DNA of 64,000 nucleotides from Gynuella sunshinyii YC6258 (GTDB lineage: Bacteria; Pseudomonadota; Gammaproteobacteria; Pseudomonadales; Natronospirillaceae), in contig NZ_CP007142.1 in NCBI RefSeq assembly GCF_000940805.1, positions 4,130,593-4,194,592 on the forward strand. Direction: 5' to 3'. Under the pieces are notes generated by a model that did no database searches, was not told the origin of the DNA, and worked only from the letters and a program-made list of their open reading frames with translations. This document shows positions 1 through 64,000 of this stretch, in pieces (positions within the stretch are counted from its first letter, which is position 1; each line of letters starts with the position of its first letter). Made by a program: the position numbers and the translations under genes.

Positions 1-395
1 AAACAAAACCGCTTTCCTTTAGCACCGCCCGCAAGCAACAGAGCTCCCATACTTGCAGCCTGACCAATGCACATCGTACTGACATCTGGCCGAATGAACT
101 GCATCGTGTCATAAATCGACATCCCCGCAGTCACCGAGCCTCCTGGAGAATTTATGTACAGATGTATATCTTTATCAGGATTCTCTGACTCCAGAAACAA
201 CAACTGTGCCACCAGCACGTTTGCCATATACTCTTCTACGGGGCCAACTAGAAATATCACCCTTTCTTTCAACAGTCGGGAGTATATATCCCACCTTGAC
301 TCACCTCTGGCGGTTGTCTCAACAACTTGTGGGATAATGGTGTTTTGTACATAGTTTCCGTATGCGTATTCTTGTCCTTCAAATGACTTGGTCAT
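1..395 (-). CDS. clpP: ATP-dependent Clp protease proteolytic subunit, 3' part missing
   Basis: Serine peptidase subunit that forms the tetradecameric proteolytic chamber of ClpXP and ClpAP in the cytoplasm. The 131 visible residues contain the conserved [11 protein letters not shown] segment and the [11 protein letters not shown] segment whose Ser is the catalytic nucleophile. The catalytic His and Asp lie beyond the window edge. The start is the ATG at 395, with AAGGGG about 7 nt upstream. It lies downstream of tig in the same orientation, as in most proteobacteria, but a strong hairpin terminator ends only about 25 nt before this start. It therefore needs its own promoter or read-through. 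Confidence 0.96.
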
Positions 396-420
396 TTTCT
401 GCCCCTTTTTCGCAGCACCA

Positions 421-457
421 TAAAACAAAAACAGTTGATACCACAGGTATCAACTGT
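421..457 (-). terminator. Rho-independent terminator between tig and clpP
   Basis: A perfect 12-bp inverted repeat (431-442 and 446-457) with a 3-nt loop. On the minus strand it is followed at once by a T-rich run (TTTTTGTTTTA, about 421-431). It follows tig and sits directly before the clpP ribosome-binding site, so it could act as the tig terminator or as an attenuator for clpP. Confidence 0.85.
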
Positions 458-507
458 CAGTGTAGCTCATTTACAATAGACTGTAATTAGGGCGCTGGAT
501 ATTACTT

Positions 508-1809
508 TCAAGCACCCTGCTTAACAGAATCTTCATAAGTGACCGATACCTCTGTCACCTTTGCTTCTGAAACAATTTTTTCGATTACTGCGTCTTCTAT
601 CACAACAGCCTCAACCTGAGACAACTGCTCTTTGTTATTATAATAATAATCAATTACAGACTGCGGATCCTGGTACACAGATGCCAACTCTTCAATATAG
701 GCACGAACCGCCTCTGACTCTGCCCTGATCTCAAATTTCTTGATAATCTCATTCATAATCAGACCAGTCTTAACGCGACGCTCCGCCTGATCTTTAAATA
801 GCTCATCCGGCAAGGCATTAGGATCAAACTCCTGCCCGCCACCAAACTGCTGAACAGCTTGATACTTTAATCGCTGAATTTCGTCTTTAGTCAGAGCAGC
901 AGGAACAGGAATATCATGTTTTTCCAACAACTGAGTAACCACAGAATCCTTCAGTTTACGACCCAGAGCCTGCTTACTTTCACGTTCCATATTCTTTTGG
1001 ATGTCAGCTTTGAACTCATCCAGATTTGTCGCTTTGCTATTAAAGGACTCAATAAACTCCTGATTAATTTCCGGGAGTTTAGGCTCCTGAACAACATGAA
1101 GTTTAATATCAAACTCAGCATCCTTTCCTTTAAGATTTTCGGCCTGATACTCATCCGGAAACCTGACCGTAATTGTCTTTTCCTCACCGACAGCCATACC
1201 CTCAACACCTTCTTCAAAGCCTGGTATCATTCTGCCAGACCCTAAAACCAGCTCTTGGGCTTCAGCCTTCCCACCTTCAAACTCTTCACCGTCTACACGC
1301 CCAACAAAGTCAATTTTGACTTTATCATCTTTTTGGCATGCCCGATCAACATCAACATACTCTGCTTTCTGTTTTTGCAAACTCTGCAGCATATTGTCGA
1401 CATCAGCCTCCAGCACCTCAGCGGACGCTTTTTCCACTTCTAGTGAAGACAAGTCGGCCAGTTCAATTTGAGGATAAACCTCAAATGTCGCAGTAAATTC
1501 GAAGTCTTCACCTTTCTCATTCTTAACCGGCTCTACTGTAGGCATCCCAGCCGGAGTGATTTTTTCCTGACTAATAGCCTCAATCCATGAGTTGCGCATC
1601 ACTTCTCCTACAACTTCCTGGCGAATTCCTGCACCATAACGCTGACGCACAACACTGACAGGCACTTTGCCAGGACGGAAACCATCAATTTTCACGCGAC
1701 GAGCTGTGTCTTTTAAGCGCTTTTCTACTTCGGAATCTATTTTCTCGGCGGGCAGACCAATAGTCATGCGACGCTCAAGACTGGAAGTGGTTTCAACGGA
1801 GATTTGCAT
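508..1809 (-). CDS. tig: Trigger factor, ribosome-associated chaperone/prolyl isomerase
   Basis: Binds ribosomal protein L23 at the exit tunnel and shields nascent chains. The 433 residues match the family length (about 430). The N-terminal ribosome-binding region carries a GFRPGKVP loop near residues 43-50, corresponding to the conserved L23-docking signature. A FKBP-type isomerase domain follows at about 150-240 (DFVGRVDGEEFEGG), then the helical C-terminal chaperone arms. The start ATG has GAGGGCAGGT just upstream. It lies between the tRNA cluster and clpP, a usual arrangement. Confidence 0.97.
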   Translation of the reverse strand: MQISVETTSSLERRMTIGLPAEKIDSEVEKRLKDTARRVKIDGFRPGKVPVSVVRQRYGAGIRQEVVGEVMRNSWIEAISQEKITPAGMPTVEPVKNEKGEDFEFTATFEVYPQIELADLSSLEVEKASAEVLEADVDNMLQSLQKQKAEYVDVDRACQKDDKVKIDFVGRVDGEEFEGGKAEAQELVLGSGRMIPGFEEGVEGMAVGEEKTITVRFPDEYQAENLKGKDAEFDIKLHVVQEPKLPEINQEFIESFNSKATNLDEFKADIQKNMERESKQALGRKLKDSVVTQLLEKHDIPVPAALTKDEIQRLKYQAVQQFGGGQEFDPNALPDELFKDQAERRVKTGLIMNEIIKKFEIRAESEAVRAYIEELASVYQDPQSVIDYYYNNKEQLSQVEAVVIEDAVIEKIVSEAKVTEVSVTYEDSVKQGA

Positions 1810-1861
1810 ACCTGCCCTCGATAATTAACTTTTGCAATCATAGTAAAAATTTAGGGGCGCA

Positions 1862-1890
1862 ACTCTATATAGGGTTACCCCAGCAATCAA
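1862..1890 (-). promoter_or_regulatory. Possible sigma-70 promoter for tig
   Basis: Minus-strand TTGATT (1890-1885), a 17-bp spacer and TAGAGT (1867-1862), followed by GC-rich TGCGCCCC. The -10 box matches only 4 of 6 consensus bases, so this is tentative. tig could also be read from the tRNA operon promoter. Confidence 0.35.
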
Positions 1891-1958
1891 GCATTCCTGC
1901 TGACCAAAATCGTATTTTTTGACCGGGTTATATCGAAATATGAAGAGACAACAGGAAT

Positions 1959-2043
1959 TGGTGCGGATGGAGAGACTCGAACTCTCACGCCTCTCGGCAC
2001 TGGAACCTAAATCCAGCGTGTATACCAATTTCACCACATCCGC
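1959..2043 (-). tRNA. tRNA-Leu (anticodon UAG)
   Basis: 85-nt class II tRNA with long variable arm, acceptor GCGGATG pairing with CATCCGC, anticodon loop TTTAGGT (TAG) and an encoded 3' CCA. It is the last tRNA of the Pro-Arg-His-Leu cluster. Confidence 0.95.
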
Positions 2044-2086
2044 TAAATATGAAGTTCGGCCGAATATCAGGCCTGAATAAATAAAA

Positions 2087-2163
2087 TGGGGTGGACGATG
2101 GGGATCGAACCCACGACCACCGGAATCACAATCCGGGGCTCTACCAACTGAGCTACGCCCACC
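2087..2163 (-). tRNA. tRNA-His (anticodon GUG)
   Basis: 77 nt including the extra G at position -1 typical of tRNA-His, anticodon loop TTGTGAT (GTG), T-loop GGTTCGATCC, and encoded CCA. Confidence 0.95.
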
Positions 2164-2183
2164 ATATTATTTCCCACTCTGCT

Positions 2184-2260
2184 TGGCGCACCCGGCAGGG
2201 CTCGAACCTGCAACCTACGGCTTAGAAGGCCGTTGCTCTATCCAGTTGAGCTACGGGCGC
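2184..2260 (-). tRNA. tRNA-Arg (anticodon UCU)
   Basis: 77 nt, acceptor GCGCCCG/CGGGTGC, anticodon loop CTTCTAA (TCT), T-loop GGTTCGAGCC, encoded CCA. Confidence 0.95.
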
Positions 2261-2319
2261 AACGCTCATATGCCTGTCAGGGCTTATTTGTATTTCTCAT
2301 ACAGAGTCAGAAATGAAAT

Positions 2320-2396
<77 letters not shown>

Positions 2397-2437
2397 ACTT
2401 TTCGAAAGTTTTGGAAGTCACTCTCGAAGTGGGGCGC

Positions 2438-2466
2438 ATAATACGGACTGATATTTTCGCCGTCAA
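2438..2466 (-). promoter_or_regulatory. Sigma-70 promoter of the tRNA operon, stringent-type
   Basis: Minus strand TTGACG (2466-2461), exactly 17 bp, TATTAT (2443-2438), then the discriminator GCGCCCC (2437-2431). A strong core with a GC-rich discriminator is the hallmark of stable-RNA promoters that respond to ppGpp. Transcription should start near 2431 and read through Pro, Arg, His and Leu tRNAs. Confidence 0.8.
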
Positions 2467-2604
2467 TGATTTTTTTAAATTTTTGTATAAAAAACAACGT
2501 CATAGCCAACTTTAGCTATTTGGCATAGGGGTTCTTTCAGCTTGGCAGTGCAGCCAAGGCATGCAAAAATGCCGGACTTCAAAGCTTCCACTGAAGGAAT
2601 CCGA

Positions 2605-3468
2605 ATGCCAGCTAAGATTATCGATGGCAAAGCAATTGCCCAGCAGGTGCGCCAGGATGTGGCCCAAGCCGTTTCTGATATGAAAAAGAAAGGCTATCGG
2701 GCACCAGGATTGGCCGTCATCCTGGTTGGTAGTGACCCTGCTTCACGAGTATATGTCGGCAGCAAACGCAAAGCCTGCGAAGAAGTGGGGTTCAAGTCCA
2801 TTGCTTATGACCTGCCCGTCGAAACCAGTCATAAAGAACTGGAAAGATTGATCGCACAACTCAACGAAGATGAGACAATCGACGGAATTTTGTTGCAACT
2901 ACCACTACCGGACCATATCGATAGTAGTAGTCTGCTGGAACAGATTGTTCCGGACAAAGACGTCGATGGCTTCCATCCGTTTAATTTTGGTCGCCTTGGC
3001 TTACGCGCACCGCAGCTCGAAAGCTGCACACCTAAGGGGATAATGACCCTATTGAATAGCACCGGAGTGTCATACCATGGCATGGAAGCCGTCGTCGTGG
3101 GTGCCAGCAACCATGTTGGCAGGCCCATGGCCCTGGAGCTACTGCTCGCAGGATGTACAGTGACGGTTACACACAAATTCACCAGGGATTTGGAAGCACA
3201 CGTCCGACGTGCCGAAATACTCGTCGTTGCGGTGGGCCGAGCGGGAATGATCCCCGGAGACTGGGTCAAGGAAGGAGCAGTTGTTATTGATGTTGGTATT
3301 ACCAGACTGGAAGATGGTTCATTAACTGGCGATATAGAGTTCGATAAAGCTAAAGAAAAGGCAGCTTGGATCACCCCTGTACCAGGTGGTGTTGGACCAA
3401 TGACGGTAGCCACCTTGATGCAAAATACCTTAATAGCAGCCAGAAGACTGCATTTGAAAATCGATTAA
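2605..3468 (+). CDS. folD: Methylenetetrahydrofolate dehydrogenase / methenyltetrahydrofolate cyclohydrolase
   Basis: Bifunctional cytosolic enzyme of one-carbon metabolism that oxidises 5,10-methylene-THF with NADP and hydrolyses the methenyl product to 10-formyl-THF. It has 287 residues, as in E. coli (288). Visible motifs are [13 protein letters not shown] (catalytic Lys), [10 protein letters not shown], and [13 protein letters not shown], plus the Rossmann segment [13 protein letters not shown]. The frame is open upstream to 2542, but ATG 2605 has AAGGA about 7 nt before it and starts the conserved N-terminus. It is divergent from the tRNA operon and followed by ppiB after 18 nt. Confidence 0.96.
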
Positions 3469-3486
3469 AACCTATAGGACACACAA

Positions 3487-3978
3487 ATGGTGACGTTAAA
3501 AACCAATTTTGGTGAAATAAAGTTGGAACTGTTCGAAGAACAGGCTCCCAAAACATGTGCAAACTTTCTGAAATATATTGATGATGGTTTTTATAACGGG
3601 ACGATTTTTCATCGCGTAATTAATAACTTCATGATTCAGGGTGGCGGCATGGAACCGGGTATGCAGCAAAAAACCACTAATGCCCCCATCGAGAATGAAG
3701 CCGATAATGGGTTGAAGAATGAAGTGGGAACTATTGCCATGGCCAGAACCATGGATCCACATTCAGCAACAGCGCAGTTCTTTATTAATGTTGCTAACAA
3801 TGACTTCCTCAACCACAGCGGCAAGAATATGCAAGGCTGGGGCTACGCTGTGTTTGGAAAAGTTGTAGAGGGAATGGATATTGTCAACCAGATCAAAAGC
3901 GTCAAGACAACCAGCAAAATGGGTCATCAGGACGTTCCAATCGATGATGTCATTATAGAATCCTGCACCAGAGACTGA
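3487..3978 (+). CDS. ppiB: Peptidyl-prolyl cis-trans isomerase B (cyclophilin)
   Basis: Cytoplasmic cyclophilin, 163 residues, matching E. coli PpiB (164), without a signal peptide. The active-site signatures [14 protein letters not shown] (catalytic Arg) and [10 protein letters not shown] are intact. AGGACAC lies 8 nt before the ATG. It sits between folD and lpxH with very short gaps, so the three genes probably form one transcript. Confidence 0.96.
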
Positions 3979-3979
3979 G

Positions 3980-4744
3980 ATGGCTGTAATTTTCGTCTCA
4001 GATATGCATCTGACAGACAATAAGCCTGACATTGCTCAGGCTTTTTTTGGCTTTATGGACAAGTATCAGCAAGATATTTCTTCCATTTATCTTATGGGCG
4101 ATCTGTTTGAGTTCTGGATAGGCGATCAATTCAACTCACCTATCGTCACTCAGTTTAAAGAACGTCTGGCCAAACTGAGTCAGCACGGCAGTATTTTTAT
4201 TCAGCACGGCAACAGAGATTTCCTCATTGGAAAGATTTTCTGTCAACAAACCGGGGCGCAACTGTTGCCTGACCCCTGGAGAGTTACCTTGCACAATACT
4301 CACACCCTGTTGAGCCATGGCGATATATTTTGCACTGATGATATTGCCTATCAACGATTACGAAGCATTCTTCGCTCAAAGATCGTTTTATTTCTGACGA
4401 ATACACTCCCCTATCCCATCCGCTATTTTGTAGCCCAACGAATCCGTTCTGGCAGTCGTCAACGGCAACAAAAGGAATACGAACAAACCCAAATGCGCTC
4501 CGACATCAACACTCAGGCAGTTGAAAATACATTATATCGGTACGATGCCAAGTTGGTTATCCATGGCCATACTCACAAACCAGGACTACATGATCATAGT
4601 AACCGCTGTCACCGCATGGTCTTAGGTGACTGGTCACCCGAGGGAGGCATATTTGCACGCATGCAACAAAACCACCTCCTTCAACTTGTCCGATATAACC
4701 ACCCCAACCAGACCGAGGAAGTCATCGCCGAACTGTTATTGTAG
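3980..4744 (+). CDS. lpxH: UDP-2,3-diacylglucosamine diphosphatase
   Basis: Peripheral inner-membrane metallophosphoesterase of lipid A synthesis, which cleaves UDP-2,3-diacylglucosamine to lipid X and UMP. Its 254 residues are slightly longer than E. coli (240). Metal-binding motifs are in order: SDMHL (residues 7-11), GDLFEFWIGD, HGNRDF, and HGHTHKP near 193. It starts one base after the ppiB stop, suggesting translational coupling. Its last 9 bases overlap the end of the converging miaE gene. Confidence 0.95.
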   Translation: MAVIFVSDMHLTDNKPDIAQAFFGFMDKYQQDISSIYLMGDLFEFWIGDQFNSPIVTQFKERLAKLSQHGSIFIQHGNRDFLIGKIFCQQTGAQLLPDPWRVTLHNTHTLLSHGDIFCTDDIAYQRLRSILRSKIVLFLTNTLPYPIRYFVAQRIRSGSRQRQQKEYEQTQMRSDINTQAVENTLYRYDAKLVIHGHTHKPGLHDHSNRCHRMVLGDWSPEGGIFARMQQNHLLQLVRYNHPNQTEEVIAELLL

Positions 4745-5353
4745 AACCCCTGAATGAAAACGAAACTCAGTGTCATCGGATTCAATTAATAGGTTCTCAA
4801 TTTCCCTAAAATACTGAACGCGATCAACCAGTGATTCATCGGTATACAGGTCGGCGAGCTTTAGATAATCACGAAAATGACGCGCTTCTGACTTCAATAA
4901 TGAACGGTAGAATGCTGCCAACTCATCATCAAGCACGGGTAATAAGGCTGCAAAGCGCTCACAGCTTCTGGCTTCTACAAATGCTCCGATTATCAACTTG
5001 TCGATCAACATCCCTGGATCCTGTTTGCGTATATGCTGGTGCAGTCCACCAGCGTATCTGGCTGCGGAAAGGTGACCGTACTCGATATTGCGCTGCTTCA
5101 TGATTTTGAGCACCTGGTCAAAATGCACCAACTCTTCTCTAGCCAATTTACTCATTTTGGTCAACAGCTCGGGCTTATCGACATAGCGGTACATCATGCT
5201 CATTGCAGTTGAAGCTGCTTTTTTCTCGCACTGGGCATGGTCTATCAGTAGAATGGGCAGGTTTTCCATGGCAGACTTAATCCAGGCTTCTGGAGTCCGA
5301 CATCCCAAAAATTGATAAATCGCCTCAAGGTCAGCCTGCACTGCTTCCGTCAT
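4736..5353 (-). CDS. miaE: tRNA 2-methylthio-N6-isopentenyladenosine-37 hydroxylase
   Basis: Non-haem diiron monooxygenase that hydroxylates the isopentenyl group of ms2i6A-37 in tRNA. The helical-bundle ligands are visible as CEKKAASTAM, REELVHFDQV, EARSCERFA and SEARHFRDY (E..H pairs). About 205 residues, in the usual range. The frame has a GTG at 5365, but ATG 5353 has an AGGGGTGG ribosome site about 8 nt upstream and is preferred. It converges on lpxH with a 9-base overlap and is divergent from trmA. Confidence 0.92.
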   Translation of the reverse strand: MTEAVQADLEAIYQFLGCRTPEAWIKSAMENLPILLIDHAQCEKKAASTAMSMMYRYVDKPELLTKMSKLAREELVHFDQVLKIMKQRNIEYGHLSAARYAGGLHQHIRKQDPGMLIDKLIIGAFVEARSCERFAALLPVLDDELAAFYRSLLKSEARHFRDYLKLADLYTDESLVDRVQYFREIENLLIESDDTEFRFHSGVLQ

Positions 5354-5542
5354 ATTTTTTACCACCCCTAAATTTGAAAGTCGCGAATTCTACCGCAGCC
5401 CCCTACCCCATATCAGCAAAATTTCCTGCCGACTTAAAAATTATCAACCACTCTTCAAGATAACGGTATAAATAATTAGAACTTCAAATTGGATGCAAGA
5501 TCATTATGATTGCGGACCCAATTTCTGTACCAGTTGATAATT

Positions 5543-6631
5543 ATGTCTGTCGGCCAAGTATATCCTGAGCTCTACCAACAACAGCTAGAGCACAAAACCA
5601 ACGAGATCATCGGGCAAATTCACGCTCGTGGATTGGTGTTTCCATCACCGAAGATTTTTGAATCAAAACCTTCACACTATCGCATGAGAGCTGAGTTCAG
5701 GGTCTGGCATGAACAGAACGACAGCTTTTACATCATGTTTGATCCGAATACCAAGGAAAAGGTCCGAATAGACCAGTTTCCAGTTGGTAGTCTTCGTATT
5801 AACGAACTGATGACTTCTCTGCGCCAATACTTTCTGGCCAATAAACAGTTGCGACACAAACTTTATCAAGTGGAGTTCCTGACAACGAGCACAAATGAAG
5901 CGCTTGTCACAATGATTTACCATAAAGTGCTGGACGAAGACTGGATCGAACACGCCCGTCCTCTTGCCACTCAATTGAATATCAAACTTATTGGCCGCTC
6001 ACGCAAGCAGAAAATATTGCTCTCAGATAACTGGGTTGAGGAGAGTTTTCACGTTGCCGGGCGCGACTATCATTATCGTCAGGTGGAAAATACATTCACC
6101 CAACCCAATGCGGGTGTCTGTGTCGAGATGCTAAACTGGGCGTACACCCAGGCAAACGAATGCACCGGTGATCTGCTGGAACTATACTGCGGCAATGGCA
6201 ATTTTACACTACCACTGGCTGCCAGATTTCCAAAAGTTCTGGCCACCGAAATTTCGAAAAACTCAATAAAAACTGCTAACGAAAACGCTCTTCAGAACAA
6301 CATCAATAACGTCTCATTTTTTAAGGCCAGCAGTGAAGAATTCAGTTCTGCATGGTTAAAAAAAGAAGCACGACTTCATCAAAAAATGAATCTGAATGAT
6401 TATAAACTGGAGACACTTTTTGTTGATCCACCACGTGCCGGATTGGATCCCTATACTCTGGAACTGGCAAGAAACTTTAAACACATAATATACATTTCGT
6501 GCAATCCACAAACGCTTATAGACAACATTGCAAATTTGTCCGACACCTTTGTGGTCAGCACTTTTGCGCTATTCGACCAATTTCCATACACCCATCATAT
6601 GGAATGCGGCGTTTTGTTAACACGCAGATAA
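5543..6631 (+). CDS. trmA: tRNA (uracil-54-C5)-methyltransferase
   Basis: Makes ribothymidine at position 54 of tRNA using S-adenosylmethionine. About 362 residues against 366 in E. coli, without the TRAM and Fe-S regions of RlmD-type relatives. Visible are SHYRMRAEFRVWH near the N-terminus, QPNAGV, the SAM motif ELYCGNGNF, DPPRAGLD, the catalytic Cys in ISCNPQTL, and the C-terminal FDQFPYTHHMECGVLL. The frame also opens at TTG 5510. ATG 5543 matches the family N-terminus better, though its Shine-Dalgarno is weak. Confidence 0.94.
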   Translation: MSVGQVYPELYQQQLEHKTNEIIGQIHARGLVFPSPKIFESKPSHYRMRAEFRVWHEQNDSFYIMFDPNTKEKVRIDQFPVGSLRINELMTSLRQYFLANKQLRHKLYQVEFLTTSTNEALVTMIYHKVLDEDWIEHARPLATQLNIKLIGRSRKQKILLSDNWVEESFHVAGRDYHYRQVENTFTQPNAGVCVEMLNWAYTQANECTGDLLELYCGNGNFTLPLAARFPKVLATEISKNSIKTANENALQNNINNVSFFKASSEEFSSAWLKKEARLHQKMNLNDYKLETLFVDPPRAGLDPYTLELARNFKHIIYISCNPQTLIDNIANLSDTFVVSTFALFDQFPYTHHMECGVLLTRR

Positions 6632-6638
6632 AGTCCAA

Positions 6639-7409
6639 TCACTTATTGTCTTTCTTAAGAACAAAACCACTGTGGAAGTGAAATGGAATACCCTCATCAG
6701 TCTGGCCAGAAAGGTTTAATTCATATAACTGGTTGACTTTTAACTCGGGGTATTCCAGCCCCCAATGAGTCTGACGAGTCTCTGCTGCCTTAACCAGTTG
6801 ACGATGAGTATCTACCATTTCATATAACTCGAGCCGATATTGGTTCACGCCCTCGAGGCTTTGCCATTTAATATCGAGCATATGTGTTTTTCTATTATGT
6901 GACAGGTGAAACCCAATGAATGAAAGAGCCTGTGAAACATTTGCCGAAGGTGAGTTGGCCAACTGAGTATGATCACTACCAAAAGTAGTAATCACTACTT
7001 CTTCATTCCATAAATTTATCCTGCCAACCATAAATGTAAGAAGTGCTGTCATAGGAATAACGAAAAACCAACTTCGATCCGGTTTTAAAAATGTGATGAT
7101 ACTTCGCCAGGAATACCTTTTTTTTGTGCGCAAGTCAGTTGGCCTGAGATACTCGGCCAAAGCCAGTGTATGAGCCTGCTGATATACCAAGCGTTTGAGA
7201 CTTTCCCGATCAGACTGTTGATTAAGAGAGCTCAGATGTTGTTCTACAATAGCCCTGGCCTGTTGCATGCTATGAGCTTTTGTTCTGCACTCAGAACAAT
7301 TCTCCAGATGCTGACGCTGGTTTTCCAGGCTGGCCTGTGTTGGGTCCTGAGCGTATTCATGTAAATCATTTTCTGTTAAGTGCCGATGCTTTGCTTCACC
7401 TGCGGTCAT
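6639..7409 (-). CDS. Anti-sigma-factor-like membrane protein, orphan
   Basis: The first 50 residues carry an H-x3-C-x2-C zinc-binding signature (HLENCSEC), as in ZAS-type anti-sigma factors. A basic stretch and one transmembrane helix follow at about 117-135 (WFFVIPMTALLTFMVG). The roughly 120-residue C-terminal part, probably periplasmic, looks like a fibronectin-like beta domain (VNQYRLELYEM, NQLYELNLSG). This layout fits a protein that holds a sigma factor at the membrane. No sigma-factor gene is adjacent, so the partner is unknown. ATG 7409 is preferred over GTG 7421 because AGGTGG lies 8 nt before it. It converges on trmA. Confidence 0.6.
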   Translation of the reverse strand: MTAGEAKHRHLTENDLHEYAQDPTQASLENQRQHLENCSECRTKAHSMQQARAIVEQHLSSLNQQSDRESLKRLVYQQAHTLALAEYLRPTDLRTKKRYSWRSIITFLKPDRSWFFVIPMTALLTFMVGRINLWNEEVVITTFGSDHTQLANSPSANVSQALSFIGFHLSHNRKTHMLDIKWQSLEGVNQYRLELYEMVDTHRQLVKAAETRQTHWGLEYPELKVNQLYELNLSGQTDEGIPFHFHSGFVLKKDNK

Positions 7410-7440
7410 ATCTAGATCCACCTAGTTTGCTCATATCTAA

Positions 7441-7515
7441 AACTGACCAGCGAAAATATGTCCCGAAAACCGACTGATAGTATTATTATTCCCTGGCCCA
7501 GCCGACTGGTCAGTT
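7441..7515. repeat. 10-bp inverted repeat upstream of the anti-sigma-like gene
   Basis: Arms AACTGACCAG (7441-7450) and CTGGTCAGTT (7506-7515) are perfect reverse complements separated by 55 bp. They begin about 30 bp upstream of the preferred ATG. They could be a pair of operator half-sites; function unknown. Confidence 0.5.
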
Positions 7516-7931
7516 CCTTCAGCGCATAATTCTAAAATAGTACATTTATAGAAGAGCGCTTAACTTTTTGTATAGAACATCAAACTCTTTCTTGTAATAA
7601 GCCCAGTCAGAAAACAAATGTTACTCATAGTGAACAACATACATACCCTCGCACATGGCCAGTAGCTCAAAATATACGTTCGACATGTTCATATTCGTAG
7701 CACATGTTCAAGCTTGTTGCGTATTTAACATCAGACTTATTGACTTCAGATACATTCATCATGGGCGTATTGTAATTTTTATAATAGCAACCATCACAAA
7801 TTTGTCATGCCAGAGAATGCCATCACAAAAAAATAAATTCCAGGCGCGATCAGCGCACCAAGTTGAGGCAGAAAAAGAACTCCAGCTATTTCAGCGGAAC
7901 TACTTGAAAAACAAAGAATGAATGTGGAGGC

Positions 7932-7962
7932 AAGAGCATAGTCGTTACTGATCTATGCTCTT
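7932..7962. terminator. Stem-loop downstream of the first PAP2-type gene
   Basis: AAGAGCATAG (7932-7941) pairs perfectly with CTATGCTCTT (7953-7962) around an 11-nt loop, 12 bases past the stop codon. There is no good T-run, so it may stabilise the mRNA end or be a weak terminator. Confidence 0.45.
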
Positions 7963-7973
7963 AATTGACAGCA

Positions 7974-10040
7974 CTAGAGCTTTATAACAATACGGTTATC
8001 TTCATAAACAATATCAAGCAACCTGTCATCTTGTGTCACCGCAGATTCAAAACGGCCATGAATTTGATCGGCCTGAATGATCGCAAGCGTATCGCCCTGC
8101 TTAAACTGATCAGCAGTTTCCAGATCAATCAAGACATTACCAGCTTTAATATTCATGTCTCCATGAACTATGAGATCAGCTTGATTATGCCCTCTCAAAT
8201 CAAAAGACAGTGTACCGTTTATCTGAGTGTAGTGATTACCGATGACAAGAGGTTTTTTTGATCGGACAATAATAGCACCAGCATTTACAAAGACATCACC
8301 AGATCCAAATGCGCTACTTGACGCGGCCACCAATGTTCCGCCGTTCAACACCGTTCCACCGCTATAACTGTTACTTCCAGTTAACACCAATTTCCCACTT
8401 CCGGATTTAACAAGCTTACCCTTACCATGAATATCGTTATCCCAGGAATCAGCTGCGCTAAAATATCCTTTTGTTGCATCCATATTCACGTAAACATCTC
8501 CCACAAATGCACCATAACCATCTGCAGCAGTCACCAGATCAATACGCCCCCATCCATTTGAGTCATCCAAAACCGGATAACCGGAATCAATACCCGTTGT
8601 ATAGAGAACCACTCGCCGCTGCTGCGCAGTCAGATATGGAAAACGGGATTTCAACAATACTTCAGCGCCTTTTGGGACAATCATTTCCTGCCCCGCCTTC
8701 GCAGGATTCTGCTTAAACGAATAAGCCAGTTTCTCGCGATAATAGGCTTTGTTTGCTTTGTCATCAGCAAACGGGTCATCAGCGCTTTCTGAGTGAGCAT
8801 ACTGCATCAGAGATTTTTCATCGCGGATTCGCGCTTCAAAGTATTTACGGGTGTTAGCTAGCGCAGCATCCGCATCATCAGAATATCGGTTGATATAGGC
8901 AGCCGCGAGCGCTGTGGCCATAATACGCCCACCGATGACATCCAATGGAGAGTGATAACCAGAAATGATTCTATCCTCACCCAACTTTGCCGCCCTGGTG
9001 AGTAATTCAGGATAACGTTCCGGAACAGCATAAGCATAAGCAAAAGCTGCCAGATACCCAGCATTCGTATGACCACTGGGAAATCCACAATCTTTGTGGC
9101 GACCTCGATTTTCCAAGGAATAAATTAGTGCAGGAACAACCTGGATATGCGAATCATAGACTGGAATAGTCCTTTGACCCATCTTCCGATTACCTTCCTC
9201 TCGTGCGTCACCAGAACCAAGTCTTATGGTTCCTGTCTGCCTCACATTACCGTTATCATCCATCGTCCATGGGCGAGGCGAACAATAGAAATACTTGGCT
9301 GGAGAAGTGGTGCCTTCTGGTCCTCTCATGATATTCAGAAACTTCACAAAAAAACCTAGCTCAGAATCTACTGAAGCAGTACTTGAATCCATCTCTTCGT
9401 ATGTAATGATCTCATTAACATTGAAAAATTTTTCATTTGATGCATCTAAATACTGATCAGCGATATTATGTTGAATCAGCGTGTGAGCACCAGATCCCTG
9501 CTTATACCATTCAGCCAACGGTCCCAAACCATCAATAAGGCTATTATTTTTTGAACGTAAGTCATCAAAATATGCACCCAGGGCATCCTGATAGCTTCGC
9601 TCATATCCCGGTACTGAGCCAGTCACCCGCAACGAATACGACATATTTTCCCGCCACACAGCAGCATCAACAATATGGGTACTCGCAAAACGGTCTTTAG
9701 GTCCACTACCATTGGCCTCCCCGTTTGCCCACTTCGCATCCCCCAGTGACCAGACTTCGTCAAACCCTTTAAGCAGCTGAATAACGGGATTAACTGCACG
9801 ATCATATTTGTTGATTAAGTTGCCATGAGCATCTTTACCAGTCTGTGCAATAAAGTTATCTACGACCGGTAATGGATACACGACGTCAGGTTCCGCAATT
9901 GTCTTTTCATAACCCAACCCAGCAGGTTCTGCAGGAAGGTTTACAATTGCCTTGGTATTATTGTCGGCACAATTAGTGAAGATCGGCATAAATGCCACTG
10001 CCATAGCGAGTAACTTATATCTGCTATTAATCTTGTTCAT
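7974..10040 (-). CDS. PAP2/class A acid phosphatase-like exported protein with autotransporter-type repeat tail (copy 1)
   Basis: 688 residues. The N-terminal hydrophobic segment ending in FTNC (Cys24) suggests an exported, possibly lipidated protein, although the lipobox is non-canonical. The phosphatase signature is complete: K249-x6-R256P257, PSGH at 321-324, and R357-x5-H363-x3-D367. An IDSGYPVLDDSNGWGRID linker follows near 484-501. Then comes an autotransporter-associated beta-strand repeat at about 540-575 (GSGKLVLTGSNSYSGGT) and a short beta-rich end, with no membrane barrel. Substrate unknown: phosphate esters, or vanadate-dependent halide oxidation, share this fold. ATG 10040 is preferred because AGGTGG lies 5-6 nt upstream. 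A closely similar copy lies at 15232-17361. Confidence 0.8.
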   Translation of the reverse strand: MNKINSRYKLLAMAVAFMPIFTNCADNNTKAIVNLPAEPAGLGYEKTIAEPDVVYPLPVVDNFIAQTGKDAHGNLINKYDRAVNPVIQLLKGFDEVWSLGDAKWANGEANGSGPKDRFASTHIVDAAVWRENMSYSLRVTGSVPGYERSYQDALGAYFDDLRSKNNSLIDGLGPLAEWYKQGSGAHTLIQHNIADQYLDASNEKFFNVNEIITYEEMDSSTASVDSELGFFVKFLNIMRGPEGTTSPAKYFYCSPRPWTMDDNGNVRQTGTIRLGSGDAREEGNRKMGQRTIPVYDSHIQVVPALIYSLENRGRHKDCGFPSGHTNAGYLAAFAYAYAVPERYPELLTRAAKLGEDRIISGYHSPLDVIGGRIMATALAAAYINRYSDDADAALANTRKYFEARIRDEKSLMQYAHSESADDPFADDKANKAYYREKLAYSFKQNPAKAGQEMIVPKGAEVLLKSRFPYLTAQQRRVVLYTTGIDSGYPVLDDSNGWGRIDLVTAADGYGAFVGDVYVNMDATKGYFSAADSWDNDIHGKGKLVKSGSGKLVLTGSNSYSGGTVLNGGTLVAASSSAFGSGDVFVNAGAIIVRSKKPLVIGNHYTQINGTLSFDLRGHNQADLIVHGDMNIKAGNVLIDLETADQFKQGDTLAIIQADQIHGRFESAVTQDDRLLDIVYEDNRIVIKL

Positions 10041-10423
10041 GTTGCCACCTGTCATTCTTGTAATTGTCATTTTAAATCGACTTTTTATATGACACTTTTA
10101 TGAAAACAGATGCAATCAATAGAACTTCATTTGAATTTTTTTCATTATCATGCAAAAAAATTCACTTGCCACTCTGGTATTTATTGACACCCCCTCTTAT
10201 CTCTTTTCTATCTCGGTTATTTAAAACAACAACGTCATATACGGATGAATTGGTTCTCAATGCTATACCTTTGAGTCATATCACCGAAAACTGGCACACC
10301 ACCTTTTCATGGTTAAAATACCTGTACGACCAACCTGCCCATCACTACTGACTCACCTTGAAAATATTACAGCGACTCATAACTTTGATAGAGTGACTCT
10401 CTAAATCATCAGACATCAACCTC
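10041..10423. other. Divergent intergenic region between two phosphatase genes
   Basis: AT-rich. It contains the Pho-box-like site (10089-10106) and a short palindrome AGAGTGACTCT (10390-10400) just ahead of the PPP phosphatase gene. An 83-codon plus-strand frame (10100-10351) shows no protein-like features. Confidence 0.5.
10069..10106 (-). promoter_or_regulatory. Possible Pho box and -10 for the first PAP2-type gene
   Basis: Minus strand TTTTCATAAAAGTGTCAT (10106-10089) matches the PhoB consensus (two CTGTCAT repeats 4 bp apart) at about 14 of 18 positions. A TAAAAT -10 box lies 14 bp downstream (10074-10069), so the transcript would start about 25 nt before the ATG. Found by eye; it makes biological sense for a phosphatase gene. 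Confidence 0.4.
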
Positions 10424-11113
10424 ATGCCCAAACATTTACGAGTTAAAGCAAATTTGTCGGGACGCGATTTTGTGATCGGTGACTTGCATGGTATGTATCA
10501 TCAATTGGAAACCAAACTGAACTGGGTAAATTTTGACAGTACACGAGATCGTTTATTTTCTGTTGGGGACCTTATTGATCGGGGTGAGGAAAATCTTCGC
10601 TGCTTGAAGTTATTGAATGAACATTGGTTTTTTTGCGTGCGTGGTAATCATGAGCAAATGTTGATTAATACTATTTTGGATAATGATCCAATTGCTGAAA
10701 AAATCTGGCATTTCAACGGTGGAAGCTGGGCGACAACTATAGACAAGAAGCTGCTTAAAACGATAGCGCGCCAGTTACGCAAGTTACCCTGGACCATTGA
10801 GATTGAATCTCCGGTCCCAGATGATGATCCTGTCGGCATTTGCCACGCGGAATATCCTCTGTCTACCTGGAAACAACGGACCAGAACCCACAGCGACCTG
10901 TTTTATCATGATCTTCTGTGGTCACGAAAACAGACCACCCAGCGATATATTCGAAACATTAGCGGAGTACAGGCAATATATTGTGGTCACACGATTTTCG
11001 CAGAACCATTGCAATTGGGTAATTGTCATTTCATAGATACGGGATGCTTTCAAACCGGGCGATTGCACATAAAACAGTTATTTATTGACCCGGAGACCAT
11101 CAAAGAGATCTGA
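10424..11113 (+). CDS. PPP-family metallophosphatase (PrpA/PrpB-like serine/threonine phosphatase)
   Basis: 229 residues, cytosolic. All metal-binding blocks of bacterial and lambda-type PPP phosphatases are present in order: GDLHG (residues 19-23), GDLIDRGE (about 48-55), RGNHEQM (about 74-80), a lone His in ICHAEYP, and CGHT near 188. PrpA and PrpB in E. coli dephosphorylate proteins and affect envelope-stress signalling, and ApaH-type relatives act on dinucleotides. Which applies here is not shown by sequence. It is divergent from the first PAP2-type gene and converges on pqiC. Confidence 0.82.
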   Translation: MPKHLRVKANLSGRDFVIGDLHGMYHQLETKLNWVNFDSTRDRLFSVGDLIDRGEENLRCLKLLNEHWFFCVRGNHEQMLINTILDNDPIAEKIWHFNGGSWATTIDKKLLKTIARQLRKLPWTIEIESPVPDDDPVGICHAEYPLSTWKQRTRTHSDLFYHDLLWSRKQTTQRYIRNISGVQAIYCGHTIFAEPLQLGNCHFIDTGCFQTGRLHIKQLFIDPETIKEI

Positions 11114-11176
11114 ACGATCTACGTTATCACCAGATCAATAACTGCGCAGGACTCACAGCGGAGCAAGTGTTAGTGG

Positions 11177-11785
11177 TTAACTGGCAAAAGCACTGGGACA
11201 TTGTGACAACCCATTTTCATCGACAGTTCCAGCTATATCACTGGCCAGGTCAGCTAAAATCTGTTGCATCCCAATCGCAATCGCCTGAAATCCACGATTC
11301 AAAGGCTTGTTAAGCTGACTTCTGCAAGTCAATCGAATAGACGATGTGTCTTTAAAACCTACCGTCCAATCTGCAATCAGCACAACTTTCTCATCAGGCC
11401 AGATATCCAGCCTTCTGACCTCAATATTGACTCGTAGCAGCCGCTTCGATGCGGTGTCAGCCAATCCCCGGCTACTGGGTACTTGCCAATATGCGGATAA
11501 CTGGTCCGAAAGAGACTCTGTCAACTCTTCCCCAAGATTGCTGGACCACTGCTGGTTATCCAGCAACAAAACACCATTTGATCCATTACGGACAACGAAC
11601 TGAGGTCGGTCAAGCGCATCGGGAACGTATACAGGTAATACTTCGATTACAAACGGCACAACAGCTGAATGCAATTGAGTTTGAGGTTTAGCGCTCATTA
11701 ACGTGTAGTAATGAATCGGTGCTGATACACACGATGACATCAACGCCACTGCTATCAACAATACTCCAAAAAATGCTTTTTCCAT
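11177..11785 (-). CDS. pqiC: PqiC-like outer-membrane lipoprotein of the Pqi transport system
   Basis: 202 residues with a lipoprotein signal peptide ending LMSSC (Cys19). The family signature PIHYYTLMSA follows directly, as in YmbA/PqiC. PqiC is an outer-membrane lipoprotein that docks the periplasmic PqiB tube for lipid movement between the membranes. It lies 8 nt downstream of pqiB in the same operon. Confidence 0.87.
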   Translation of the reverse strand: MEKAFFGVLLIAVALMSSCVSAPIHYYTLMSAKPQTQLHSAVVPFVIEVLPVYVPDALDRPQFVVRNGSNGVLLLDNQQWSSNLGEELTESLSDQLSAYWQVPSSRGLADTASKRLLRVNIEVRRLDIWPDEKVVLIADWTVGFKDTSSIRLTCRSQLNKPLNRGFQAIAIGMQQILADLASDIAGTVDENGLSQCPSAFAS

Positions 11786-11793
11786 ATTTTCGC

Positions 11794-13512
11794 TTACTCC
11801 ACTCGAACATTTTCTGGCCGGCCCCGAATCAAGGCCTCGGGGTTCCGGCCCAGTAAATCTGTAAGATTACGTAGGGATTTAGCTGCACGTTGAAGTTCCA
11901 GCATCGTCTGTTCCAGGCTTTGCTGCATGGGAGCATCTTCAACAAGCAGACCATTGATCTGCGAGAATGTCGTTTGCAGTTGCCGGGAAGTCTGCTGGAA
12001 AGACTCCAACGTCTGAATAGCACTTTGCTGCAAGGGAGATTGGTCATCCAAAGTTCGGCTCAATTGGGTAATCATGGTATTGATACTACCTAATGTATTG
12101 CTCAGCTCCGGTACTATGCCGGTATTAAACTGTTTAATGGTTTTATCCAGGTCAATCAGGCTTTGATCCAAATGAATGGCAATACTGTCCAAAGGCATTT
12201 TTTCTATCTTGCTCATGAGGCTTGCGAGCTGAACCTGCAGTCGGTCAAAGTCGCCATCCACAGTGGGCAGTACTATTGGCTCAGCCGTGGCGTCAAAATC
12301 TACTTTTTCGGCATTTGGCATAAAATCCAAAGCAACATACAACTGCCCGGTAATCAGGTTTCCAGTGCGAACCTGTGCTCTCAAACCGTTATCAACGAGA
12401 CTTTTGATAAAAGCAATAATCTCTGCATGACTGCTGTTGTCATCAGGTAATTTATTACGGACTGACCCCAGTCGACCGGGATAAATCCTGGTTGCCACCT
12501 CTGCGGGGAACAGACCGGTTTGCTGATCATAGTCCAACTCAATTGAGACGACAGAGCCAATATTCACACCTGAAAACTCCACTGGGGCACCAACCGTCAA
12601 ACCACGCAGTGGCTTGGAAAACCGCAGCAACACCGAAATAGCCACACCATCGGGTGGTTTCATCGCGTCATCTTTATCAACTGCGAGAATAAAAACGTAG
12701 GTGGAAGAGGCTGGCCTTGAGTTGTCTCCTTCTGGAGCAGCAAACGCAATGCCACCAGCAAGAACGGATGCAGCTGACTGAGTATTCAACTTAAGACCGT
12801 CGGCACTTAGAGAAATGTCAACGCCTCCGGCATTCCAGAAGCGGGTATCCTCTGTAACAAACTTATCATAAGGTGCATCTATAAAAACTCTTATATCAAC
12901 ACTGTCTCCGCGATCAGACAGCTGATAAGAGGAAACCCTGCCCACTTGTATTCGACGATAATATACAGGTGAACCGATATCCAGTGACCCCAGATCATCT
13001 GCCTGAATAGAGAACACTGTTCCGGGCATACCATTGATCACAGAGGGAGGCGTTTCGAGCCCGGTAAATGTCTGAGTCATTGAATCGGAAGTCCCTACAT
13101 CCACACCAATGTATGCGCCAGAGATCAAGGTATCTATCCCCGATACGCCACTAAGCCCGATTCTGGGCCTGACTACCCAAAATCGGGTATCACTTCGCGC
13201 CAGTCCCTCTACGCTCTTTTCCAGCGCAACCGTGGCCACAACGTAAGATTGATCCTCATTTAAAGTGACAGATGTAACCTTACCAATATCAACATCCTTA
13301 TATTTTACAGGGGTTTTTCCAGCTTCAAGACCACTGGCAGTCAAAAATGTGATGGTGATTTCCGGACCTTGTGCAAGCCAGTTTTGAACAAACATGACGA
13401 TTCCAATCAATATTGCAGCAAATGGTACTAACCAAATGAGAGATACCCGATGCTTGGAATAGGTTATATTTGGAGTGGTTAACTCCTGCATATCATCTTT
13501 GTCCTGACTCAT
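11794..13512 (-). CDS. pqiB: PqiB, MCE-domain lipid transport protein
   Basis: 572 residues. One N-terminal membrane helix (about 22-43, VSLIWLVPFAAILIGIVMF) is followed by three MCE/MlaD domains. They begin near residues 50, 165 and 290 (ITFLTASGLEAGKTPVKY, FSIQADDLGSLDIGSPVYY, VLLRFSKPLRGLTVGAPVEF). A long helical C-terminal region rich in Gln and Leu follows, which in E. coli forms the coiled-coil needle. Three MCE domains distinguish PqiB from the seven-domain YebT/LetB. Its start overlaps the end of the second pqiA gene by 20 nt. Confidence 0.93.
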   Translation of the reverse strand: MSQDKDDMQELTTPNITYSKHRVSLIWLVPFAAILIGIVMFVQNWLAQGPEITITFLTASGLEAGKTPVKYKDVDIGKVTSVTLNEDQSYVVATVALEKSVEGLARSDTRFWVVRPRIGLSGVSGIDTLISGAYIGVDVGTSDSMTQTFTGLETPPSVINGMPGTVFSIQADDLGSLDIGSPVYYRRIQVGRVSSYQLSDRGDSVDIRVFIDAPYDKFVTEDTRFWNAGGVDISLSADGLKLNTQSAASVLAGGIAFAAPEGDNSRPASSTYVFILAVDKDDAMKPPDGVAISVLLRFSKPLRGLTVGAPVEFSGVNIGSVVSIELDYDQQTGLFPAEVATRIYPGRLGSVRNKLPDDNSSHAEIIAFIKSLVDNGLRAQVRTGNLITGQLYVALDFMPNAEKVDFDATAEPIVLPTVDGDFDRLQVQLASLMSKIEKMPLDSIAIHLDQSLIDLDKTIKQFNTGIVPELSNTLGSINTMITQLSRTLDDQSPLQQSAIQTLESFQQTSRQLQTTFSQINGLLVEDAPMQQSLEQTMLELQRAAKSLRNLTDLLGRNPEALIRGRPENVRVE

Positions 13513-14122
13513 TGTGCTCCTTATAATCCCATATCAAACGCGGGTCAAAACTCATTGCCGAAAGCATGGTCAAAATAACCACCAAACCAAAATATAAAAT
13601 CCCCATCCTCGGCTCGATATCGCTAAGAGCTTTGAACTTAACCAGAGCAGATACCAAAGCCACCACCACCACATCAAGCATCGACCAGTAGCCAATAAAC
13701 TCGGTGATACGATAAAGTTTAGCCCGTTCGCGCATGGCCCAGGCACTATGCAGTTTGACGCTGACAGACAAAGTAATCAGTACAATAAATTTAAAGCACG
13801 GTACGACCACACTGGCTATAAATATAATTACAGCAATATCCCATGAACCAAGCTTCCAGAACTCCATGATGCCGGCCATAATAGTGCTCTCTGTTCTACT
13901 CCCTAACATCTGGGTATACATTACGGGCTGGATATTCGCAGGAATATACAGCGCCATTGCCGCAACCAGTAACGCCCAGGTATGAACCAAACTATTGTGC
14001 TTTCGTCTGTGCAAAGGAGAATGACAACGAGGACAGCGTTTCCCAATAGCACCTGCCTCGGATACCAGTCCACATACATGACACCCGACCAGGTTCAACT
14101 GCTCAGCCTTGTAGAGCATCAT
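13493..14122 (-). CDS. pqiA: Paraquat-inducible protein A, second half-length copy
   Basis: About 209 residues with a zinc-ribbon-like N-terminus (CHVCG ... CPRCH) and four predicted membrane helices. It carries the PqiA family signature WSMLDVVVVALVSALVKF near the third helix. E. coli PqiA fuses two such halves in one 417-residue chain; here they are two genes. The ATG at 14122 overlaps the upstream TGA (ATGATG), a translational-coupling arrangement, so it is preferred to the longer frame from 14164. Confidence 0.88.
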   Translation of the reverse strand: MMLYKAEQLNLVGCHVCGLVSEAGAIGKRCPRCHSPLHRRKHNSLVHTWALLVAAMALYIPANIQPVMYTQMLGSRTESTIMAGIMEFWKLGSWDIAVIIFIASVVVPCFKFIVLITLSVSVKLHSAWAMRERAKLYRITEFIGYWSMLDVVVVALVSALVKFKALSDIEPRMGILYFGLVVILTMLSAMSFDPRLIWDYKEHNESGQR

Positions 14123-14745
14123 AGTTCCGAAGTCTTCTGATAAAGACGTTGCTGCAACAGCCATATCGGCTCAAAGCTTTTATTGGTTATCAACGTCATC
14201 ATCCAGGTCAACACTGCAGTAGCCCATAAACCCATGCCAGCGGCAACATCAAGATAACCGGACAACTTCACTACAGCCACTAAAATACCGAGCATACAAA
14301 CATCAATCATACTCCAAGGCTTTAAGGCAATGAGAAGCTTAATAAGCATCCGCCAAAAAGGAGCCTGTCGATTTAAAACAGAAAAAGCCAGTAACCAAAG
14401 CAGCAAACTTATTTGTATCGCAGGAATCACGATAACAACCAGCAATATAGGAACAGCAATTAACGCCACATCAGTTCGCATAAATACTGCGACGGACTGC
14501 CATAATGTGATTTCATTTTGTAGTCCTTGAAAACTGATCCGAATTACCGGAAAAAAATTTGCCATGAGAAAAACGAACAAGGTTGCAATCACCAAAGCCA
14601 GCCATTGCATCAGGTCAAGCCGTTCCGAACGATACAATACCGCATCACACACATAACAGCGGGCAATCTCTCCAGATTTTAAAATTCTGCGAGAATAGAC
14701 TCTGTCGCAATATTCACAAATAGTTAGATGAGGGTACGTACGCAT
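14119..14745 (-). CDS. pqiA: Paraquat-inducible protein A, first half-length copy
   Basis: 208 residues: two Cys pairs (CEYCD, CYVCD) near the N-terminus, four membrane helices, and the family motif KPWSMIDVCMLGILVAVVKL. It is the first gene of the pqiA-pqiA-pqiB-pqiC operon. PqiA is an inner-membrane partner of the PqiB needle in lipid trafficking and envelope homeostasis. The Shine-Dalgarno before ATG 14745 is poor. Confidence 0.88.
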   Translation of the reverse strand: MRTYPHLTICEYCDRVYSRRILKSGEIARCYVCDAVLYRSERLDLMQWLALVIATLFVFLMANFFPVIRISFQGLQNEITLWQSVAVFMRTDVALIAVPILLVVIVIPAIQISLLLWLLAFSVLNRQAPFWRMLIKLLIALKPWSMIDVCMLGILVAVVKLSGYLDVAAGMGLWATAVLTWMMTLITNKSFEPIWLLQQRLYQKTSEL

Positions 14746-15231
14746 TTAAAAGATTCTGAATCAGACTTTGTAGAATGGCCTCGCCCTACCTCACGAAAGC
14801 CAGCAACCGAGGTAAAGATTCTAACCTTTTAAACTGCATAATAGGTGAACAAATATGAGTCATGTCTGGTTCATTTGTCTTATATTCTTACATCTGGATA
14901 TCCAAATGTGAGAATAGACCCTCTTAACGCGCCCTGATCGCCGCTAATCAATGCAATTGACCCATTTATCCCGGTACAAAAAACATGAGACTTTCCTAAC
15001 ATGTTTCACAATAGCCAATGGGCTTAATACAATCTTGAGAGTAAGAATGGCGGGCCTTCAAAGAAATAAGGACGCTCTGCCTGGATATTCGATAAACAGA
15101 AAAGATATGATGGTAAACGGAGAGTTCAGATCACCAACGAAACGAGAAATGCATGGATATACCTGGAACTGACTATATGGTGGTTATCCACTCCCTGGAT
15201 ATACCCACCAAATTGATCATATCAGCTGAGG
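14746..15231. other. Intergenic region between pqi operon and second PAP2-type gene
   Basis: About 490 bp with no supported gene; a 73-codon frame at 14951-15172 lacks recognisable features. It holds the upstream region of the pqi operon, including a small palindrome GATTCTGAATC at 14752-14762, and an imperfect hairpin at 15178-15210. Confidence 0.55.
15178..15210. terminator. Imperfect hairpin downstream of the second PAP2-type gene
   Basis: TGGTGG (15178-15183) pairs with CCACCA (15205-15210) and TATCCA (15185-15190) with TGGATA (15196-15201), with a small internal bulge and a 5-nt loop. It lies about 20 bp past the stop codon and has no T-run, so termination is uncertain. Confidence 0.4.
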
Positions 15232-17361
15232 CTATTTTGCCGCTGTGACAGTTAATTCAACAGACTTATCATGATACGTGGCAGAAACCGTGTAGTCACC
15301 TGCATCGATAGCCTTGAACTCGCCTTCCACCTTACCCGCAGTCAATAACGTAAATTGAGTTCCAACAGCCGGCGTCAAAGTACCCATATCCAGGGTCAAT
15401 GATGTGCCATCAAGATAAACGGCTTTGTTAACAGTGATCTGACTGTCATCATCATCCATGCTAACCTTTAAGTTACCCGCGTTCATAGTCAGATAACCGG
15501 ACAGTTGCAATGTTCCGGCACTGTCAACTTCTAAAACACCACCCTTAACGTAAACATCACCGGTACCAAAGGCTGACGGGGATTCAGCTTCCAATGTACC
15601 ATTCTCAAGAACCGATCCGCCGCTGTACTGATTATTACCGGTTAAAGTCAACTGCCCGGTACCATCCTTGGTCAGCTTTCCTGCGCCCGTAATATCGTTA
15701 CGCCACCAGTCATGAGCACTGAAACCTCCATTCGCTGCATCCATTGTGACCGTTACATCACCAATGAATGCCCCATAACCATCAGCAGCGGCCAGGAGAT
15801 TGATTCTTCCCCAACCATTTGAGTTGTCCAATAACGGGTAACCAGAGTCGATTTCTGTCGTATATAGTACAGCTCTGCGTTGTTCAGAAGTCAGATATGG
15901 TTGACGGGATTTCAACAAAGCTTCAGCACCTTCCGGCACAATAGGATCCTGATTGGCAGCAGTAATATCCTGCGGCAAACCATAAGTCATACGCTCTGTA
16001 TATAAGGCCTTAATGGCGTCGTGGTCAGCATAAAAATTGTTGTTGAACACCTCAAGATTAATATTATCTCCATTCGTAAAACTGCCAACTTCATTTTCTG
16101 CCAATACCTGATGGGCATAATCATAAAGGCTCATCCCCGCATCATTCGCCTTTTGAGTAAAATACTCCTTGGCCTGATTGACAGCGGCGTCAGCATGATC
16201 CGCCCCGGTGGCTTCTGTTAGCACATATGCGGATATCGCCAGAGCCATTATACGGGCGCCAATCACATCAACAGGAGAGTGCATGCCTGCGAGGATTCGA
16301 CTTTCGCCAAGATCAGAACCACGCATTACCAGCTCAGAAAAACGTTGAGGAAACGCATAGGCCATTGCCATGGAAACCAGTATTCCAGCATTTGTGTGCC
16401 CACTGGGATAACCACCATCTTTGCGCAGGCTCTGACTATCTACCGTACCACCCAAACTGGCTCTACGCTGACAGATCAATCCTGGAACAACACTGACACT
16501 ACTGTCGTACACATCAAAATTAATTGAATTGGTGTCGCTGTTTGCATCCGTACAATCGCGAGACTCATTGCCCTGATAACTGACAATACCAGTATCATTC
16601 ATGCGCCATGGCCTTGGCGTAGAATAAATATATTTGGAACCGCTGGTAGATGATTTGCCAATATGTGAACGGAAATCCTTCACCAACTGCACAACAGCTG
16701 AGAGCGCCTCACCAGTAGAATTTCCTGCATAGTCTTCACTATCATTGCCACCGATCGCATAGTGACTGTTTTCCGTTACATCAGTCACCAAAGGGATTGG
16801 TAAATCAACGTATGCTCCACTTGCCTTAACATACTCTTCTGTCAATGGCCCCATTCCATCAATAACAGAATAGTTTTTACTACGGCGGTCATCCAGGAAG
16901 GCACGGATTGCCTCGTTCTGAGTACGATTAGTCGTCACATCAACGACATATTTAATATTTTTGACCCAGGTTTCAGAATCAACAATCGGATTTTCCAGGT
17001 AAGTGTCGGGCCCTGATCCACTAGCAGCGGCCTGATATGCGTCTGACGTTCCCTTCCAGACATCATTGATACCACGCAGCATGTAAGCATAGGGGTTGTC
17101 GTTTATACTGTATTTTAACTTTGAGTCTGCATTATTGGCAGCAAAAGTTATTGACGGCAATGGATACTGATCAGCTGGCACAACGGCCACAAACGCCTTT
17201 CCAACACCACTTGGTTCACCAGGTTTTGAATAGCCAGCGTGAGTTTCGTTATTTTCAGAATTACTATCATCAGCATTATTGCAACCACTTATCAGTATTG
17301 AAGTGGATACGATAGCAACATATAGAGCGGACAATCCAACGGATCTACGATGTATATTCAT
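15232..17361 (-). CDS. PAP2/class A acid phosphatase-like lipoprotein with autotransporter-type repeat tail (copy 2)
   Basis: 709 residues. The signal peptide ends in a canonical lipobox ISGC (Cys27), so it should be a lipoprotein. The phosphatase motif is intact: K243-x6-R250P251, PSGH at 319-322, SR at 354-355, H361 and D365. The IDSGYPLLDNSNGWGRIN linker and an autotransporter-associated repeat (TGQLTLTGNNQYSGGS) follow, then a beta-rich end with SLTLDMGTL. It aligns over its whole length with the product of 7974-10040, most strongly around PSGH and the linker, so the two are paralogues. No transporter barrel is present, so the repeat may serve as a passive surface-exposed stalk. Confidence 0.82.
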   Translation of the reverse strand: MNIHRRSVGLSALYVAIVSTSILISGCNNADDSNSENNETHAGYSKPGEPSGVGKAFVAVVPADQYPLPSITFAANNADSKLKYSINDNPYAYMLRGINDVWKGTSDAYQAAASGSGPDTYLENPIVDSETWVKNIKYVVDVTTNRTQNEAIRAFLDDRRSKNYSVIDGMGPLTEEYVKASGAYVDLPIPLVTDVTENSHYAIGGNDSEDYAGNSTGEALSAVVQLVKDFRSHIGKSSTSGSKYIYSTPRPWRMNDTGIVSYQGNESRDCTDANSDTNSINFDVYDSSVSVVPGLICQRRASLGGTVDSQSLRKDGGYPSGHTNAGILVSMAMAYAFPQRFSELVMRGSDLGESRILAGMHSPVDVIGARIMALAISAYVLTEATGADHADAAVNQAKEYFTQKANDAGMSLYDYAHQVLAENEVGSFTNGDNINLEVFNNNFYADHDAIKALYTERMTYGLPQDITAANQDPIVPEGAEALLKSRQPYLTSEQRRAVLYTTEIDSGYPLLDNSNGWGRINLLAAADGYGAFIGDVTVTMDAANGGFSAHDWWRNDITGAGKLTKDGTGQLTLTGNNQYSGGSVLENGTLEAESPSAFGTGDVYVKGGVLEVDSAGTLQLSGYLTMNAGNLKVSMDDDDSQITVNKAVYLDGTSLTLDMGTLTPAVGTQFTLLTAGKVEGEFKAIDAGDYTVSATYHDKSVELTVTAAK

Positions 17362-17748
17362 GGGATACTTCTACTTTGAGGCAATGACAAAAAACATGCA
17401 AACCAGTGCTTTTGATTTGACTTTAAAAGAAATCTGCTTTTGCATAAGGACTTTCATCATATTATTGAAATGTGACACCTTTGTTACTTGTTAGCACCTC
17501 AATAAAAACATCTCACATTTCTATGAACACCTTTTTTTAATTTAAAAAAACATAGATTCCCATACCACATTTAAAAGTTAGTTTAATTTCCACATTAAAC
17601 ACCAATCTATAATGAAATTTTTTTCAGAACATTCAACAATTAAAAAGAGTATTCCTAACATCGCGTCATCTTCTTTGAAACAGTCCTGAAAAACCCATAC
17701 AACAGAAAATGAAGGATTTTTTTAGGAAGAAATGTTGGTCCGGCTCCA

Positions 17749-17784
17749 CTATTAATCCGACACAAAGACTTGCCTGGTTAATAG
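17749..17784 (+). repeat. 36-bp inverted repeat, left arm
   Basis: Reads CTATTAATCCGACAC...GGTTAATAG. It is the reverse complement of 18061-18096 at 35 of 36 positions, with 276 bp between the arms. The arm's own ends, CTATTAA and TTAATAG, are also complementary. An outer stem GGCTCC/GGAGCC (17742-17747 and 17791-17796) encloses it. Confidence 0.85.
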
Positions 17785-18060
17785 AAACACGGAGCCTTAA
17801 AAACGAGTGGGTTTCAACTAATGTTTATTCCGAAATGGCTAAGTATTAACCGATTAACTCAGCATTTTGAGGCGAATACACCTTGTTTTCAAGCTTATTC
17901 AATACGGAGCCCGTGGAGAAATACTATCGTTGGGTCTGAAACGAGCTGAAACATAATTTTGTTATCAGCGATGCGCCACTAATTATGGACAAAAATCTGA
18001 TCAAACCGGACATTTAAGGTTTATATAAAGCGCCCACTTTGCACAGATTTTTGCCCTATC

Positions 18061-18096
18061 CTATTAACCTGGCAAGTCTTTGTGTCGGATTAATAG
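18061..18096 (-). repeat. 36-bp inverted repeat, right arm
   Basis: Reads CTATTAACCTGGCAAG...GGATTAATAG, the near-perfect reverse complement of the left arm (one mismatch at its tenth base). TA lies just inside the outer end of each arm, which would fit the TA target duplication of IS630/mariner-type miniature elements. No transposase is present. Confidence 0.85.
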
Positions 18097-18133
18097 CGTG
18101 ATGCAGGAATGCACCGAGATGTCGAACCAACAC

Positions 18134-18253
18134 CATTGGCCATAGCCAATGCGAGCCCCCGCAAATTAAGCCGTCCGACGATTCAGTGTTTCGCGTAACA
18201 CCCCAGATTTCTTGGGGCGACAATTAAAGAGATCAGCACGATCTATTTAATTG
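18134..18253. repeat. Cluster of three hairpins
   Basis: CATTGGC/GCCAATG (18134-18140 and 18145-18151); CCCCA/TGGGG (18201-18205 and 18213-18217); and a 14-bp stem with one mismatch around a 5-nt loop (18221-18234 and 18240-18253). They follow the right 36-bp arm. No T-run follows any of them on either strand. Confidence 0.55.
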
Positions 18254-18309
18254 CTGGGTTAATAGTTTCGTTCAAAAGCTCTGAAGATTAACCACTTCAA
18301 TCCCCAGGC

Positions 18310-19683
18310 TTATTCCTCATGTATTCGACTGGGGGCACGCATGGTTACGAATTCCTCGGCACTGGTAGGATGAATTCCAATTGTCTGATCGAAATCTTTT
18401 TTTGTAGCACCTGCCTTTATAGCAATTGCGATTCCCTGGATAATTTCTCCAGCATCAGGACCAACCATATGCGCACCAAGTATTTTATCCGTTTGACCAC
18501 AAACCAGTAGCTTCATAAAACAGCGTTCTTGTTTGTCGGACAAAGTATATTTCATAGGACGGAAATTTGAGGTATAAACCAAAACACGCTTATGCATAAG
18601 TTTGGCTTGTTCTTCAGTCAATCCGACCGTGCCAATATTTGGCTGACTAAATACAGCCGTGGGGATATTACTGTAATCAACGGCGGTGGCTGTTTTGTCA
18701 TCAAATAAATGGCGCGCAACAAACATTCCTTCCGCGAGAGCAACCGGTGTCAATGCAACCCGGTCAATCACATCACCTAATGCATAGATATTATCGACAC
18801 TGGTCCTGAAGTGTTCATCAACCTTAATCGCTCCAGACGAATCCAACTCAACCCCCACACCTTCAAGGCCAAGATCAGTGGTCTTAGGTTTTCTTCCCGT
18901 CGCCATCAACACCTGATCACACTCCCACACACGTTCTTCCGCTTCCGAACTAAACGTCACTTTTAATCGCTTATTATCGGTTTTTTCAACCTTTGTCAGA
19001 TTAGACTGGCAACGAATATCTACACCGTTACCGGCAATCTGATCTGCCGCAAACTCTCTGACTTCATCATCAAACCCTCTAAGAATTTGCGGTCCACGAT
19101 AATGGAGTTGAACATTAGCGCCTAACGCCGCAAAAATACCCGCAAACTCCACGGCGATATAACCGCCACCAATAATGACAATATCTTTTGGAAATTCATC
19201 CAGATAAAACACTTCGTTAGAACTGATTAAATGCTCCCGACCAGGAATATCAGGAAGAAATGGCCATCCGCCAACAGCGATCAGAATATTTCTGGCAGAA
19301 TAAACATCATCACCCACTTGAATATGGTGCCGATCTTTCAACACACCGCGACCGTGAATAATATTGACACCAGCATTGGTTAGCATCGCATTATAGATTT
19401 CATTCAATCGACTGATTTCCCGGGTTTTATTGTCTCTTAACATTGGCCAGTCAAAGTCGGGCTCTGAAACGTTAAGGCCGTAGCTTTTCATGAGCTTAAA
19501 AGAGGACCGTAACTCCGAGCCGTAGACAAACAATTTTTTCGGTACACATCCTACATTGACGCAAGTCCCACCAAGATAAAGCTCTTCAATAATTCCTACT
19601 TTTGCTCCAAAACCAGCTGCAAACCGAGCAGCTCTTACGCCACCTGATCCAGCACCTAAAACCAGCAAATCGTAATCAAACAT
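18310..19683 (-). CDS. gorA: Glutathione-disulfide reductase
   Basis: NADPH- and FAD-dependent cytosolic oxidoreductase that keeps glutathione reduced. About 457 residues (E. coli 450). Visible are the N-terminal FAD site VLGAGSGGVRAARFA, the redox-active disulfide in GGTCVNVGCVPKK, the NADPH-binding fold VIIGGGYIAVEFAG, the second FAD segment ALGDVIDRVALTPVALAEG, and the C-terminal catalytic His in IGIHPTSAEEF. The frame begins at GTG 19689; ATG 19683 is preferred. It is not obviously in an operon. Confidence 0.95.
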   Translation of the reverse strand: MFDYDLLVLGAGSGGVRAARFAAGFGAKVGIIEELYLGGTCVNVGCVPKKLFVYGSELRSSFKLMKSYGLNVSEPDFDWPMLRDNKTREISRLNEIYNAMLTNAGVNIIHGRGVLKDRHHIQVGDDVYSARNILIAVGGWPFLPDIPGREHLISSNEVFYLDEFPKDIVIIGGGYIAVEFAGIFAALGANVQLHYRGPQILRGFDDEVREFAADQIAGNGVDIRCQSNLTKVEKTDNKRLKVTFSSEAEERVWECDQVLMATGRKPKTTDLGLEGVGVELDSSGAIKVDEHFRTSVDNIYALGDVIDRVALTPVALAEGMFVARHLFDDKTATAVDYSNIPTAVFSQPNIGTVGLTEEQAKLMHKRVLVYTSNFRPMKYTLSDKQERCFMKLLVCGQTDKILGAHMVGPDAGEIIQGIAIAIKAGATKKDFDQTIGIHPTSAEEFVTMRAPSRIHEE

Positions 19684-19890
19684 CGCCACTTACTCTCTAT
19701 ATTCTGAACCACATTATTGTATAAGGGATGCACTCAAAGAACGAGGCCACACCAAGGGCGATTTTTAAATACCAACAATCCACTCAAATCAGTTATCCAT
19801 GGCTCATAAACTTTTACTTATCGTAGGTCTTTGTGTTGTCCATCGACACTATTCCGAGAAAACCGTTGGTGTAGCCCCGATCATTACCCA

Positions 19891-19919
19891 CAAATAAAAA
19901 AGCCGGAATAATCCGGCTT
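19891..19919 (-). terminator. Rho-independent terminator after the GNAT gene
   Basis: Minus strand: stem AAGCCGG/CCGGCTT (19919-19913 and 19906-19900) with a 6-nt loop, followed directly by TTTTTTATTT (19900-19891). It lies about 25 bp downstream of the acetyltransferase stop codon. Confidence 0.85.
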
Positions 19920-19944
19920 ATATCTCAGTATCATGGATAGGCAT

Positions 19945-20607
19945 TTACATGACAGAATTTTTGTGCTTTTCACAAGGTTTATGAAAAACAGCCTCTTCGA
20001 TTTCTCCCACTTTGACCGTCTTGAAAACCTTATAACCCATGGATTTATAAAAATCGGAATATCGTCGATTACCAGTGTCCAAAAATATACCTATAGAGTT
20101 TTCATCTTTAGCACAATATTCATGGATACTGTCCATCAACATGCGCCCAAGCCCCAACCTCTGATAATCGGGATGTACCCCAATCAAATTAACCATGCGA
20201 TGATGTTTTGAGGGAATCGCCTGTTGAACCTCAGTGAGATACTGAATAAATCCCTTCGTGCATTCATAACCAGTCGTCAAAAACATCTTCAGGCGCCACA
20301 TAAACTGGTCAGAAAGATCCATTTTCAATTCAATATCAGATACAAAAGCAATCCCTGCCAAATGATCGTGGACCTCATCCACAACCCCAAAAACGGTTTC
20401 ATTGCGATCAAAATGTAATTTGATTAACTCACGAATAGTGGCTCTGATACGCTGTTTATAGCCCGGACTTTGATGCTGTAACAGCAACTGAAAAGTGGGT
20501 TCATGACGATAACAATGATAGAGCAAGGACCGGGCCTGTCTGGATATGGAACGGTCCAAAGTTACGACTTTGTAACTGCTGAGATCACTCGACACAGCTG
20601 ACGACAT
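19945..20607 (-). CDS. GNAT-family N-acetyltransferase, substrate unknown
   Basis: About 220 residues. The acetyl-CoA-binding motif A is clear: VNLIGVHPDYQRLGLGRMLM, with the Q-x-x-G-x-G/A turn near residue 150. It is followed by a YSDFYKSMGYKVF motif B typical of the family C-terminus. Nothing in the sequence or neighbours identifies the acceptor. ATG 20607 has GGGGGAGA about 8 nt before it, better than TTG 20613. A strong terminator follows. It lies downstream of gspM on the same strand after a 180-bp gap, so it is probably a separate unit. Confidence 0.85.
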   Translation of the reverse strand: MSSAVSSDLSSYKVVTLDRSISRQARSLLYHCYRHEPTFQLLLQHQSPGYKQRIRATIRELIKLHFDRNETVFGVVDEVHDHLAGIAFVSDIELKMDLSDQFMWRLKMFLTTGYECTKGFIQYLTEVQQAIPSKHHRMVNLIGVHPDYQRLGLGRMLMDSIHEYCAKDENSIGIFLDTGNRRYSDFYKSMGYKVFKTVKVGEIEEAVFHKPCEKHKNSVM

Positions 20608-20748
20608 ATGCAAATCTCCCCCAAATATTCGACTTTGTTATTATTATTGAATACGAAAATTGCGTGAAAATCGCTTTCTGAAGAAAGTCATCACACCTGA
20701 CAGCACTAAGTCTGATCTGGAAAGCTATTAACCTTACAGACTGTATCA

Positions 20749-20771
20749 ATTACCTTAGCATTGAAGGTAAT
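20749..20771 (-). terminator. Weak stem-loop downstream of gspM
   Basis: ATTACCTT/AAGGTAAT (20749-20756 and 20764-20771) with a 7-nt loop, 18 bp after the gspM stop. No T-run follows on the minus strand, so its role as the end of the secretion operon is uncertain. Confidence 0.35.
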
Positions 20772-20789
20772 AACTTACCAGCAAGGCTT

Positions 20790-21281
20790 TTATTGTCTGA
20801 CCAGAACTCCTCTGACATTAACGATGCCGGATTTCTTGCCACTCTCCACGCTCAGTTGGTCAGCGACAATGCCTTGTTTATTCAGTTCCAGCATCATCTT
20901 GGCAAATACATCAAACTCAACATCATCGAACCAGATCCGCAAACCATTGCGACCATCATTTTCAAAGCGCTGTAACTTTAACTTCTGATCGCGGGCGACT
21001 TTATTAACCAAGGACGACAGGGCTCCACCATCATCACTCGAATTGCTTGCAGCGACACCACTCATTTGTGCAATCGTTTTTGCTTGCGGTCCAACTTTCA
21101 ACAACCAATCGTATAGTTCTGTGCGGGATTCAAGCATGGAAACCTTATCGGATTTATATCCAAGCACAGGAGTGATTATCGCAAACCAAACCAGCAGTAC
21201 TGAAAAAAGGACTGCCGTTGCTATTACAACCTGACGTTCACGCTCAGCCAGTTGCTGCCATTTGAGTTTTAAATTGTTCAT
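20790..21281 (-). CDS. gspM: Type II secretion inner-membrane protein GspM
   Basis: 163 residues, usual for GspM. A short cytoplasmic N-terminus with KWQQLAERERQVV is followed by one membrane helix (about 20-40, VIATAVLFSVLLVWFAI), a periplasmic coiled segment and a ferredoxin-like C-terminal domain. GspM pairs with GspL at the base of the secretion system. ATG 21281 overlaps the gspL stop (TGATG) and is preferred to TTG 21284. Last gene of the operon; no gspN follows. Confidence 0.9.
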   Translation of the reverse strand: MNNLKLKWQQLAERERQVVIATAVLFSVLLVWFAIITPVLGYKSDKVSMLESRTELYDWLLKVGPQAKTIAQMSGVAASNSSDDGGALSSLVNKVARDQKLKLQRFENDGRNGLRIWFDDVEFDVFAKMMLELNKQGIVADQLSVESGKKSGIVNVRGVLVRQ

Positions 21282-22513
21282 CAACTTGATACTTTCCCGG
21301 TAATTCTGAAGTTTCCACGCGTCATATTTTTATCCTGGCTGGCAGATAGCTCAACGTTATAACCTTTCCCTTCCAGCTTGGATTTTATCTGTTCCAGTTT
21401 TTGAAAATCCTGATCCAGAATAACCATCAACAGCTCTTGCTTGTCTTGAGTATATCTCAAGGAAATCAGCGTTTCCTGGCCTTTAATAGACGCGAAATCC
21501 TCCAGCAGTGATAGAAATGAAGCCGCACTTGTGGTGGTTGTGGGTTGACTGATGAGGTTCTGAACTTCCCGTTTAATCAGATTCTCCCGACACCGTTTCT
21601 GTGGCCCAAAAATATCTTTGCACAGTTTCTCGTTGGCCTGCAGATATGCTTCTGAGAGTCTCGCCGCCTGCCACCCTTGAACAACCTGGAAGCTGAGACC
21701 TGCGACCAGCAATACGGTTGCCGCAATAGCCGCGGGTTTTAACGCATTAAGCCATTGGGATTGCTCTTTCTTACCGCCAAACTCACCGATCAACAAAGAG
21801 TGGGCTGGATGGCTGCTTAGCAGCTTATCAACCAGAAACCCTAAATATGTGCCGGTATAGTATTCAGTGGTTAGCTCCTGATCCGCTGACAACATCACCT
21901 GAGCCTTAATAATATTTTCCTGCTCGCTGTTTTCAGGCAAAGTTAACTTGAGGGGTTTATCTTCATGCTGTTCCATGGCCTTAGGAAGCAACGCCCCCAG
22001 CCAACTGACATCCGCACTCAGGCAGTGACTGGGGGAAGATACAACCATGGAGCGGTCAGTCTGAATGACGTGAATAGCCCCTGCTTCAACCAGAATCTCA
22101 GCATCAATAAAACACTGTACAACTTCGAGCCCTGCCTCCTTAAGGATCTGAAGCTGAGTAGCAAACCACTCTTTATCAATGGCAATGACCGATAGACTCC
22201 CTTGTTTGGGCTTTCCTCTGGGTACCAGATGATAAAGCGACGGATCCTGGGAGAGCTTTTCCTCTACTGCAAAGTCAATTGCCTTCGCGGCATACTTCGC
22301 TTGACCCGGTGGCAGAACCATTTCCAGGAACACCGATTTTTCAATTGGAATAATCAGAGCAACCTTCGGCTCAGTGCTCCCCTCATTTTCCAGATAGGAT
22401 TTCAGGTCTTCCCAAGAACCTGATTGATCGGGCTGACGATGGCCCTGGTTAATCAATAACCAGTTTATGGTGTCTTGCTGCTCAGTCAGCTGTATCGTGA
22501 GTAAGTCTTGCAT
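21281..22513 (-). CDS. gspL: Type II secretion inner-membrane platform protein GspL
   Basis: 410 residues. The N-terminal 250 residues form the actin-like cytoplasmic domain that recruits the GspE ATPase. A single membrane helix lies at about 255-276 (PAAIAATVLLVAGLSFQVV), and the C-terminal periplasmic part pairs with GspM. Its ATG overlaps the last base of the gspK stop, and its own stop overlaps gspM, so the genes are translationally coupled. Confidence 0.92.
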   Translation of the reverse strand: MQDLLTIQLTEQQDTINWLLINQGHRQPDQSGSWEDLKSYLENEGSTEPKVALIIPIEKSVFLEMVLPPGQAKYAAKAIDFAVEEKLSQDPSLYHLVPRGKPKQGSLSVIAIDKEWFATQLQILKEAGLEVVQCFIDAEILVEAGAIHVIQTDRSMVVSSPSHCLSADVSWLGALLPKAMEQHEDKPLKLTLPENSEQENIIKAQVMLSADQELTTEYYTGTYLGFLVDKLLSSHPAHSLLIGEFGGKKEQSQWLNALKPAAIAATVLLVAGLSFQVVQGWQAARLSEAYLQANEKLCKDIFGPQKRCRENLIKREVQNLISQPTTTTSAASFLSLLEDFASIKGQETLISLRYTQDKQELLMVILDQDFQKLEQIKSKLEGKGYNVELSASQDKNMTRGNFRITGKVSS

Positions 22514-23601
22514 CAGTTTATATTTACTTGTGTTTGAGTATTAGTTTCAGAGACTGCGGTATTGTCCAAAGGAGTCACGCTCAGATTCCTTGATAGCAGT
22601 TCGACTGCATTATTCTGGTCACGATAGAGCACGCTCTGTATATAAAACGGAATATTCAAACGCCCCAATCTATCTTCAAGGTCAACTTCAGCATGTACCA
22701 AAAAATAATCCGAGTTAATGGTCAACATGTCTTCATCCAACCCTTTCAATTCATCTTCAGTAAATCCGACTGTGTTGATCATTTCATCAATGGACATAAA
22801 TGGAGCATCTTTCCGAGAGTCAACAATCTTCTGAATATTATCATTTGTCCAGGAACTGGATACAGTTTGCAGCACTTCAGCGCTCGCAGTATTGACATTC
22901 AACCGCATATCAACCGGTAACGCACACACATAATCTTTTAACTTGTCATAAAAGTCATCTGTCATGCCATCCACAAGCCGCAACTCCGAAATATCTGACA
23001 TGGGCATTACCGGCGGGAAATAAGGAGGCTCCTTTGTGGTGTACAGATATTCCGCACCACTATCCTGATGAAACCAATTGCGCACCGAGTCTGCCAGGGC
23101 AGTATTTATTCCCAATGCATCGAGCAACCTTGAAAATGAACTTTTCATCAAATCCGCATCAGGGTTTTGATCACTCAGCCAGTTTATATTGAAACGACGG
23201 TTTAAATCGGTGACCTGGACCATAGCCATGCCCTGCTCCAGTTCGGTTTCACGTCCTTGCCCCAACAAAACAGGTCCAATTAGACCTGTATCTGTATCTG
23301 TATCTGTACTACTACCATTCCAGAGCTGATTGGCCAAGTCGTCAAACTTGGTATTATCATATTTGGATCCAGGCATGGTCACAGTACCATCAAAATATAA
23401 GAGCTGAGCCCCCATCTTCTCAGCCCCCAACAGATACTCTCTGGCCTGCCCACGCATCAACACAGATACAGAACGATCCAGACTCTGTCTTTGCGCCAGC
23501 TGTATGTTGGTTGCAACCAGACTCAATAAAGTCAGGATCAATAACACCTGCACCAGCGCAACACCGCGATGATGGACGTATAACCTATTTCGCGTCGGCA
23601 T
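22513..23601 (-). CDS. gspK: Type II secretion minor pseudopilin GspK
   Basis: About 362 residues. After the prepilin-type cleavage site (HHRG|VALVQVLLILTL) position 5 is Gln rather than Glu, the exception typical of GspK, the tip pseudopilin. Large alpha-helical insertion (DLNRRFNINWL, LRLVDGMTDDFY, LNVNTASAEVL) and LNVNTA-type helix-hairpin region are as in the family. The frame opens at 23643, but ATG 23601 has AAGGA about 6 nt upstream; it overlaps the end of gspJ by 17 nt. Confidence 0.93.
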   Translation of the reverse strand: MPTRNRLYVHHRGVALVQVLLILTLLSLVATNIQLAQRQSLDRSVSVLMRGQAREYLLGAEKMGAQLLYFDGTVTMPGSKYDNTKFDDLANQLWNGSSTDTDTDTGLIGPVLLGQGRETELEQGMAMVQVTDLNRRFNINWLSDQNPDADLMKSSFSRLLDALGINTALADSVRNWFHQDSGAEYLYTTKEPPYFPPVMPMSDISELRLVDGMTDDFYDKLKDYVCALPVDMRLNVNTASAEVLQTVSSSWTNDNIQKIVDSRKDAPFMSIDEMINTVGFTEDELKGLDEDMLTINSDYFLVHAEVDLEDRLGRLNIPFYIQSVLYRDQNNAVELLSRNLSVTPLDNTAVSETNTQTQVNIN

Positions 23602-24304
23602 TGTCTGTTCCTTTTGGCCACCCTTGAGGTACCAGCCATTCACGGGTTATCTCACCATATTTCTGATGCTCAAGCGTCATCTTGATCAGAACTGGACGCT
23701 CATCACCAGTTGCACCAGCCGGTGGCCATTCTTTGGTCGTCACCAGATTACTGTCTGAATCTTTATAAACAAACTCAAAATCAAGTGATTTGACATAACC
23801 AAGAATTGCCACTTCTTTTGGATCATCATAACTGGAGTGCTCCAGATGAAAATAGTAGGCACGAATCAGACAGTATCCTTCCAGATTCTTTTGATCCAGA
23901 CGTTGATTAGGAATAATCGCCCGACTGCAACGTTCGTCACTCATAGCCGCGAGTTCATAACTGACTCTCTGCAATTGGCTTCGTGGATTGTCCTTAAGCT
24001 GTAAGAGAGATTGCGACCAACCTTTGCGGGTGAACGTCAAAAAAGTTTCAAAGTTAGCGATAATGGAATTTTGAGTTTGACCGTAGTCATCTTTTACCGG
24101 ACGCTCAGGGTCCAGTTCAAGAATATCCGTTTCTATGCGACTTTCAGCTCTTTGCAACTGATCCAGATGAAAATTTGCCTCTTCCAGGCGCCTGCGTCCA
24201 TCAGTCACGCTGCTCACCAGTGATAATGTGTAAAGTGCCAACACCGCAGAAACCGTAATCGCAATAAGTAATTCAACCAGGGTAAGGCCTGTCTGCTGCT
24301 TCAT
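23585..24304 (-). CDS. gspJ: Type II secretion minor pseudopilin GspJ
   Basis: 239 residues with the prepilin signature QQTG|LTLVELLIAITV including Glu5. The C-terminal beta-rich domain has the GspJ features LQRVSYELA and WPPAGATGDERPVLIKMTLE. Together with GspI and GspK it forms the tip complex that starts pseudopilus assembly. The ATG overlaps the gspI stop (ATGA). Confidence 0.92.
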   Translation of the reverse strand: MKQQTGLTLVELLIAITVSAVLALYTLSLVSSVTDGRRRLEEANFHLDQLQRAESRIETDILELDPERPVKDDYGQTQNSIIANFETFLTFTRKGWSQSLLQLKDNPRSQLQRVSYELAAMSDERCSRAIIPNQRLDQKNLEGYCLIRAYYFHLEHSSYDDPKEVAILGYVKSLDFEFVYKDSDSNLVTTKEWPPAGATGDERPVLIKMTLEHQKYGEITREWLVPQGWPKGTDNADAK

Positions 24305-24687
24305 ACTTTACCCACGTACGTCACCAGCAGATCTATTCGCTGATCAGGGGACTGCTTTAAATAAACCTCAACTTCAACCTGCCGAATGTAGTCAACCTTG
24401 TCTTCCATCGTCGGTACCGGTAACGCTTTCACTTTGAGTGTCCACTCCCGCCCGACATACTTGACCGTCTTTTTAGTTTCATCCAATGCGGGAAAGGTAT
24501 TAGCCAAACGTATCTCGGCAATTTCATTTTTAGCCACCCAACGCGCAAACATACGTTCTTCAAGGCGTCGGGCACTTTCGGCGGCCGAACTACTCGCCAA
24601 TGACAAGCTGATTGCTCCCAGAGCAAAAATAGCCAGTGCCACCATCACCTCAATCAAGGTAAAACCGTTACTACGGGTTCTGCGCAT
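24301..24687 (-). CDS. gspI: Type II secretion minor pseudopilin GspI
   Basis: About 128 residues. Prepilin cleavage site RSNG|FTLIEVMVALAIFALG with Glu5, followed by the usual LEERMFARWVAKNEIAEIRL stretch. The frame is open to 24726, but ATG 24687 gives the short basic leader expected for prepilin peptidase substrates. It overlaps the end of gspH by 17 nt. Confidence 0.92.
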   Translation of the reverse strand: MRRTRSNGFTLIEVMVALAIFALGAISLSLASSSAAESARRLEERMFARWVAKNEIAEIRLANTFPALDETKKTVKYVGREWTLKVKALPVPTMEDKVDYIRQVEVEVYLKQSPDQRIDLLVTYVGKV

Positions 24688-25261
24688 AGGCCTCCAGCTC
24701 CAATGGGTTGTAACCATCAGAATCAAGCAACCACACCGGATTTTCCTGATACTTGATCACAATACTGAATGGGGGATCAGACTCGCCATCGCTGCGAATA
24801 ACCACCAGGGGGGTAATTGGATTGATATACTGATCCGGCTGATCATCCTCGTCAGAAAAATCAGGAAGGTCATCAAGTAGAGGCAACTCCTGATCATCAA
24901 CCCAAAATTCATAGGCAACATCTTCAGGAATATCATGTACTTCAAACAATTGACTCTCTACTGCGCTGGCATCTGGAGACCAGTTAACATACCGCTCACC
25001 AGAAGTTCTCTCCGTCAACATCTCTCCAGCCAACCATAAATACTGGTCTCCGCTCATTACCAGACCAATATCCTGACCAGTCAAAATCGCCAACTGCTGG
25101 GCGTTATCAAATTGCGTCTGCATACTCAACGCCAGCTTTTTATTCTGCTTAACCGGATCATAAACTGATACGGACGTGGCAATCGCTCCAACAACAACCC
25201 CGAGGATCACCAACATCACCATCAGTTCTATCAGGGTGAAGCCAGTCTCCGCCCGTTTCAT
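24671..25261 (-). CDS. gspH: Type II secretion minor pseudopilin GspH
   Basis: 196 residues beginning MKRAETG|FTLIELMVMLVILGVV, a canonical prepilin leader with Glu5. The rest is a beta-rich GspH domain, unusually acidic in the middle (LLDDLPDFSDEDDQ). It starts 2 nt after the gspG stop. Confidence 0.9.
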   Translation of the reverse strand: MKRAETGFTLIELMVMLVILGVVVGAIATSVSVYDPVKQNKKLALSMQTQFDNAQQLAILTGQDIGLVMSGDQYLWLAGEMLTERTSGERYVNWSPDASAVESQLFEVHDIPEDVAYEFWVDDQELPLLDDLPDFSDEDDQPDQYINPITPLVVIRSDGESDPPFSIVIKYQENPVWLLDSDGYNPLELEAYAQNP

Positions 25262-25263
25262 AA

Positions 25264-25683
25264 TTAATTTATACTGCTAATATCCGCATCGGCTTCTTCA
25301 CCGCCTTCGCGACCATCTTTACCATATGAAACGATCTCAATAGATCCACTGCCATTGTTTATGTATACGTATGGATTACCCCAGGGATCTTTTGGTGCTG
25401 TTTTGATATAAGGGCCACGCCAGTTCTTGGCTTCAGGACTGCCACTAGGCTTGTTCAACAAGGCATCCAAACCCTGATCAGTTGACGGATAAACAAAATT
25501 ATCCAGGCGATACATATCGAGTGCAGTTTCTATTGTCTTTAAATCCGTCCTAGCCAGTTTCTGGTTGGCCTCATCCTGACGACCAAAATACATCGGTGCA
25601 ACCAATCCTGTAATCGCTGCCATAATCAATACAGCAATCATCAATTCCAGTAACGAAAAGCCAGTCTGTTTATTGTTCATCAT
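25264..25683 (-). CDS. gspG: Type II secretion major pseudopilin GspG
   Basis: 139 residues. Leader MMNNKQTG|FSLLELMIAVLIMAAITG with Glu5; then the invariant core PSTDQGLDALLNKPSG, WRGPYIKTAPKDPWGNPY and the C-terminal calcium-binding loop SYGKDGREGGEEADADI. It polymerises into the pseudopilus that pushes folded substrates through the GspD channel. Either of the first two Met codons could start it. Confidence 0.96.
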   Translation of the reverse strand: MMNNKQTGFSLLELMIAVLIMAAITGLVAPMYFGRQDEANQKLARTDLKTIETALDMYRLDNFVYPSTDQGLDALLNKPSGSPEAKNWRGPYIKTAPKDPWGNPYVYINNGSGSIEIVSYGKDGREGGEEADADISSIN

Positions 25684-25703
25684 TTCCTTACTCTATTACT
25701 TAT

Positions 25704-26912
25704 TTAAATATTTGAATTTAGCTGAGCGATTGGCAGAACCACGGCCATAACGATCAACATCACGATCATACCCATTACCACCAGCATTAACGGCTCCAAA
25801 AGAGTCAACATTGTGGAAATTAATTCTTTCAGAGTTCGCTCCTGGGTATTTGCTGTTCGCTCCAGCATTCGCTCAAGATCACCACTGGCCTCGCCACTGG
25901 CAATCATGTGAATCATCATCGGAGGAAAGTAGCCTGTCGCAGCCAGAGATTTGTTCAAAGACTCCCCTTCACTAACCTTCTGGGTAGCAACGGTCACTTT
26001 TTCCTGAATCTCAAGATTGCCGATAACCTGCGAAGCGATTCGCATGGCATCAACGAGCGGTACCCCACTGCTTCCCAATGTCGCTAGTGTGCTCGCGAAT
26101 CTGGCAGTGCTAAAACCTTTAATCATTTTACCAATTAAGGGCAGTTTTAACTTGAACCGGTCCTTAATTTTCTTCCTTCCAGGTGTACGCCCCCACCAGA
26201 TATTAAAAAATATCAGCAAAATCACCAATACAACCATCCCCAACCAATAGGCTCGGACAAAGTCACTCACGGATAATAATATCTGGGTTGGTTTGGGGAG
26301 TTCCTGATTACTCGATATAAATACGTCAAGAATCTTGGGGACAACGGTATTGAGCAGGTAAACCACAATGGAGAAAGCAATCACCACCAGGATCGTAGGG
26401 TACACGGCCGCCATCTGAATGCTTTTCTTGGTGGCATCCTGGCCTTCAACGTAATCGGCCAGTTTATCCATGACGGCTTCGAGATGGCCAGATTGTTCAC
26501 CAGCGTCGACTGTTGCACGATAAAGATGTGGAAAAGCACGCGGATATTCTCCAAAAGCCTGGGCCAAGGTGTGCCCTTCGAGTACTTTCCCACGAACGGC
26601 CATCATCATGGATCGAATTTTGGCTGACTCGCTTTGCTCCGCAACTGCTTTCAGACATTCTTCCAACGGCATACCGGAACCAACCAAGGTTGCCAGCTGC
26701 CGGGTCAGCAAAGCAAGATCCGCACTGGATACTGACGGGCCTTTGCGACCTAAAGAGGCATTTCCACCTTTCTCCTTGACCAGCTCTACCTCTGCCGGAA
26801 ACCATCCTTTGTCTCTGAGCATTTGCCGGATCTGACGCGGACTGTCGCCTTCAAGAACCCCTTTACGACGCTTACCTTTTTCATCAATGGCAATATAATC
26901 AAAAGCGGCCAC
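25704..26912 (-). CDS. gspF: Type II secretion inner-membrane platform protein GspF
   Basis: 402 residues with two T2SSF repeats (cytoplasmic halves at about 70-195 and 270-395), each followed by membrane helices (VYPTILVVIAFSIVVYLL, LEPLMLVVMGMIVMLIVMAVVLPI). N-terminal FDYIAIDEKGKRRKG is typical. Start is GTG at 26912, overlapping the gspE stop by one base (TAGTG) with AAGGAG just upstream. Confidence 0.95.
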   Translation of the reverse strand: MAAFDYIAIDEKGKRRKGVLEGDSPRQIRQMLRDKGWFPAEVELVKEKGGNASLGRKGPSVSSADLALLTRQLATLVGSGMPLEECLKAVAEQSESAKIRSMMMAVRGKVLEGHTLAQAFGEYPRAFPHLYRATVDAGEQSGHLEAVMDKLADYVEGQDATKKSIQMAAVYPTILVVIAFSIVVYLLNTVVPKILDVFISSNQELPKPTQILLSVSDFVRAYWLGMVVLVILLIFFNIWWGRTPGRKKIKDRFKLKLPLIGKMIKGFSTARFASTLATLGSSGVPLVDAMRIASQVIGNLEIQEKVTVATQKVSEGESLNKSLAATGYFPPMMIHMIASGEASGDLERMLERTANTQERTLKELISTMLTLLEPLMLVVMGMIVMLIVMAVVLPIAQLNSNI

Positions 26913-28447
26913 TAGAGCTCCTTACGACAAACACGTAATACTTCTTCAACAGTCGTCAATCCCTGAAGCACCTTTGCGATACCATCATGATATATGCTTG
27001 GATCCGACTTACGAGCTTCAGCCTCCAGTTCCTGCTCACCGGCTCGGGTGTGAATCAAACGCTGTAACGTGGGCGTTACATTCACAATTTCATATAAACC
27101 AAGTCGACCTTTATAACCGGTATTGCGACACTGGCCACACCCTTTGGCGTAATAAATAGTCGGTGGATTAGCCGGATCAGCCCCCAAAAAACCACATTCA
27201 GCTTTATCGGCTTTCACTTCTTGTTTGCAATCCGGACAAAGAGTCCTTACCAGACGCTGCGCACAGGCACCGATTAATGATGAGGACAGCAAAAACGGCT
27301 CAACCCCCATATCCTGCAAGCGGGTAACAGATCCAATGGCACTGTTTGTATGCAATGTCGATAGCACCAAGTGCCCCGTCAGAGAAGCTTCCACAGCAAT
27401 CTGGGCAGTTTCAAGGTCACGAATCTCGCCGATCATCACAACGTCTGGGTCCTGACGCAGAATCGCCCGTAAACCACGTGCAAAAGTCATATTCACTTTG
27501 GTGTTGACCTGTGTCTGACCAATACCGGGAAGACTGTATTCAATCGGATCCTCAACGGTCATGATGTTTCGGACCTGATTATTCAGCTCTTCCAAAGATG
27601 CATAGAGCGTTGTGGTTTTACCAGAGCCGGTAGGCCCGGTAACCAGAATGATCCCATGCGGTCTGGTAATCAGCTTCTTGATATCATCATAGGCTCGCTT
27701 GTTCATTCCCAGGTGGCTTAAATCCAACTTGCCAGCTTGCTTATCCAGCAAACGCAATACCACCCGCTCCCCATAGTTTGAGGGTATGGTTGACACCCGT
27801 ATATCCACCTCTCGGCCCGCCACACGCAGGGCAATCCGTCCATCCTGAGGTACTCTCTTCTCAGCAATATCCATCTTCGACATAACTTTGATGCGGGAAA
27901 TCAATAAAGGTGCCAACGCCCTTTTTGGTTGAACCACTTCACGCAGAACACCGTCAACCCGGAATCGGACAAGCAACTTACGCTCAAAGGTTTCAATGTG
28001 AATATCAGAGGCACCTTCTTTAACAGCCTCTGAAAGCAACGCATTAATCAAACGAATAATTGGCGCATCGTCTTCTTGCTCCAGCAGGTCTTCAGTTTCA
28101 GGTACCGCATCGGCCAAACTCCGGAGATCCATTTCATCCCCGAGGTCTTCGACCATTTGCATGGTTTCACCCGAGTCACTCTGATATATCCTGTTGAGGG
28201 CAAGGTTAAAATCTTCTTCTGTCACCTGTTCCGGGACCAGATTCACACCTGCAAAACGCCGGGCCTCCTGAAGAGACTCTAATGCCACATCGACCCGATA
28301 GAGCAATTTGGGACGATCATCTTCTTTAAAGTCGATAACCACTCCCTTGCGCTTGGCAAAACTGAATGGCAACCGGGCTCTTGATTCTACGTGTACACTC
28401 TCAGTCACTAACTTATCCATCTTCGTGTGGTGGTGTTGTTCCGTCAT
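26912..28447 (-). CDS. gspE: Type II secretion ATPase GspE
   Basis: 511 residues. Cytosolic hexameric motor: N-terminal domain that binds GspL, then the ATPase core with Walker A GPTGSGKT at 271-278, Asp box DPIEYSL, Walker B VMIGEIRD, and His box GHLVLSTLHTN. The tetracysteine zinc module (CPDC ... CGQC) marks it as GspE rather than a PilB-type ATPase lacking it. It starts 7 nt after the pseudo-kinase gene, so the two are almost certainly co-transcribed. Confidence 0.96.
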   Translation of the reverse strand: MTEQHHHTKMDKLVTESVHVESRARLPFSFAKRKGVVIDFKEDDRPKLLYRVDVALESLQEARRFAGVNLVPEQVTEEDFNLALNRIYQSDSGETMQMVEDLGDEMDLRSLADAVPETEDLLEQEDDAPIIRLINALLSEAVKEGASDIHIETFERKLLVRFRVDGVLREVVQPKRALAPLLISRIKVMSKMDIAEKRVPQDGRIALRVAGREVDIRVSTIPSNYGERVVLRLLDKQAGKLDLSHLGMNKRAYDDIKKLITRPHGIILVTGPTGSGKTTTLYASLEELNNQVRNIMTVEDPIEYSLPGIGQTQVNTKVNMTFARGLRAILRQDPDVVMIGEIRDLETAQIAVEASLTGHLVLSTLHTNSAIGSVTRLQDMGVEPFLLSSSLIGACAQRLVRTLCPDCKQEVKADKAECGFLGADPANPPTIYYAKGCGQCRNTGYKGRLGLYEIVNVTPTLQRLIHTRAGEQELEAEARKSDPSIYHDGIAKVLQGLTTVEEVLRVCRKEL

Positions 28448-28454
28448 TGCTTAA

Positions 28455-30611
28455 TCAACCTATCCAGCGTTTGAGTGCGCTGGCCAGTTCCTCAAGTGTT
28501 ATGGGTTTGGAGATAAAGTCATCCATACCTGCTGTCAGACATTCCCGTTTTTCTTCTTCGCTGTTTCGAACGGTCAACGCCAGTATCGGCACCCTGGACT
28601 GGTTGTTTTCCATCGTCCGTACCATTCTAGCGGCTCCATAGCCATCTAACACGGGCATTAAGCAATCCATGAGGACTAGGTCATATTTTTGTTTTTGGGT
28701 TTCGTTTACGACCTCTCGACCATTCTCCACAGATACAACCTGGTATCCCAGCTTTTTCAGCATTGATTCCGTTACGGTTCTACTGACCAAATCATCCTCG
28801 GCCAACAGAATAAGCTTATGAGCGTTATCCTCTATATCACCCTCTACAATGCCTTCCTGCTTTTCCTCATTCAACTGTAAAAAAGCATCATGTAGAGAGT
28901 AACGGCCTGCCGGCTTGGTTAAATACGGCACCCGGCCCAATCTGTCAATCAACGCATTTTTACTTTTGACGGCTCCATATAAAATGAGCAAAGTATTTTC
29001 GCTTTTATGTTGATAAAGTTGCTCAAGAAATGCCAACAACGTCTCATCGTGCTCATTGAGCGGTAGATTTAGCAGAATGAAATCAGGATTTTCCGACAGT
29101 CGTTCTGACAGTGCGTCGAAAGTCGGCAATTGTTCCACCTGCATTCCCCAGGCGCTGGTTTCCCCTGCCAAACCTTTGGCCGCTCTCGGTGGCATGGCAA
29201 CCAGCCAAAGGGTTTTCTGCTCCAGCTCTTTACTGGACTGAAATTGTGCAATCTGCTGACTCGACGCTTCCAAAGGCACATACGACACTACCGAATAGAC
29301 CGCATTTTCTATTTCGTTGCATGCCAGATCGCCACCCATAATCTGCGCCAGACGTGTGGAAATCATCAATGACAAGGCCGTGCTATCAATATTTTCGCTG
29401 CCTTCCAGCAATAAACCAGTACTGGAGCGACGAAGCTCTTCGATATCCAGCTCTATCGACTCAAAATACACCGAAAACTTAAGTACTGAGCCGAGTTTTT
29501 TGGAATCTTCCATAGACACCTTGAACACGACTTCATTGTCGCTGGCAAAGTTCAGCGCCAACTGGATCTGGCTCTGAATAACCTGCCCCACGTGCTTCTT
29601 ATCCAGGTTAACCCGCGAAGGAACATTGATGTCATAGAGATAACTCAGTTCCAATCCGAGCTCATGGGCCTGATGTCCTAATGACTCAGCCAGATTCTCG
29701 GTAAACTTACGCAAGTCGAAATACTGAAAATCCAGTTGAAAATTACCGCTCTGTATCTTTGAGTAGTCTTCCAGGTCCGTCATCAGCGCCACCAACGCAT
29801 CCCCAGACTGAGTAGCTAATTCCAGCGCCTGACGCTGATCATTATCCAGACGTGACTGCTTAACCAGCGACAACATACCCAGCACCCCTTGTAATGGTGT
29901 CTTGATGAGACCCATCAGGGTGTGCAGTACGTTCTCGTTAACATCAGCCCTCTGTACCTGTTCAATACGCGATGCATTCAACAAAGCAACCTGTTGCTGT
30001 AACTGTTGGGAAAACTCAACCCGGTCCCAAAAACTGGTGTATAGCTTCTGGGCCTGACGCAGTAAAAATATCAGATAAACCAACATTCCCACGGCAAGGA
30101 TGGAATCAAGGATATTGGCACGAAAGAATAGAAACACCGCCGGAGGAATCAGGACCAGACATACGAAAGCCCGCACATAACGGATATAACAGGAATACAA
30201 AGTAATCGTGCCTGCGGTAATCGCCGAGCTATACAACAACATCAGGGTCTCTGATTGGAAGAATTGGGCATTGGACAGGATAAAGATCTGAATCCCTCCC
30301 CAAATCACTGCATTCAGCAAAGACAGCGCCATAAAATGTGTACGCCAGCGATGTGGTCCTTTGGCATAGATACCATCAAACCTGAGACCATAGAAAATCC
30401 GAAGAATGGCAATAACCAGAATCGTCATCCCAATGACATAACTGATCATTCGTGTTTCCAGCTTAAAGCCCATGGCAAAGTCAACCAGCAAAAACACGAC
30501 AAAATAGCTCAGCATACTGGGCAGACTTTTGACCGCCAGCTCCTTATCGATTTTTTTCAGAATCTTCCGGTCTTTTTGAACTTTTGATACCGGATTGAAC
30601 AGAAGCCCCAT
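28455..30611 (-). CDS. Degenerate hybrid sensor kinase with intact receiver domain, first gene of the secretion operon
   Basis: 718 residues. Six or so membrane helices lie in residues 30-185, followed by a coiled coil (about 195-225). A DHp-like helix at 226-246 reads TLMGLIKTPLQGVLGML, where the usual SHEIRTPL has Gly234 in place of the phospho-accepting His. The ATPase domain (about 335-450) lacks recognisable N, G1 and G2 boxes. A receiver-like segment without the acidic pocket follows at about 465-580. The C-terminal receiver (598-718) is complete: D606-D607, D649, T680, K702. The protein therefore cannot autophosphorylate on His but could accept phosphate from another kinase. Position directly upstream of gspE suggests a role in controlling secretion; this is inference. 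Confidence 0.85.
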   Translation of the reverse strand: MGLLFNPVSKVQKDRKILKKIDKELAVKSLPSMLSYFVVFLLVDFAMGFKLETRMISYVIGMTILVIAILRIFYGLRFDGIYAKGPHRWRTHFMALSLLNAVIWGGIQIFILSNAQFFQSETLMLLYSSAITAGTITLYSCYIRYVRAFVCLVLIPPAVFLFFRANILDSILAVGMLVYLIFLLRQAQKLYTSFWDRVEFSQQLQQQVALLNASRIEQVQRADVNENVLHTLMGLIKTPLQGVLGMLSLVKQSRLDNDQRQALELATQSGDALVALMTDLEDYSKIQSGNFQLDFQYFDLRKFTENLAESLGHQAHELGLELSYLYDINVPSRVNLDKKHVGQVIQSQIQLALNFASDNEVVFKVSMEDSKKLGSVLKFSVYFESIELDIEELRRSSTGLLLEGSENIDSTALSLMISTRLAQIMGGDLACNEIENAVYSVVSYVPLEASSQQIAQFQSSKELEQKTLWLVAMPPRAAKGLAGETSAWGMQVEQLPTFDALSERLSENPDFILLNLPLNEHDETLLAFLEQLYQHKSENTLLILYGAVKSKNALIDRLGRVPYLTKPAGRYSLHDAFLQLNEEKQEGIVEGDIEDNAHKLILLAEDDLVSRTVTESMLKKLGYQVVSVENGREVVNETQKQKYDLVLMDCLMPVLDGYGAARMVRTMENNQSRVPILALTVRNSEEEKRECLTAGMDDFISKPITLEELASALKRWIG

Positions 30612-30690
30612 GAATACTCCAATTTAATGCAACCATCATATTTACTATTTAGTATCCGCCGCGGTCTAACGTGGAGGCATAGCTTTATCT

Positions 30691-32034
30691 ATGAAAAAGG
30701 CACAAATCACCTTTCTTTTATTATTTCTTTGTACACCTGTACTGTGTTTAGCAACGACTTTGGAGGCAATCGGAAAAATCCCAGACAACACCCCTTTATT
30801 TACGATTCATGGCTCTAATACCATAGGCGCACATCTCGGCCCCAATCTTATTAAAGCTTACCTGATCACCAAGGGGGTGAAAGATACAGAAATTAACGCT
30901 TCGGGTGTAGAGAACGAACAGATAGTTAGTGGTTTTTTTAATAACAGGCGGGTCAGCGTCTATGTCGCGGCCCATGGATCCAGCACCGGATTCAAGGGGC
31001 TACAGTCGAAGAAAGCTGATCTGGCGGCGGCATCGCGCCCGGTTAAAAACAAGGAAAGCAGTTTATTCCCTGAGATCAATATGGTCGACGGTATGCATGA
31101 GTTTGTTTTGGGGATTGATGGCCTTGCCATTATCGTACACCGCAACAACCCCATAGAGCGTTTAAATATTGACCAATTGGGACAGATATTTTCAGGGCAG
31201 ATCAGCAACTGGTCCGAAATTGGCGGACCAGACCGCCCTATTCATGTATATGCCCGGGACGACAAGTCAGGTACTTATGATACGTTTGACAGTCAGGTAC
31301 TGGGTCGCGGCTATAAGCTATCAGACAAAGCCGAACGATTCGAATCCAACGAGAAACTTTCTGATCAGGTAGCACGGGATCTGGGAGGAATAGGCTTTAC
31401 GGCCCTGGCGACCATTAACAACGCCAAGGCCATCAAAGTAAATGATATGGGAGCCAACGCTTTTTATCCGGATACCACAACTATTGCCACTGAGGACTAT
31501 CCTCTCGCCAGAAGGCTTTATTTTTATAAAGCTGACAGCAACAATCCGTTTGTGAATGACTTTCTAAACTTCGCTACCGGCCCCGAAGGTCAGAACATCG
31601 TTGAGCAAACCGGATTTGTTTCACAAAATATTCTGAGTTATCAAAATCATCCAACCCCGGATATGCCTGTTGGTTATCGGGTTCTCGCTCAAAGCTCAAA
31701 ACGTCTGTCAGTGAACTTTCGCTTTCGGGCCGATGCCATGGACCTGGACAACAAAGCCAGGGCCGATGTCAAACGTTTGAAACTGTTTTTGGAACAACCG
31801 GAAAATGCCAACAAGCAAATTATTTTGTTCGGCTTTTCAAGTGAAACCAGCCACCAGATACGTGCCAGTTTGACGTCAGAGTTACGTGTCAACAAGGTGA
31901 AAGAGGCTCTGCTCACAGCAGGCATCCGCAACTCCATTGAACTGGGTGGTTATGGTGATATAAACCCTGTCGCAACCAATGCAAATACGGCATACGCGAA
32001 CAAAAACAACCGTGTGGAGGTATGGGTTAAATAG
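30691..32034 (+). CDS. PstS-like substrate-binding domain fused to an OmpA peptidoglycan-binding domain
   Basis: 447 residues with a signal peptide (MKKAQITFLLLFLCTPVLCLA). Residues about 35-310 are a phosphate-binding-protein-like fold (IHGSNTIGAHLGPNLI, LAAASRPVKNKE, ARDDKSGTYDTF, LGGIGFTALATI). Residues about 330-447 are OmpA-like (LSVNFRFRADAMDLDNKA, LELGGYGDINPVA, NKNNRVEVWVK), which should bind peptidoglycan. A periplasmic ligand-binder anchored to the wall is implied, without a transporter nearby. It is divergent from the pseudo-kinase gene; ligand unknown. Confidence 0.85.
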   Translation: MKKAQITFLLLFLCTPVLCLATTLEAIGKIPDNTPLFTIHGSNTIGAHLGPNLIKAYLITKGVKDTEINASGVENEQIVSGFFNNRRVSVYVAAHGSSTGFKGLQSKKADLAAASRPVKNKESSLFPEINMVDGMHEFVLGIDGLAIIVHRNNPIERLNIDQLGQIFSGQISNWSEIGGPDRPIHVYARDDKSGTYDTFDSQVLGRGYKLSDKAERFESNEKLSDQVARDLGGIGFTALATINNAKAIKVNDMGANAFYPDTTTIATEDYPLARRLYFYKADSNNPFVNDFLNFATGPEGQNIVEQTGFVSQNILSYQNHPTPDMPVGYRVLAQSSKRLSVNFRFRADAMDLDNKARADVKRLKLFLEQPENANKQIILFGFSSETSHQIRASLTSELRVNKVKEALLTAGIRNSIELGGYGDINPVATNANTAYANKNNRVEVWVK

Positions 32035-32064
32035 CAGTCAATCAAGATACCTATTGACATACTC

Positions 32065-32090
32065 AACAGCCCGGAAGAAACCGGGCTGTT
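32065..32090. terminator. GC-rich hairpin between convergent genes
   Basis: Perfect 10-bp stem AACAGCCCGG/CCGGGCTGTT around a 6-nt loop, between the stop codons of the OmpA-fusion gene and etfA. T-runs are weak on both sides, but the position suggests a bidirectional terminator. Confidence 0.6.
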
Positions 32091-32108
32091 ACTTCGGAAG
32101 GGAAATAA

Positions 32109-33038
32109 CTAAAGTGCTTTTTCCAGCTCGGGTACCGCTTCAAACAAATCTGCGACCAAGCCATAGTCAGCCACTTGAAAGATTGGGGCTTCCTCATCTT
32201 TATTAATAGCCACAATAACCTTTGAGGCTTTCATACCCGCCAAATGTTGAATGGCACCGGAAATACCTACCGCAATGTACAAATCCGGAGCAACGATTTT
32301 CCCCGTTTGACCAACCTGCATATCGTTCGGTACGAACCCAGCATCTACTGCCGCTCTCGACGCCCCCACCGCGGCTCCAAGCTTGTCAGCGATTCTCTCT
32401 AACATGGCAAAGTTTTCACCGCTTTGCATACCACGCCCACCCGATATTACAACTTTCGCAGCGGTTAACTCTGGGCGGTCACTCTTGGCCACTTCTTCCG
32501 ATACATATTCAGAAACACCCTTGTCGCACTGACCAGAAACACTCTCAATCTGGGCAGAACCTCCTTCGGCAGCTACTGGATCAAAAGCCGTACCCCTGAC
32601 AGTCAGCACTTTGACGGCATCCGTAGACTGAATTGTGGCGATACCATTCCCTGCGTATATAGGCCGTTTAAACGTATCCGGACCCTCCACCGCAATCACT
32701 TCAGATATTTGCTCAACATCTAACAGTGCCGCAACACGTGGCAGGTAGTTTTTACCGTTAGTGGTGGCCGGAGCAATGATATGGCTGTATTTGTCTGCGA
32801 TAGACAAGATCAACTCAGCTACATTTTCTGCCAACAGATGAGCCAACTCAGGCTGATCGGCCAACAATACTTTAGTCACGCCGGAAATTTTTGCAGCTTC
32901 TTCTGCAACTGAGGAGCAATCTGAACCAGCAACCAGCACATCAATATCACCACCGATCTGAGCAGCGGCAGCAATCACATTTAAGGTTACAGGTGCTAAC
33001 GCCTGACCGGCATATTCTGCTATCACTAAAATACTCAT
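32109..33038 (-). CDS. etfA: Electron transfer flavoprotein, alpha subunit
   Basis: 309 residues. FAD-carrying subunit that takes electrons from acyl-CoA dehydrogenases and passes them to ETF-ubiquinone oxidoreductase. The C-terminal FAD-binding signature is clear: [63 protein letters not shown] and [20 protein letters not shown]. Its ATG overlaps the etfB stop by 4 bases (ATGA). Confidence 0.96.
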
Positions 33039-33787
33039 GAGATCACCTTCGCTTCGTTTTTCAGCTTTTCGACCAAATCCGCCACACTGGCGACTTTTAT
33101 ACCGGCAGACCGTTCCGCTGGTGCTTCAACTTTCAACGTAGTCAATGATGTGCAGGCAACCACCCCCAGCTCCTGAAGCGTGATTTTTTCCAATGGTTTC
33201 TTTTTGGCTTTCATGATATCCGGCAGCTTGGCGTATCTTGGCTCGTTAAGACGCAGATCGGTGGTAATTACTGCGGGCAACTGCAATTTGATTGTTTGCA
33301 GACCGCCATCGATCTCTCGGGTAACCTGTACTTGATTGCCATCAACCTCGACCTTGGAGGCAAAGGTGCCTTGCGCACACCCCATAAGTGCCGCCAGCAT
33401 CTGACCGGTTTGATTGTTGTCCGAGTCAATGGCCTGTTTGCCCAGAATAACCATGTCCGGCTGTTCTTTCTCAGCAATAACTTTCAACGTTTTCGCCGCG
33501 GTCAGAGAGGAAACAGGCCCTTCTGCCTGCACCAGGATCCCCCTGTCAGCGCCGAGGGCGATGGCCGCCCGAATTTGTTCTTCTGCCTTTGCTTCGCCGA
33601 TTGACACCACCACAATCTCAGCCACCACCCCTTTTTCTTTCAACCGCACCGCCTCTTCCACTGCGATTTCACAAAATGGGTTCATGGACATTTTGACATT
33701 GGATAAATCAATACCGCTATTATCGGGTTTCACACGGACCTTTACGTTATAGTCCACCACCCTTTTCACTGCGACCAGTACTTTCAT
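33035..33787 (-). CDS. etfB: Electron transfer flavoprotein, beta subunit
   Basis: 250 residues, AMP-binding subunit. Family hallmarks are [40 protein letters not shown], the recognition-loop segment [19 protein letters not shown], and [14 protein letters not shown]. It leads the etfBA operon, divergent from ETF-QO across a 222-bp region with a PsrA-like site. Confidence 0.96.
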
Positions 33788-33896
33788 AGGTTCTTCATCC
33801 CGTTTTTATGAATCATTGGCACAAATTCTAAGTTTCTTCCAGAATATCCCGGATTTCGTTGGTAGTTCTCCACTCATTCGGCCGATATTAGAACGA

Positions 33897-33925
33897 TTCA
33901 AACGCTGATTTCAAACGCTTGTTTA
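33897..33925. promoter_or_regulatory. PsrA-like operator and direct repeat between etfBA and ETF-QO
   Basis: TTCAAACGCT occurs twice (33897-33906 and 33910-33919). The second copy forms CAAAC-GCTT-GTTTA (33912-33925), matching the PsrA fatty-acid-sensor consensus (G/C)AAAC-N2-4-GTTT(G/C) except for the last base. It lies between the two divergent operons whose products carry electrons from fatty-acid oxidation. Confidence 0.5.
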
Positions 33926-34009
33926 AATTTTAATATCGATATGCTTTGATTATTGTCAGCAAAGCCGAATCTTAACCTAAACTCTAAGACCCGAACCGGA
34001 GGTAAAGCT

Positions 34010-35662
34010 ATGGAACGCGATTCCATGGATTTTGATGTAGTCATCGTTGGCGCGGGCCCTGCGGGCCTGTCTGCGGCCATTCGTATATTACAGTTGGCCA
34101 AAGAAACTGAGACAGAGCTGACGGTATGTGTTGTTGAAAAAGGCTCCGAGGTTGGCGCACATATATTATCGGGTGCAGTCTTTGAACCTCGGGCACTGAA
34201 CGAACTGATTCCTGACTGGAAAGAAAAAGGGGCTCCTCTGAACACACCGGTCAGTGATGACAAAATACTAGTGCTCAAAGATGCTGAAGGCTCAATTAAC
34301 GTCCCTCTGGTATTTGCCCCCAAAACCATGCATAACACCGGCAATTATGTAATTTCTCTTGGAAATCTATGTCGCTGGCTGGCAGAGCAGGCTGAGGAGT
34401 TAGGCGCTGAAATCTTCCCGGGGTTTACAGCACATCAGCTCCTTAAAAATGAACAGGGACAGGTGGTTGGTATCGTCACCGGTGACATGGGTATCGACAG
34501 CCAAGGGAACGAAAAAGACAGTTTTACTCCCGGAATGGAGCTGCGCGCCAAATTTACATTATTTGCAGAAGGCGCCAGAGGTCATCTTGGCAAACAATTG
34601 ATTGCAGATTTTGAACTTGATCAGAGCAAAGACCCCCAACACTACGGCATTGGCATTAAAGAATTGTGGGATATCCCCGCGGAACAGCATAAACCAGGAC
34701 TGGTAATTCACTCTGCCGGCTGGCCGCTGAAACAATCGAGTTCAGCCGGTGGGGCTTTTCTATATCACCTGGAAAACAATCAGGTTGTTATCGGGCTCAT
34801 CACAGACTTGTCTTACTCCAACCCACATGTCAGCCCCTTTGATGAAATGCAGCGCATGAAACATCATCCGGAGTTCAGCAAATATCTACGCAACGGCAAA
34901 CGCATTGCCTATGGTGCCAGAGCCATTGCCAAAGGCGGTTTACAGTCTCTGCCAACCATGCATTTTCCCGGTGGTTTGCTGATCGGGTGTGACGCCGGCA
35001 CCCTGAACTTCGCCAAAATCAAAGGCAGTCATACAGCGATGAAGTCTGGCATGATCGCAGCCGAATCGGTTTTCACAGCCATAAAAAATGGCGCTGAAAA
35101 CGGCGTGGATCTTTCTGATTACACAACTGCCTTCCAGAATAGCTGGATTTATGAGGAACTTTACCAACAACGAAACTTCGGACCAGCACAGCATAAATGG
35201 GGGAACATACTCGGTTCTGCCTACGCATTTGTGGACATCAATCTCCTGAATGGCAAAACCCCCTGGACCCTGAGAGATCCAATTCCGGATTATGCCCAAC
35301 TTAAGCCTGCTGCAGACTGCGCGCCCATCGATTATCCCAAACCGGATGGCATTCTCAGTTTTGACAAGCTTTCGTCTGTTTTTCTGTCAAATACCAACCA
35401 CGAAGAGGATCAACCCTGTCACCTGCAACTGGCGGACCCTGACCTTCCGATCAGAGTTAACCTGAAGCGTTTTGATGAACCGGCGCAACGTTATTGCCCT
35501 GCCGGGGTATATGAAGTAATTGAAGAGAATGGCGAGACACGCTTTCAAATTAATGCCCAAAACTGCGTGCATTGTAAAACCTGTGACATTAAGGACCCCA
35601 GCCAGAACATTACCTGGGTAACGCCGGAAGGTGGCGGTGGCCCTAACTACCCCAACATGTAG
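34010..35662 (+). CDS. Electron transfer flavoprotein-ubiquinone oxidoreductase
   Basis: 550 residues, monotopic inner-membrane enzyme that reoxidises ETF and reduces ubiquinone. N-terminal FAD site VVIVGAGPAGLSAAIRIL, second FAD segment LIGCDAGTLNFAKIKGSHTAM, and a C-terminal [4Fe-4S] cluster (Cys of RYCPAGVYEV, NCVHCKTCDI) followed by the invariant end WVTPEGGGGPNYPNM. ATG 34010 has GGAGGT 6 nt upstream, so the longer frame from 33953 is not used. It is divergent from etfBA. Confidence 0.96.
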   Translation: MERDSMDFDVVIVGAGPAGLSAAIRILQLAKETETELTVCVVEKGSEVGAHILSGAVFEPRALNELIPDWKEKGAPLNTPVSDDKILVLKDAEGSINVPLVFAPKTMHNTGNYVISLGNLCRWLAEQAEELGAEIFPGFTAHQLLKNEQGQVVGIVTGDMGIDSQGNEKDSFTPGMELRAKFTLFAEGARGHLGKQLIADFELDQSKDPQHYGIGIKELWDIPAEQHKPGLVIHSAGWPLKQSSSAGGAFLYHLENNQVVIGLITDLSYSNPHVSPFDEMQRMKHHPEFSKYLRNGKRIAYGARAIAKGGLQSLPTMHFPGGLLIGCDAGTLNFAKIKGSHTAMKSGMIAAESVFTAIKNGAENGVDLSDYTTAFQNSWIYEELYQQRNFGPAQHKWGNILGSAYAFVDINLLNGKTPWTLRDPIPDYAQLKPAADCAPIDYPKPDGILSFDKLSSVFLSNTNHEEDQPCHLQLADPDLPIRVNLKRFDEPAQRYCPAGVYEVIEENGETRFQINAQNCVHCKTCDIKDPSQNITWVTPEGGGGPNYPNM

Positions 35663-35671
35663 AATCTCCCC

Positions 35672-35698
35672 TGGCTGTTAAGTCACCCTTAACAGCCA
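35672..35698. terminator. Hairpin overlapping the yjbQ stop codon
   Basis: Perfect 11-bp stem TGGCTGTTAAG/CTTAACAGCCA around a 5-nt loop between convergent ETF-QO and yjbQ. The yjbQ stop codon (35691-35689) lies inside the stem. T-runs are weak; likely bidirectional. Confidence 0.6.
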
Positions 35699-36108
35699 TT
35701 GAGTGTCAACACTAATGATCGGCCACCACCATGGTTACGATGCTCGCACAGGTATATTCCCTGCCAGGTACCCAGCGCCAAAATGCCATTACTGACAGGA
35801 ACATCCACTGAAGGTCCAAACAATGAAGCTTTAATATGTGCAGGCATGTCATCAGGACCTTCATAGGTATGAATGAAACCAGGAAAGTTCTCTGGCACTG
35901 CTGAGTTTGCCCAGGTTTCGAAATCCCCTCTCACACTGGGATCAGCATTTTCATTGATGGTCAATGATGCTGACGTGTGTTGAATGAAAATGTTCAGCCG
36001 GCCTATTTTTAAGGATCTCAACTCAGGCAATTGAGCAACGATCTCGTCCGTTACCAAATGAAATCCACGACTCCTGGCTTTCAGCCTGATTGTCTTCTGA
36101 TACCACAT
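35689..36108 (-). CDS. yjbQ: YjbQ family protein (UPF0047)
   Basis: 139 residues, small cytosolic protein of the UPF0047 family. Conserved residues are visible as IFIQHTSASLTINENADPSVRGDFE and a C-terminal GTWQGIYLCEHRNHGG with the paired His residues. Some members have been reported to have weak thiamine-phosphate synthase activity, but the physiological role is unsettled. Starts 24 nt after the hydroxylase gene and is probably read with it. Confidence 0.9.
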   Translation of the reverse strand: MWYQKTIRLKARSRGFHLVTDEIVAQLPELRSLKIGRLNIFIQHTSASLTINENADPSVRGDFETWANSAVPENFPGFIHTYEGPDDMPAHIKASLFGPSVDVPVSNGILALGTWQGIYLCEHRNHGGGRSLVLTLNGC

Positions 36109-36132
36109 GCAGTCTTCCCACTCACAAAAAGG

Positions 36133-37110
36133 CTATTGTGAATCACTGGGAGTCGCATGTTCAAGCCGATCCCTCACTGGGATTTTGCTACGTTCAGTAT
36201 AAAAATACGGCGGTTGACGTCCTACCCGACGGAACCAGTATCGAAATGGGTGCCACCAGCCTTTAATAATATTGAATGGCGAAGGAAAGGTATGTGGTTT
36301 CGCCACTCCAACTTCAAGCTGTTTTTGATCTGGACGATAAATATAGGAACCAAACAACTTGTCCCACAACACTATCTCAGAGCCAAAATTGCCGGCTTCC
36401 GGAACATAGTTACTATGGTGAAAACGATGCAGTTCACAGCTTGCCAGCACATGATTCCAGCGCCCAATTCGAATATCCGAATTAGTGTGAATAAAGTATC
36501 CCTGCATGATAGTAAACAACCCTGATATCAACAGCCCTTCGTCACTGATTCCAATTGTCAGCAAGACCAGTTGAGTCAGAATTGTCCCGCATATCAGTTC
36601 GATAAAATGAACCACACTGTTATTTGTGATATTCACCTTGTCAGGGACATGATGTATGCCATGAACGGGCCATAAAATGTCAACCCGGTGTTCCAGCCGA
36701 TGTTGCCAATAGCCAACAAAAGACCCGGCCAGAATTGCCACCAAAACGTTAAACCATAAGGGCCAACTGTTTGTGTCCGGACTCAGATCGACGGCAATAG
36801 CTCTGACTGCTGCCTCTCCAAGCCCTCCATACAACATTATCAAGCCGAAATACATTCCGTCCCTTCTCCATTCCCTGGGAGTTTGCTTCCAATCTCTTCT
36901 AAACGGAATAATCTGCTCAAGCACAATAAAATAAGCTACACAGAGGATCGTACTAGAAAACAGAATCATTCCATAATCCCAACCGTTCCGAATAGCTAGA
37001 TAACCCAACCCCGATACCAGGAAAAATATTAAAGGGTACGCAACTTTCTTCACTATAAACTGCAGCCGTTCTCTAAACGAGGCAGTATATTTTTCCTCAA
37101 TGGGGCTCAT
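36133..37110 (-). CDS. Sterol desaturase / fatty acid hydroxylase family membrane protein
   Basis: About 325 residues with four to five membrane helices and the diiron histidine clusters of the family: YWQHRLEHR, WPVHGIHHVPDKVNITNN and HRFHHSNYVPEAGNFG. Such enzymes hydroxylate or desaturate lipids with O2; the exact substrate cannot be inferred. ATG 37110 has AAGGA 6 nt before it and is preferred to the 37200 start. It probably forms an operon with yjbQ. Confidence 0.85.
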   Translation of the reverse strand: MSPIEEKYTASFRERLQFIVKKVAYPLIFFLVSGLGYLAIRNGWDYGMILFSSTILCVAYFIVLEQIIPFRRDWKQTPREWRRDGMYFGLIMLYGGLGEAAVRAIAVDLSPDTNSWPLWFNVLVAILAGSFVGYWQHRLEHRVDILWPVHGIHHVPDKVNITNNSVVHFIELICGTILTQLVLLTIGISDEGLLISGLFTIMQGYFIHTNSDIRIGRWNHVLASCELHRFHHSNYVPEAGNFGSEIVLWDKLFGSYIYRPDQKQLEVGVAKPHTFPSPFNIIKGWWHPFRYWFRRVGRQPPYFYTERSKIPVRDRLEHATPSDSQ

Positions 37111-37350
37111 AAAATGTCCTTGTGACGTAAAATAGGAAGGGCCACACACGACAAAGAACTGAACAATGGAAAGAGTACTTAAGGGAGTTATCCTGCCCAC
37201 AAAAACGGTTCGGTTTTTCCTAGCGGCACCTACATTCTATGTTTCCCTCCAGTTCTTGGGCACCCTACTTTTGGCCGTACGCAATTGTGAGACCGATTCA
37301 AACTAATGTTGGAAACATCTCACATTATCGTTAACATTCCCGCATAACCA

Positions 37351-38502
37351 ATGAATAAGTATATGACTGAGCCTCTTTTTAACACACCTGCAGGAACATT
37401 TATTTTAAAGAGAGATTCAGTCTCTCAGAGTGTCAATCTACGCGCCTGGGATGCCGCAGATGAATATCTGCTGGACATATTTCATCAATCTCCGGCTGAA
37501 CGAATTATCGTCATCAATGATCACTTTGGCGCGCTCAGCATTCCTCTTTCGACATATATTGATACCGTCTGGTCAGACTCATTTTTGTCGGTTTCAGCGA
37601 TCCACGAGAACGCTGCAGCAAACCAAATCCCAGCGCATATTCACATAACCCGAGCAGATGAAATTCCAACAGCCCGGGTATCTTTGGCACTCATGCGAAT
37701 CCCAAAGAACAATCAATTCTTCGGCTGGCAGCTGAAATGCCTGCATCATCTACTACCTGTAAATGCGGAACTCTGGCTGGCTGGTATGGATAAACACATT
37801 ACCAAAAGTCAGTTTGACATGGTTGCGGACATATTCGGACCTGTTGAATTTTTACCAGGCCGAAAAAAAGCGAGAATATGGAAAGCTCGTAAAACGGATG
37901 AACGCCAGCACTCAATCGATTTATTCAAATCTGGTTATCAGCTCGACAAATATCAACTGTCCATGCAACAAACGCCCAATGTATTTTCGGGAAATCGACC
38001 AGACTCCGGATCACTCTTCTTACTTGAACAACTGACCAGTCTCCAGGGATTTACCCACATTGCGGACTCAGGTTGCGGTAATGGCCTGTTGTCTCTGGTA
38101 ATGGCCAGAAACCTGACGCAGGCGCACATTACGGCAGTAGATGAATCTTTTCAGGCAGTTGCCTGTTGCCAGGAAAATGCCCGGCAGAACAATATTGACA
38201 ATATTACCGTATCTGCGGGCAACGGATTACAGGCGTATGGACCAAACAGCTTTGATCTGGTTCTCTGCAATCCCCCCTTCCATCAGGGTACAACGTTAAC
38301 CGAGCAATTGGCTTACTGGATGTTTAAAACGGCCGCCCATACTCTCCGAACAAATGGAGAACTTTGGGTCGTTGCCAATCGCCATCTGGATTACCCAAAA
38401 ATACTCAGAGGTCTCTTTGGTCATAGCCAAATGGTGAAACAAAACAATCGATTCAAAGTATACAGAGTTCAAAAATCACGGAATAAACAACGTTCTGACT
38501 GA
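37351..38502 (+). CDS. rlmG: 23S rRNA (guanine-1835-N2)-methyltransferase
   Basis: 383 residues (E. coli RlmG 378). Duplicated methyltransferase architecture: a degenerate N-terminal half and a catalytic C-terminal half with SAM motif IADSGCGNGLLSLVMAR and catalytic LVLCNPPFHQG. The size and split fit RlmG better than RsmC, which is shorter and modifies 16S G1207. A second Met at 37363 could also start it. It converges on rlmL. Confidence 0.85.
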   Translation: MNKYMTEPLFNTPAGTFILKRDSVSQSVNLRAWDAADEYLLDIFHQSPAERIIVINDHFGALSIPLSTYIDTVWSDSFLSVSAIHENAAANQIPAHIHITRADEIPTARVSLALMRIPKNNQFFGWQLKCLHHLLPVNAELWLAGMDKHITKSQFDMVADIFGPVEFLPGRKKARIWKARKTDERQHSIDLFKSGYQLDKYQLSMQQTPNVFSGNRPDSGSLFLLEQLTSLQGFTHIADSGCGNGLLSLVMARNLTQAHITAVDESFQAVACCQENARQNNIDNITVSAGNGLQAYGPNSFDLVLCNPPFHQGTTLTEQLAYWMFKTAAHTLRTNGELWVVANRHLDYPKILRGLFGHSQMVKQNNRFKVYRVQKSRNKQRSD

Positions 38503-38552
38503 TTTCCCGCTGAAACCAATTACGGGAAACCAGTAAGCTCTGCTGTCGATAT

Positions 38553-40712
38553 CTATCGAGGGTGTCTGATCATCCAGCAACGGTGAATATTGGGCGTACG
38601 GGCGAAGTCCAACGGAATTGTCTGGGCGGTAATATCCTCAACGGCAAAACGCATGGTCAATGTTTCATCGAGCACAAACTTTCTTTGATTATTGGAGAAA
38701 ATCAGCACCCCATCCTGAGAAAGCAGCTTCATTGCCCCATGGATCAGCTCACTATGATCCTGCTGGATATCCAATACTTCGATCATTTTCTTTGAATTGC
38801 TGAATGACGGTGGATCCATAAAAATCAGATCATATTTAGAACCTTCTTTGGCCGCCTGCTGCAACCACTGTTTGCAATCTGCTTCAACAAACTGGTGGTG
38901 ACGATCGCTGAAACCGTTCAGTTCGAAGTTCCGTTGAGCCCACTTCAGATACGTCTTGGATAAATCAACACTGGTGGTTTTGGAGGCTTTTCCTTTTGCA
39001 GCATGCAAACTGGCAACACCGGTATAACAAAACAGATTAAGAAATGACTTGCCCTTACTATGGGTCTGAATGTAATGGCGAATGGGACGATGATCCAAAA
39101 ACAAACCGGTATCGAGAAAGTCTGAAAGATTCACAATCACTTCCAGACCATTCTCAGAGACGATCACCTCTTTGCTCACAGCGGCAAACTTCTCATATTG
39201 TTGCTTACCTTTCTGGCGCTTCCGCTCTTTGAGATAAATATGATCTTCTGGAACCTGCATCACCTGAGGCAAAGCTGTCATGATATCCGCCAATCTGGCC
39301 TGTGTTTTTTCCTCAGGGATTTTCGCCGGTGCTTTATATTCCGATACATGCAGATAGTTACCATAAAGGTCAACCGCAACTGAGTATTCAGGCAAATCCG
39401 CATCATAAAGCCGATAGGCATCGGTATTGAGGGTTTGAGGCCATTTTTTGGCTTTTTTTAGATTTTTTGCCAGACGGTTGGCAAACATTTGCGCGCCTTC
39501 GCTCAACTCAACCTGACCAGCTTCAGACTTTTTCTCAGACTTCCTGACAGCCTGCTCATCTATATCAAATGTCAGGATCTTACAATCAATGGAGCCGTTA
39601 AATATGCGGTACTGTTTTCCTGCCCGCAGACCCATAGCATGCCCAAGGTCGGGATTTCCGGTCAGAACCGCTGCCTGCCAACCTAGCAGCTGACTGACCA
39701 GCAAGCGACCAAGATAACGGTATAACCCTTTAAGGGAATTTATTTCTCCAAGACGCTCGCCATAGGGCGGGTTACAAATTAACAGCCCAGGATTTAAGTC
39801 GATATGAGTCGGCTTCACCCATTCTGCCAACTCTTTATGGTAAGCAAAGGCCACCCCTTTGAGCCCGGCTCGATGAATATTTTCATTTGCATTGCGAATC
39901 ACCCCCGCATCGGCATCATAGCCAAGCAACGGAGGAATACCGGCCTCACCCGCAGCTCTGCGTTGACGGGCTTCTTCCAACAGCCGGTTCCATAACTCAT
40001 GATCATGTTGCAGCCACCCCTTAAAACCGAAGTAACGGCGGGTCAAGCCAGGTGCCCGATCACCAGCCATCCAGGCAGCCTCAATCAGAAAAGTACCCGA
40101 TCCACACATAGGATCAACGAGTGCCCCCTGCCTGGCCGCTATCATCGGCCACCCGGCTCTTAACAACACAGCGGCTGCCAGGTTTTCCTTCAATGGTGCC
40201 TTACTACCTGCCAGACGATAACCCCGCCGATGCAAAGGTTCACCGGATAAATCAAGGGCAATCGTTGCCTGACCTTTTTTGATTCGAATATCGATGACGA
40301 TATCGGGTTGGTCTTTTTGCACACTTGGCCGAACGCCCGTTTTAAGACGAAACTGGTCAACCACGACATCTTTGGTTTTCTGTGCTCCAAAAACCTCATT
40401 GCGAATGTCTTTTAGTTCGCCCTTGAACTGGACTTTAAAGCTACCGCTGGCACGCAAATGCTCTGTCCAATCCACAGTATTAATATGAAATGCGAGTGTT
40501 TCAAACGTAGTCACCGGTCCACTCGCCAACACTAGTGCTACACGACTGGCCAGGCGACTCCAAAGCAGAATCCTATAATACACTTCGGCACTGGCATATC
40601 CTGATATAGCACCAACCGTTTCTTTCGGATGCTCAAGACCCAGCTGGATTAACTCCTCCAGCAACAACTGTTCTACGCCTTTAGGGCAACTAACGATCAA
40701 TAGTGAATTCAA
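38553..40712 (-). CDS. rlmL: Bifunctional 23S rRNA methyltransferase (G2445-N2 / G2069-N7)
   Basis: 719 residues (E. coli RlmL/RlmKL 702). N-terminal THUMP region (about 45-155), then the RlmL methyltransferase with VDPMCGSGTFLIEAAW and LLICNPPYGERLG, and the C-terminal RlmK half with FLNLFCYTGVASLHAA and IFMDPPSFSNSKKM. The start is a TTG at 40712 (reads MNSLL as in E. coli), with AAGG upstream. Confidence 0.94.
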   Translation of the reverse strand: MNSLLIVSCPKGVEQLLLEELIQLGLEHPKETVGAISGYASAEVYYRILLWSRLASRVALVLASGPVTTFETLAFHINTVDWTEHLRASGSFKVQFKGELKDIRNEVFGAQKTKDVVVDQFRLKTGVRPSVQKDQPDIVIDIRIKKGQATIALDLSGEPLHRRGYRLAGSKAPLKENLAAAVLLRAGWPMIAARQGALVDPMCGSGTFLIEAAWMAGDRAPGLTRRYFGFKGWLQHDHELWNRLLEEARQRRAAGEAGIPPLLGYDADAGVIRNANENIHRAGLKGVAFAYHKELAEWVKPTHIDLNPGLLICNPPYGERLGEINSLKGLYRYLGRLLVSQLLGWQAAVLTGNPDLGHAMGLRAGKQYRIFNGSIDCKILTFDIDEQAVRKSEKKSEAGQVELSEGAQMFANRLAKNLKKAKKWPQTLNTDAYRLYDADLPEYSVAVDLYGNYLHVSEYKAPAKIPEEKTQARLADIMTALPQVMQVPEDHIYLKERKRQKGKQQYEKFAAVSKEVIVSENGLEVIVNLSDFLDTGLFLDHRPIRHYIQTHSKGKSFLNLFCYTGVASLHAAKGKASKTTSVDLSKTYLKWAQRNFELNGFSDRHHQFVEADCKQWLQQAAKEGSKYDLIFMDPPSFSNSKKMIEVLDIQQDHSELIHGAMKLLSQDGVLIFSNNQRKFVLDETLTMRFAVEDITAQTIPLDFARTPNIHRCWMIRHPR

Positions 40713-40890
40713 AAAGATAACCTTGTCTGCAATCCTGACGGTGGGCCATTTTGCTACAAAACAGTCATAAGCAAAAATAAAATCAGAATACCCGCCAAAT
40801 TCACCCGAATATTCTTAACTGGGTTCCTTGCGGTATAAATTAAAATGGAAGACGAGCAGACCTTTGGTGTGGAGAAAGACAAGGCCCGAA

Positions 40891-42054
40891 CTAAAAGACT
40901 TTACGATGGCTTTGAGAAAGTTGCGCTTCCCAGTCCAGCTTATCCGCAACCGTTTCCCAGGACTTACAGCTTGGACATTGCCACTCCAGTTTATTCAATT
41001 CAAAACCACAATGACTGCATTGATGCGAAGTATGGGAAACAAGATGTTTGTCAGCCCAATGAATAATGGCGGCCAAATCGGCAGGAACGTTAGTAAGATC
41101 AGCCTGATTGATCAGTAACTGGACCACCTTGGAATTTATCTCCTGCCGCCCCAATGACAATAACAATTGCTTATCTCTGACTAATTTATCAGCCATGACG
41201 GAGGGCATTTTTTCAAGCCCGGAAATGGCATGAATCATCTCACGAACATCCCGGGCAAACGATGTAATATCCTGCTGATCGATAAAGCTGAAAACTTCCG
41301 CAATAAATACCGGATTCGCATGAATAGCTTTTTGCAGGTACTTCATGGCAGTTTTAGGATGGTCCCACAAAAGCATTAAGCGGGCATATAACAACCAAGC
41401 TCGAAAGCTTTGCTTGTTTTCGCTCAAAGCTTTGGCAAGATGCCCTTCTGCTGATGCATATGCCCGCTTGCGAATATCCACTTCCGCAAGCTCACAAAAA
41501 TGATGAGATAACGCTTTTTTCTGTTGTTCGCTGATTTTGCGACCAAACTGCTTTCCCCAGTTTATGCAGTTTTGCCAGTCCTTCTGCTGCTCATAAATTT
41601 TGACCAACTCTGTAATGGCCTTAAATCTGAACACAGAATTTTCTTTGACGAGATTCATAAGCAAGCTTTCTGAGCGATTGCTTAGTCCCAGATTATAGTA
41701 GTCCTGGGCAAGGTGTAACTGGATTTCCTGATTGACAACCTTGGCTAAATTCGCACGACCAAACAAGTGCTGATATACCATGATGGATTGATCGTACTGA
41801 CCTTTTTGTCTCAACGTCTTTGCGACATTCAGATAAGCTTTAACGGTTTCTGGAGTGACAGGCAATTGATCCATCATTTGCTGAATGGATTTGTCAGATG
41901 GTTCTGCAAAGTTAATGGGTTCGATAACAGGCACTGTCTGTACAACACTGCCGGACAGACTTAAAGATGATTTACGACCAATTGTAATACCCGCTGCCAG
42001 CAGAATAAGCGCCAGAGCGATAAACAGCACCACTTCAAGGCTCATATTACCCAC
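40891..42054 (-). CDS. lapB: Lipopolysaccharide assembly protein B
   Basis: 387 residues. N-terminal membrane helix (about 5-25, LEVVLFIALALILLAAGITIG), nine or so TPR-like repeats, and a C-terminal rubredoxin-like zinc module (HQCSHCGFELNKLEWQCPSC). LapB presents LpxC to the FtsH protease and so limits lipid A synthesis. It follows lapA directly with no gap. Confidence 0.93.
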   Translation of the reverse strand: MGNMSLEVVLFIALALILLAAGITIGRKSSLSLSGSVVQTVPVIEPINFAEPSDKSIQQMMDQLPVTPETVKAYLNVAKTLRQKGQYDQSIMVYQHLFGRANLAKVVNQEIQLHLAQDYYNLGLSNRSESLLMNLVKENSVFRFKAITELVKIYEQQKDWQNCINWGKQFGRKISEQQKKALSHHFCELAEVDIRKRAYASAEGHLAKALSENKQSFRAWLLYARLMLLWDHPKTAMKYLQKAIHANPVFIAEVFSFIDQQDITSFARDVREMIHAISGLEKMPSVMADKLVRDKQLLLSLGRQEINSKVVQLLINQADLTNVPADLAAIIHWADKHLVSHTSHQCSHCGFELNKLEWQCPSCKSWETVADKLDWEAQLSQSHRKVF

Positions 42055-42357
42055 TCACTCCTTGGGTTCAGAAATGGGCATATCTGTTAGTTGGGTTCTC
42101 AGCACGGATATTTCTTTCTTTTGTTTTCTGATCTGATGACCGGCTCTCAAACCATAATATGAGGCCAGTACAACACCAATAAACAGACCAATTCCTAATG
42201 CCATGAACAGCCATAGAAACAGAGGTAATTCAGGAGTTTTTAACTTTAGAAAGGCAATCGAGACAGGTTGGTGATTGTCTATACCGATAACCACACCGGC
42301 AACGGTTACAATCAAAAATAAGACAATAAAAACTATGCGACCAAGAAATTTAATCAT
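42055..42357 (-). CDS. lapA: Lipopolysaccharide assembly protein A
   Basis: 100 residues with two membrane helices (about 5-23 and 45-66) and a basic cytoplasmic tail (HQIRKQKKEISVL). YciS/LapA family; partner of LapB. It sits between ihfB and lapB, its usual position. Confidence 0.9.
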   Translation of the reverse strand: MIKFLGRIVFIVLFLIVTVAGVVIGIDNHQPVSIAFLKLKTPELPLFLWLFMALGIGLFIGVVLASYYGLRAGHQIRKQKKEISVLRTQLTDMPISEPKE

Positions 42358-42392
42358 TCATCTAATCTGGTCTTATTAAGGTCTGCACATGA

Positions 42393-42683
42393 TCATTCTT
42401 CGATATGGGCATTTACCAGATCCCTCAATTCTTTACCGGGTTTAAAATGCGGTACAAACTTACCAGTCAAATCTACGGACTCCCCTGTTTTAGGATTACG
42501 ACCTAACCTGGGAGAACGATAATGCAATGAAAAACTGCCAAACCCGCGTATCTCAATACGCTCTCCGCTTGCCAGTGTTTGTGCCATATGATCCAACATG
42601 GTTTTTATGGCAAGTTCAACATCCTTTACCGATAACTGATTTTGTCTTTCGACAATCCGTTCGATGAGTTCAGACTTGGTCAT
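42393..42683 (-). CDS. ihfB: Integration host factor beta subunit
   Basis: 96 residues. N-terminal [14 protein letters not shown], the beta-arm [22 protein letters not shown] and C-terminal [12 protein letters not shown] match IhfB. It bends DNA as a heterodimer with IhfA. ATG 42683 has GAGGAGG about 6 nt upstream; the frame open to 42716 is not needed. In many gammaproteobacteria rpsA precedes it; here an ABC exporter gene does. Confidence 0.95.
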
Positions 42684-42793
42684 TGTGCCTCCTCGATCTT
42701 CAGAATCTTTGGTCAATCAAGTGAACCTCACTCCCAGACCCCTGCAATGACACTCTAGCTAGCGTAATTGACAAATATATTAAACTCAAGCCT

Positions 42794-44605
42794 TTATTTT
42801 TTAAGGAGTTTTTCAGATTCCTGTTGTTGCTGCATTTGCCACAGTTCAGCATAGGGACCACCACTGACCAGCAACTCTCCGTGAGTACCCAGTTCACAAA
42901 CCCGCCCGTGCTCCAGCACAACAATCAGATCTGCGTTCACGATTGTCGACAAACGATGAGCAATCACCACCGTTGTCCTGTTTCGGGATAATTCCTCCAT
43001 TGCATCCAATATTGCCTTTTCTGCTCTACTGTCCAGCGCCGACGTAGCTTCATCAAAAATCAGAATCGGCGGATCTTTCAACAGGGTTCTGGCAATCGCA
43101 ATTCTCTGTTTTTCACCACCCGATACTTTTAGCCCTCGCTCTCCAACTAATGTATCAGCCCCTTTGGGTAACTGGCGAACAAACTCTCCAAGATGCGCCA
43201 TTTCAATTGCCCGCCAGACATCCGCGTCACTTGCCCGTGTATTGCCGTACCAGACATTGTTAAAAATGGTGTCATTAAACAGTACAGTGTCCTGTGGAAC
43301 CACCCCAATATGACTGCGTAGGCTTGACTGTGTTACATCCGCAATGCATTGATCGTCTACCTTAATCCGGCCGGATGAAGGGTCATAGAATCGAAACATC
43401 AATCTCGCGAGCGTTGATTTTCCTGACCCACTGTGCCCGACCAACGCAACTTTCTGGCCAGGCAGAATTTCCAGATTCAAGTCATGAATTATTGTTCTCT
43501 CAGTACTGTATCCAAAACAAACATTCTCAAAAACAACATGTCCCTGATGCACTACCAGATCCGTTGCATTATCTGAATCCGTGACCGCAGGTTTCCGGTT
43601 CAGCAGACCAAGCATGTTTTCCACATCAGCAACCGCCCGACGTACTTCGCGATACACAAAACCCAGAAAATTAAGAGGAATAAACAACTGAATCATATAC
43701 GCATTAATCATGACAAGATCGCCCAATGAAACCTGCCCATCAGCAACATCATAACCTGCCATGATCATCATCACAGTTACGGCTGCAGAAACAATAAACG
43801 CCTGACCACTGTTCAATGCAGCCAGTGACAGGCGGTTTCTCATCCGTGCAGCTTCCCACTGCTGCAGATGGTGGTCATATTGGCTGCTTTCATAGGCTTC
43901 GTTATTGAAGTACTTGACGGTCTCATAATTCAGAAGACTATCGATGGCGCGGGCATTGGACCTGGAATCCAGCTGATTGGCTTCACGTACAAACCTGGTA
44001 CGCCACTCGGTTGTGTGAATGGTGAAAAATATATACAGCAATACCGAAGACACGGTAATCAACGCATACAGGACGTTGAAATTGATAAACAGAATGCCCG
44101 CCACCATGAGCAACTCGAACAGCGTGGGCAAAATATTAAAAACCACTGTTCGCAGCAGAAAACTGATACCGCTGGTTCCGCGATCAATATCTCTCGACAC
44201 CCCCCCGGTTTGGCGGTTCAGATGGAAATCCAGTTCCAGTTTGTGTAAATGCTCAAACACCGCCAGCGAAGTCTTACGCATGGTGTGTTCAGTAACACGG
44301 GAAAATATTGCGTCCCGCAATTCACCTAAAAACACAGACGCAAACCGAACCGCACCATAGGCCAGTAACAAAGCAAGAGGAACCACAACGATCTGCACCT
44401 TACCGGTATCAAGAGCATCTACAATATGCTTCAACACCCAAGGCATGGTTACGGTTGCGATTTTCGCCAGAATCAATAATCCAAGAGCAGCTGTGACCCG
44501 CCCGCGATAATCCATCAGATAAGGCCACAGTCCTTTCAAAACTGACCAGACATTTACATCTCTGTTGGGTGCTTCTTCATAGATACCAGTTCGGCGACTT
44601 GACAT
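42794..44605 (-). CDS. Atm1-type ABC exporter (permease-ATPase fusion)
   Basis: 603 residues: six-helix membrane domain in the first 320 residues, then an ATPase with Walker A GHSGSGKST, signature VSGGEKQRIAI, Walker B ILIFDEATSALD and His switch IAHRLST. N-terminal features (VWSVLKGLWPYLMDYRGRV, NYETVKYFNNEAYE) match Atm1/HMT1 heavy-metal or glutathione-conjugate exporters rather than MsbA. Starts 2 nt after truC. Confidence 0.87.
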   Translation of the reverse strand: MSSRRTGIYEEAPNRDVNVWSVLKGLWPYLMDYRGRVTAALGLLILAKIATVTMPWVLKHIVDALDTGKVQIVVVPLALLLAYGAVRFASVFLGELRDAIFSRVTEHTMRKTSLAVFEHLHKLELDFHLNRQTGGVSRDIDRGTSGISFLLRTVVFNILPTLFELLMVAGILFINFNVLYALITVSSVLLYIFFTIHTTEWRTRFVREANQLDSRSNARAIDSLLNYETVKYFNNEAYESSQYDHHLQQWEAARMRNRLSLAALNSGQAFIVSAAVTVMMIMAGYDVADGQVSLGDLVMINAYMIQLFIPLNFLGFVYREVRRAVADVENMLGLLNRKPAVTDSDNATDLVVHQGHVVFENVCFGYSTERTIIHDLNLEILPGQKVALVGHSGSGKSTLARLMFRFYDPSSGRIKVDDQCIADVTQSSLRSHIGVVPQDTVLFNDTIFNNVWYGNTRASDADVWRAIEMAHLGEFVRQLPKGADTLVGERGLKVSGGEKQRIAIARTLLKDPPILIFDEATSALDSRAEKAILDAMEELSRNRTTVVIAHRLSTIVNADLIVVLEHGRVCELGTHGELLVSGGPYAELWQMQQQQESEKLLKK

Positions 44606-44607
44606 AA

Positions 44608-45378
44608 CTACTGTATATGATGGAGCCAGTCAGGTATGGGATGATCCAGAACATTGATCAGCCGGGACCAACCCAACTGAGTCAATATATCCCGCCATGA
44701 ATCAGTCAACCCGGCATGAATTACCACATCCTGACCATTGGCAGGATGTTTAAACTCCACCTGCATGGCCCGTAACGCGAGTTGCTTCCAACCAAAATGA
44801 CGGATGAATAAGTCATTATGACGACCGTCACCATGACGGGTATCGCTGACTAGATGATGAGATATTTTTCGAAAATGACGGCGGATCTGATGCTTTCTAC
44901 CGGTTTTCGGTTCTGCCAGCACTAGAGAATATCTGGCCTTGGGATATTTACTGACCGGTATCGCCAATTCGGTATGAGCGAGTTTGCAATATTCGGTCAC
45001 TGCTTCTTTGGCCGGTTTGTCTTTTTTGGCAAATTTGTCTGCGATCTTATCCAGCTCCTCAGCCAAAGGAGCGTCAATAACGCCCGATACTTTTGTCCAG
45101 CCACGGGCAATAACCAAATAAGATTTACGGATTTGTTGCTCAGAAAACTGCCCTAACATAGTCCGAGCTACGTCCGGATTCTTACCAAACAACAGAACGC
45201 CACTGGCTGGCCGATCTAAACGATGCAACGTGTGTAATTTCTGCCCGCAGTATTCCTCAGCCAGATTCTGAGCAAATTGAGTGGCAGATGAGTCCAGCCA
45301 GCTTTTATGCACCAGCATGCCTGGGATCTTATCCACCGCAAGAAGATAGTCGTCTTCAAATAAAATCGATTGTTGCAC
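44608..45378 (-). CDS. truC: tRNA pseudouridine-65 synthase
   Basis: 256 residues (E. coli TruC 260). RluA-family catalytic motif HTLHRLDRPASGVLLFG with the Asp nucleophile, plus TruC-type stretches EELDKIADKFAKKDKPAKEA, AEPKTGRKHQIRRH and the C-terminal SWRDILTQLGW. No S4 domain, as expected. The start is a GTG at 45378 with AGGG upstream. It lies in a transcript with the small zinc-ribbon gene and the ABC exporter. Confidence 0.92.
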   Translation of the reverse strand: MQQSILFEDDYLLAVDKIPGMLVHKSWLDSSATQFAQNLAEEYCGQKLHTLHRLDRPASGVLLFGKNPDVARTMLGQFSEQQIRKSYLVIARGWTKVSGVIDAPLAEELDKIADKFAKKDKPAKEAVTEYCKLAHTELAIPVSKYPKARYSLVLAEPKTGRKHQIRRHFRKISHHLVSDTRHGDGRHNDLFIRHFGWKQLALRAMQVEFKHPANGQDVVIHAGLTDSWRDILTQLGWSRLINVLDHPIPDWLHHIQ

Positions 45379-45390
45379 AATGAACCCTGA

Positions 45391-45600
45391 TTATTCCTCG
45401 TCGTCCAGTTCGGTGACGACTTTTTCACCACATTTTTTACAATTACCCTCTACGTAGATAATGCCATCCAGCTCATATTCAATTGGATTTACCATCCCGA
45501 GATCCATCTCCATGCAGTGGTTACACCACGTATACTGTAAAAACGAACGCTGCTCCTCAAGATCTCGAGCATAGAAATCACGTTCTATTAGATCTGACAT
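45391..45600 (-). CDS. Small CxxC zinc-ribbon protein, function unknown
   Basis: 69 residues, acidic, with two Cys pairs (CNHC and CKKCG) that should bind one zinc ion. The product is not recognised. ATG 45600 is preceded by GGGAGGAG, an excellent ribosome site, supporting a real gene. It ends 12 nt before truC and is probably the first gene of a truC-ABC-exporter transcript. Confidence 0.75.
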   Translation of the reverse strand: MSDLIERDFYARDLEEQRSFLQYTWCNHCMEMDLGMVNPIEYELDGIIYVEGNCKKCGEKVVTELDDEE

Positions 45601-45909
45601 CAGGACTCCTCCCATAGGGTTTGTGAACATATGCCAACACGTATTGCCGGCCGGGGGTATAACCGATCTGCGATACTTTTACCAATGAAAAACTTCTTTT
45701 TTATAAACTTAGATCAACTTATCAATCCGATACGAGCACCAGTTATCCGATTGGTTTCATACACAACGGGGAAACCCAAATCAGAAAACCACCCTGCCCG
45801 ATCACACCGACAGCTTCACGATATTCACTCATAACGAATAAATTTTTGCTAACAGACGCCCCCTGGAACCCGTATTATAGACACGCCTTTAACAATTAGG
45901 GATCTAACT
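45601..45909. other. Intergenic region, about 310 bp
   Basis: Separates the small zinc-ribbon gene (minus) from the next gene (plus). A 67-codon frame at 45631-45834 has no protein-like features. No clear promoter or hairpin stands out. Confidence 0.5.
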
Positions 45910-46401
45910 TTGACACATCCTGTCTTTATTTGTTTCGAAGCCTCTGGCTATAGTGAGCGCAGCTACCCCATTGCACTGGGTTGGACACTGCATGACGGCT
46001 GCTACAAAAGTATATTTATCAAACCAGAGGATGACTGGACGGAGTGGGATGCCAGCCTTGAGAGTCACTTAAACAAGACCAGAGAGGATTTGTACCAACT
46101 CGGAGAACCCGCTATTGATGTGATCCGTGAACTGGATCTGGATGTTGAACAGGGCATCGTCTACGTGGAAGACACTGATGCAGCCACTATCTGGCTTGAA
46201 GCCCTTTATGATGCTTATAACAAAGATATTCCTTTTGAAATCCGGTCATTGTTTGAGCTGTTCCCTGAAATCAGCCGCAGCGACTTCGATGAGGAAAGAC
46301 GTTATTTGCTGGAGTCCAATAATTTATCCTTCAGTTCAGCAGAAGATCAGGTCCTGGTAATGCAAAGACTTTGGGCAGACTTTGGTCAAAAACAACGCTA
46401 A
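45910..46401 (+). CDS. Possible degenerate DnaQ-like exonuclease, function unknown
   Basis: 163 residues. FICFEASGYSERSYPIALGW resembles the Exo I block of DEDD exonucleases, but the first catalytic Asp is Cys, keeping only Glu. VEDTDAATIWLEALYDAY could be Exo II, and SSAEDQVLVMQRLW stands where Exo III would be, lacking the His. The start is TTG 45910 with AGGGA upstream; no ATG is available near. It may therefore be an inactive relative. It converges on hda with a 4-base overlap. Confidence 0.6.
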   Translation: MTHPVFICFEASGYSERSYPIALGWTLHDGCYKSIFIKPEDDWTEWDASLESHLNKTREDLYQLGEPAIDVIRELDLDVEQGIVYVEDTDAATIWLEALYDAYNKDIPFEIRSLFELFPEISRSDFDEERRYLLESNNLSFSSAEDQVLVMQRLWADFGQKQR

Positions 46402-47072
46402 CCAATCACTTCTTTGATCAGCGGAATGGTAATACGGCGCTGTTGCGTCAAAGAAGCCAGATCCAATGTATCCAGCATCTGGAATAAGCTACCAACATCG
46501 CGTGGAAAATGCGTCACAATATAACGGGCAACCTCTGGCGTCAGGTTCAGCCCCTTTCGTTCCGACCGGGCAATCAAAGCCCGGACCTTCTGACTATCGT
46601 TCAAGGCATGCAATCGAAAAATCAATCCCCAGCTGAAACGACTGACCAAGTCAGACATTTCCAGGGACAACTCCCCCGGAGAGACATCAGCAGCCAGCAA
46701 CAACTGTCTTTTCAACTGGCGGGTACGGTTAAATAGACTGAACATGGCCTCCTGCCAGCGCGATTTGCCTGACAGCAGATGCACATCATCAATACAAACC
46801 AGAGAGTACTGCTCCAAGCCATCCATCAAGGAAGGGTCACAGTTGACGGTATCGCGAAAGGAAAAATAAAACGCATTGTGCTCTCTGCACATGGCCTGCA
46901 GCAGATAGCTTCGTCCGGCCCCGGATTCTCCCCAGATGAACAGCAGATGCTCTTCATTCCCGACAAAACCGGACAGGCTGTTCAATAGCTCCTCGTTACC
47001 CTCGGCATAGAAATGCTCCAGAGCCAGAGGCTCAGGCAATTTAACGGCGAGAGGTAACTGAACTGGTTTCAT
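46398..47072 (-). CDS. hda: DnaA regulatory inactivator Hda
   Basis: 224 residues. N-terminal QLPLAV clamp-binding motif (residues 5-10) recruits the beta sliding clamp; AAA+ core with Walker A WGESGAGRSYLLQA, Walker B LVCIDDVHLL and sensor II. It stimulates hydrolysis of DnaA-ATP after replication starts. Its ATG overlaps the perM stop (ATGA), so the two are coupled. Confidence 0.94.
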   Translation of the reverse strand: MKPVQLPLAVKLPEPLALEHFYAEGNEELLNSLSGFVGNEEHLLFIWGESGAGRSYLLQAMCREHNAFYFSFRDTVNCDPSLMDGLEQYSLVCIDDVHLLSGKSRWQEAMFSLFNRTRQLKRQLLLAADVSPGELSLEMSDLVSRFSWGLIFRLHALNDSQKVRALIARSERKGLNLTPEVARYIVTHFPRDVGSLFQMLDTLDLASLTQQRRITIPLIKEVIG

Positions 47073-48124
47073 GGCTTCCCGTACAATGAACTGCCCTTAT
47101 AGTTGGCATGCAAATGCCGCAACAACACCATAATCACTGCCGCTACAGGCAATCCGATCAGAATACCCACAAAACCAAATAATTGTCCGCCGGCGAGCAC
47201 AGCAAAAATAACTGCCACAGGGTGAAGCCCGATTCGATCACCCACCAATAATGGAGTTAACAACATGCCTTCGACCATTTGTCCTATCGCAAACACCAGA
47301 CAAACCCATACTAACGGCATCCAATCCTGGAACTGCAACATGGCGGCAATCAAAGCGAACCCAATTCCCACCACAAACCCCATGTAGGGAACAATACTGG
47401 CAAGACCAGCCACCAATCCAATCAACAGTGCCAGTTTGAGACCAACAACCCAGAGTCCGATAGAGTACATAACCCCCAATGCCAGCATCACCAATAACTG
47501 TCCGCGTAAAAAGGCACCTAACATTTCGTGACATTCATAGGCGACCTTTGTACATCTCTGATAGTAGTTTCGCGGAATCAGATCACCAATCCGCTCAACC
47601 ATAATGTCCCAGTCTCGCAGCAGATAGAAGGTTACCACCGGAATCAGAACCAGATTACCGATAAACGCTGCCACAGCGATGCCTGATGTGGTTACTCTGG
47701 CAAGGGTTTTGGTCACAATAGACCCGGTCTCCTTCCAGTTTATGGTTGCGCCTAACGACGACCAGTCTATGGCATCAAGATCGATACCAATGTTTTGATT
47801 GATCCAGGGAATGGCTTCTTTTTGGAAGCGCACTATGGCCTCAGGTCCGATCTCTGCCAGAAAGCGAAACTGTGAGGCAAGCTTGGGCACCAGGATCAAA
47901 CCAATCGCCACCAGAATCAGCAGCAACACTGCAAAAGTCACCACAACGGACAGAGTCCGCGAGAGCTTTAGCTTTTCCAGACGATCAACCAGCGGATCTC
48001 CCATATAAGCCAGTGCAATCCCCACAAGAAATGGGGACAAAATCGGCGAAAGCAGATAAATAAATATGCCGAAAAGCAACACACTGACCAGAACCAACCA
48101 TTTTTGTGTATCAGAAATCACCAT
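47069..48124 (-). CDS. AI-2E family transporter (PerM-like)
   Basis: About 351 residues with roughly eight membrane helices, matching the PerM/TqsA family: LVSVLLFGIFIYLLSPIL at the N-terminus, GQLLVMLALGVMYSIGL and the conserved IVPYMGFVVG and PVAAVIMVLLRHL end. ATG 48124 is chosen for the AAGGA 4 nt before it; ATG 48145 and TTG 48163 are possible. Substrate uncertain. Confidence 0.85.
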   Translation of the reverse strand: MVISDTQKWLVLVSVLLFGIFIYLLSPILSPFLVGIALAYMGDPLVDRLEKLKLSRTLSVVVTFAVLLLILVAIGLILVPKLASQFRFLAEIGPEAIVRFQKEAIPWINQNIGIDLDAIDWSSLGATINWKETGSIVTKTLARVTTSGIAVAAFIGNLVLIPVVTFYLLRDWDIMVERIGDLIPRNYYQRCTKVAYECHEMLGAFLRGQLLVMLALGVMYSIGLWVVGLKLALLIGLVAGLASIVPYMGFVVGIGFALIAAMLQFQDWMPLVWVCLVFAIGQMVEGMLLTPLLVGDRIGLHPVAVIFAVLAGGQLFGFVGILIGLPVAAVIMVLLRHLHANYKGSSLYGKP

Positions 48125-48150
48125 TAAATCCTTTTTAGTCGCCATCGGAA

Positions 48151-49257
48151 TCAGGGGTTCCAAACGTAGCGAAGTTCATTTGAAGGTTCCTGACCAACTG
48201 CAGAAGCAAAATACTGCTCCGGAACCAGACGCGAATCCAGTGCAATCAAATCCCGCAACTGCTGTACATCGCCAGAAACGTCTACCTGAATGCGCAAAAT
48301 GTCATCAGTGACAGACACCACCAGTGGTGAACTCACTCCCGTCATGTTTTCAACATACTGGAGCACTGAATGGTACTGTCTTAAATTATTAACACCGGAA
48401 ATTCTCAGCACCACACGATCCTGGAACAGACTGTTCAAATAAACCGCATATTGACCAGACAAACGACTGGAAATCTGCCCCAACACTTGATCAACAATAT
48501 CTTCCTCAGACTTACCGTTGACGGTGTATTTCCGTTGTTCACCATTAAAAATGAACAGCCAGGTCGAACGCCATTGCTGGTCATTAACGGATTCCACTCG
48601 ACCGGCCAGAATGGCATCGGCGCTATATCGGGCTGAAGCAGCCATCACGGGATCTGCAAACAATCCCCATAACTCCGAAACATCAAGCGATAGCTGATCT
48701 TCCAGATCACCATGAGGCAGTACGACCGGAAGGCCGCGGGCATCAGCCAGCTGCTGGACCTTATCCGCCATAGCCAGACTGGAGTCTGCAGATAATATCT
48801 CTCTCACACCATTATTACTGGAAGCCACCCATATCATGATATCGGGACGTCGCGCACTCCAAACGGGAAACCCCAGGCTGGTCAGACTGGCATTAACCCG
48901 GCTAGGATCAAATGACATCTTCAACCTCTGGGTATCTACCACCTCACCAAGTGCATTTACTCTCTTCTCAGTATTCGCCTCAAAACTGAAAGACAATAGG
49001 TAGCTTTGAGCATCCTGCAGATATTTATTGATATCGTCATCCGCCAACACAGCTTCATCACCACTGACTTTAGCAAACACCTTGGCCAGGCCTTGCGCCA
49101 TCAACTGATGCTGTTCTCTGGTAGAAGCCCCTACGGCAATCACTTCAGAGATTTCATATAAATCAGTAACTTTTGTGGCTGCCTGTGTCAGGGAAGACAT
49201 CCCCAAACACAAAGCTCCGAGAAAGATAAAACGTCTGCACAGAGACCTTAACTCCAT
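48151..49257 (-). CDS. DUF2066 domain-containing exported protein
   Basis: 368 residues with a cleavable signal peptide (SLCRRFIFLGALCLGMSSLTQA). The rest matches the DUF2066 family, commonly found upstream of perM and hda and divergent from purM, as here. Function unknown. The perM coding frame begins near its end. Confidence 0.8.
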   Translation of the reverse strand: MELRSLCRRFIFLGALCLGMSSLTQAATKVTDLYEISEVIAVGASTREQHQLMAQGLAKVFAKVSGDEAVLADDDINKYLQDAQSYLLSFSFEANTEKRVNALGEVVDTQRLKMSFDPSRVNASLTSLGFPVWSARRPDIMIWVASSNNGVREILSADSSLAMADKVQQLADARGLPVVLPHGDLEDQLSLDVSELWGLFADPVMAASARYSADAILAGRVESVNDQQWRSTWLFIFNGEQRKYTVNGKSEEDIVDQVLGQISSRLSGQYAVYLNSLFQDRVVLRISGVNNLRQYHSVLQYVENMTGVSSPLVVSVTDDILRIQVDVSGDVQQLRDLIALDSRLVPEQYFASAVGQEPSNELRYVWNP

Positions 49258-49402
49258 AAAATAACCTTCAGCCCAATTAACTTTGATAACTATTGTGACA
49301 AACGAGCGATAAAAAAACAGTGCTATGTGACAAAACTTGCTTCACCGGTGATAGAATGCGCGCCGCTTCCAATCCGAGACCTCTTTTTCTGGAGACCAGT
49401 AT

Positions 49403-50461
49403 ATGGCTGACACAGACAAAACATCATTAAGTTACGCAGACGCCGGTGTCGATATTAATGCCGGTAATGCTCTGGTAGAAAAAATAAAATCCGTTACAGC
49501 CAGGACTAAACGCCCTGAAGTTCTGGGAGGACTTGGAGGGTTTGGCGCATTGTGTGAAATTCCGGAAGGCTACCGCCGGCCGGTACTGGTCAGCGGCACA
49601 GACGGCGTTGGAACCAAACTCAAACTGGCCCTGGATATGAAGAAGCACGATACCATCGGTATTGATCTGGTTGCCATGTGTGTAAATGATCTGGTGGTTT
49701 GCGGTGCCGAGCCATTGTTTTTCCTCGACTACTATGCCACCGGAGCTCTGGATGTTGAAACCGCAGCTGAAGTGATCACCGGTATTGCCAAAGGGTGTGA
49801 AGAGTCCGGATGTGCGCTCGTTGGTGGCGAAACTGCTGAAATGCCAGGTATGTACCATGATAACGACTATGATCTGGCCGGATTTTGTGTCGGCGTGGTG
49901 GAAAAAGACGATATCATTGATGGCTCTGCGATTGCCGACGGCGACACGATTATTGGCCTGCCTTCTTCCGGCCCGCACTCCAATGGTTATTCCCTTATTC
50001 GCAAAGTGATTGACGTGGCCGGAGCAAAACTGGATCAACGTTTTGGTGACAGCACTCTCGGACAGACCCTGCTGCAACCCACCCGGCTCTATGTTAAACC
50101 GCTACTCAAGACAATACGTAACACTTCGGGCATCAAAGGCCTGATTCATATCACCGGTGGAGGCTTTCAGGAAAACATTCCCCGCATCCTGCCTGACCGG
50201 GTAAAAGCCATTATTGAGACCACAAGCTGGCAACGCCCAGCCATCTTTGACTGGTTACAGGAAAACGGCAACATAACCGACTGGGAATTGTTCAGAACCT
50301 TTAACTGTGGAATTGGCATGATATGTATTGTCGCCAGTGATCAGGTAGACCAGGTTATGGAAAGCCTTCGCTCTTCCGGCGAAACACCTGTCATTATTGG
50401 TAAAACCGCATCCTGCGACGATACAGCTGAACGCGTTGAGCTAAGAGGAATCAAAGCGTGA
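49403..50461 (+). CDS. purM: Phosphoribosylformylglycinamidine cyclo-ligase
   Basis: 352 residues (E. coli 345), AIR synthetase of purine synthesis, ATP-dependent ring closure to aminoimidazole ribotide. Motifs are [60 protein letters not shown] and [16 protein letters not shown] 49403 has GGAG 8 nt before it. purN overlaps its stop. Confidence 0.97.
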
Positions 50462-51111
50462 ACCCAAAGTCAGGCATCGTGGTACTGATCTCGGGCAGCG
50501 GCTCCAATCTCCAGGCCATCATCGACCAGGTTCAGCAGGGACATATTAATGGCGAAATACGCGCCGTCATCTCCAACCGCGCAGATGCGTTTGGTCTTGA
50601 ACGGGCCCGCACTGCGGGCATTCCTGCCATCATTCTTGATCACCGGGTATTTGCTTCACGCGAAGCATTCGACCAGATGCTGGCCCGCACGATCGAGGCC
50701 TTTACACCAGACGTCGTGGTCATGGCGGGGTTCATGCGCATCCTGACGCCCGAGTTTGTACAGCAGTTTATGGGTCGACTAATCAATATCCACCCTGCAT
50801 TACTACCGAAATATAAAGGCCTCGACACCCACCAGCGCGCCATTGATGCCGGTGATAAAGAACATGGTTGCACCGTTCATTTTGTGACCGCTGAACTGGA
50901 CGACGGGCCCAACATCATTCAGGCTGTGGTCTCTATTGCTGCTGATGACGATGCCAAGTCGTTGTCAGTCAAGGTTCAGCAACAGGAACACATCATCTAC
51001 CCACTCGCAGTAAAGTGGTTTACTGAAAACAGGCTCAGCATGATTGAGGGTCAGGCATATTTCGATGGGAACATTCTTGAGCAATACGGCAAAATTATTG
51101 ACGCCCGATAG
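50458..51111 (+). CDS. purN: Phosphoribosylglycinamide formyltransferase 1
   Basis: 217 residues, 10-formyl-THF-dependent GAR transformylase. [15 protein letters not shown] near the N-terminus, [15 protein letters not shown], the catalytic [12 protein letters not shown] (Asn and His) and DDGPNIIQA. Start GTG 50458 overlaps the purM stop (GTGA), so translation is coupled. Confidence 0.96.
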
Positions 51112-51124
51112 TCTGGCAAAGGCG

Positions 51125-51856
51125 ATGATCAGAAGGCTTTCTTGTTTTTTGGCAATGCCGATTATCATCATCCTCACAGCATCATCAGCGCAGGCAGAAG
51201 GTCTGACCGAGTTCAGAATGAAGCTCAAAGCCGAGCGCTTTCGCCCAATCAGCGTTACCATGTCCGGAACTCAAAGCCTGGTGAAACTGCCCAACGAAAA
51301 CTGGCAGTTTCAGTTGATGGCAGACGGTTCCTGGGCAGGCATTGAGGAAACATCTGAGTTTTCCGTTCAGCAAAACCAAGTACTACCCGTTCATTTTCAA
51401 AGCGATTCCCACTTCAGCTTTTTCTCAGAAAAAAAGGAAATCACTTTTGACCGGCAAAACAACAAAATCTCCATAACGGTCGACAAAGACCAGCGCACTC
51501 TTGACCTGAAAGCGGCCGTATTTGATCCGCACTCCTACCAAATCCATCTGGCCAACCAGATACGCGAAGGCAAAAGCGATATTGAGTTTCAGGTTATTCG
51601 CTACAAAAGGCCATTGATCTACAGTTATCAGGTCGTTGGCGAAGAATGGCTGAACACAGCCACCGGCAAGTTGCTGACGGTGAAGGTCAGACAAGTTCGC
51701 GGGGTAGACAAAAAAGAAGATTATTTTGTCTGGCTGGCAAAAGATTATGGCTACATCCCAATTCAATTTGAACACTATAAAAAAGATAAGATCATTGATC
51801 GAATTGAGATGATTTCCGGCACCTTCGATGGAAAACCTATTCAGGGTAGCCGGTAA
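51125..51856 (+). CDS. DUF3108 domain-containing exported protein
   Basis: 243 residues with a signal peptide (MIRRLSCFLAMPIIIILTASSAQA). The body is the beta-rich DUF3108 domain (FRMKLKAERFRPISVTMSG, LLTVKVRQVRGVDKKEDYFVWL, GYIPIQFEHYKKDKIIDRIE). The longer frame overlapping purN is not used; ATG 51125 follows purN by 13 nt. It is conserved downstream of purMN; function unknown. Confidence 0.85.
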   Translation: MIRRLSCFLAMPIIIILTASSAQAEGLTEFRMKLKAERFRPISVTMSGTQSLVKLPNENWQFQLMADGSWAGIEETSEFSVQQNQVLPVHFQSDSHFSFFSEKKEITFDRQNNKISITVDKDQRTLDLKAAVFDPHSYQIHLANQIREGKSDIEFQVIRYKRPLIYSYQVVGEEWLNTATGKLLTVKVRQVRGVDKKEDYFVWLAKDYGYIPIQFEHYKKDKIIDRIEMISGTFDGKPIQGSR

Positions 51857-51865
51857 TCCCTCAGA

Positions 51866-51888
51866 GCATTCAGCTCGACGCTGAATGC
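51866..51888 (+). terminator. Stem-loop after the DUF3108 gene
   Basis: 9-bp perfect stem GCATTCAGC/GCTGAATGC with a 5-nt loop, 10 bp past the stop codon. No T-run follows; may mark the end of the purMN transcript. Confidence 0.4.
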
Positions 51889-52077
51889 CACCCGAACACA
51901 GATTGGTTTAAGCACCTTGAAGAGTGCTGTGGTTTTTATCGTTCTCAGAATTTCCAATGACTCATTTTGCCCCTCGGGCGAAACAGGCATCGGAAACATC
52001 GCTGATAAAGACAAATACTTGATCCTCTCTGATCAATAAGCCACCATTTCCAGATACTCACCTTGCTGGACTATGTT

Positions 52078-53085
52078 ATGAAAGTGGCCGTTTTTTCTAC
52101 CAAACCATATGATCAAAAGCACCTTGAGGCTGCCAATCAGGGCCAGCAGGAACTGGTGTTTTTTGACACCCATATGTCGGCCCAAACAGCCGCACTGGCA
52201 GAAGGATTTGATGTAGTTTGTTGCTTCGTAAACGATGTTCTGGATGACGAGACCATCACAAACCTTCATCATGCCGGCATCAAAATGATCGCCATGCGTT
52301 GCGCCGGCTTTAACAATATTGATCTCAATAAATGTCGTGAGTTGGGCTTACCGGTTGCCCGGGTGCCGGAATACTCTCCATATGCAGTAGCTGAACATGC
52401 TGTTGCATTGATCATGGATCTCAACCGTAACATCCACAGAGCATTCAATCGGGTCAGGGAAAATGATTACTCCCTTAACGGACTCTTGGGGTTTGATATG
52501 CATGGTAAAACCGTCGGAGTGATCGGTACCGGCAAAATAGGTGTCGCATTTGCTAAGATTATGCATGGCTTTGGGTGTCAGATTATCGCTTCCGATCCTT
52601 ACCAAAACCCGGACATGGAAGCGCTCGGCACCTATGTTGACAGGGATGAGCTTTGGCAACAGGCGGATATTATCAGCCTGCATTGCCCACTCATGCCGGC
52701 GACACAGCATCTGATCAATCAAAATACGATTGAAAAAATGAAACCTGGAGTAATGATCATCAATACCTCCAGAGGAGGCCTGATTGATACGAAAGCCGTG
52801 ATTGATGGACTCAAGAGCGAAAAAATCGGTTATCTCGGCCTGGATGTTTACGAAGAAGAAGCCAATTTGTTTTTTGAAGACTATTCCAACGACATGTTAA
52901 TGGACGATATTTTTGCCCGTCTACTAACCTTCCCAAATGTCGTCATCACAGGTCACCAAGCATTTTTTACCCGCGAAGCATTACAGGCAATTGCCAGGAT
53001 AACCATTCAAAATCTGAGTAATTTTGCATCCGGCACCATGACAGAAGTGAGATGGATACCAGAGACTCTCGCTCATCAACCGTAA
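52078..53085 (+). CDS. ldhA: D-lactate dehydrogenase (NAD-dependent, fermentative)
   Basis: 335 residues (E. coli LdhA 329), very similar throughout: [25 protein letters not shown]-type block, [15 protein letters not shown] nucleotide-binding site, [12 protein letters not shown] (substrate Arg), [18 protein letters not shown] (catalytic Glu) and [12 protein letters not shown] (catalytic His). It reduces pyruvate to D-lactate, suggesting fermentation when oxygen is short. ATG 52078 is preferred over TTG 52063. Confidence 0.94.
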
Positions 53086-53261
53086 TCCACAGTCACAGTA
53101 ACTATTCCAGAGCCTGCTGACATATATAGCACTGATGCCAAACCCCAACATCAAAGGTATGGCATCTAACCCTGCTTGATCAAAATTGATCTGTTACGTA
53201 GGTTTCCAGTCGAATAGAAAAATGATCGGAAAAAATCAAAAGATCTGGACTTCAATCCCGG

Positions 53262-53927
53262 TCACAGAAAAAACCTGAAACCAACCATCACCATCTCCTG
53301 CAGCTCTTCACCATCAAACAGCTCGCCAACCATAAACCGGTTATATTGACCCACAATCGCCAAACGTTTCGACACGTAGATTTCTGCATCGACATACCAG
53401 TCATACTGAGCATCCTGGTCTTTTGACCAATCGAAACTCAGATACTTGCTCTCATATTGCACACCAGGGGTTATATGAAAATCCTTCAAACCTGGCACCG
53501 GTGTCATCACTGCGCCCAATCCGATTCCAAAGTTTTTCCACTCATAATCGTTTTCAGCCTCTGTGGTTGCATAATAAAGATCGACTTTGGCACCGGTAAA
53601 ACTCCACTTTGCCGGCTCCGTAGCAGACGCATAAGCATCTCCCTTCAACGAAAACCGTGATACCCGAAATGAGTCATCCGATTTACCCTCCAACTCATCC
53701 ATTTTGCCGTAGCGCTCGTATGCGAAATATCCCATGTTCTTATCATAGTTATCATATTTGGCCAGACCGATAAGACCATAGAAGTGATCCTGACTGCCCA
53801 ATGCTTTAATCAATATTCCGGAATCACCCTCCGGGCCATCAGATGACGACTGCGATGAAGCTGCAAAAACGCTGACAGGGACTGTCAGAGTTGCCAACAA
53901 CATAACCAGGTTTATTATTTTTTTCAT
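53262..53927 (-). CDS. Predicted outer-membrane beta-barrel protein
   Basis: 221 residues. Signal peptide (MKKIINLVMLLATLTVPVSVFA), then alternating amphipathic strands and a C-terminal aromatic-ending strand VMVGFRFFL, typical of barrel proteins inserted by the BAM complex. A YfaZ-type small barrel is possible but not certain. It converges on ldhA and lies downstream of apbC in the opposite reading of metG. Confidence 0.65.
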   Translation of the reverse strand: MKKIINLVMLLATLTVPVSVFAASSQSSSDGPEGDSGILIKALGSQDHFYGLIGLAKYDNYDKNMGYFAYERYGKMDELEGKSDDSFRVSRFSLKGDAYASATEPAKWSFTGAKVDLYYATTEAENDYEWKNFGIGLGAVMTPVPGLKDFHITPGVQYESKYLSFDWSKDQDAQYDWYVDAEIYVSKRLAIVGQYNRFMVGELFDGEELQEMVMVGFRFFL

Positions 53928-53946
53928 ATATCACTCTTAATTAAGT

Positions 53947-55035
53947 TTAATCATCTGAAATCTGAATGGATGGGATGTTAGGTGCTGATTTTGTCAACAT
54001 AGCCACCTCACTCGCAAGTGCCAGAGCGGCATGCTGATAACGTATGGTGACTTCGCTATCAGGTTCGCTGATGACCGTGGGCTCACCACCATCGGCTTGT
54101 TGCCGTATTGCCATATCAAGGGGCATGCTGGCGAGTAATCGGGTGTCGTATTGATCCGCCAGGCGAGCCCCGCCCAACTCACCAAAAACATGTTCTTCAT
54201 GACCGCAATTGGAACAGACATGAACGGCCATGTTTTCGACAATTCCAAGAACCGGAATGTTCACTTTACGGAACATTTCTATACCTTTTTTGGCGTCCAG
54301 CAAGGCAATATCCTGCGGCGTCGTCACGATCACCGCACCGGTTGCCGGTACTTTTTGTGACAGGGTCAGCTGAATATCACCCGTTCCTGGTGGCATATCG
54401 ACGATGAGATAATCCAGCTGCTGCCACTTGGTCTGCATCAGCATTTGCTGCAAGGCACTGCTGACCATGGGACCACGCCAGACCATTGGCGTCTGCTCAT
54501 CAACCAGATAAGCCATCGACATGCTCTGAATACCATGCGCCAGCACCGGCAACATATACTTGTCATCCTCAGTATCGGGGCGGGTGGACGGTGGAACCCC
54601 CAACATCATGGCCTGACTGGGACCATAAACATCTGCATCCAGCAAACCGACATTGGCGCCTTCTTTTTTGAGCGCCAGCGCAAGATTGACAGCCGTTGTG
54701 CTCTTGCCGACTCCTCCCTTACCTGAGGCAACCGCAATAATATTTTTAACTTCCTGCATGGTCGGAATGCCTCCTTTGGCAGCCTGCGGCTGCACATGCC
54801 AACCAACAGTTACCCGGGGTTGCAACCCATCGAGCTGACCGCCCAGCTGTGCCTCCACCAGCGTGGCCAATCCCCGACCAAAAGATCCGACCGGATACGG
54901 CATCATCAAAGAGACTTCCAAAAAACTGTCATTAACCTTCACACTTGCAATATCAGCAACTGTGCTTAAAGGACGCAGACAGTTTGGATCCTGCATCTCT
55001 GCCAAAACTGATTCTACGACTGATTGATAATTCAT
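53947..55035 (-). CDS. apbC: Iron-sulfur cluster carrier protein (Mrp/ApbC)
   Basis: 362 residues. N-terminal DUF59-like domain (about 1-85) and a P-loop ATPase with deviant Walker A IIAVASGKGGVGKSTTAVNL, plus the Fe-S-bridging CxxC in HVCSNCGHEEH. It carries and delivers clusters to target proteins. It is divergent from metG, a common arrangement, with the promoters of both in the 108-bp gap. Confidence 0.94.
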   Translation of the reverse strand: MNYQSVVESVLAEMQDPNCLRPLSTVADIASVKVNDSFLEVSLMMPYPVGSFGRGLATLVEAQLGGQLDGLQPRVTVGWHVQPQAAKGGIPTMQEVKNIIAVASGKGGVGKSTTAVNLALALKKEGANVGLLDADVYGPSQAMMLGVPPSTRPDTEDDKYMLPVLAHGIQSMSMAYLVDEQTPMVWRGPMVSSALQQMLMQTKWQQLDYLIVDMPPGTGDIQLTLSQKVPATGAVIVTTPQDIALLDAKKGIEMFRKVNIPVLGIVENMAVHVCSNCGHEEHVFGELGGARLADQYDTRLLASMPLDMAIRQQADGGEPTVISEPDSEVTIRYQHAALALASEVAMLTKSAPNIPSIQISDD

Positions 55036-55143
55036 AATCGATAACCTTAAAAAAATAATCGGTGCAAAGATTGGCCTGACTCGGGCGGTAAGGTACCATT
55101 TCGCGCTGTTTTTTTGTTACTTTCAAAGGAAATAAATTCTTCC

Positions 55144-57156
55144 ATGAGCAATCCGCGAAAAATTCTCCTGACCAGTGCTCTTCCCTATGCTAACGGCCCG
55201 ATTCATCTGGGGCACATGCTGGAGCATATTCAAACTGATATCTGGGCCAGATTCCAACGTTCTCGCGGAAATATGTGTATCGCGGTCTGTGCCGATGACA
55301 CCCATGGCACAGCCATTATGCTCAAGGCAGAAGCGGAAGGCATTACTCCAGAGCAGTTGATTGATCGGGTAAACACAGAACATAAAGCCGATTTCACAGA
55401 CTTTCTGGTTGCCTATGACAACTATTACTCAACCCATTCAAAAGAAAACGAACAATACTCCCGACATATCTATCAGCAATGCAAACAAAATGGTGTGATT
55501 GCAGTCAGGAATGTACGTCAATTTTTTGATCCCGAGAAAAAAATGTTTCTCGCTGATCGTTATATCAAAGGGACCTGCCCCAAGTGCGGAGCAGAAGATC
55601 AGTATGGTGACAACTGCGAAGTGTGCAGCTCTACCTATTCGCCAGCCGACCTGATCAATCCTCGTTCAACCATCTCAGGCGCAACACCGGTTGAGAAAGA
55701 TTCCGAACACTATTTCTTAACAGTTTCCCAACACAGTGACATGTTAAAGTCCTGGACCAGATCAGGCGTGCTGGCAGATTCCGTCGCCAACAAACTGGCA
55801 GAATGGCTAGATACCGGCCTTCAGGATTGGGATATCAGCCGCGACGCCCCCTACTTCGGCTTCGAAATTCCAGATGCACCGGGCAAATACTTTTATGTAT
55901 GGCTGGACGCACCGATCGGCTACATGGCGTCATTCCAAAACCTGTGCGATCGGACTCCCGGACTAGAGTTCGATGACTTTTGGCGTGCCGACAGCACTAC
56001 CGAGCTGTATCACAATATCGGCAAAGATATCATCGCATTCCATGCATTGTTCTGGCCGGTAATGTTGGAAACTTCCGGATACCGCAAACCCAACGGGGTC
56101 TGGGCCCATGGTTATGTCACCGTCAATGGCGAGAAAATGTCCAAAAGCCGTGGCACATTTATCATGGCAAGGACATATCTGAAACATCTGGATCCAGAAT
56201 ATCTGCGTTACTACTATGCCGCAAAACTGACACCTACCGTTGAAGATCTCGACTTGAACCTGGACGACTTTGTTCAGAGAGTCAATTCAGACATGGTCAA
56301 CAAGGTGGTCAACATTGCCAGTCGTTGTGCGGGTTTTATCAAAAAAGCGGGAGGCCGGCTCAGCGCTCATCTAAGCGAACCAGAGTTGTATCAGACTTTC
56401 ATCGAGAAAGGCGATGTCATTGCCAGGCATTATGAAAACCGCGAATACAACCGGGCGATCCGAGAAATTATGACTCTGGCCGACCTTGCTAACGAATACA
56501 TTCAGGCAAAAGCACCTTGGAGCCTGGCCAAGCAGGACGGAAAAGACCAGGAAGTGATCGATGTCTGCTCCACCGGGATTCAATTGTTCCGGGTTCTGAT
56601 GACCTATCTGGCACCTGTACTTCCGAACATGGCCGATAAAGCTGCCACTTTCCTGAATCTCAGTAGTCTTGACTGGACAGAACTCAGTAAAGACCTATGT
56701 GGTCACCAAATAAACAAGTTCACTCCATTAATGACACGTATAGAACGCAGCACTGTAGATGCGATGATTGAGGACAGTAAACAGGACGTTGCTGCTGCCA
56801 AATCAGCTGTGTCAGAGAAACCTCAAACAGACAACACGATTCAATTTGATGACTTTGCCAAAGTCGATCTGAGAGTGGCAAAAGTGATCAACGCAAGTGC
56901 GGTTGAAGGGGCCGACAAGCTTATTTCCCTGACACTGGATGTAGGACCTCTAGGACAACGCCATGTGTTTTCCGGAATCAAGAGCAAATATCAGCCAGAG
57001 GATCTGATTGGTAAAAATCTGGTACTGGTTGCCAACCTTGCCCCACGGAAAATGAAATTCGGCTTGTCAGAGGGTATGGTTCTGGCTGCCGGTGATCAGG
57101 ATTTCTGGGTATTGGAAGCGCATGAATCCGTGAAACCTGGCGAAAAAGTCAGTTAA
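55144..57156 (+). CDS. metG: Methionyl-tRNA synthetase
   Basis: 670 residues. Class I signatures [11 protein letters not shown] and GEKMSKSRG, a CPKCG...CEVC zinc knuckle near residue 145, and a C-terminal tRNA-binding domain (about 570-670, [14 protein letters not shown]) that also allows dimerisation. ATG 55144 matches the family N-terminus; the frame opens at TTG 55114. It ends with a strong hairpin before rsxA. Confidence 0.97.
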
Positions 57157-57168
57157 CCAATCAATACT

Positions 57169-57201
57169 CCGGGTCATTCAAAACGCCAATGACCCGGCTT
57201 T
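57169..57201 (+). terminator. Hairpin terminator after metG
   Basis: 10-bp perfect stem CCGGGTCATT/AATGACCCGG with a 9-nt loop and a short CTTTAA tail. It separates metG from the rsx operon. Confidence 0.65.
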
Positions 57202-57334
57202 AACACCTGGTTTATGATTTCATAGCCTATGGTTGTCTTTTTATAACCAAATACGCTTAAAAAACTATTTTTCTATATTGTATGGAATATTTGCCTTAAG
57301 GATAATTGGCCACCATTTTTTCCGGGGTATCAGC

Positions 57335-57916
57335 ATGACCGATTATTTGTTGATGTTGGTGAGCACTATACTGGTCAACAACTTTGTATTGGTTCAGTTT
57401 CTGGGCTTGTGTCCATTCATGGGCGTATCCAACAAACTGGAAACCGCCATGGGCATGTCTCTGGCAACCACCTTTGTGCTCACACTTTCCTCGGCCTGCA
57501 GCTATCTCACGTTCACGTGGATTCTCCAACCACTTGGGCTCGAATACCTGAAAACCATCAGCTTCATTCTGGTCATCGCGGTGGTGGTGCAATTCACCGA
57601 GATGGTGATTCGTAAGACCAGTCCATTGTTATATCGAGTGCTGGGAATTTTCCTGCCATTGATCACCACTAACTGCGCCGTTCTGGGCGTGGCTTTGTTG
57701 AACATCAAAAAACAAAACAACTTTTTTGAATCACTGATTTATGGTTTTGGCGCTGCAGCGGGCTTCGGGCTGGTATTGGTGTTGTTTGCGGCGTTGCGTG
57801 AACGGGTCAACCACAGTGACGTTCCAACGCCTTTTAAAGGTTCTGCCATCGGATTGATTACCGCCGGATTGATGTCATTGGCATTTATGGGATTTTCCGG
57901 TCTCGTGCCCGCTTAA
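57335..57916 (+). CDS. rsxA: Electron transport complex subunit RsxA
   Basis: 193 residues, six membrane helices, identical in length to E. coli. [24 protein letters not shown] and [11 protein letters not shown] are the paired Cys-bearing helix motifs. The RsxABCDGE/Rnf complex moves electrons between NADH and ferredoxin, and in E. coli reduces SoxR. ATG 57335 is chosen over the 57233 frame, which adds an unsupported extension. Confidence 0.95.
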
Positions 57917-57928
57917 GAGGACAATACT

Positions 57929-58516
57929 GTGATAACAGTCATAATCGCTATTGCTGCCATTTTTCTTTTGGCTCTCGCTTTTGGCGCCTTATTGGGGTTC
58001 GCCGCGGTCCGCTTCAAACCCGAAGGAAACCCGATTGTCGACCAGATCGATGCCATCCTGCCCCAAACCCAGTGTGGTCAATGCGGACATCCCGGTTGTC
58101 GTCCATATGCTGAAGCGATTGCCGGTGGCGATGAGCCTATCAATAAATGTCCTCCCGGTGGCGAATCAACCATTGCCGCATTGGCTGACCTGCTGGATGT
58201 TGAAGCTGTCCCACTGGATGCTGAACATGGTGAGGAAAAACCAACTCAGGTTGCCGTGATTCGCGAAGACGAATGCATTGGTTGCACCAAATGTATTCAG
58301 GCGTGTCCGGTAGATGCCATCATCGGCGCCGCAAAACAAATGCACACAGTGATCGCATCTGAATGTACCGGCTGTGATCTTTGTGTCGAGCCCTGCCCGG
58401 TGGACTGCATTGACATGGTACCTGTCGCCACCACTCTCGAAACCTGGGGCTGGCAACAACCAGCTACCGGATATCACCTCATTGCCACGGACCAACGTGG
58501 GGAAAAAGCTGCATGA
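57929..58516 (+). CDS. rsxB: Electron transport complex subunit RsxB
   Basis: 195 residues. N-terminal membrane helix, a cluster-binding CGQCGHPGC block, then two ferredoxin-type [4Fe-4S] motifs ([14 protein letters not shown] and [14 protein letters not shown]). Start is GTG 57929 with AAGAGGA about 8 nt upstream. It overlaps rsxC by 4 bases. Confidence 0.95.
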
Positions 58517-60297
58517 CAACCGCCTATAAAATCTGGGACATACCTGGCGGGATACACCCGGAACAACACAAAACCCTTTCCAATACTTCAGAGATCCAGC
58601 CAGCGGTTTTACCCCCAGAGATCATTCTGCCGCTGAATCAGCATATTGGCGCTCCCGCCGAGGTACTGGTAAACGTTGGTGATCGAGTGAAGACCGGGCA
58701 ATTGATCGCGCGCAATAAAGGGCAGATCAGCGCCGGGGTACATAGCTCCATCACGGGTACCGTGACAGCAATTGAATCGCGCCCAATTCCTCATCCTTCC
58801 GGAATGCCGGCACTCTGCGTCGTCGTTGAACGTCTGGCAGAGGAAGAGATTTTATTTCTGCCTCCTCTGAATGACTGGAAGAGCGAACCGCTGGAAATAT
58901 TACTGCAGCGGGTACTGGATGCCGGCCTCGCGGGTATGGGAGGGGCGGGTTTCCCCACGCATGCAAAGTTAAACAGTCACGGAAATATCCATACCCTGAT
59001 CATTAATGCAGTGGAATGTGAGCCCTACATTACCTCCGATGACCGCTTGATGCGGGAAAAAGCCTCAGAGATTATCGAAGGTATCGAAATTGCCCGGCTC
59101 ATCACTGGTGCGCGAGAGGTATTGATTGGCATCGAAAATAACAAACCGGAAGCGATCTCCGCCCTGCAAACAATCATTGACCAGCTTCCTGGCAAAGGCA
59201 TAGAAATACGCGTGGTACCTACCAAGTACCCATCTGGCGGAGAAAAACAGTTGATTCAACTGCTCACCGGCCAGGAGGTTCCCTCTGGCAGCATACCGGC
59301 AACTCTGGGCATCGTAATGCAAAATGTGGGCACTGTTTATGCTCTTCAGCAAGCGATGGTGCTGGGAAAACCGTTGATCGAACGTGTGGTAACCGTTACG
59401 GGTGAAAACTGTCCGAATCCTGGCAATTGGTGGGTCAGGCTCGGTACTCCAATGTCGTTTGTGCTCGAACAGGCCGGGGTCAAAGCCAATCCAACCCATC
59501 AACTTATTATGGGTGGACCGATGATGGGCTTCACAGTCATGGAACATCAGGCTCCCGTTATCAAAACCACCAACTGCCTGTTGCTACCTAAACCCAAATC
59601 CCCAGAGCCCGTACTACCCTGCATACGTTGCGGCATGTGCGAACAGGCATGTCCGGTTAACCTGTTGCCACAACAACTATACTGGAATGCCAAAAGCCAT
59701 GAATGGGAAAAAGCGGAGCTAAACAGCCTGTTCGATTGCATCGAATGCGGTGCCTGCGCCTGGTCCTGCCCCAGCAACATTCCCCTGGTGCAGTATTACC
59801 GGTTTGCCAAGGCCGAAATCAAAAAAGAACGTGCCGAGACAGAGAAATCAGATCGGGCCCGACTGCGCTTTGAGCAAAGACAGGAACGCCTGGCACAGGA
59901 AGAAGCCGAAAAAGAAGCCAAACGCAGAGCCAGAGCTGAAGCAGCCGCCAAAGCACAGCAGGCAAAACAGGAAGGTGACAGCGACAATACAGTCAATAGT
60001 GAAATGAAATCCGAAATACTGGCGGCGGTGGCTCGCGCCAAAGCCAAAAAACAAAGCCAAGCCGAGCCGGGCGCTATTCCTGACAAGCCCGTTCTTTCAA
60101 CCGATCAACTCAAATCCAAATGGGAAACCTTACAAACCAAAGTCGAAACAGCTCGTGCCAAACTGGACACCGCCAAGGCAGAAAATTCTGAAATGGCGGA
60201 AGCATTGAGCACGGCTCTAGGCAAGTTGGAAGAAAAAGCACACCAGGCAAAACTGGCCTATCAACAGGCCGCAGAAGAAGAGAACAAAGCCCAATGA
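58513..60297 (+). CDS. rsxC: Electron transport complex subunit RsxC
   Basis: 594 residues, shorter than E. coli RsxC (740) because of a shorter C-terminal Lys/Ala-rich tail. NADH/FMN-type region with [13 protein letters not shown] and [13 protein letters not shown]; two [4Fe-4S] motifs ([14 protein letters not shown] and [14 protein letters not shown]). Residues about 440-594 are a charged helical tail ([20 protein letters not shown]). Coupled to rsxB and rsxD by short overlaps. Confidence 0.95.
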
Positions 60298-61343
60298 GCA
60301 AGACCAACCTGAGTTCACCACACCTGAAGAAACCACTGTCGGTACAACAGGTGATGCTGCAGGTATGCCTGGCCACGATCCCCGGTTTTCTGGTACTGAC
60401 AGCAACGTTTGGCTGGGGCTATCTGATCAATATGATCATCAGCATCATTACCGCCCTGGCTGCCGAAGCGATCATGTTGAAGTTGCGTGGTCTGCCAGTG
60501 CGGGTATTTCTGTTGGACCTTAGTGCTGTCCTGACCGGCCTGTTACTGGCTCTCGCTCTTCCACCCATGGCTCCCTGGTGGCTGGTCGTGGTTGGTAGTG
60601 CATTTGCCATTATCTTCGTCAAGCAACTGTACGGGGGGCTGGGTAATAATCCATTTAATCCGGCCATGGCAGCATATGCTTTGTTGTTGATCTCATTTCC
60701 TGTCCAGATGACGACATCATGGGGAGTGAGTTCGCTGGTGAATGACTCCCTGCCCTCTCTCAGCCAACAACTACTGAACAACATGGCCGGTCACAGCTAT
60801 GATGGCATTACCATGGCCACACCACTGGATACCTATAAAACCGGCATAGAACTGGCCACGCGTGAAGAATTACGACAATCACCTTTGTTTGAAAACAGCT
60901 GGCTGAATTCCTGGCTATGGGTCAGTCTGGCCTATCTTGCTGGCGGGTTGTACCTGCTCTTTCGCCGCATTATCTCCTGGCATACCCCGGTTGCCCTGCT
61001 CGCCTCGCTGACCTTCATGGCCCTTATTTTCAGCTGGGATGCCGACTCTCATGTCCCGCCATTCATGCACCTGTTTGGTGGGGCTACGATGCTGGGGGCC
61101 TTTTTCATTGCCACAGATCCTTCCAGCTCAGCGGTCAGTAATCGCGGCAAACTGGTGTACGGTGCAGGTATTGGGGTTCTGACATATATCATCCGCACCT
61201 GGGGCAACTATCCCGATGCTATCGCGTTTTCAGTACTATTGATGAATTTTGCGGCCCCTTTTATAGACAACTACACCCGTCCACGCACTTATGGCCATGC
61301 CCGTGCTATCAAGGGTTATAAGGTAAATAAGGATTCCCAATGA
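60294..61343 (+). CDS. rsxD: Electron transport complex subunit RsxD
   Basis: 349 residues, about nine membrane helices. The DGITMATPLDTYKTG loop near residue 163 contains the threonine expected to carry covalent FMN. Conserved GGLGNNPFNPAMAAYALL and FFIATDPSSSAVSN. It overlaps rsxC and rsxG by 4 bases each. Confidence 0.95.
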   Translation: MSKTNLSSPHLKKPLSVQQVMLQVCLATIPGFLVLTATFGWGYLINMIISIITALAAEAIMLKLRGLPVRVFLLDLSAVLTGLLLALALPPMAPWWLVVVGSAFAIIFVKQLYGGLGNNPFNPAMAAYALLLISFPVQMTTSWGVSSLVNDSLPSLSQQLLNNMAGHSYDGITMATPLDTYKTGIELATREELRQSPLFENSWLNSWLWVSLAYLAGGLYLLFRRIISWHTPVALLASLTFMALIFSWDADSHVPPFMHLFGGATMLGAFFIATDPSSSAVSNRGKLVYGAGIGVLTYIIRTWGNYPDAIAFSVLLMNFAAPFIDNYTRPRTYGHARAIKGYKVNKDSQ

Positions 61344-61957
61344 ATTTAGTCAGCAGCATACGCAAAAACGCTCTTGGACTGGGAATTTTTGCCATCTTTA
61401 CCGTTGGTCTCATTGCTGTCACCCAATATTTGAGTACAGACAGAATTCAGCATAACCGTCATTTGTTTCAATCCAGACTGCTGTACGAAATTTTCCCGGA
61501 TGCCAGTGAAGACCTTGCTACTGAACGGGAGAAGATTACCAACGAGGCATTTATTGATGTCCAATTATTGAGCCTGAAAACTCCAGAACCGTTTTTCAGC
61601 GATGGCCAACATGTCATTTTGCCGGTCATCGCCCCGAATGGTTATACCGATGCCATTCAACTGCTGATTGGCATCGACCAGGATGGCACCATTGCCGGGG
61701 TAAGGGCGATTGCCCACCAGGAAACACCGGGGCTTGGAGATCAGATTGACACCCAGAAGTCAGGCTGGATACTTCAATTCAATGGCAAATCGATCACTGT
61801 TCCCGCACTGGAACAGTGGAAAGTCAAAAAAGACGGCGGTGCGTTTGACCAACTGACCGGGGCCACCATAACGCCAAGAGCCGTTACTGCAGCCGTTAAA
61901 AATGCGCTGTTGTTTTATCAGGCCAACCAAAACAAACTGTTACTAAAGGGCTCGTAA
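61340..61957 (+). CDS. rsxG: Electron transport complex subunit RsxG
   Basis: 205 residues. One N-terminal membrane helix (about 10-28) and a periplasmic FMN-binding domain with DQLTGATITPRAVTAAV, the threonine of which is the flavin attachment site. Also QETPGLGDQIDTQKSGWI, typical of the family. Confidence 0.95.
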   Translation: MNLVSSIRKNALGLGIFAIFTVGLIAVTQYLSTDRIQHNRHLFQSRLLYEIFPDASEDLATEREKITNEAFIDVQLLSLKTPEPFFSDGQHVILPVIAPNGYTDAIQLLIGIDQDGTIAGVRAIAHQETPGLGDQIDTQKSGWILQFNGKSITVPALEQWKVKKDGGAFDQLTGATITPRAVTAAVKNALLFYQANQNKLLLKGS

Positions 61958-61960
61958 ATC

Positions 61961-62668
61961 ATGAACGAAATCTCTTTCAGACAAATCATTAAGAACGGCC
62001 TTTGGAATAACAACCCTGCACTGGTACAACTATTGGGATTGTGTCCGTTACTGGCTGTGTCAGCGAGTGTAGTCAATGCACTGGGTCTCGGAATTGCGAC
62101 GACCGTCGTGATGGTTGGTTCCAATACCGCAGTATCCATCATTCGAAACCATGTTGATGACGCGGTTCGACTACCTGCTTTTGTCATGATCATCGCATCG
62201 TTTACCACAGCAGCCGAACTGCTGATGCAGGCGTTTACCTACGAGCTTTATCATATTCTGGGGATTTTCATCCCGCTGATCGTTACTAACTGCAATATTC
62301 TGGGTCGTGCAGATGGTTTTGCCCGCAAACACGGCGTCATCCCCTCTCTGCTGGATGGCCTGATGATGGGACTGGGATTTATGCTCGTCCTGGTCCTGCT
62401 GGGTGCCATTCGTGAAATCATTGGTCAGGGAATCATATTCAGCAATATGCAGTTACTGTTTGGACCGGTAGCAAAAGACTGGCAAATAACGGTATTCTCC
62501 AATTATCCACAATTTCTATTCGCCATCCTGCCACCAGGAGCGTTCGTGGCGTTAGGACTCATCATTGCTGCCAAAAATGCTATGGACGGATGGCTGAAGG
62601 CTCGACAACAGCCAGCCAATCAAAAAACGGGCTCAAAGCGAGTCAGGGTTACTGGAACCATTAGTTAA
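61961..62668 (+). CDS. rsxE: Electron transport complex subunit RsxE
   Basis: 235 residues, six membrane helices, similar in arrangement to Rsx[18 protein letters not shown] and [17 protein letters not shown] carry the conserved Cys motifs. It is the last gene of the six-gene operon and lies 3 nt after rsxG. Confidence 0.95.
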
Positions 62669-62774
62669 TTTCTTGCCACGTCTGATATTACCGGATACGA
62701 CTTATCCAGAGACGTTTCCTGACGGAGAGACCACCGGCAAAAAAACCACCCTGTCTGCTGTTTTAATTTTGTCC

Positions 62775-62800
62775 GGCTTCACTTAAAGTGAAGCCTTATT
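62775..62800 (+). terminator. Hairpin terminator after the rsx operon
   Basis: 9-bp perfect stem GGCTTCACT/AGTGAAGCC with a 3-nt loop, then TTATT. It separates rsxE from nth, which therefore probably has its own promoter. Confidence 0.6.
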
Positions 62801-62820
62801 GACTTTGTTAAAATGCGTAA

Positions 62821-63453
62821 ATGAATAAGACCAAACGACAGCAGATTTTCACGCTTCTACAGGAATCAAATCCGCAACCGACTACTGAGCTTGAATATCA
62901 TTCAACATTTGAACTGCTGATAGCTGTGATGTTGTCTGCTCAATCAACAGACGCAGGTGTCAACAAAGCTACCCGACTATTGTTTCCGGTAGCAAACACA
63001 CCAGAAGCTATCCTGGCTCTGGGCTTGGATAAACTAAAAACACACATCAAAACCATAGGGCTGTTTAATACCAAGGCTCAGAACATACTCAAAACCTGCG
63101 AGATACTGATTCAGGAACATAACAGCGAAGTTCCTGATCAACGGGAATTACTGGAGAAACTCCCTGGCGTAGGCAGGAAAACCGCCAACGTCATCTTGAA
63201 CACCGCATTCAGACAACCGACGATGGCTGTTGATACACATATATTCCGAGTTGCTAACCGGACTAAGATTGCATCTGGAAAAAATGTTCGGGAAGTTGAA
63301 GACAGACTGATGCGGGTTGTTCCCAAAGAGTTCTTGTTAGATGCTCATCACTGGCTTATTTTACATGGACGCTATACTTGCGTAGCCAGAAAACCCAAAT
63401 GTGGTGCCTGCATCATTGAGCACCTTTGTGAATATAACGACAAAACGGAATAA
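62821..63453 (+). CDS. nth: Endonuclease III
   Basis: 210 residues (E. coli 211). Bifunctional DNA glycosylase/AP lyase for oxidised pyrimidines. Helix-hairpin-helix LPGVGRKTANVIL with the catalytic Lys, catalytic Asp in VDTHIFRV, and a C-terminal [4Fe-4S] loop C-x6-C-x2-C-x5-C (CVARKPKCGACIIEHLC). The usual neighbour of rsx. No clear Shine-Dalgarno before ATG 62821. Confidence 0.96.
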   Translation: MNKTKRQQIFTLLQESNPQPTTELEYHSTFELLIAVMLSAQSTDAGVNKATRLLFPVANTPEAILALGLDKLKTHIKTIGLFNTKAQNILKTCEILIQEHNSEVPDQRELLEKLPGVGRKTANVILNTAFRQPTMAVDTHIFRVANRTKIASGKNVREVEDRLMRVVPKEFLLDAHHWLILHGRYTCVARKPKCGACIIEHLCEYNDKTE

Positions 63454-63471
63454 ACCCATGCAAGGAAATTC

Positions 63472-64000
63472 ATGAACAAGTCCGTCGTATTGGTAGATGC
63501 ATGTTGTGACATACCCAGGTCTTTTCTGGAAAATCATCAAATTGAGATCCTGCCCAACCACGTCGCCTCGATCAAGCGTTACTACACAGACACCAAAGAC
63601 CCAAGGGAATCACTGGAGTTTTACAACGCTCTGCGCAAACAAAAAGAGAAGATGAAGCATACGGGGATTTCAGAGGAGTTTTACAGTTCACTACTGTTAG
63701 ACAGACTGATTCATGAGTTTGATTCTGCGCTGATCATTACCAGTGATCAGGCATTCAGTCACAACTACCGACTCATCAAAGAGATTGGAATTCTAAATAA
63801 GGAGCAGATCACTTCGGTCAGAAGAAAGCTCGGCCTGAACCCCAGCTTCAAGATCAAACTGATAGACAGCAACTCAGTTGCTTCGGGCGAAGGCCTGCTG
63901 CTACATGAGTGCATTCGTCTGATCAAGGAAAAAGCGCTGGCAATAGAGAATATTCCGAATCTGCTTGAGGACACCATTAAACAGTTGCGCACCGTATTCG
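63472..64000 (+). CDS. DegV-type fatty-acid-binding family protein, C-terminus cut by window edge
   Basis: The visible 176 residues begin VVLVDACCDIPRSFLENHQI, like the N-terminus of the DegV/YitS family that binds fatty acids. SALIITSDQAFSHNYRL and IKLIDSNSVASGEGLLLHECIRLI follow, matching the family core. AAGGAAATTC precedes ATG 63472. It starts 18 nt after nth. The C-terminal lipid-binding part lies outside the window. Confidence 0.85.
   Translation, partial: MNKSVVLVDACCDIPRSFLENHQIEILPNHVASIKRYYTDTKDPRESLEFYNALRKQKEKMKHTGISEEFYSSLLLDRLIHEFDSALIITSDQAFSHNYRLIKEIGILNKEQITSVRRKLGLNPSFKIKLIDSNSVASGEGLLLHECIRLIKEKALAIENIPNLLEDTIKQLRTVF

Follow-up and report, generated by a model that had tools for sequence, protein, structure and literature searches.

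The window analysed here, a stretch of 64,000 nucleotides from Gynuella sunshinyii YC6258, raises the question of what a homologue of membrane hybrid histidine kinases, apparently deprived of its catalytic residues, does directly upstream of gspE, the assembly ATPase gene of a type II secretion system (T2SS). To our knowledge, only a small number of bacterial histidine pseudokinases are understood, and the regulation of T2SS output after assembly is largely open. Among the literature matches listed outside subscription papers, no title or opening of an abstract mentions a T2SS operon containing a pseudokinase or hybrid kinase. Comparison with its relatives indicates that the protein is probably not an enzyme but a relay or scaffold. 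The features of the locus are listed in Table 1.

Table 1. Features of the pseudokinase locus and the adjacent genes (window coordinates)
Feature	Coordinates	Strand	Basis or remark
Pseudo hybrid histidine kinase gene (718 aa)	28455..30611	-	Pfam and orthologues
Tail at the N terminus (residues 1-30), of the KxQKDRxxLxxID type and taken to be cytoplasmic	30522..30611	-	sequence conservation
Hydrophobic helical membrane region, residues 31-190	30042..30521	-	sequence; helices in structural model
DHp (HisKA) domain, residues 226-296	29724..29936	-	Pfam HisKA 236-289; structural model and Foldseek
Codon of Gly234, position of the phospho-accepting His	29910..29912	-	sequence, alignment
Degenerate ATP-binding (CA) domain, residues 297-450, without N, G1 and G2 boxes	29262..29723	-	Pfam, alignment
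Middle pseudo-receiver, residues 455-590, Asn515 at acceptor site, KPxxR near end	28842..29249	-	Pfam in relatives, model
Last receiver (REC2), residues 599-716, pocket intact	28464..28817	-	Pfam, alignment, structure matches
Codon of Asp649, REC2 phospho-acceptor	28665..28667	-	sequence, alignment to PA1611REC
gspE, T2SS assembly ATPase	26912..28447	-	TIGR02533 above its cut-off
gspF-gspM	20790..26912	-	downstream of gspE, in order
gspF	25704..26912	-	NCBIfam
gspG	25264..25683	-	profile match
gspH	24671..25261	-	named only by methylation motif and place
gspI	24301..24726	-	profile match
gspJ	23585..24304	-	profile match
gspK	22513..23643	-	NCBIfam
gspL	21281..22513	-	NCBIfam
gspM	20790..21284	-	profile match
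etfA (32109-33038) and etfB (33035-33787)	32109..33787	-	upstream of the pseudokinase gene, seemingly its earlier neighbours

Five Pfam families were matched in the window protein at E ≤ 1, including HisKA, from profile position 13 on, and Response_reg (residues 601-713). HATPase_c was absent from these matches, as were HAMP, Hpt and 7TMR-DISMED2, and none of the five is a T2SS family. Receiver_CRE1 was matched in the middle receiver of some relatives and had no match in the window protein. The structural model, built on five sequences, has a mean pLDDT of 63, and mostly below 50 in residues 31-190; its CA domain fold still matches the kinase regions of GacS and RetS in Foldseek. A promoter and terminator scan of positions 28200-30900 yielded no more than shuffled sequence gives.

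The sequence-only reading, which described a glycine in place of the phospho-accepting histidine and the loss of the N and G boxes, was borne out on both points: residue 234 is the glycine in LHTLM-G-LIKTPLQGVLGM, and none of the 21 orthologues from its own bacterial family (coded f1), the window protein included, has an N, G1 or G2 box. The glutamate that follows the histidine site is also replaced (L235), which removes the HExxT phosphatase motif as well. As aligned, the window protein lacks the residues for standard histidine kinase and HExxT phosphatase chemistry. Motifs were counted in an alignment of 74 distinct rows (21 from f1, 17 from family f15 and 36 from other families). Histidine occurs in seven f1 rows, and the glutamate and the N, G1 and G2 boxes in none. 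Among the f15 rows, histidine is present in three, the N box in 10, G1 in nine and G2 in 12, and in the other families the histidine (34/36), glutamate (36), N box (35), G1 (30) and G2 (35) are nearly always present. HATPase_c is accordingly distributed in Pfam: 2/21 rows of f1 (best E 3.4e-4), 15/17 of f15 and 31 of the 32 rows scanned out of 36 from other families (L096, L098, L100 and L101 were omitted). The relatives in more distant families are mostly intact kinases, and f15 is, by its motifs, intermediate between them and f1.

Since ATP-site boxes and glutamate are missing from 21/21 f1 orthologues alike, their loss is due neither to chance nor to sequencing error. The glycine itself is not kept in orthologues beside gspE. 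Eleven residue types occupy the site among the 21 rows (H in seven, otherwise G, Q, E, R, S, A, T, L, M or N), which rules out Gly234 as a special conserved replacement. An orthologue combining His234 with intact ATP-binding boxes was not found in f1: seven have the histidine, but none has the boxes. The histidine is present in 6/6 rows of genus g4 and in one of g2; therefore the site is not free everywhere and may have a use in g4. Loss of the ATP site presumably dates to the root of f1 or earlier, with the histidine site varying afterwards. By free parsimony, presence or absence of histidine changed seven times overall and twice within f1, while seven losses within f1 are required, by hand count on the tree, if a lost histidine was never regained. 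This tree, on which f1, f15, f21, f28 and f43 each form one clade, is rooted at its midpoint, carries long-branch warnings and omits L096 (partial), L110 and L071.

Of the 22 f1 genomes, 21 contain an orthologue, each as a single match at E ≤ 1e-55. The exception is G008, a 90% complete genome, where no match was found at this threshold and gspE is preceded by other genes; a copy elsewhere in that genome is possible. Whole-gene dN/dS was 0.03, 0.03, 0.03, 0.14 and 0.08 in five pairs, the sixth being saturated; these values are rough, as dS exceeds 1 in four of the five pairs. In the DHp domain, three pairs show both synonymous and nonsynonymous changes, with dN/dS of 0.01, 0.04 and 0.03; the CA domain gave 0.02, 0.02 and 0.12, with 0.55 in one pair having three changes. 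The gene is evidently under purifying selection by these ratios, and their low values indicate that the dead DHp/CA core is itself under selection. Among the sequences compared, degeneracy is the normal state of this pseudokinase family, which is kept by gspE.

Within f1, pairs at 22-45% overall identity retain mean identities of 0.36 in REC2 (from 72 of 113 pairs), 0.28 in both the DHp domain and the membrane region and 0.26 in the CA domain, so that REC2 is the best-kept folded domain among the pairs that have it. The intact relatives show 0.52 in DHp, 0.40 in CA and 0.58 in REC2, at a mean overall pair identity of 0.32 versus 0.26 in f1. In f15, REC2 (0.28) is less well kept than the membrane region (0.41). 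The N-terminal tail has the highest conservation among distant f1 proteins (0.42) despite preceding the membrane region, and is a possible contact site.

The middle receiver-like segment is degenerate, as had been proposed, with asparagine at the acceptor position. This residue is Asn in all 21 f1 rows, while 34 intact relatives have Asp in 18 cases and Asn in 15. For the last receiver, the residues previously listed (D606, D607, D649, T680 and K702) are all present as letters, but the acidic pair is E605/D606, which aligns with E521/D522 of PA1611REC. In the D607 column, 18 further f1 rows carry a letter: Asn in 17 (including a stray letter in L118, which is without the last receiver) and Lys in one. 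The REC2 pocket of the window protein is therefore intact, comprising the acidic pair, D649, T680 and K702. Among f1 rows with a letter at these positions, Asp649 is found in 18/18, Thr or Ser at 680 in 18/18 and Lys702 in 17/18. Five of 18 rows nevertheless have an altered pocket, at 606 in L017, L116, L119 and L019 and at 702 in L016. REC2 is present in 19 of the 21 orthologues; L117 and L118 lack it, yet end about 3-30 nt before gspE. Because two orthologues lack REC2 and five have an altered pocket, phospho-input cannot be the sole conserved job of this protein.

The distance from the pseudokinase stop codon to the gspE ATG is 7 nt, exactly as first read. The gsp operon in the window shows neither gspC nor gspD among its ORFs; the only gspC match of the genome (G000:C1:4822759-4823181) lies about 660 kb from gspE-M. 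The pseudokinase gene immediately precedes gspE in 20 of the 21 f1 carriers, comprising 19 loci in which gspE follows on the same strand and G002, where the gene (L003) is cut by its contig end and its REC2 part lies beside gspE on a separate contig (L123). In the remaining carrier, G009, contigs end between the two genes. In other genera the intergenic gap varies: it measures 69 nt in g6, about 3-42 nt in g5, g7 and g8 according to which start codon is taken, and about 65-313 nt in those g2 and g4 loci for which a start could be placed. A second arrangement is found in genus g24 of f15, where the relative is located downstream of gsp genes in 9/9 matched genomes, with GspM confirmed by Pfam in L061. 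No gsp genes were seen in the stretches read, some of them short contigs, for the other eight f15 relatives and the 36 relatives of other families. On the tree, T2SS adjacency changes twice when all f1 rows are scored as adjacent. A strict tie of this adjacency to the loss of the histidine does not hold up, as five of the eight f15 relatives without nearby gsp genes also lack His. PF03934 (GspK) was rejected as a lone marker of T2SS position, being too unspecific: its matches extended to ORFs of about 100-160 and 780-1200 aa.

Another receiver protein was observed next to a T2SS in family f43. In G197, a REC-PAS-PilZ protein (L129:293-1426) is encoded directly upstream of gspE, its end meeting the gspE start. 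Homologues are present in 17/17 f43 genomes searched, 5-7 kb from a gspK (PF03934) match on the same contig, and each of the 17 has a second receiver homologue about 1 kb farther upstream. Elsewhere in the window of G. sunshinyii, two PAP2-type phosphatase proteins (7974-10070 and 15232-17361, minus strand), with no autotransporter barrel match at E ≤ 0.001, carry a PATR repeat near the C terminus.

The core of the pseudokinase is closest to BarA in NCBIfam (2e-56; 191.6 of 890 bits, far below the cut-off). The domain order of BarA is DHp, CA, pseudo-receiver and receiver, and the window protein shares it, but differs from GacS/BarA in the absence of HAMP or Hpt matches in Pfam and of the catalytic motifs. 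With the structural model as query, Foldseek placed ShkA at the top, followed by GacS (7z8n) and RetS (6dk7, 6dk8 and 7n0e), with DivL (4q20) at rank 49. The best sequence match of REC2 among solved structures is PA1611REC (E 4e-33, 49% identity, Z 21.5, in a small library), while GacS D1 leads by fold with Z 23.0; the VIA-align rows mainly cover residues 595-718, and other parts are barely tested by them. The receiver of one intact relative also best matches PA1611REC. The genome itself encodes a BarA-like kinase (872 of 890 bits), 14 Hpt matches and a gene cluster for Hpt, REC-SpoIIE-HATPase and STAS proteins, which we take to be of the hptB-hsbR-hsbA kind. RetS carries a periplasmic 7TMR-DISMED2 sensor domain, a family without a Pfam match in the pseudokinase at E ≤ 1. 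DivL differs in having tyrosine at the histidine site, PAS domains and no receiver.

RetS of P. aeruginosa is described as having a HATPase domain without G boxes and no autophosphorylation, its REC2 Asp being phosphorylated by GacS, and as retaining an H-box with HExxT that is used as a transmitter phosphatase (PMC5992135). The pseudokinase resembles it as a hybrid kinase with a G-box-less HATPase region and two receivers, the second of which carries the phosphorylated Asp in RetS, and the kinase region of RetS is among the best fold matches of the model; unlike RetS, which keeps HExxT (PMC5992135), it has lost both His and Glu. PA1611, the partner of HptB, exchanges phosphate with HptB through its cytosolic part using ATP (PMC7467158), and is therefore an active kinase, in contrast to the pseudokinase, which has no catalytic motifs. 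The N-terminal parts are of like length, since the cytosolic part of PA1611 starts at residue 202, and of ten contact positions taken from the PA1611 docking model (PMC7467158), six are identical and four differ in REC2, as read by eye. DivL of Caulobacter is reported to be devoid of kinase and phosphatase activities while binding DivK~P (PMC4211667); it shares with the pseudokinase a kinase core lacking these activities, a lack that in the latter is predicted from sequence. ShkA of Caulobacter (6qrj), the top Foldseek match, likewise combines a kinase core, a central pseudo-receiver and a receiver, but is catalytically active, with c-di-GMP acting as a stimulus at the pseudo-receiver (PMC7010744).

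The explanation best fitting these observations, although held tentatively and with somewhat less than even confidence, is that of a RetS-like pseudo hybrid kinase working without catalysis. The membrane domain would sense a signal, the dead DHp/CA part would bind another sensor kinase or regulator, and REC2 could take phosphoryl groups from, or return them to, an HptB-type Hpt protein or a BarA/GacS-type kinase. The pseudokinase may thereby damp or gate that phosphorelay, and through co-expression with gspE-M this switch would be coupled to production of the secretion machine. Since HExxT is lost, of the three mechanisms of RetS only phosphate take-up by REC2 and a binding block of autophosphorylation would remain. 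Several observations weigh against the RetS-like reading: the two orthologues of 21 without REC2 and the five of 18 with an altered pocket, the histidine kept in all six g4 rows, the poorer conservation of REC2 relative to the membrane region in f15, the presence of His and HExxT in RetS itself, and gspE without a pseudokinase match in G008. The sequence-only reading went further and proposed a membrane-bound phospho-input protein that tunes secretion or GspE. What stands of it is a membrane pseudokinase kept beside gspE, with a plausible phospho-accepting REC2 (Asp649 in 18/18) that is better conserved than DHp/CA in pairs having it. The missing or altered REC2 in some orthologues counts against phospho-input as the sole conserved function. 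The link to secretion or GspE comes from the neighbourhood only; a direct role in secretion is possible. Of its neighbours, etfA seems to have been beside the gene for longer.

The etfB and etfA genes are located upstream of the pseudokinase gene in the window and in 8/8 f1 loci read with long flanks (eight of the 20 other carriers). In five f15 genomes, etfB and etfA precede the relative as well, together with etfQO in four of them, and no gsp gene is present in the stretch. Because the etf genes flank the gene in both families, the etfA-pseudokinase linkage looks older than the pseudokinase-gspE linkage, and this, with the loss of REC2 in two orthologues, calls for caution over the operon. 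In the window, a gene on the plus strand (30691-32034), divergent from the pseudokinase gene, encodes a PstS-like periplasmic binding domain fused to an OmpA domain; such a fusion gene also lies between etfA and the pseudokinase gene in L113, L115 and L117, and is missing from that position in other f1 loci read with long flanks.

The alternatives are not mutually exclusive, and neither are their probabilities. The older etf linkage is consistent with a bystander whose function is unrelated to secretion, gspE-M having landed downstream of it once in an ancestor and stayed through a shared promoter. This history, for which the tree needs just the two changes of adjacency noted above, is rather unlikely, given the order kept in 20/21 f1 carriers and the second T2SS adjacency in g24. 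The same conserved order, maintained down to about 24-30% protein identity, and the different neighbourhood in g24 could instead reflect direct action, with the REC2-gated cytoplasmic part binding GspE or the GspL/GspF platform and controlling assembly; the receiver protein beside gspE in G197, with homologues near gspK throughout the f43 genomes searched, points the same way. Direct action is nevertheless unlikely, as co-location is not contact, gaps of about 65-313 nt in g2, g4 and g6 leave room for a separate promoter, and gsp genes are absent from the stretches read, some of them short contigs, around eight other f15 and 36 further relatives.

Slightly less probable again is the capture of a kinase of the HptB/GacS network by the T2SS locus, where it would have lost catalysis and would now regulate the GspE motor as a phosphate-gated membrane protein. 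If true, this may have happened twice, at opposite ends of the operon, and the protein would be the T2SS counterpart of the PilZ proteins acting on the type IV pilus motor PilB.

A reversed flow of information of the DivL type, in which the dead DHp/CA part would bind a phosphorylated response regulator and report it with no need for REC2, is doubtful. The constraint on the dead DHp within genera (dN/dS), the persistence of orthologues without REC2, the appearance of DivL among the Foldseek matches and the binding of DivK~P by DivL, described as inactive as a kinase and phosphatase (PMC4211667), all favour it, but REC2 is kept in 19/21 orthologues and is the best-conserved folded domain among the f1 members having it. 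A decaying gene or a sequence error, to which the variability of residue 234 might point, is ruled out for practical purposes by the open frames without internal stops, the purifying selection and the same ATP-box loss in 21 genomes.

The gene offers a graded natural series, from intact kinases through His-less forms with an ATP site to forms that have lost all motifs and finally the receiver. Located beside a secretion motor, this series allows a non-catalytic job of the kinase core to be separated from catalysis.

Beyond these families, a scan of the named-genome collection with the single protein returned two distant relatives and a scan of viral contigs six, while a plasmid search gave seven records, none covering 80%. 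At E ≤ 1e-5, a profile of the N-terminal 200 residues matched 97 of 390 genomes of the order. Its weaker matches include many ORFs of about 360-660 aa, and one of these that was read is a GGDEF protein. At E ≤ 1e-15, the membrane-domain profile matched two of 368 other genomes of the class, the ORFs being 455 and 477 aa long. In the genome of the window itself, a distant membrane-domain match (L133:779-1972; G000:C1:927335; E 1.8e-10) is fused to a GGDEF domain, and the membrane domain may therefore be a shared sensor module.
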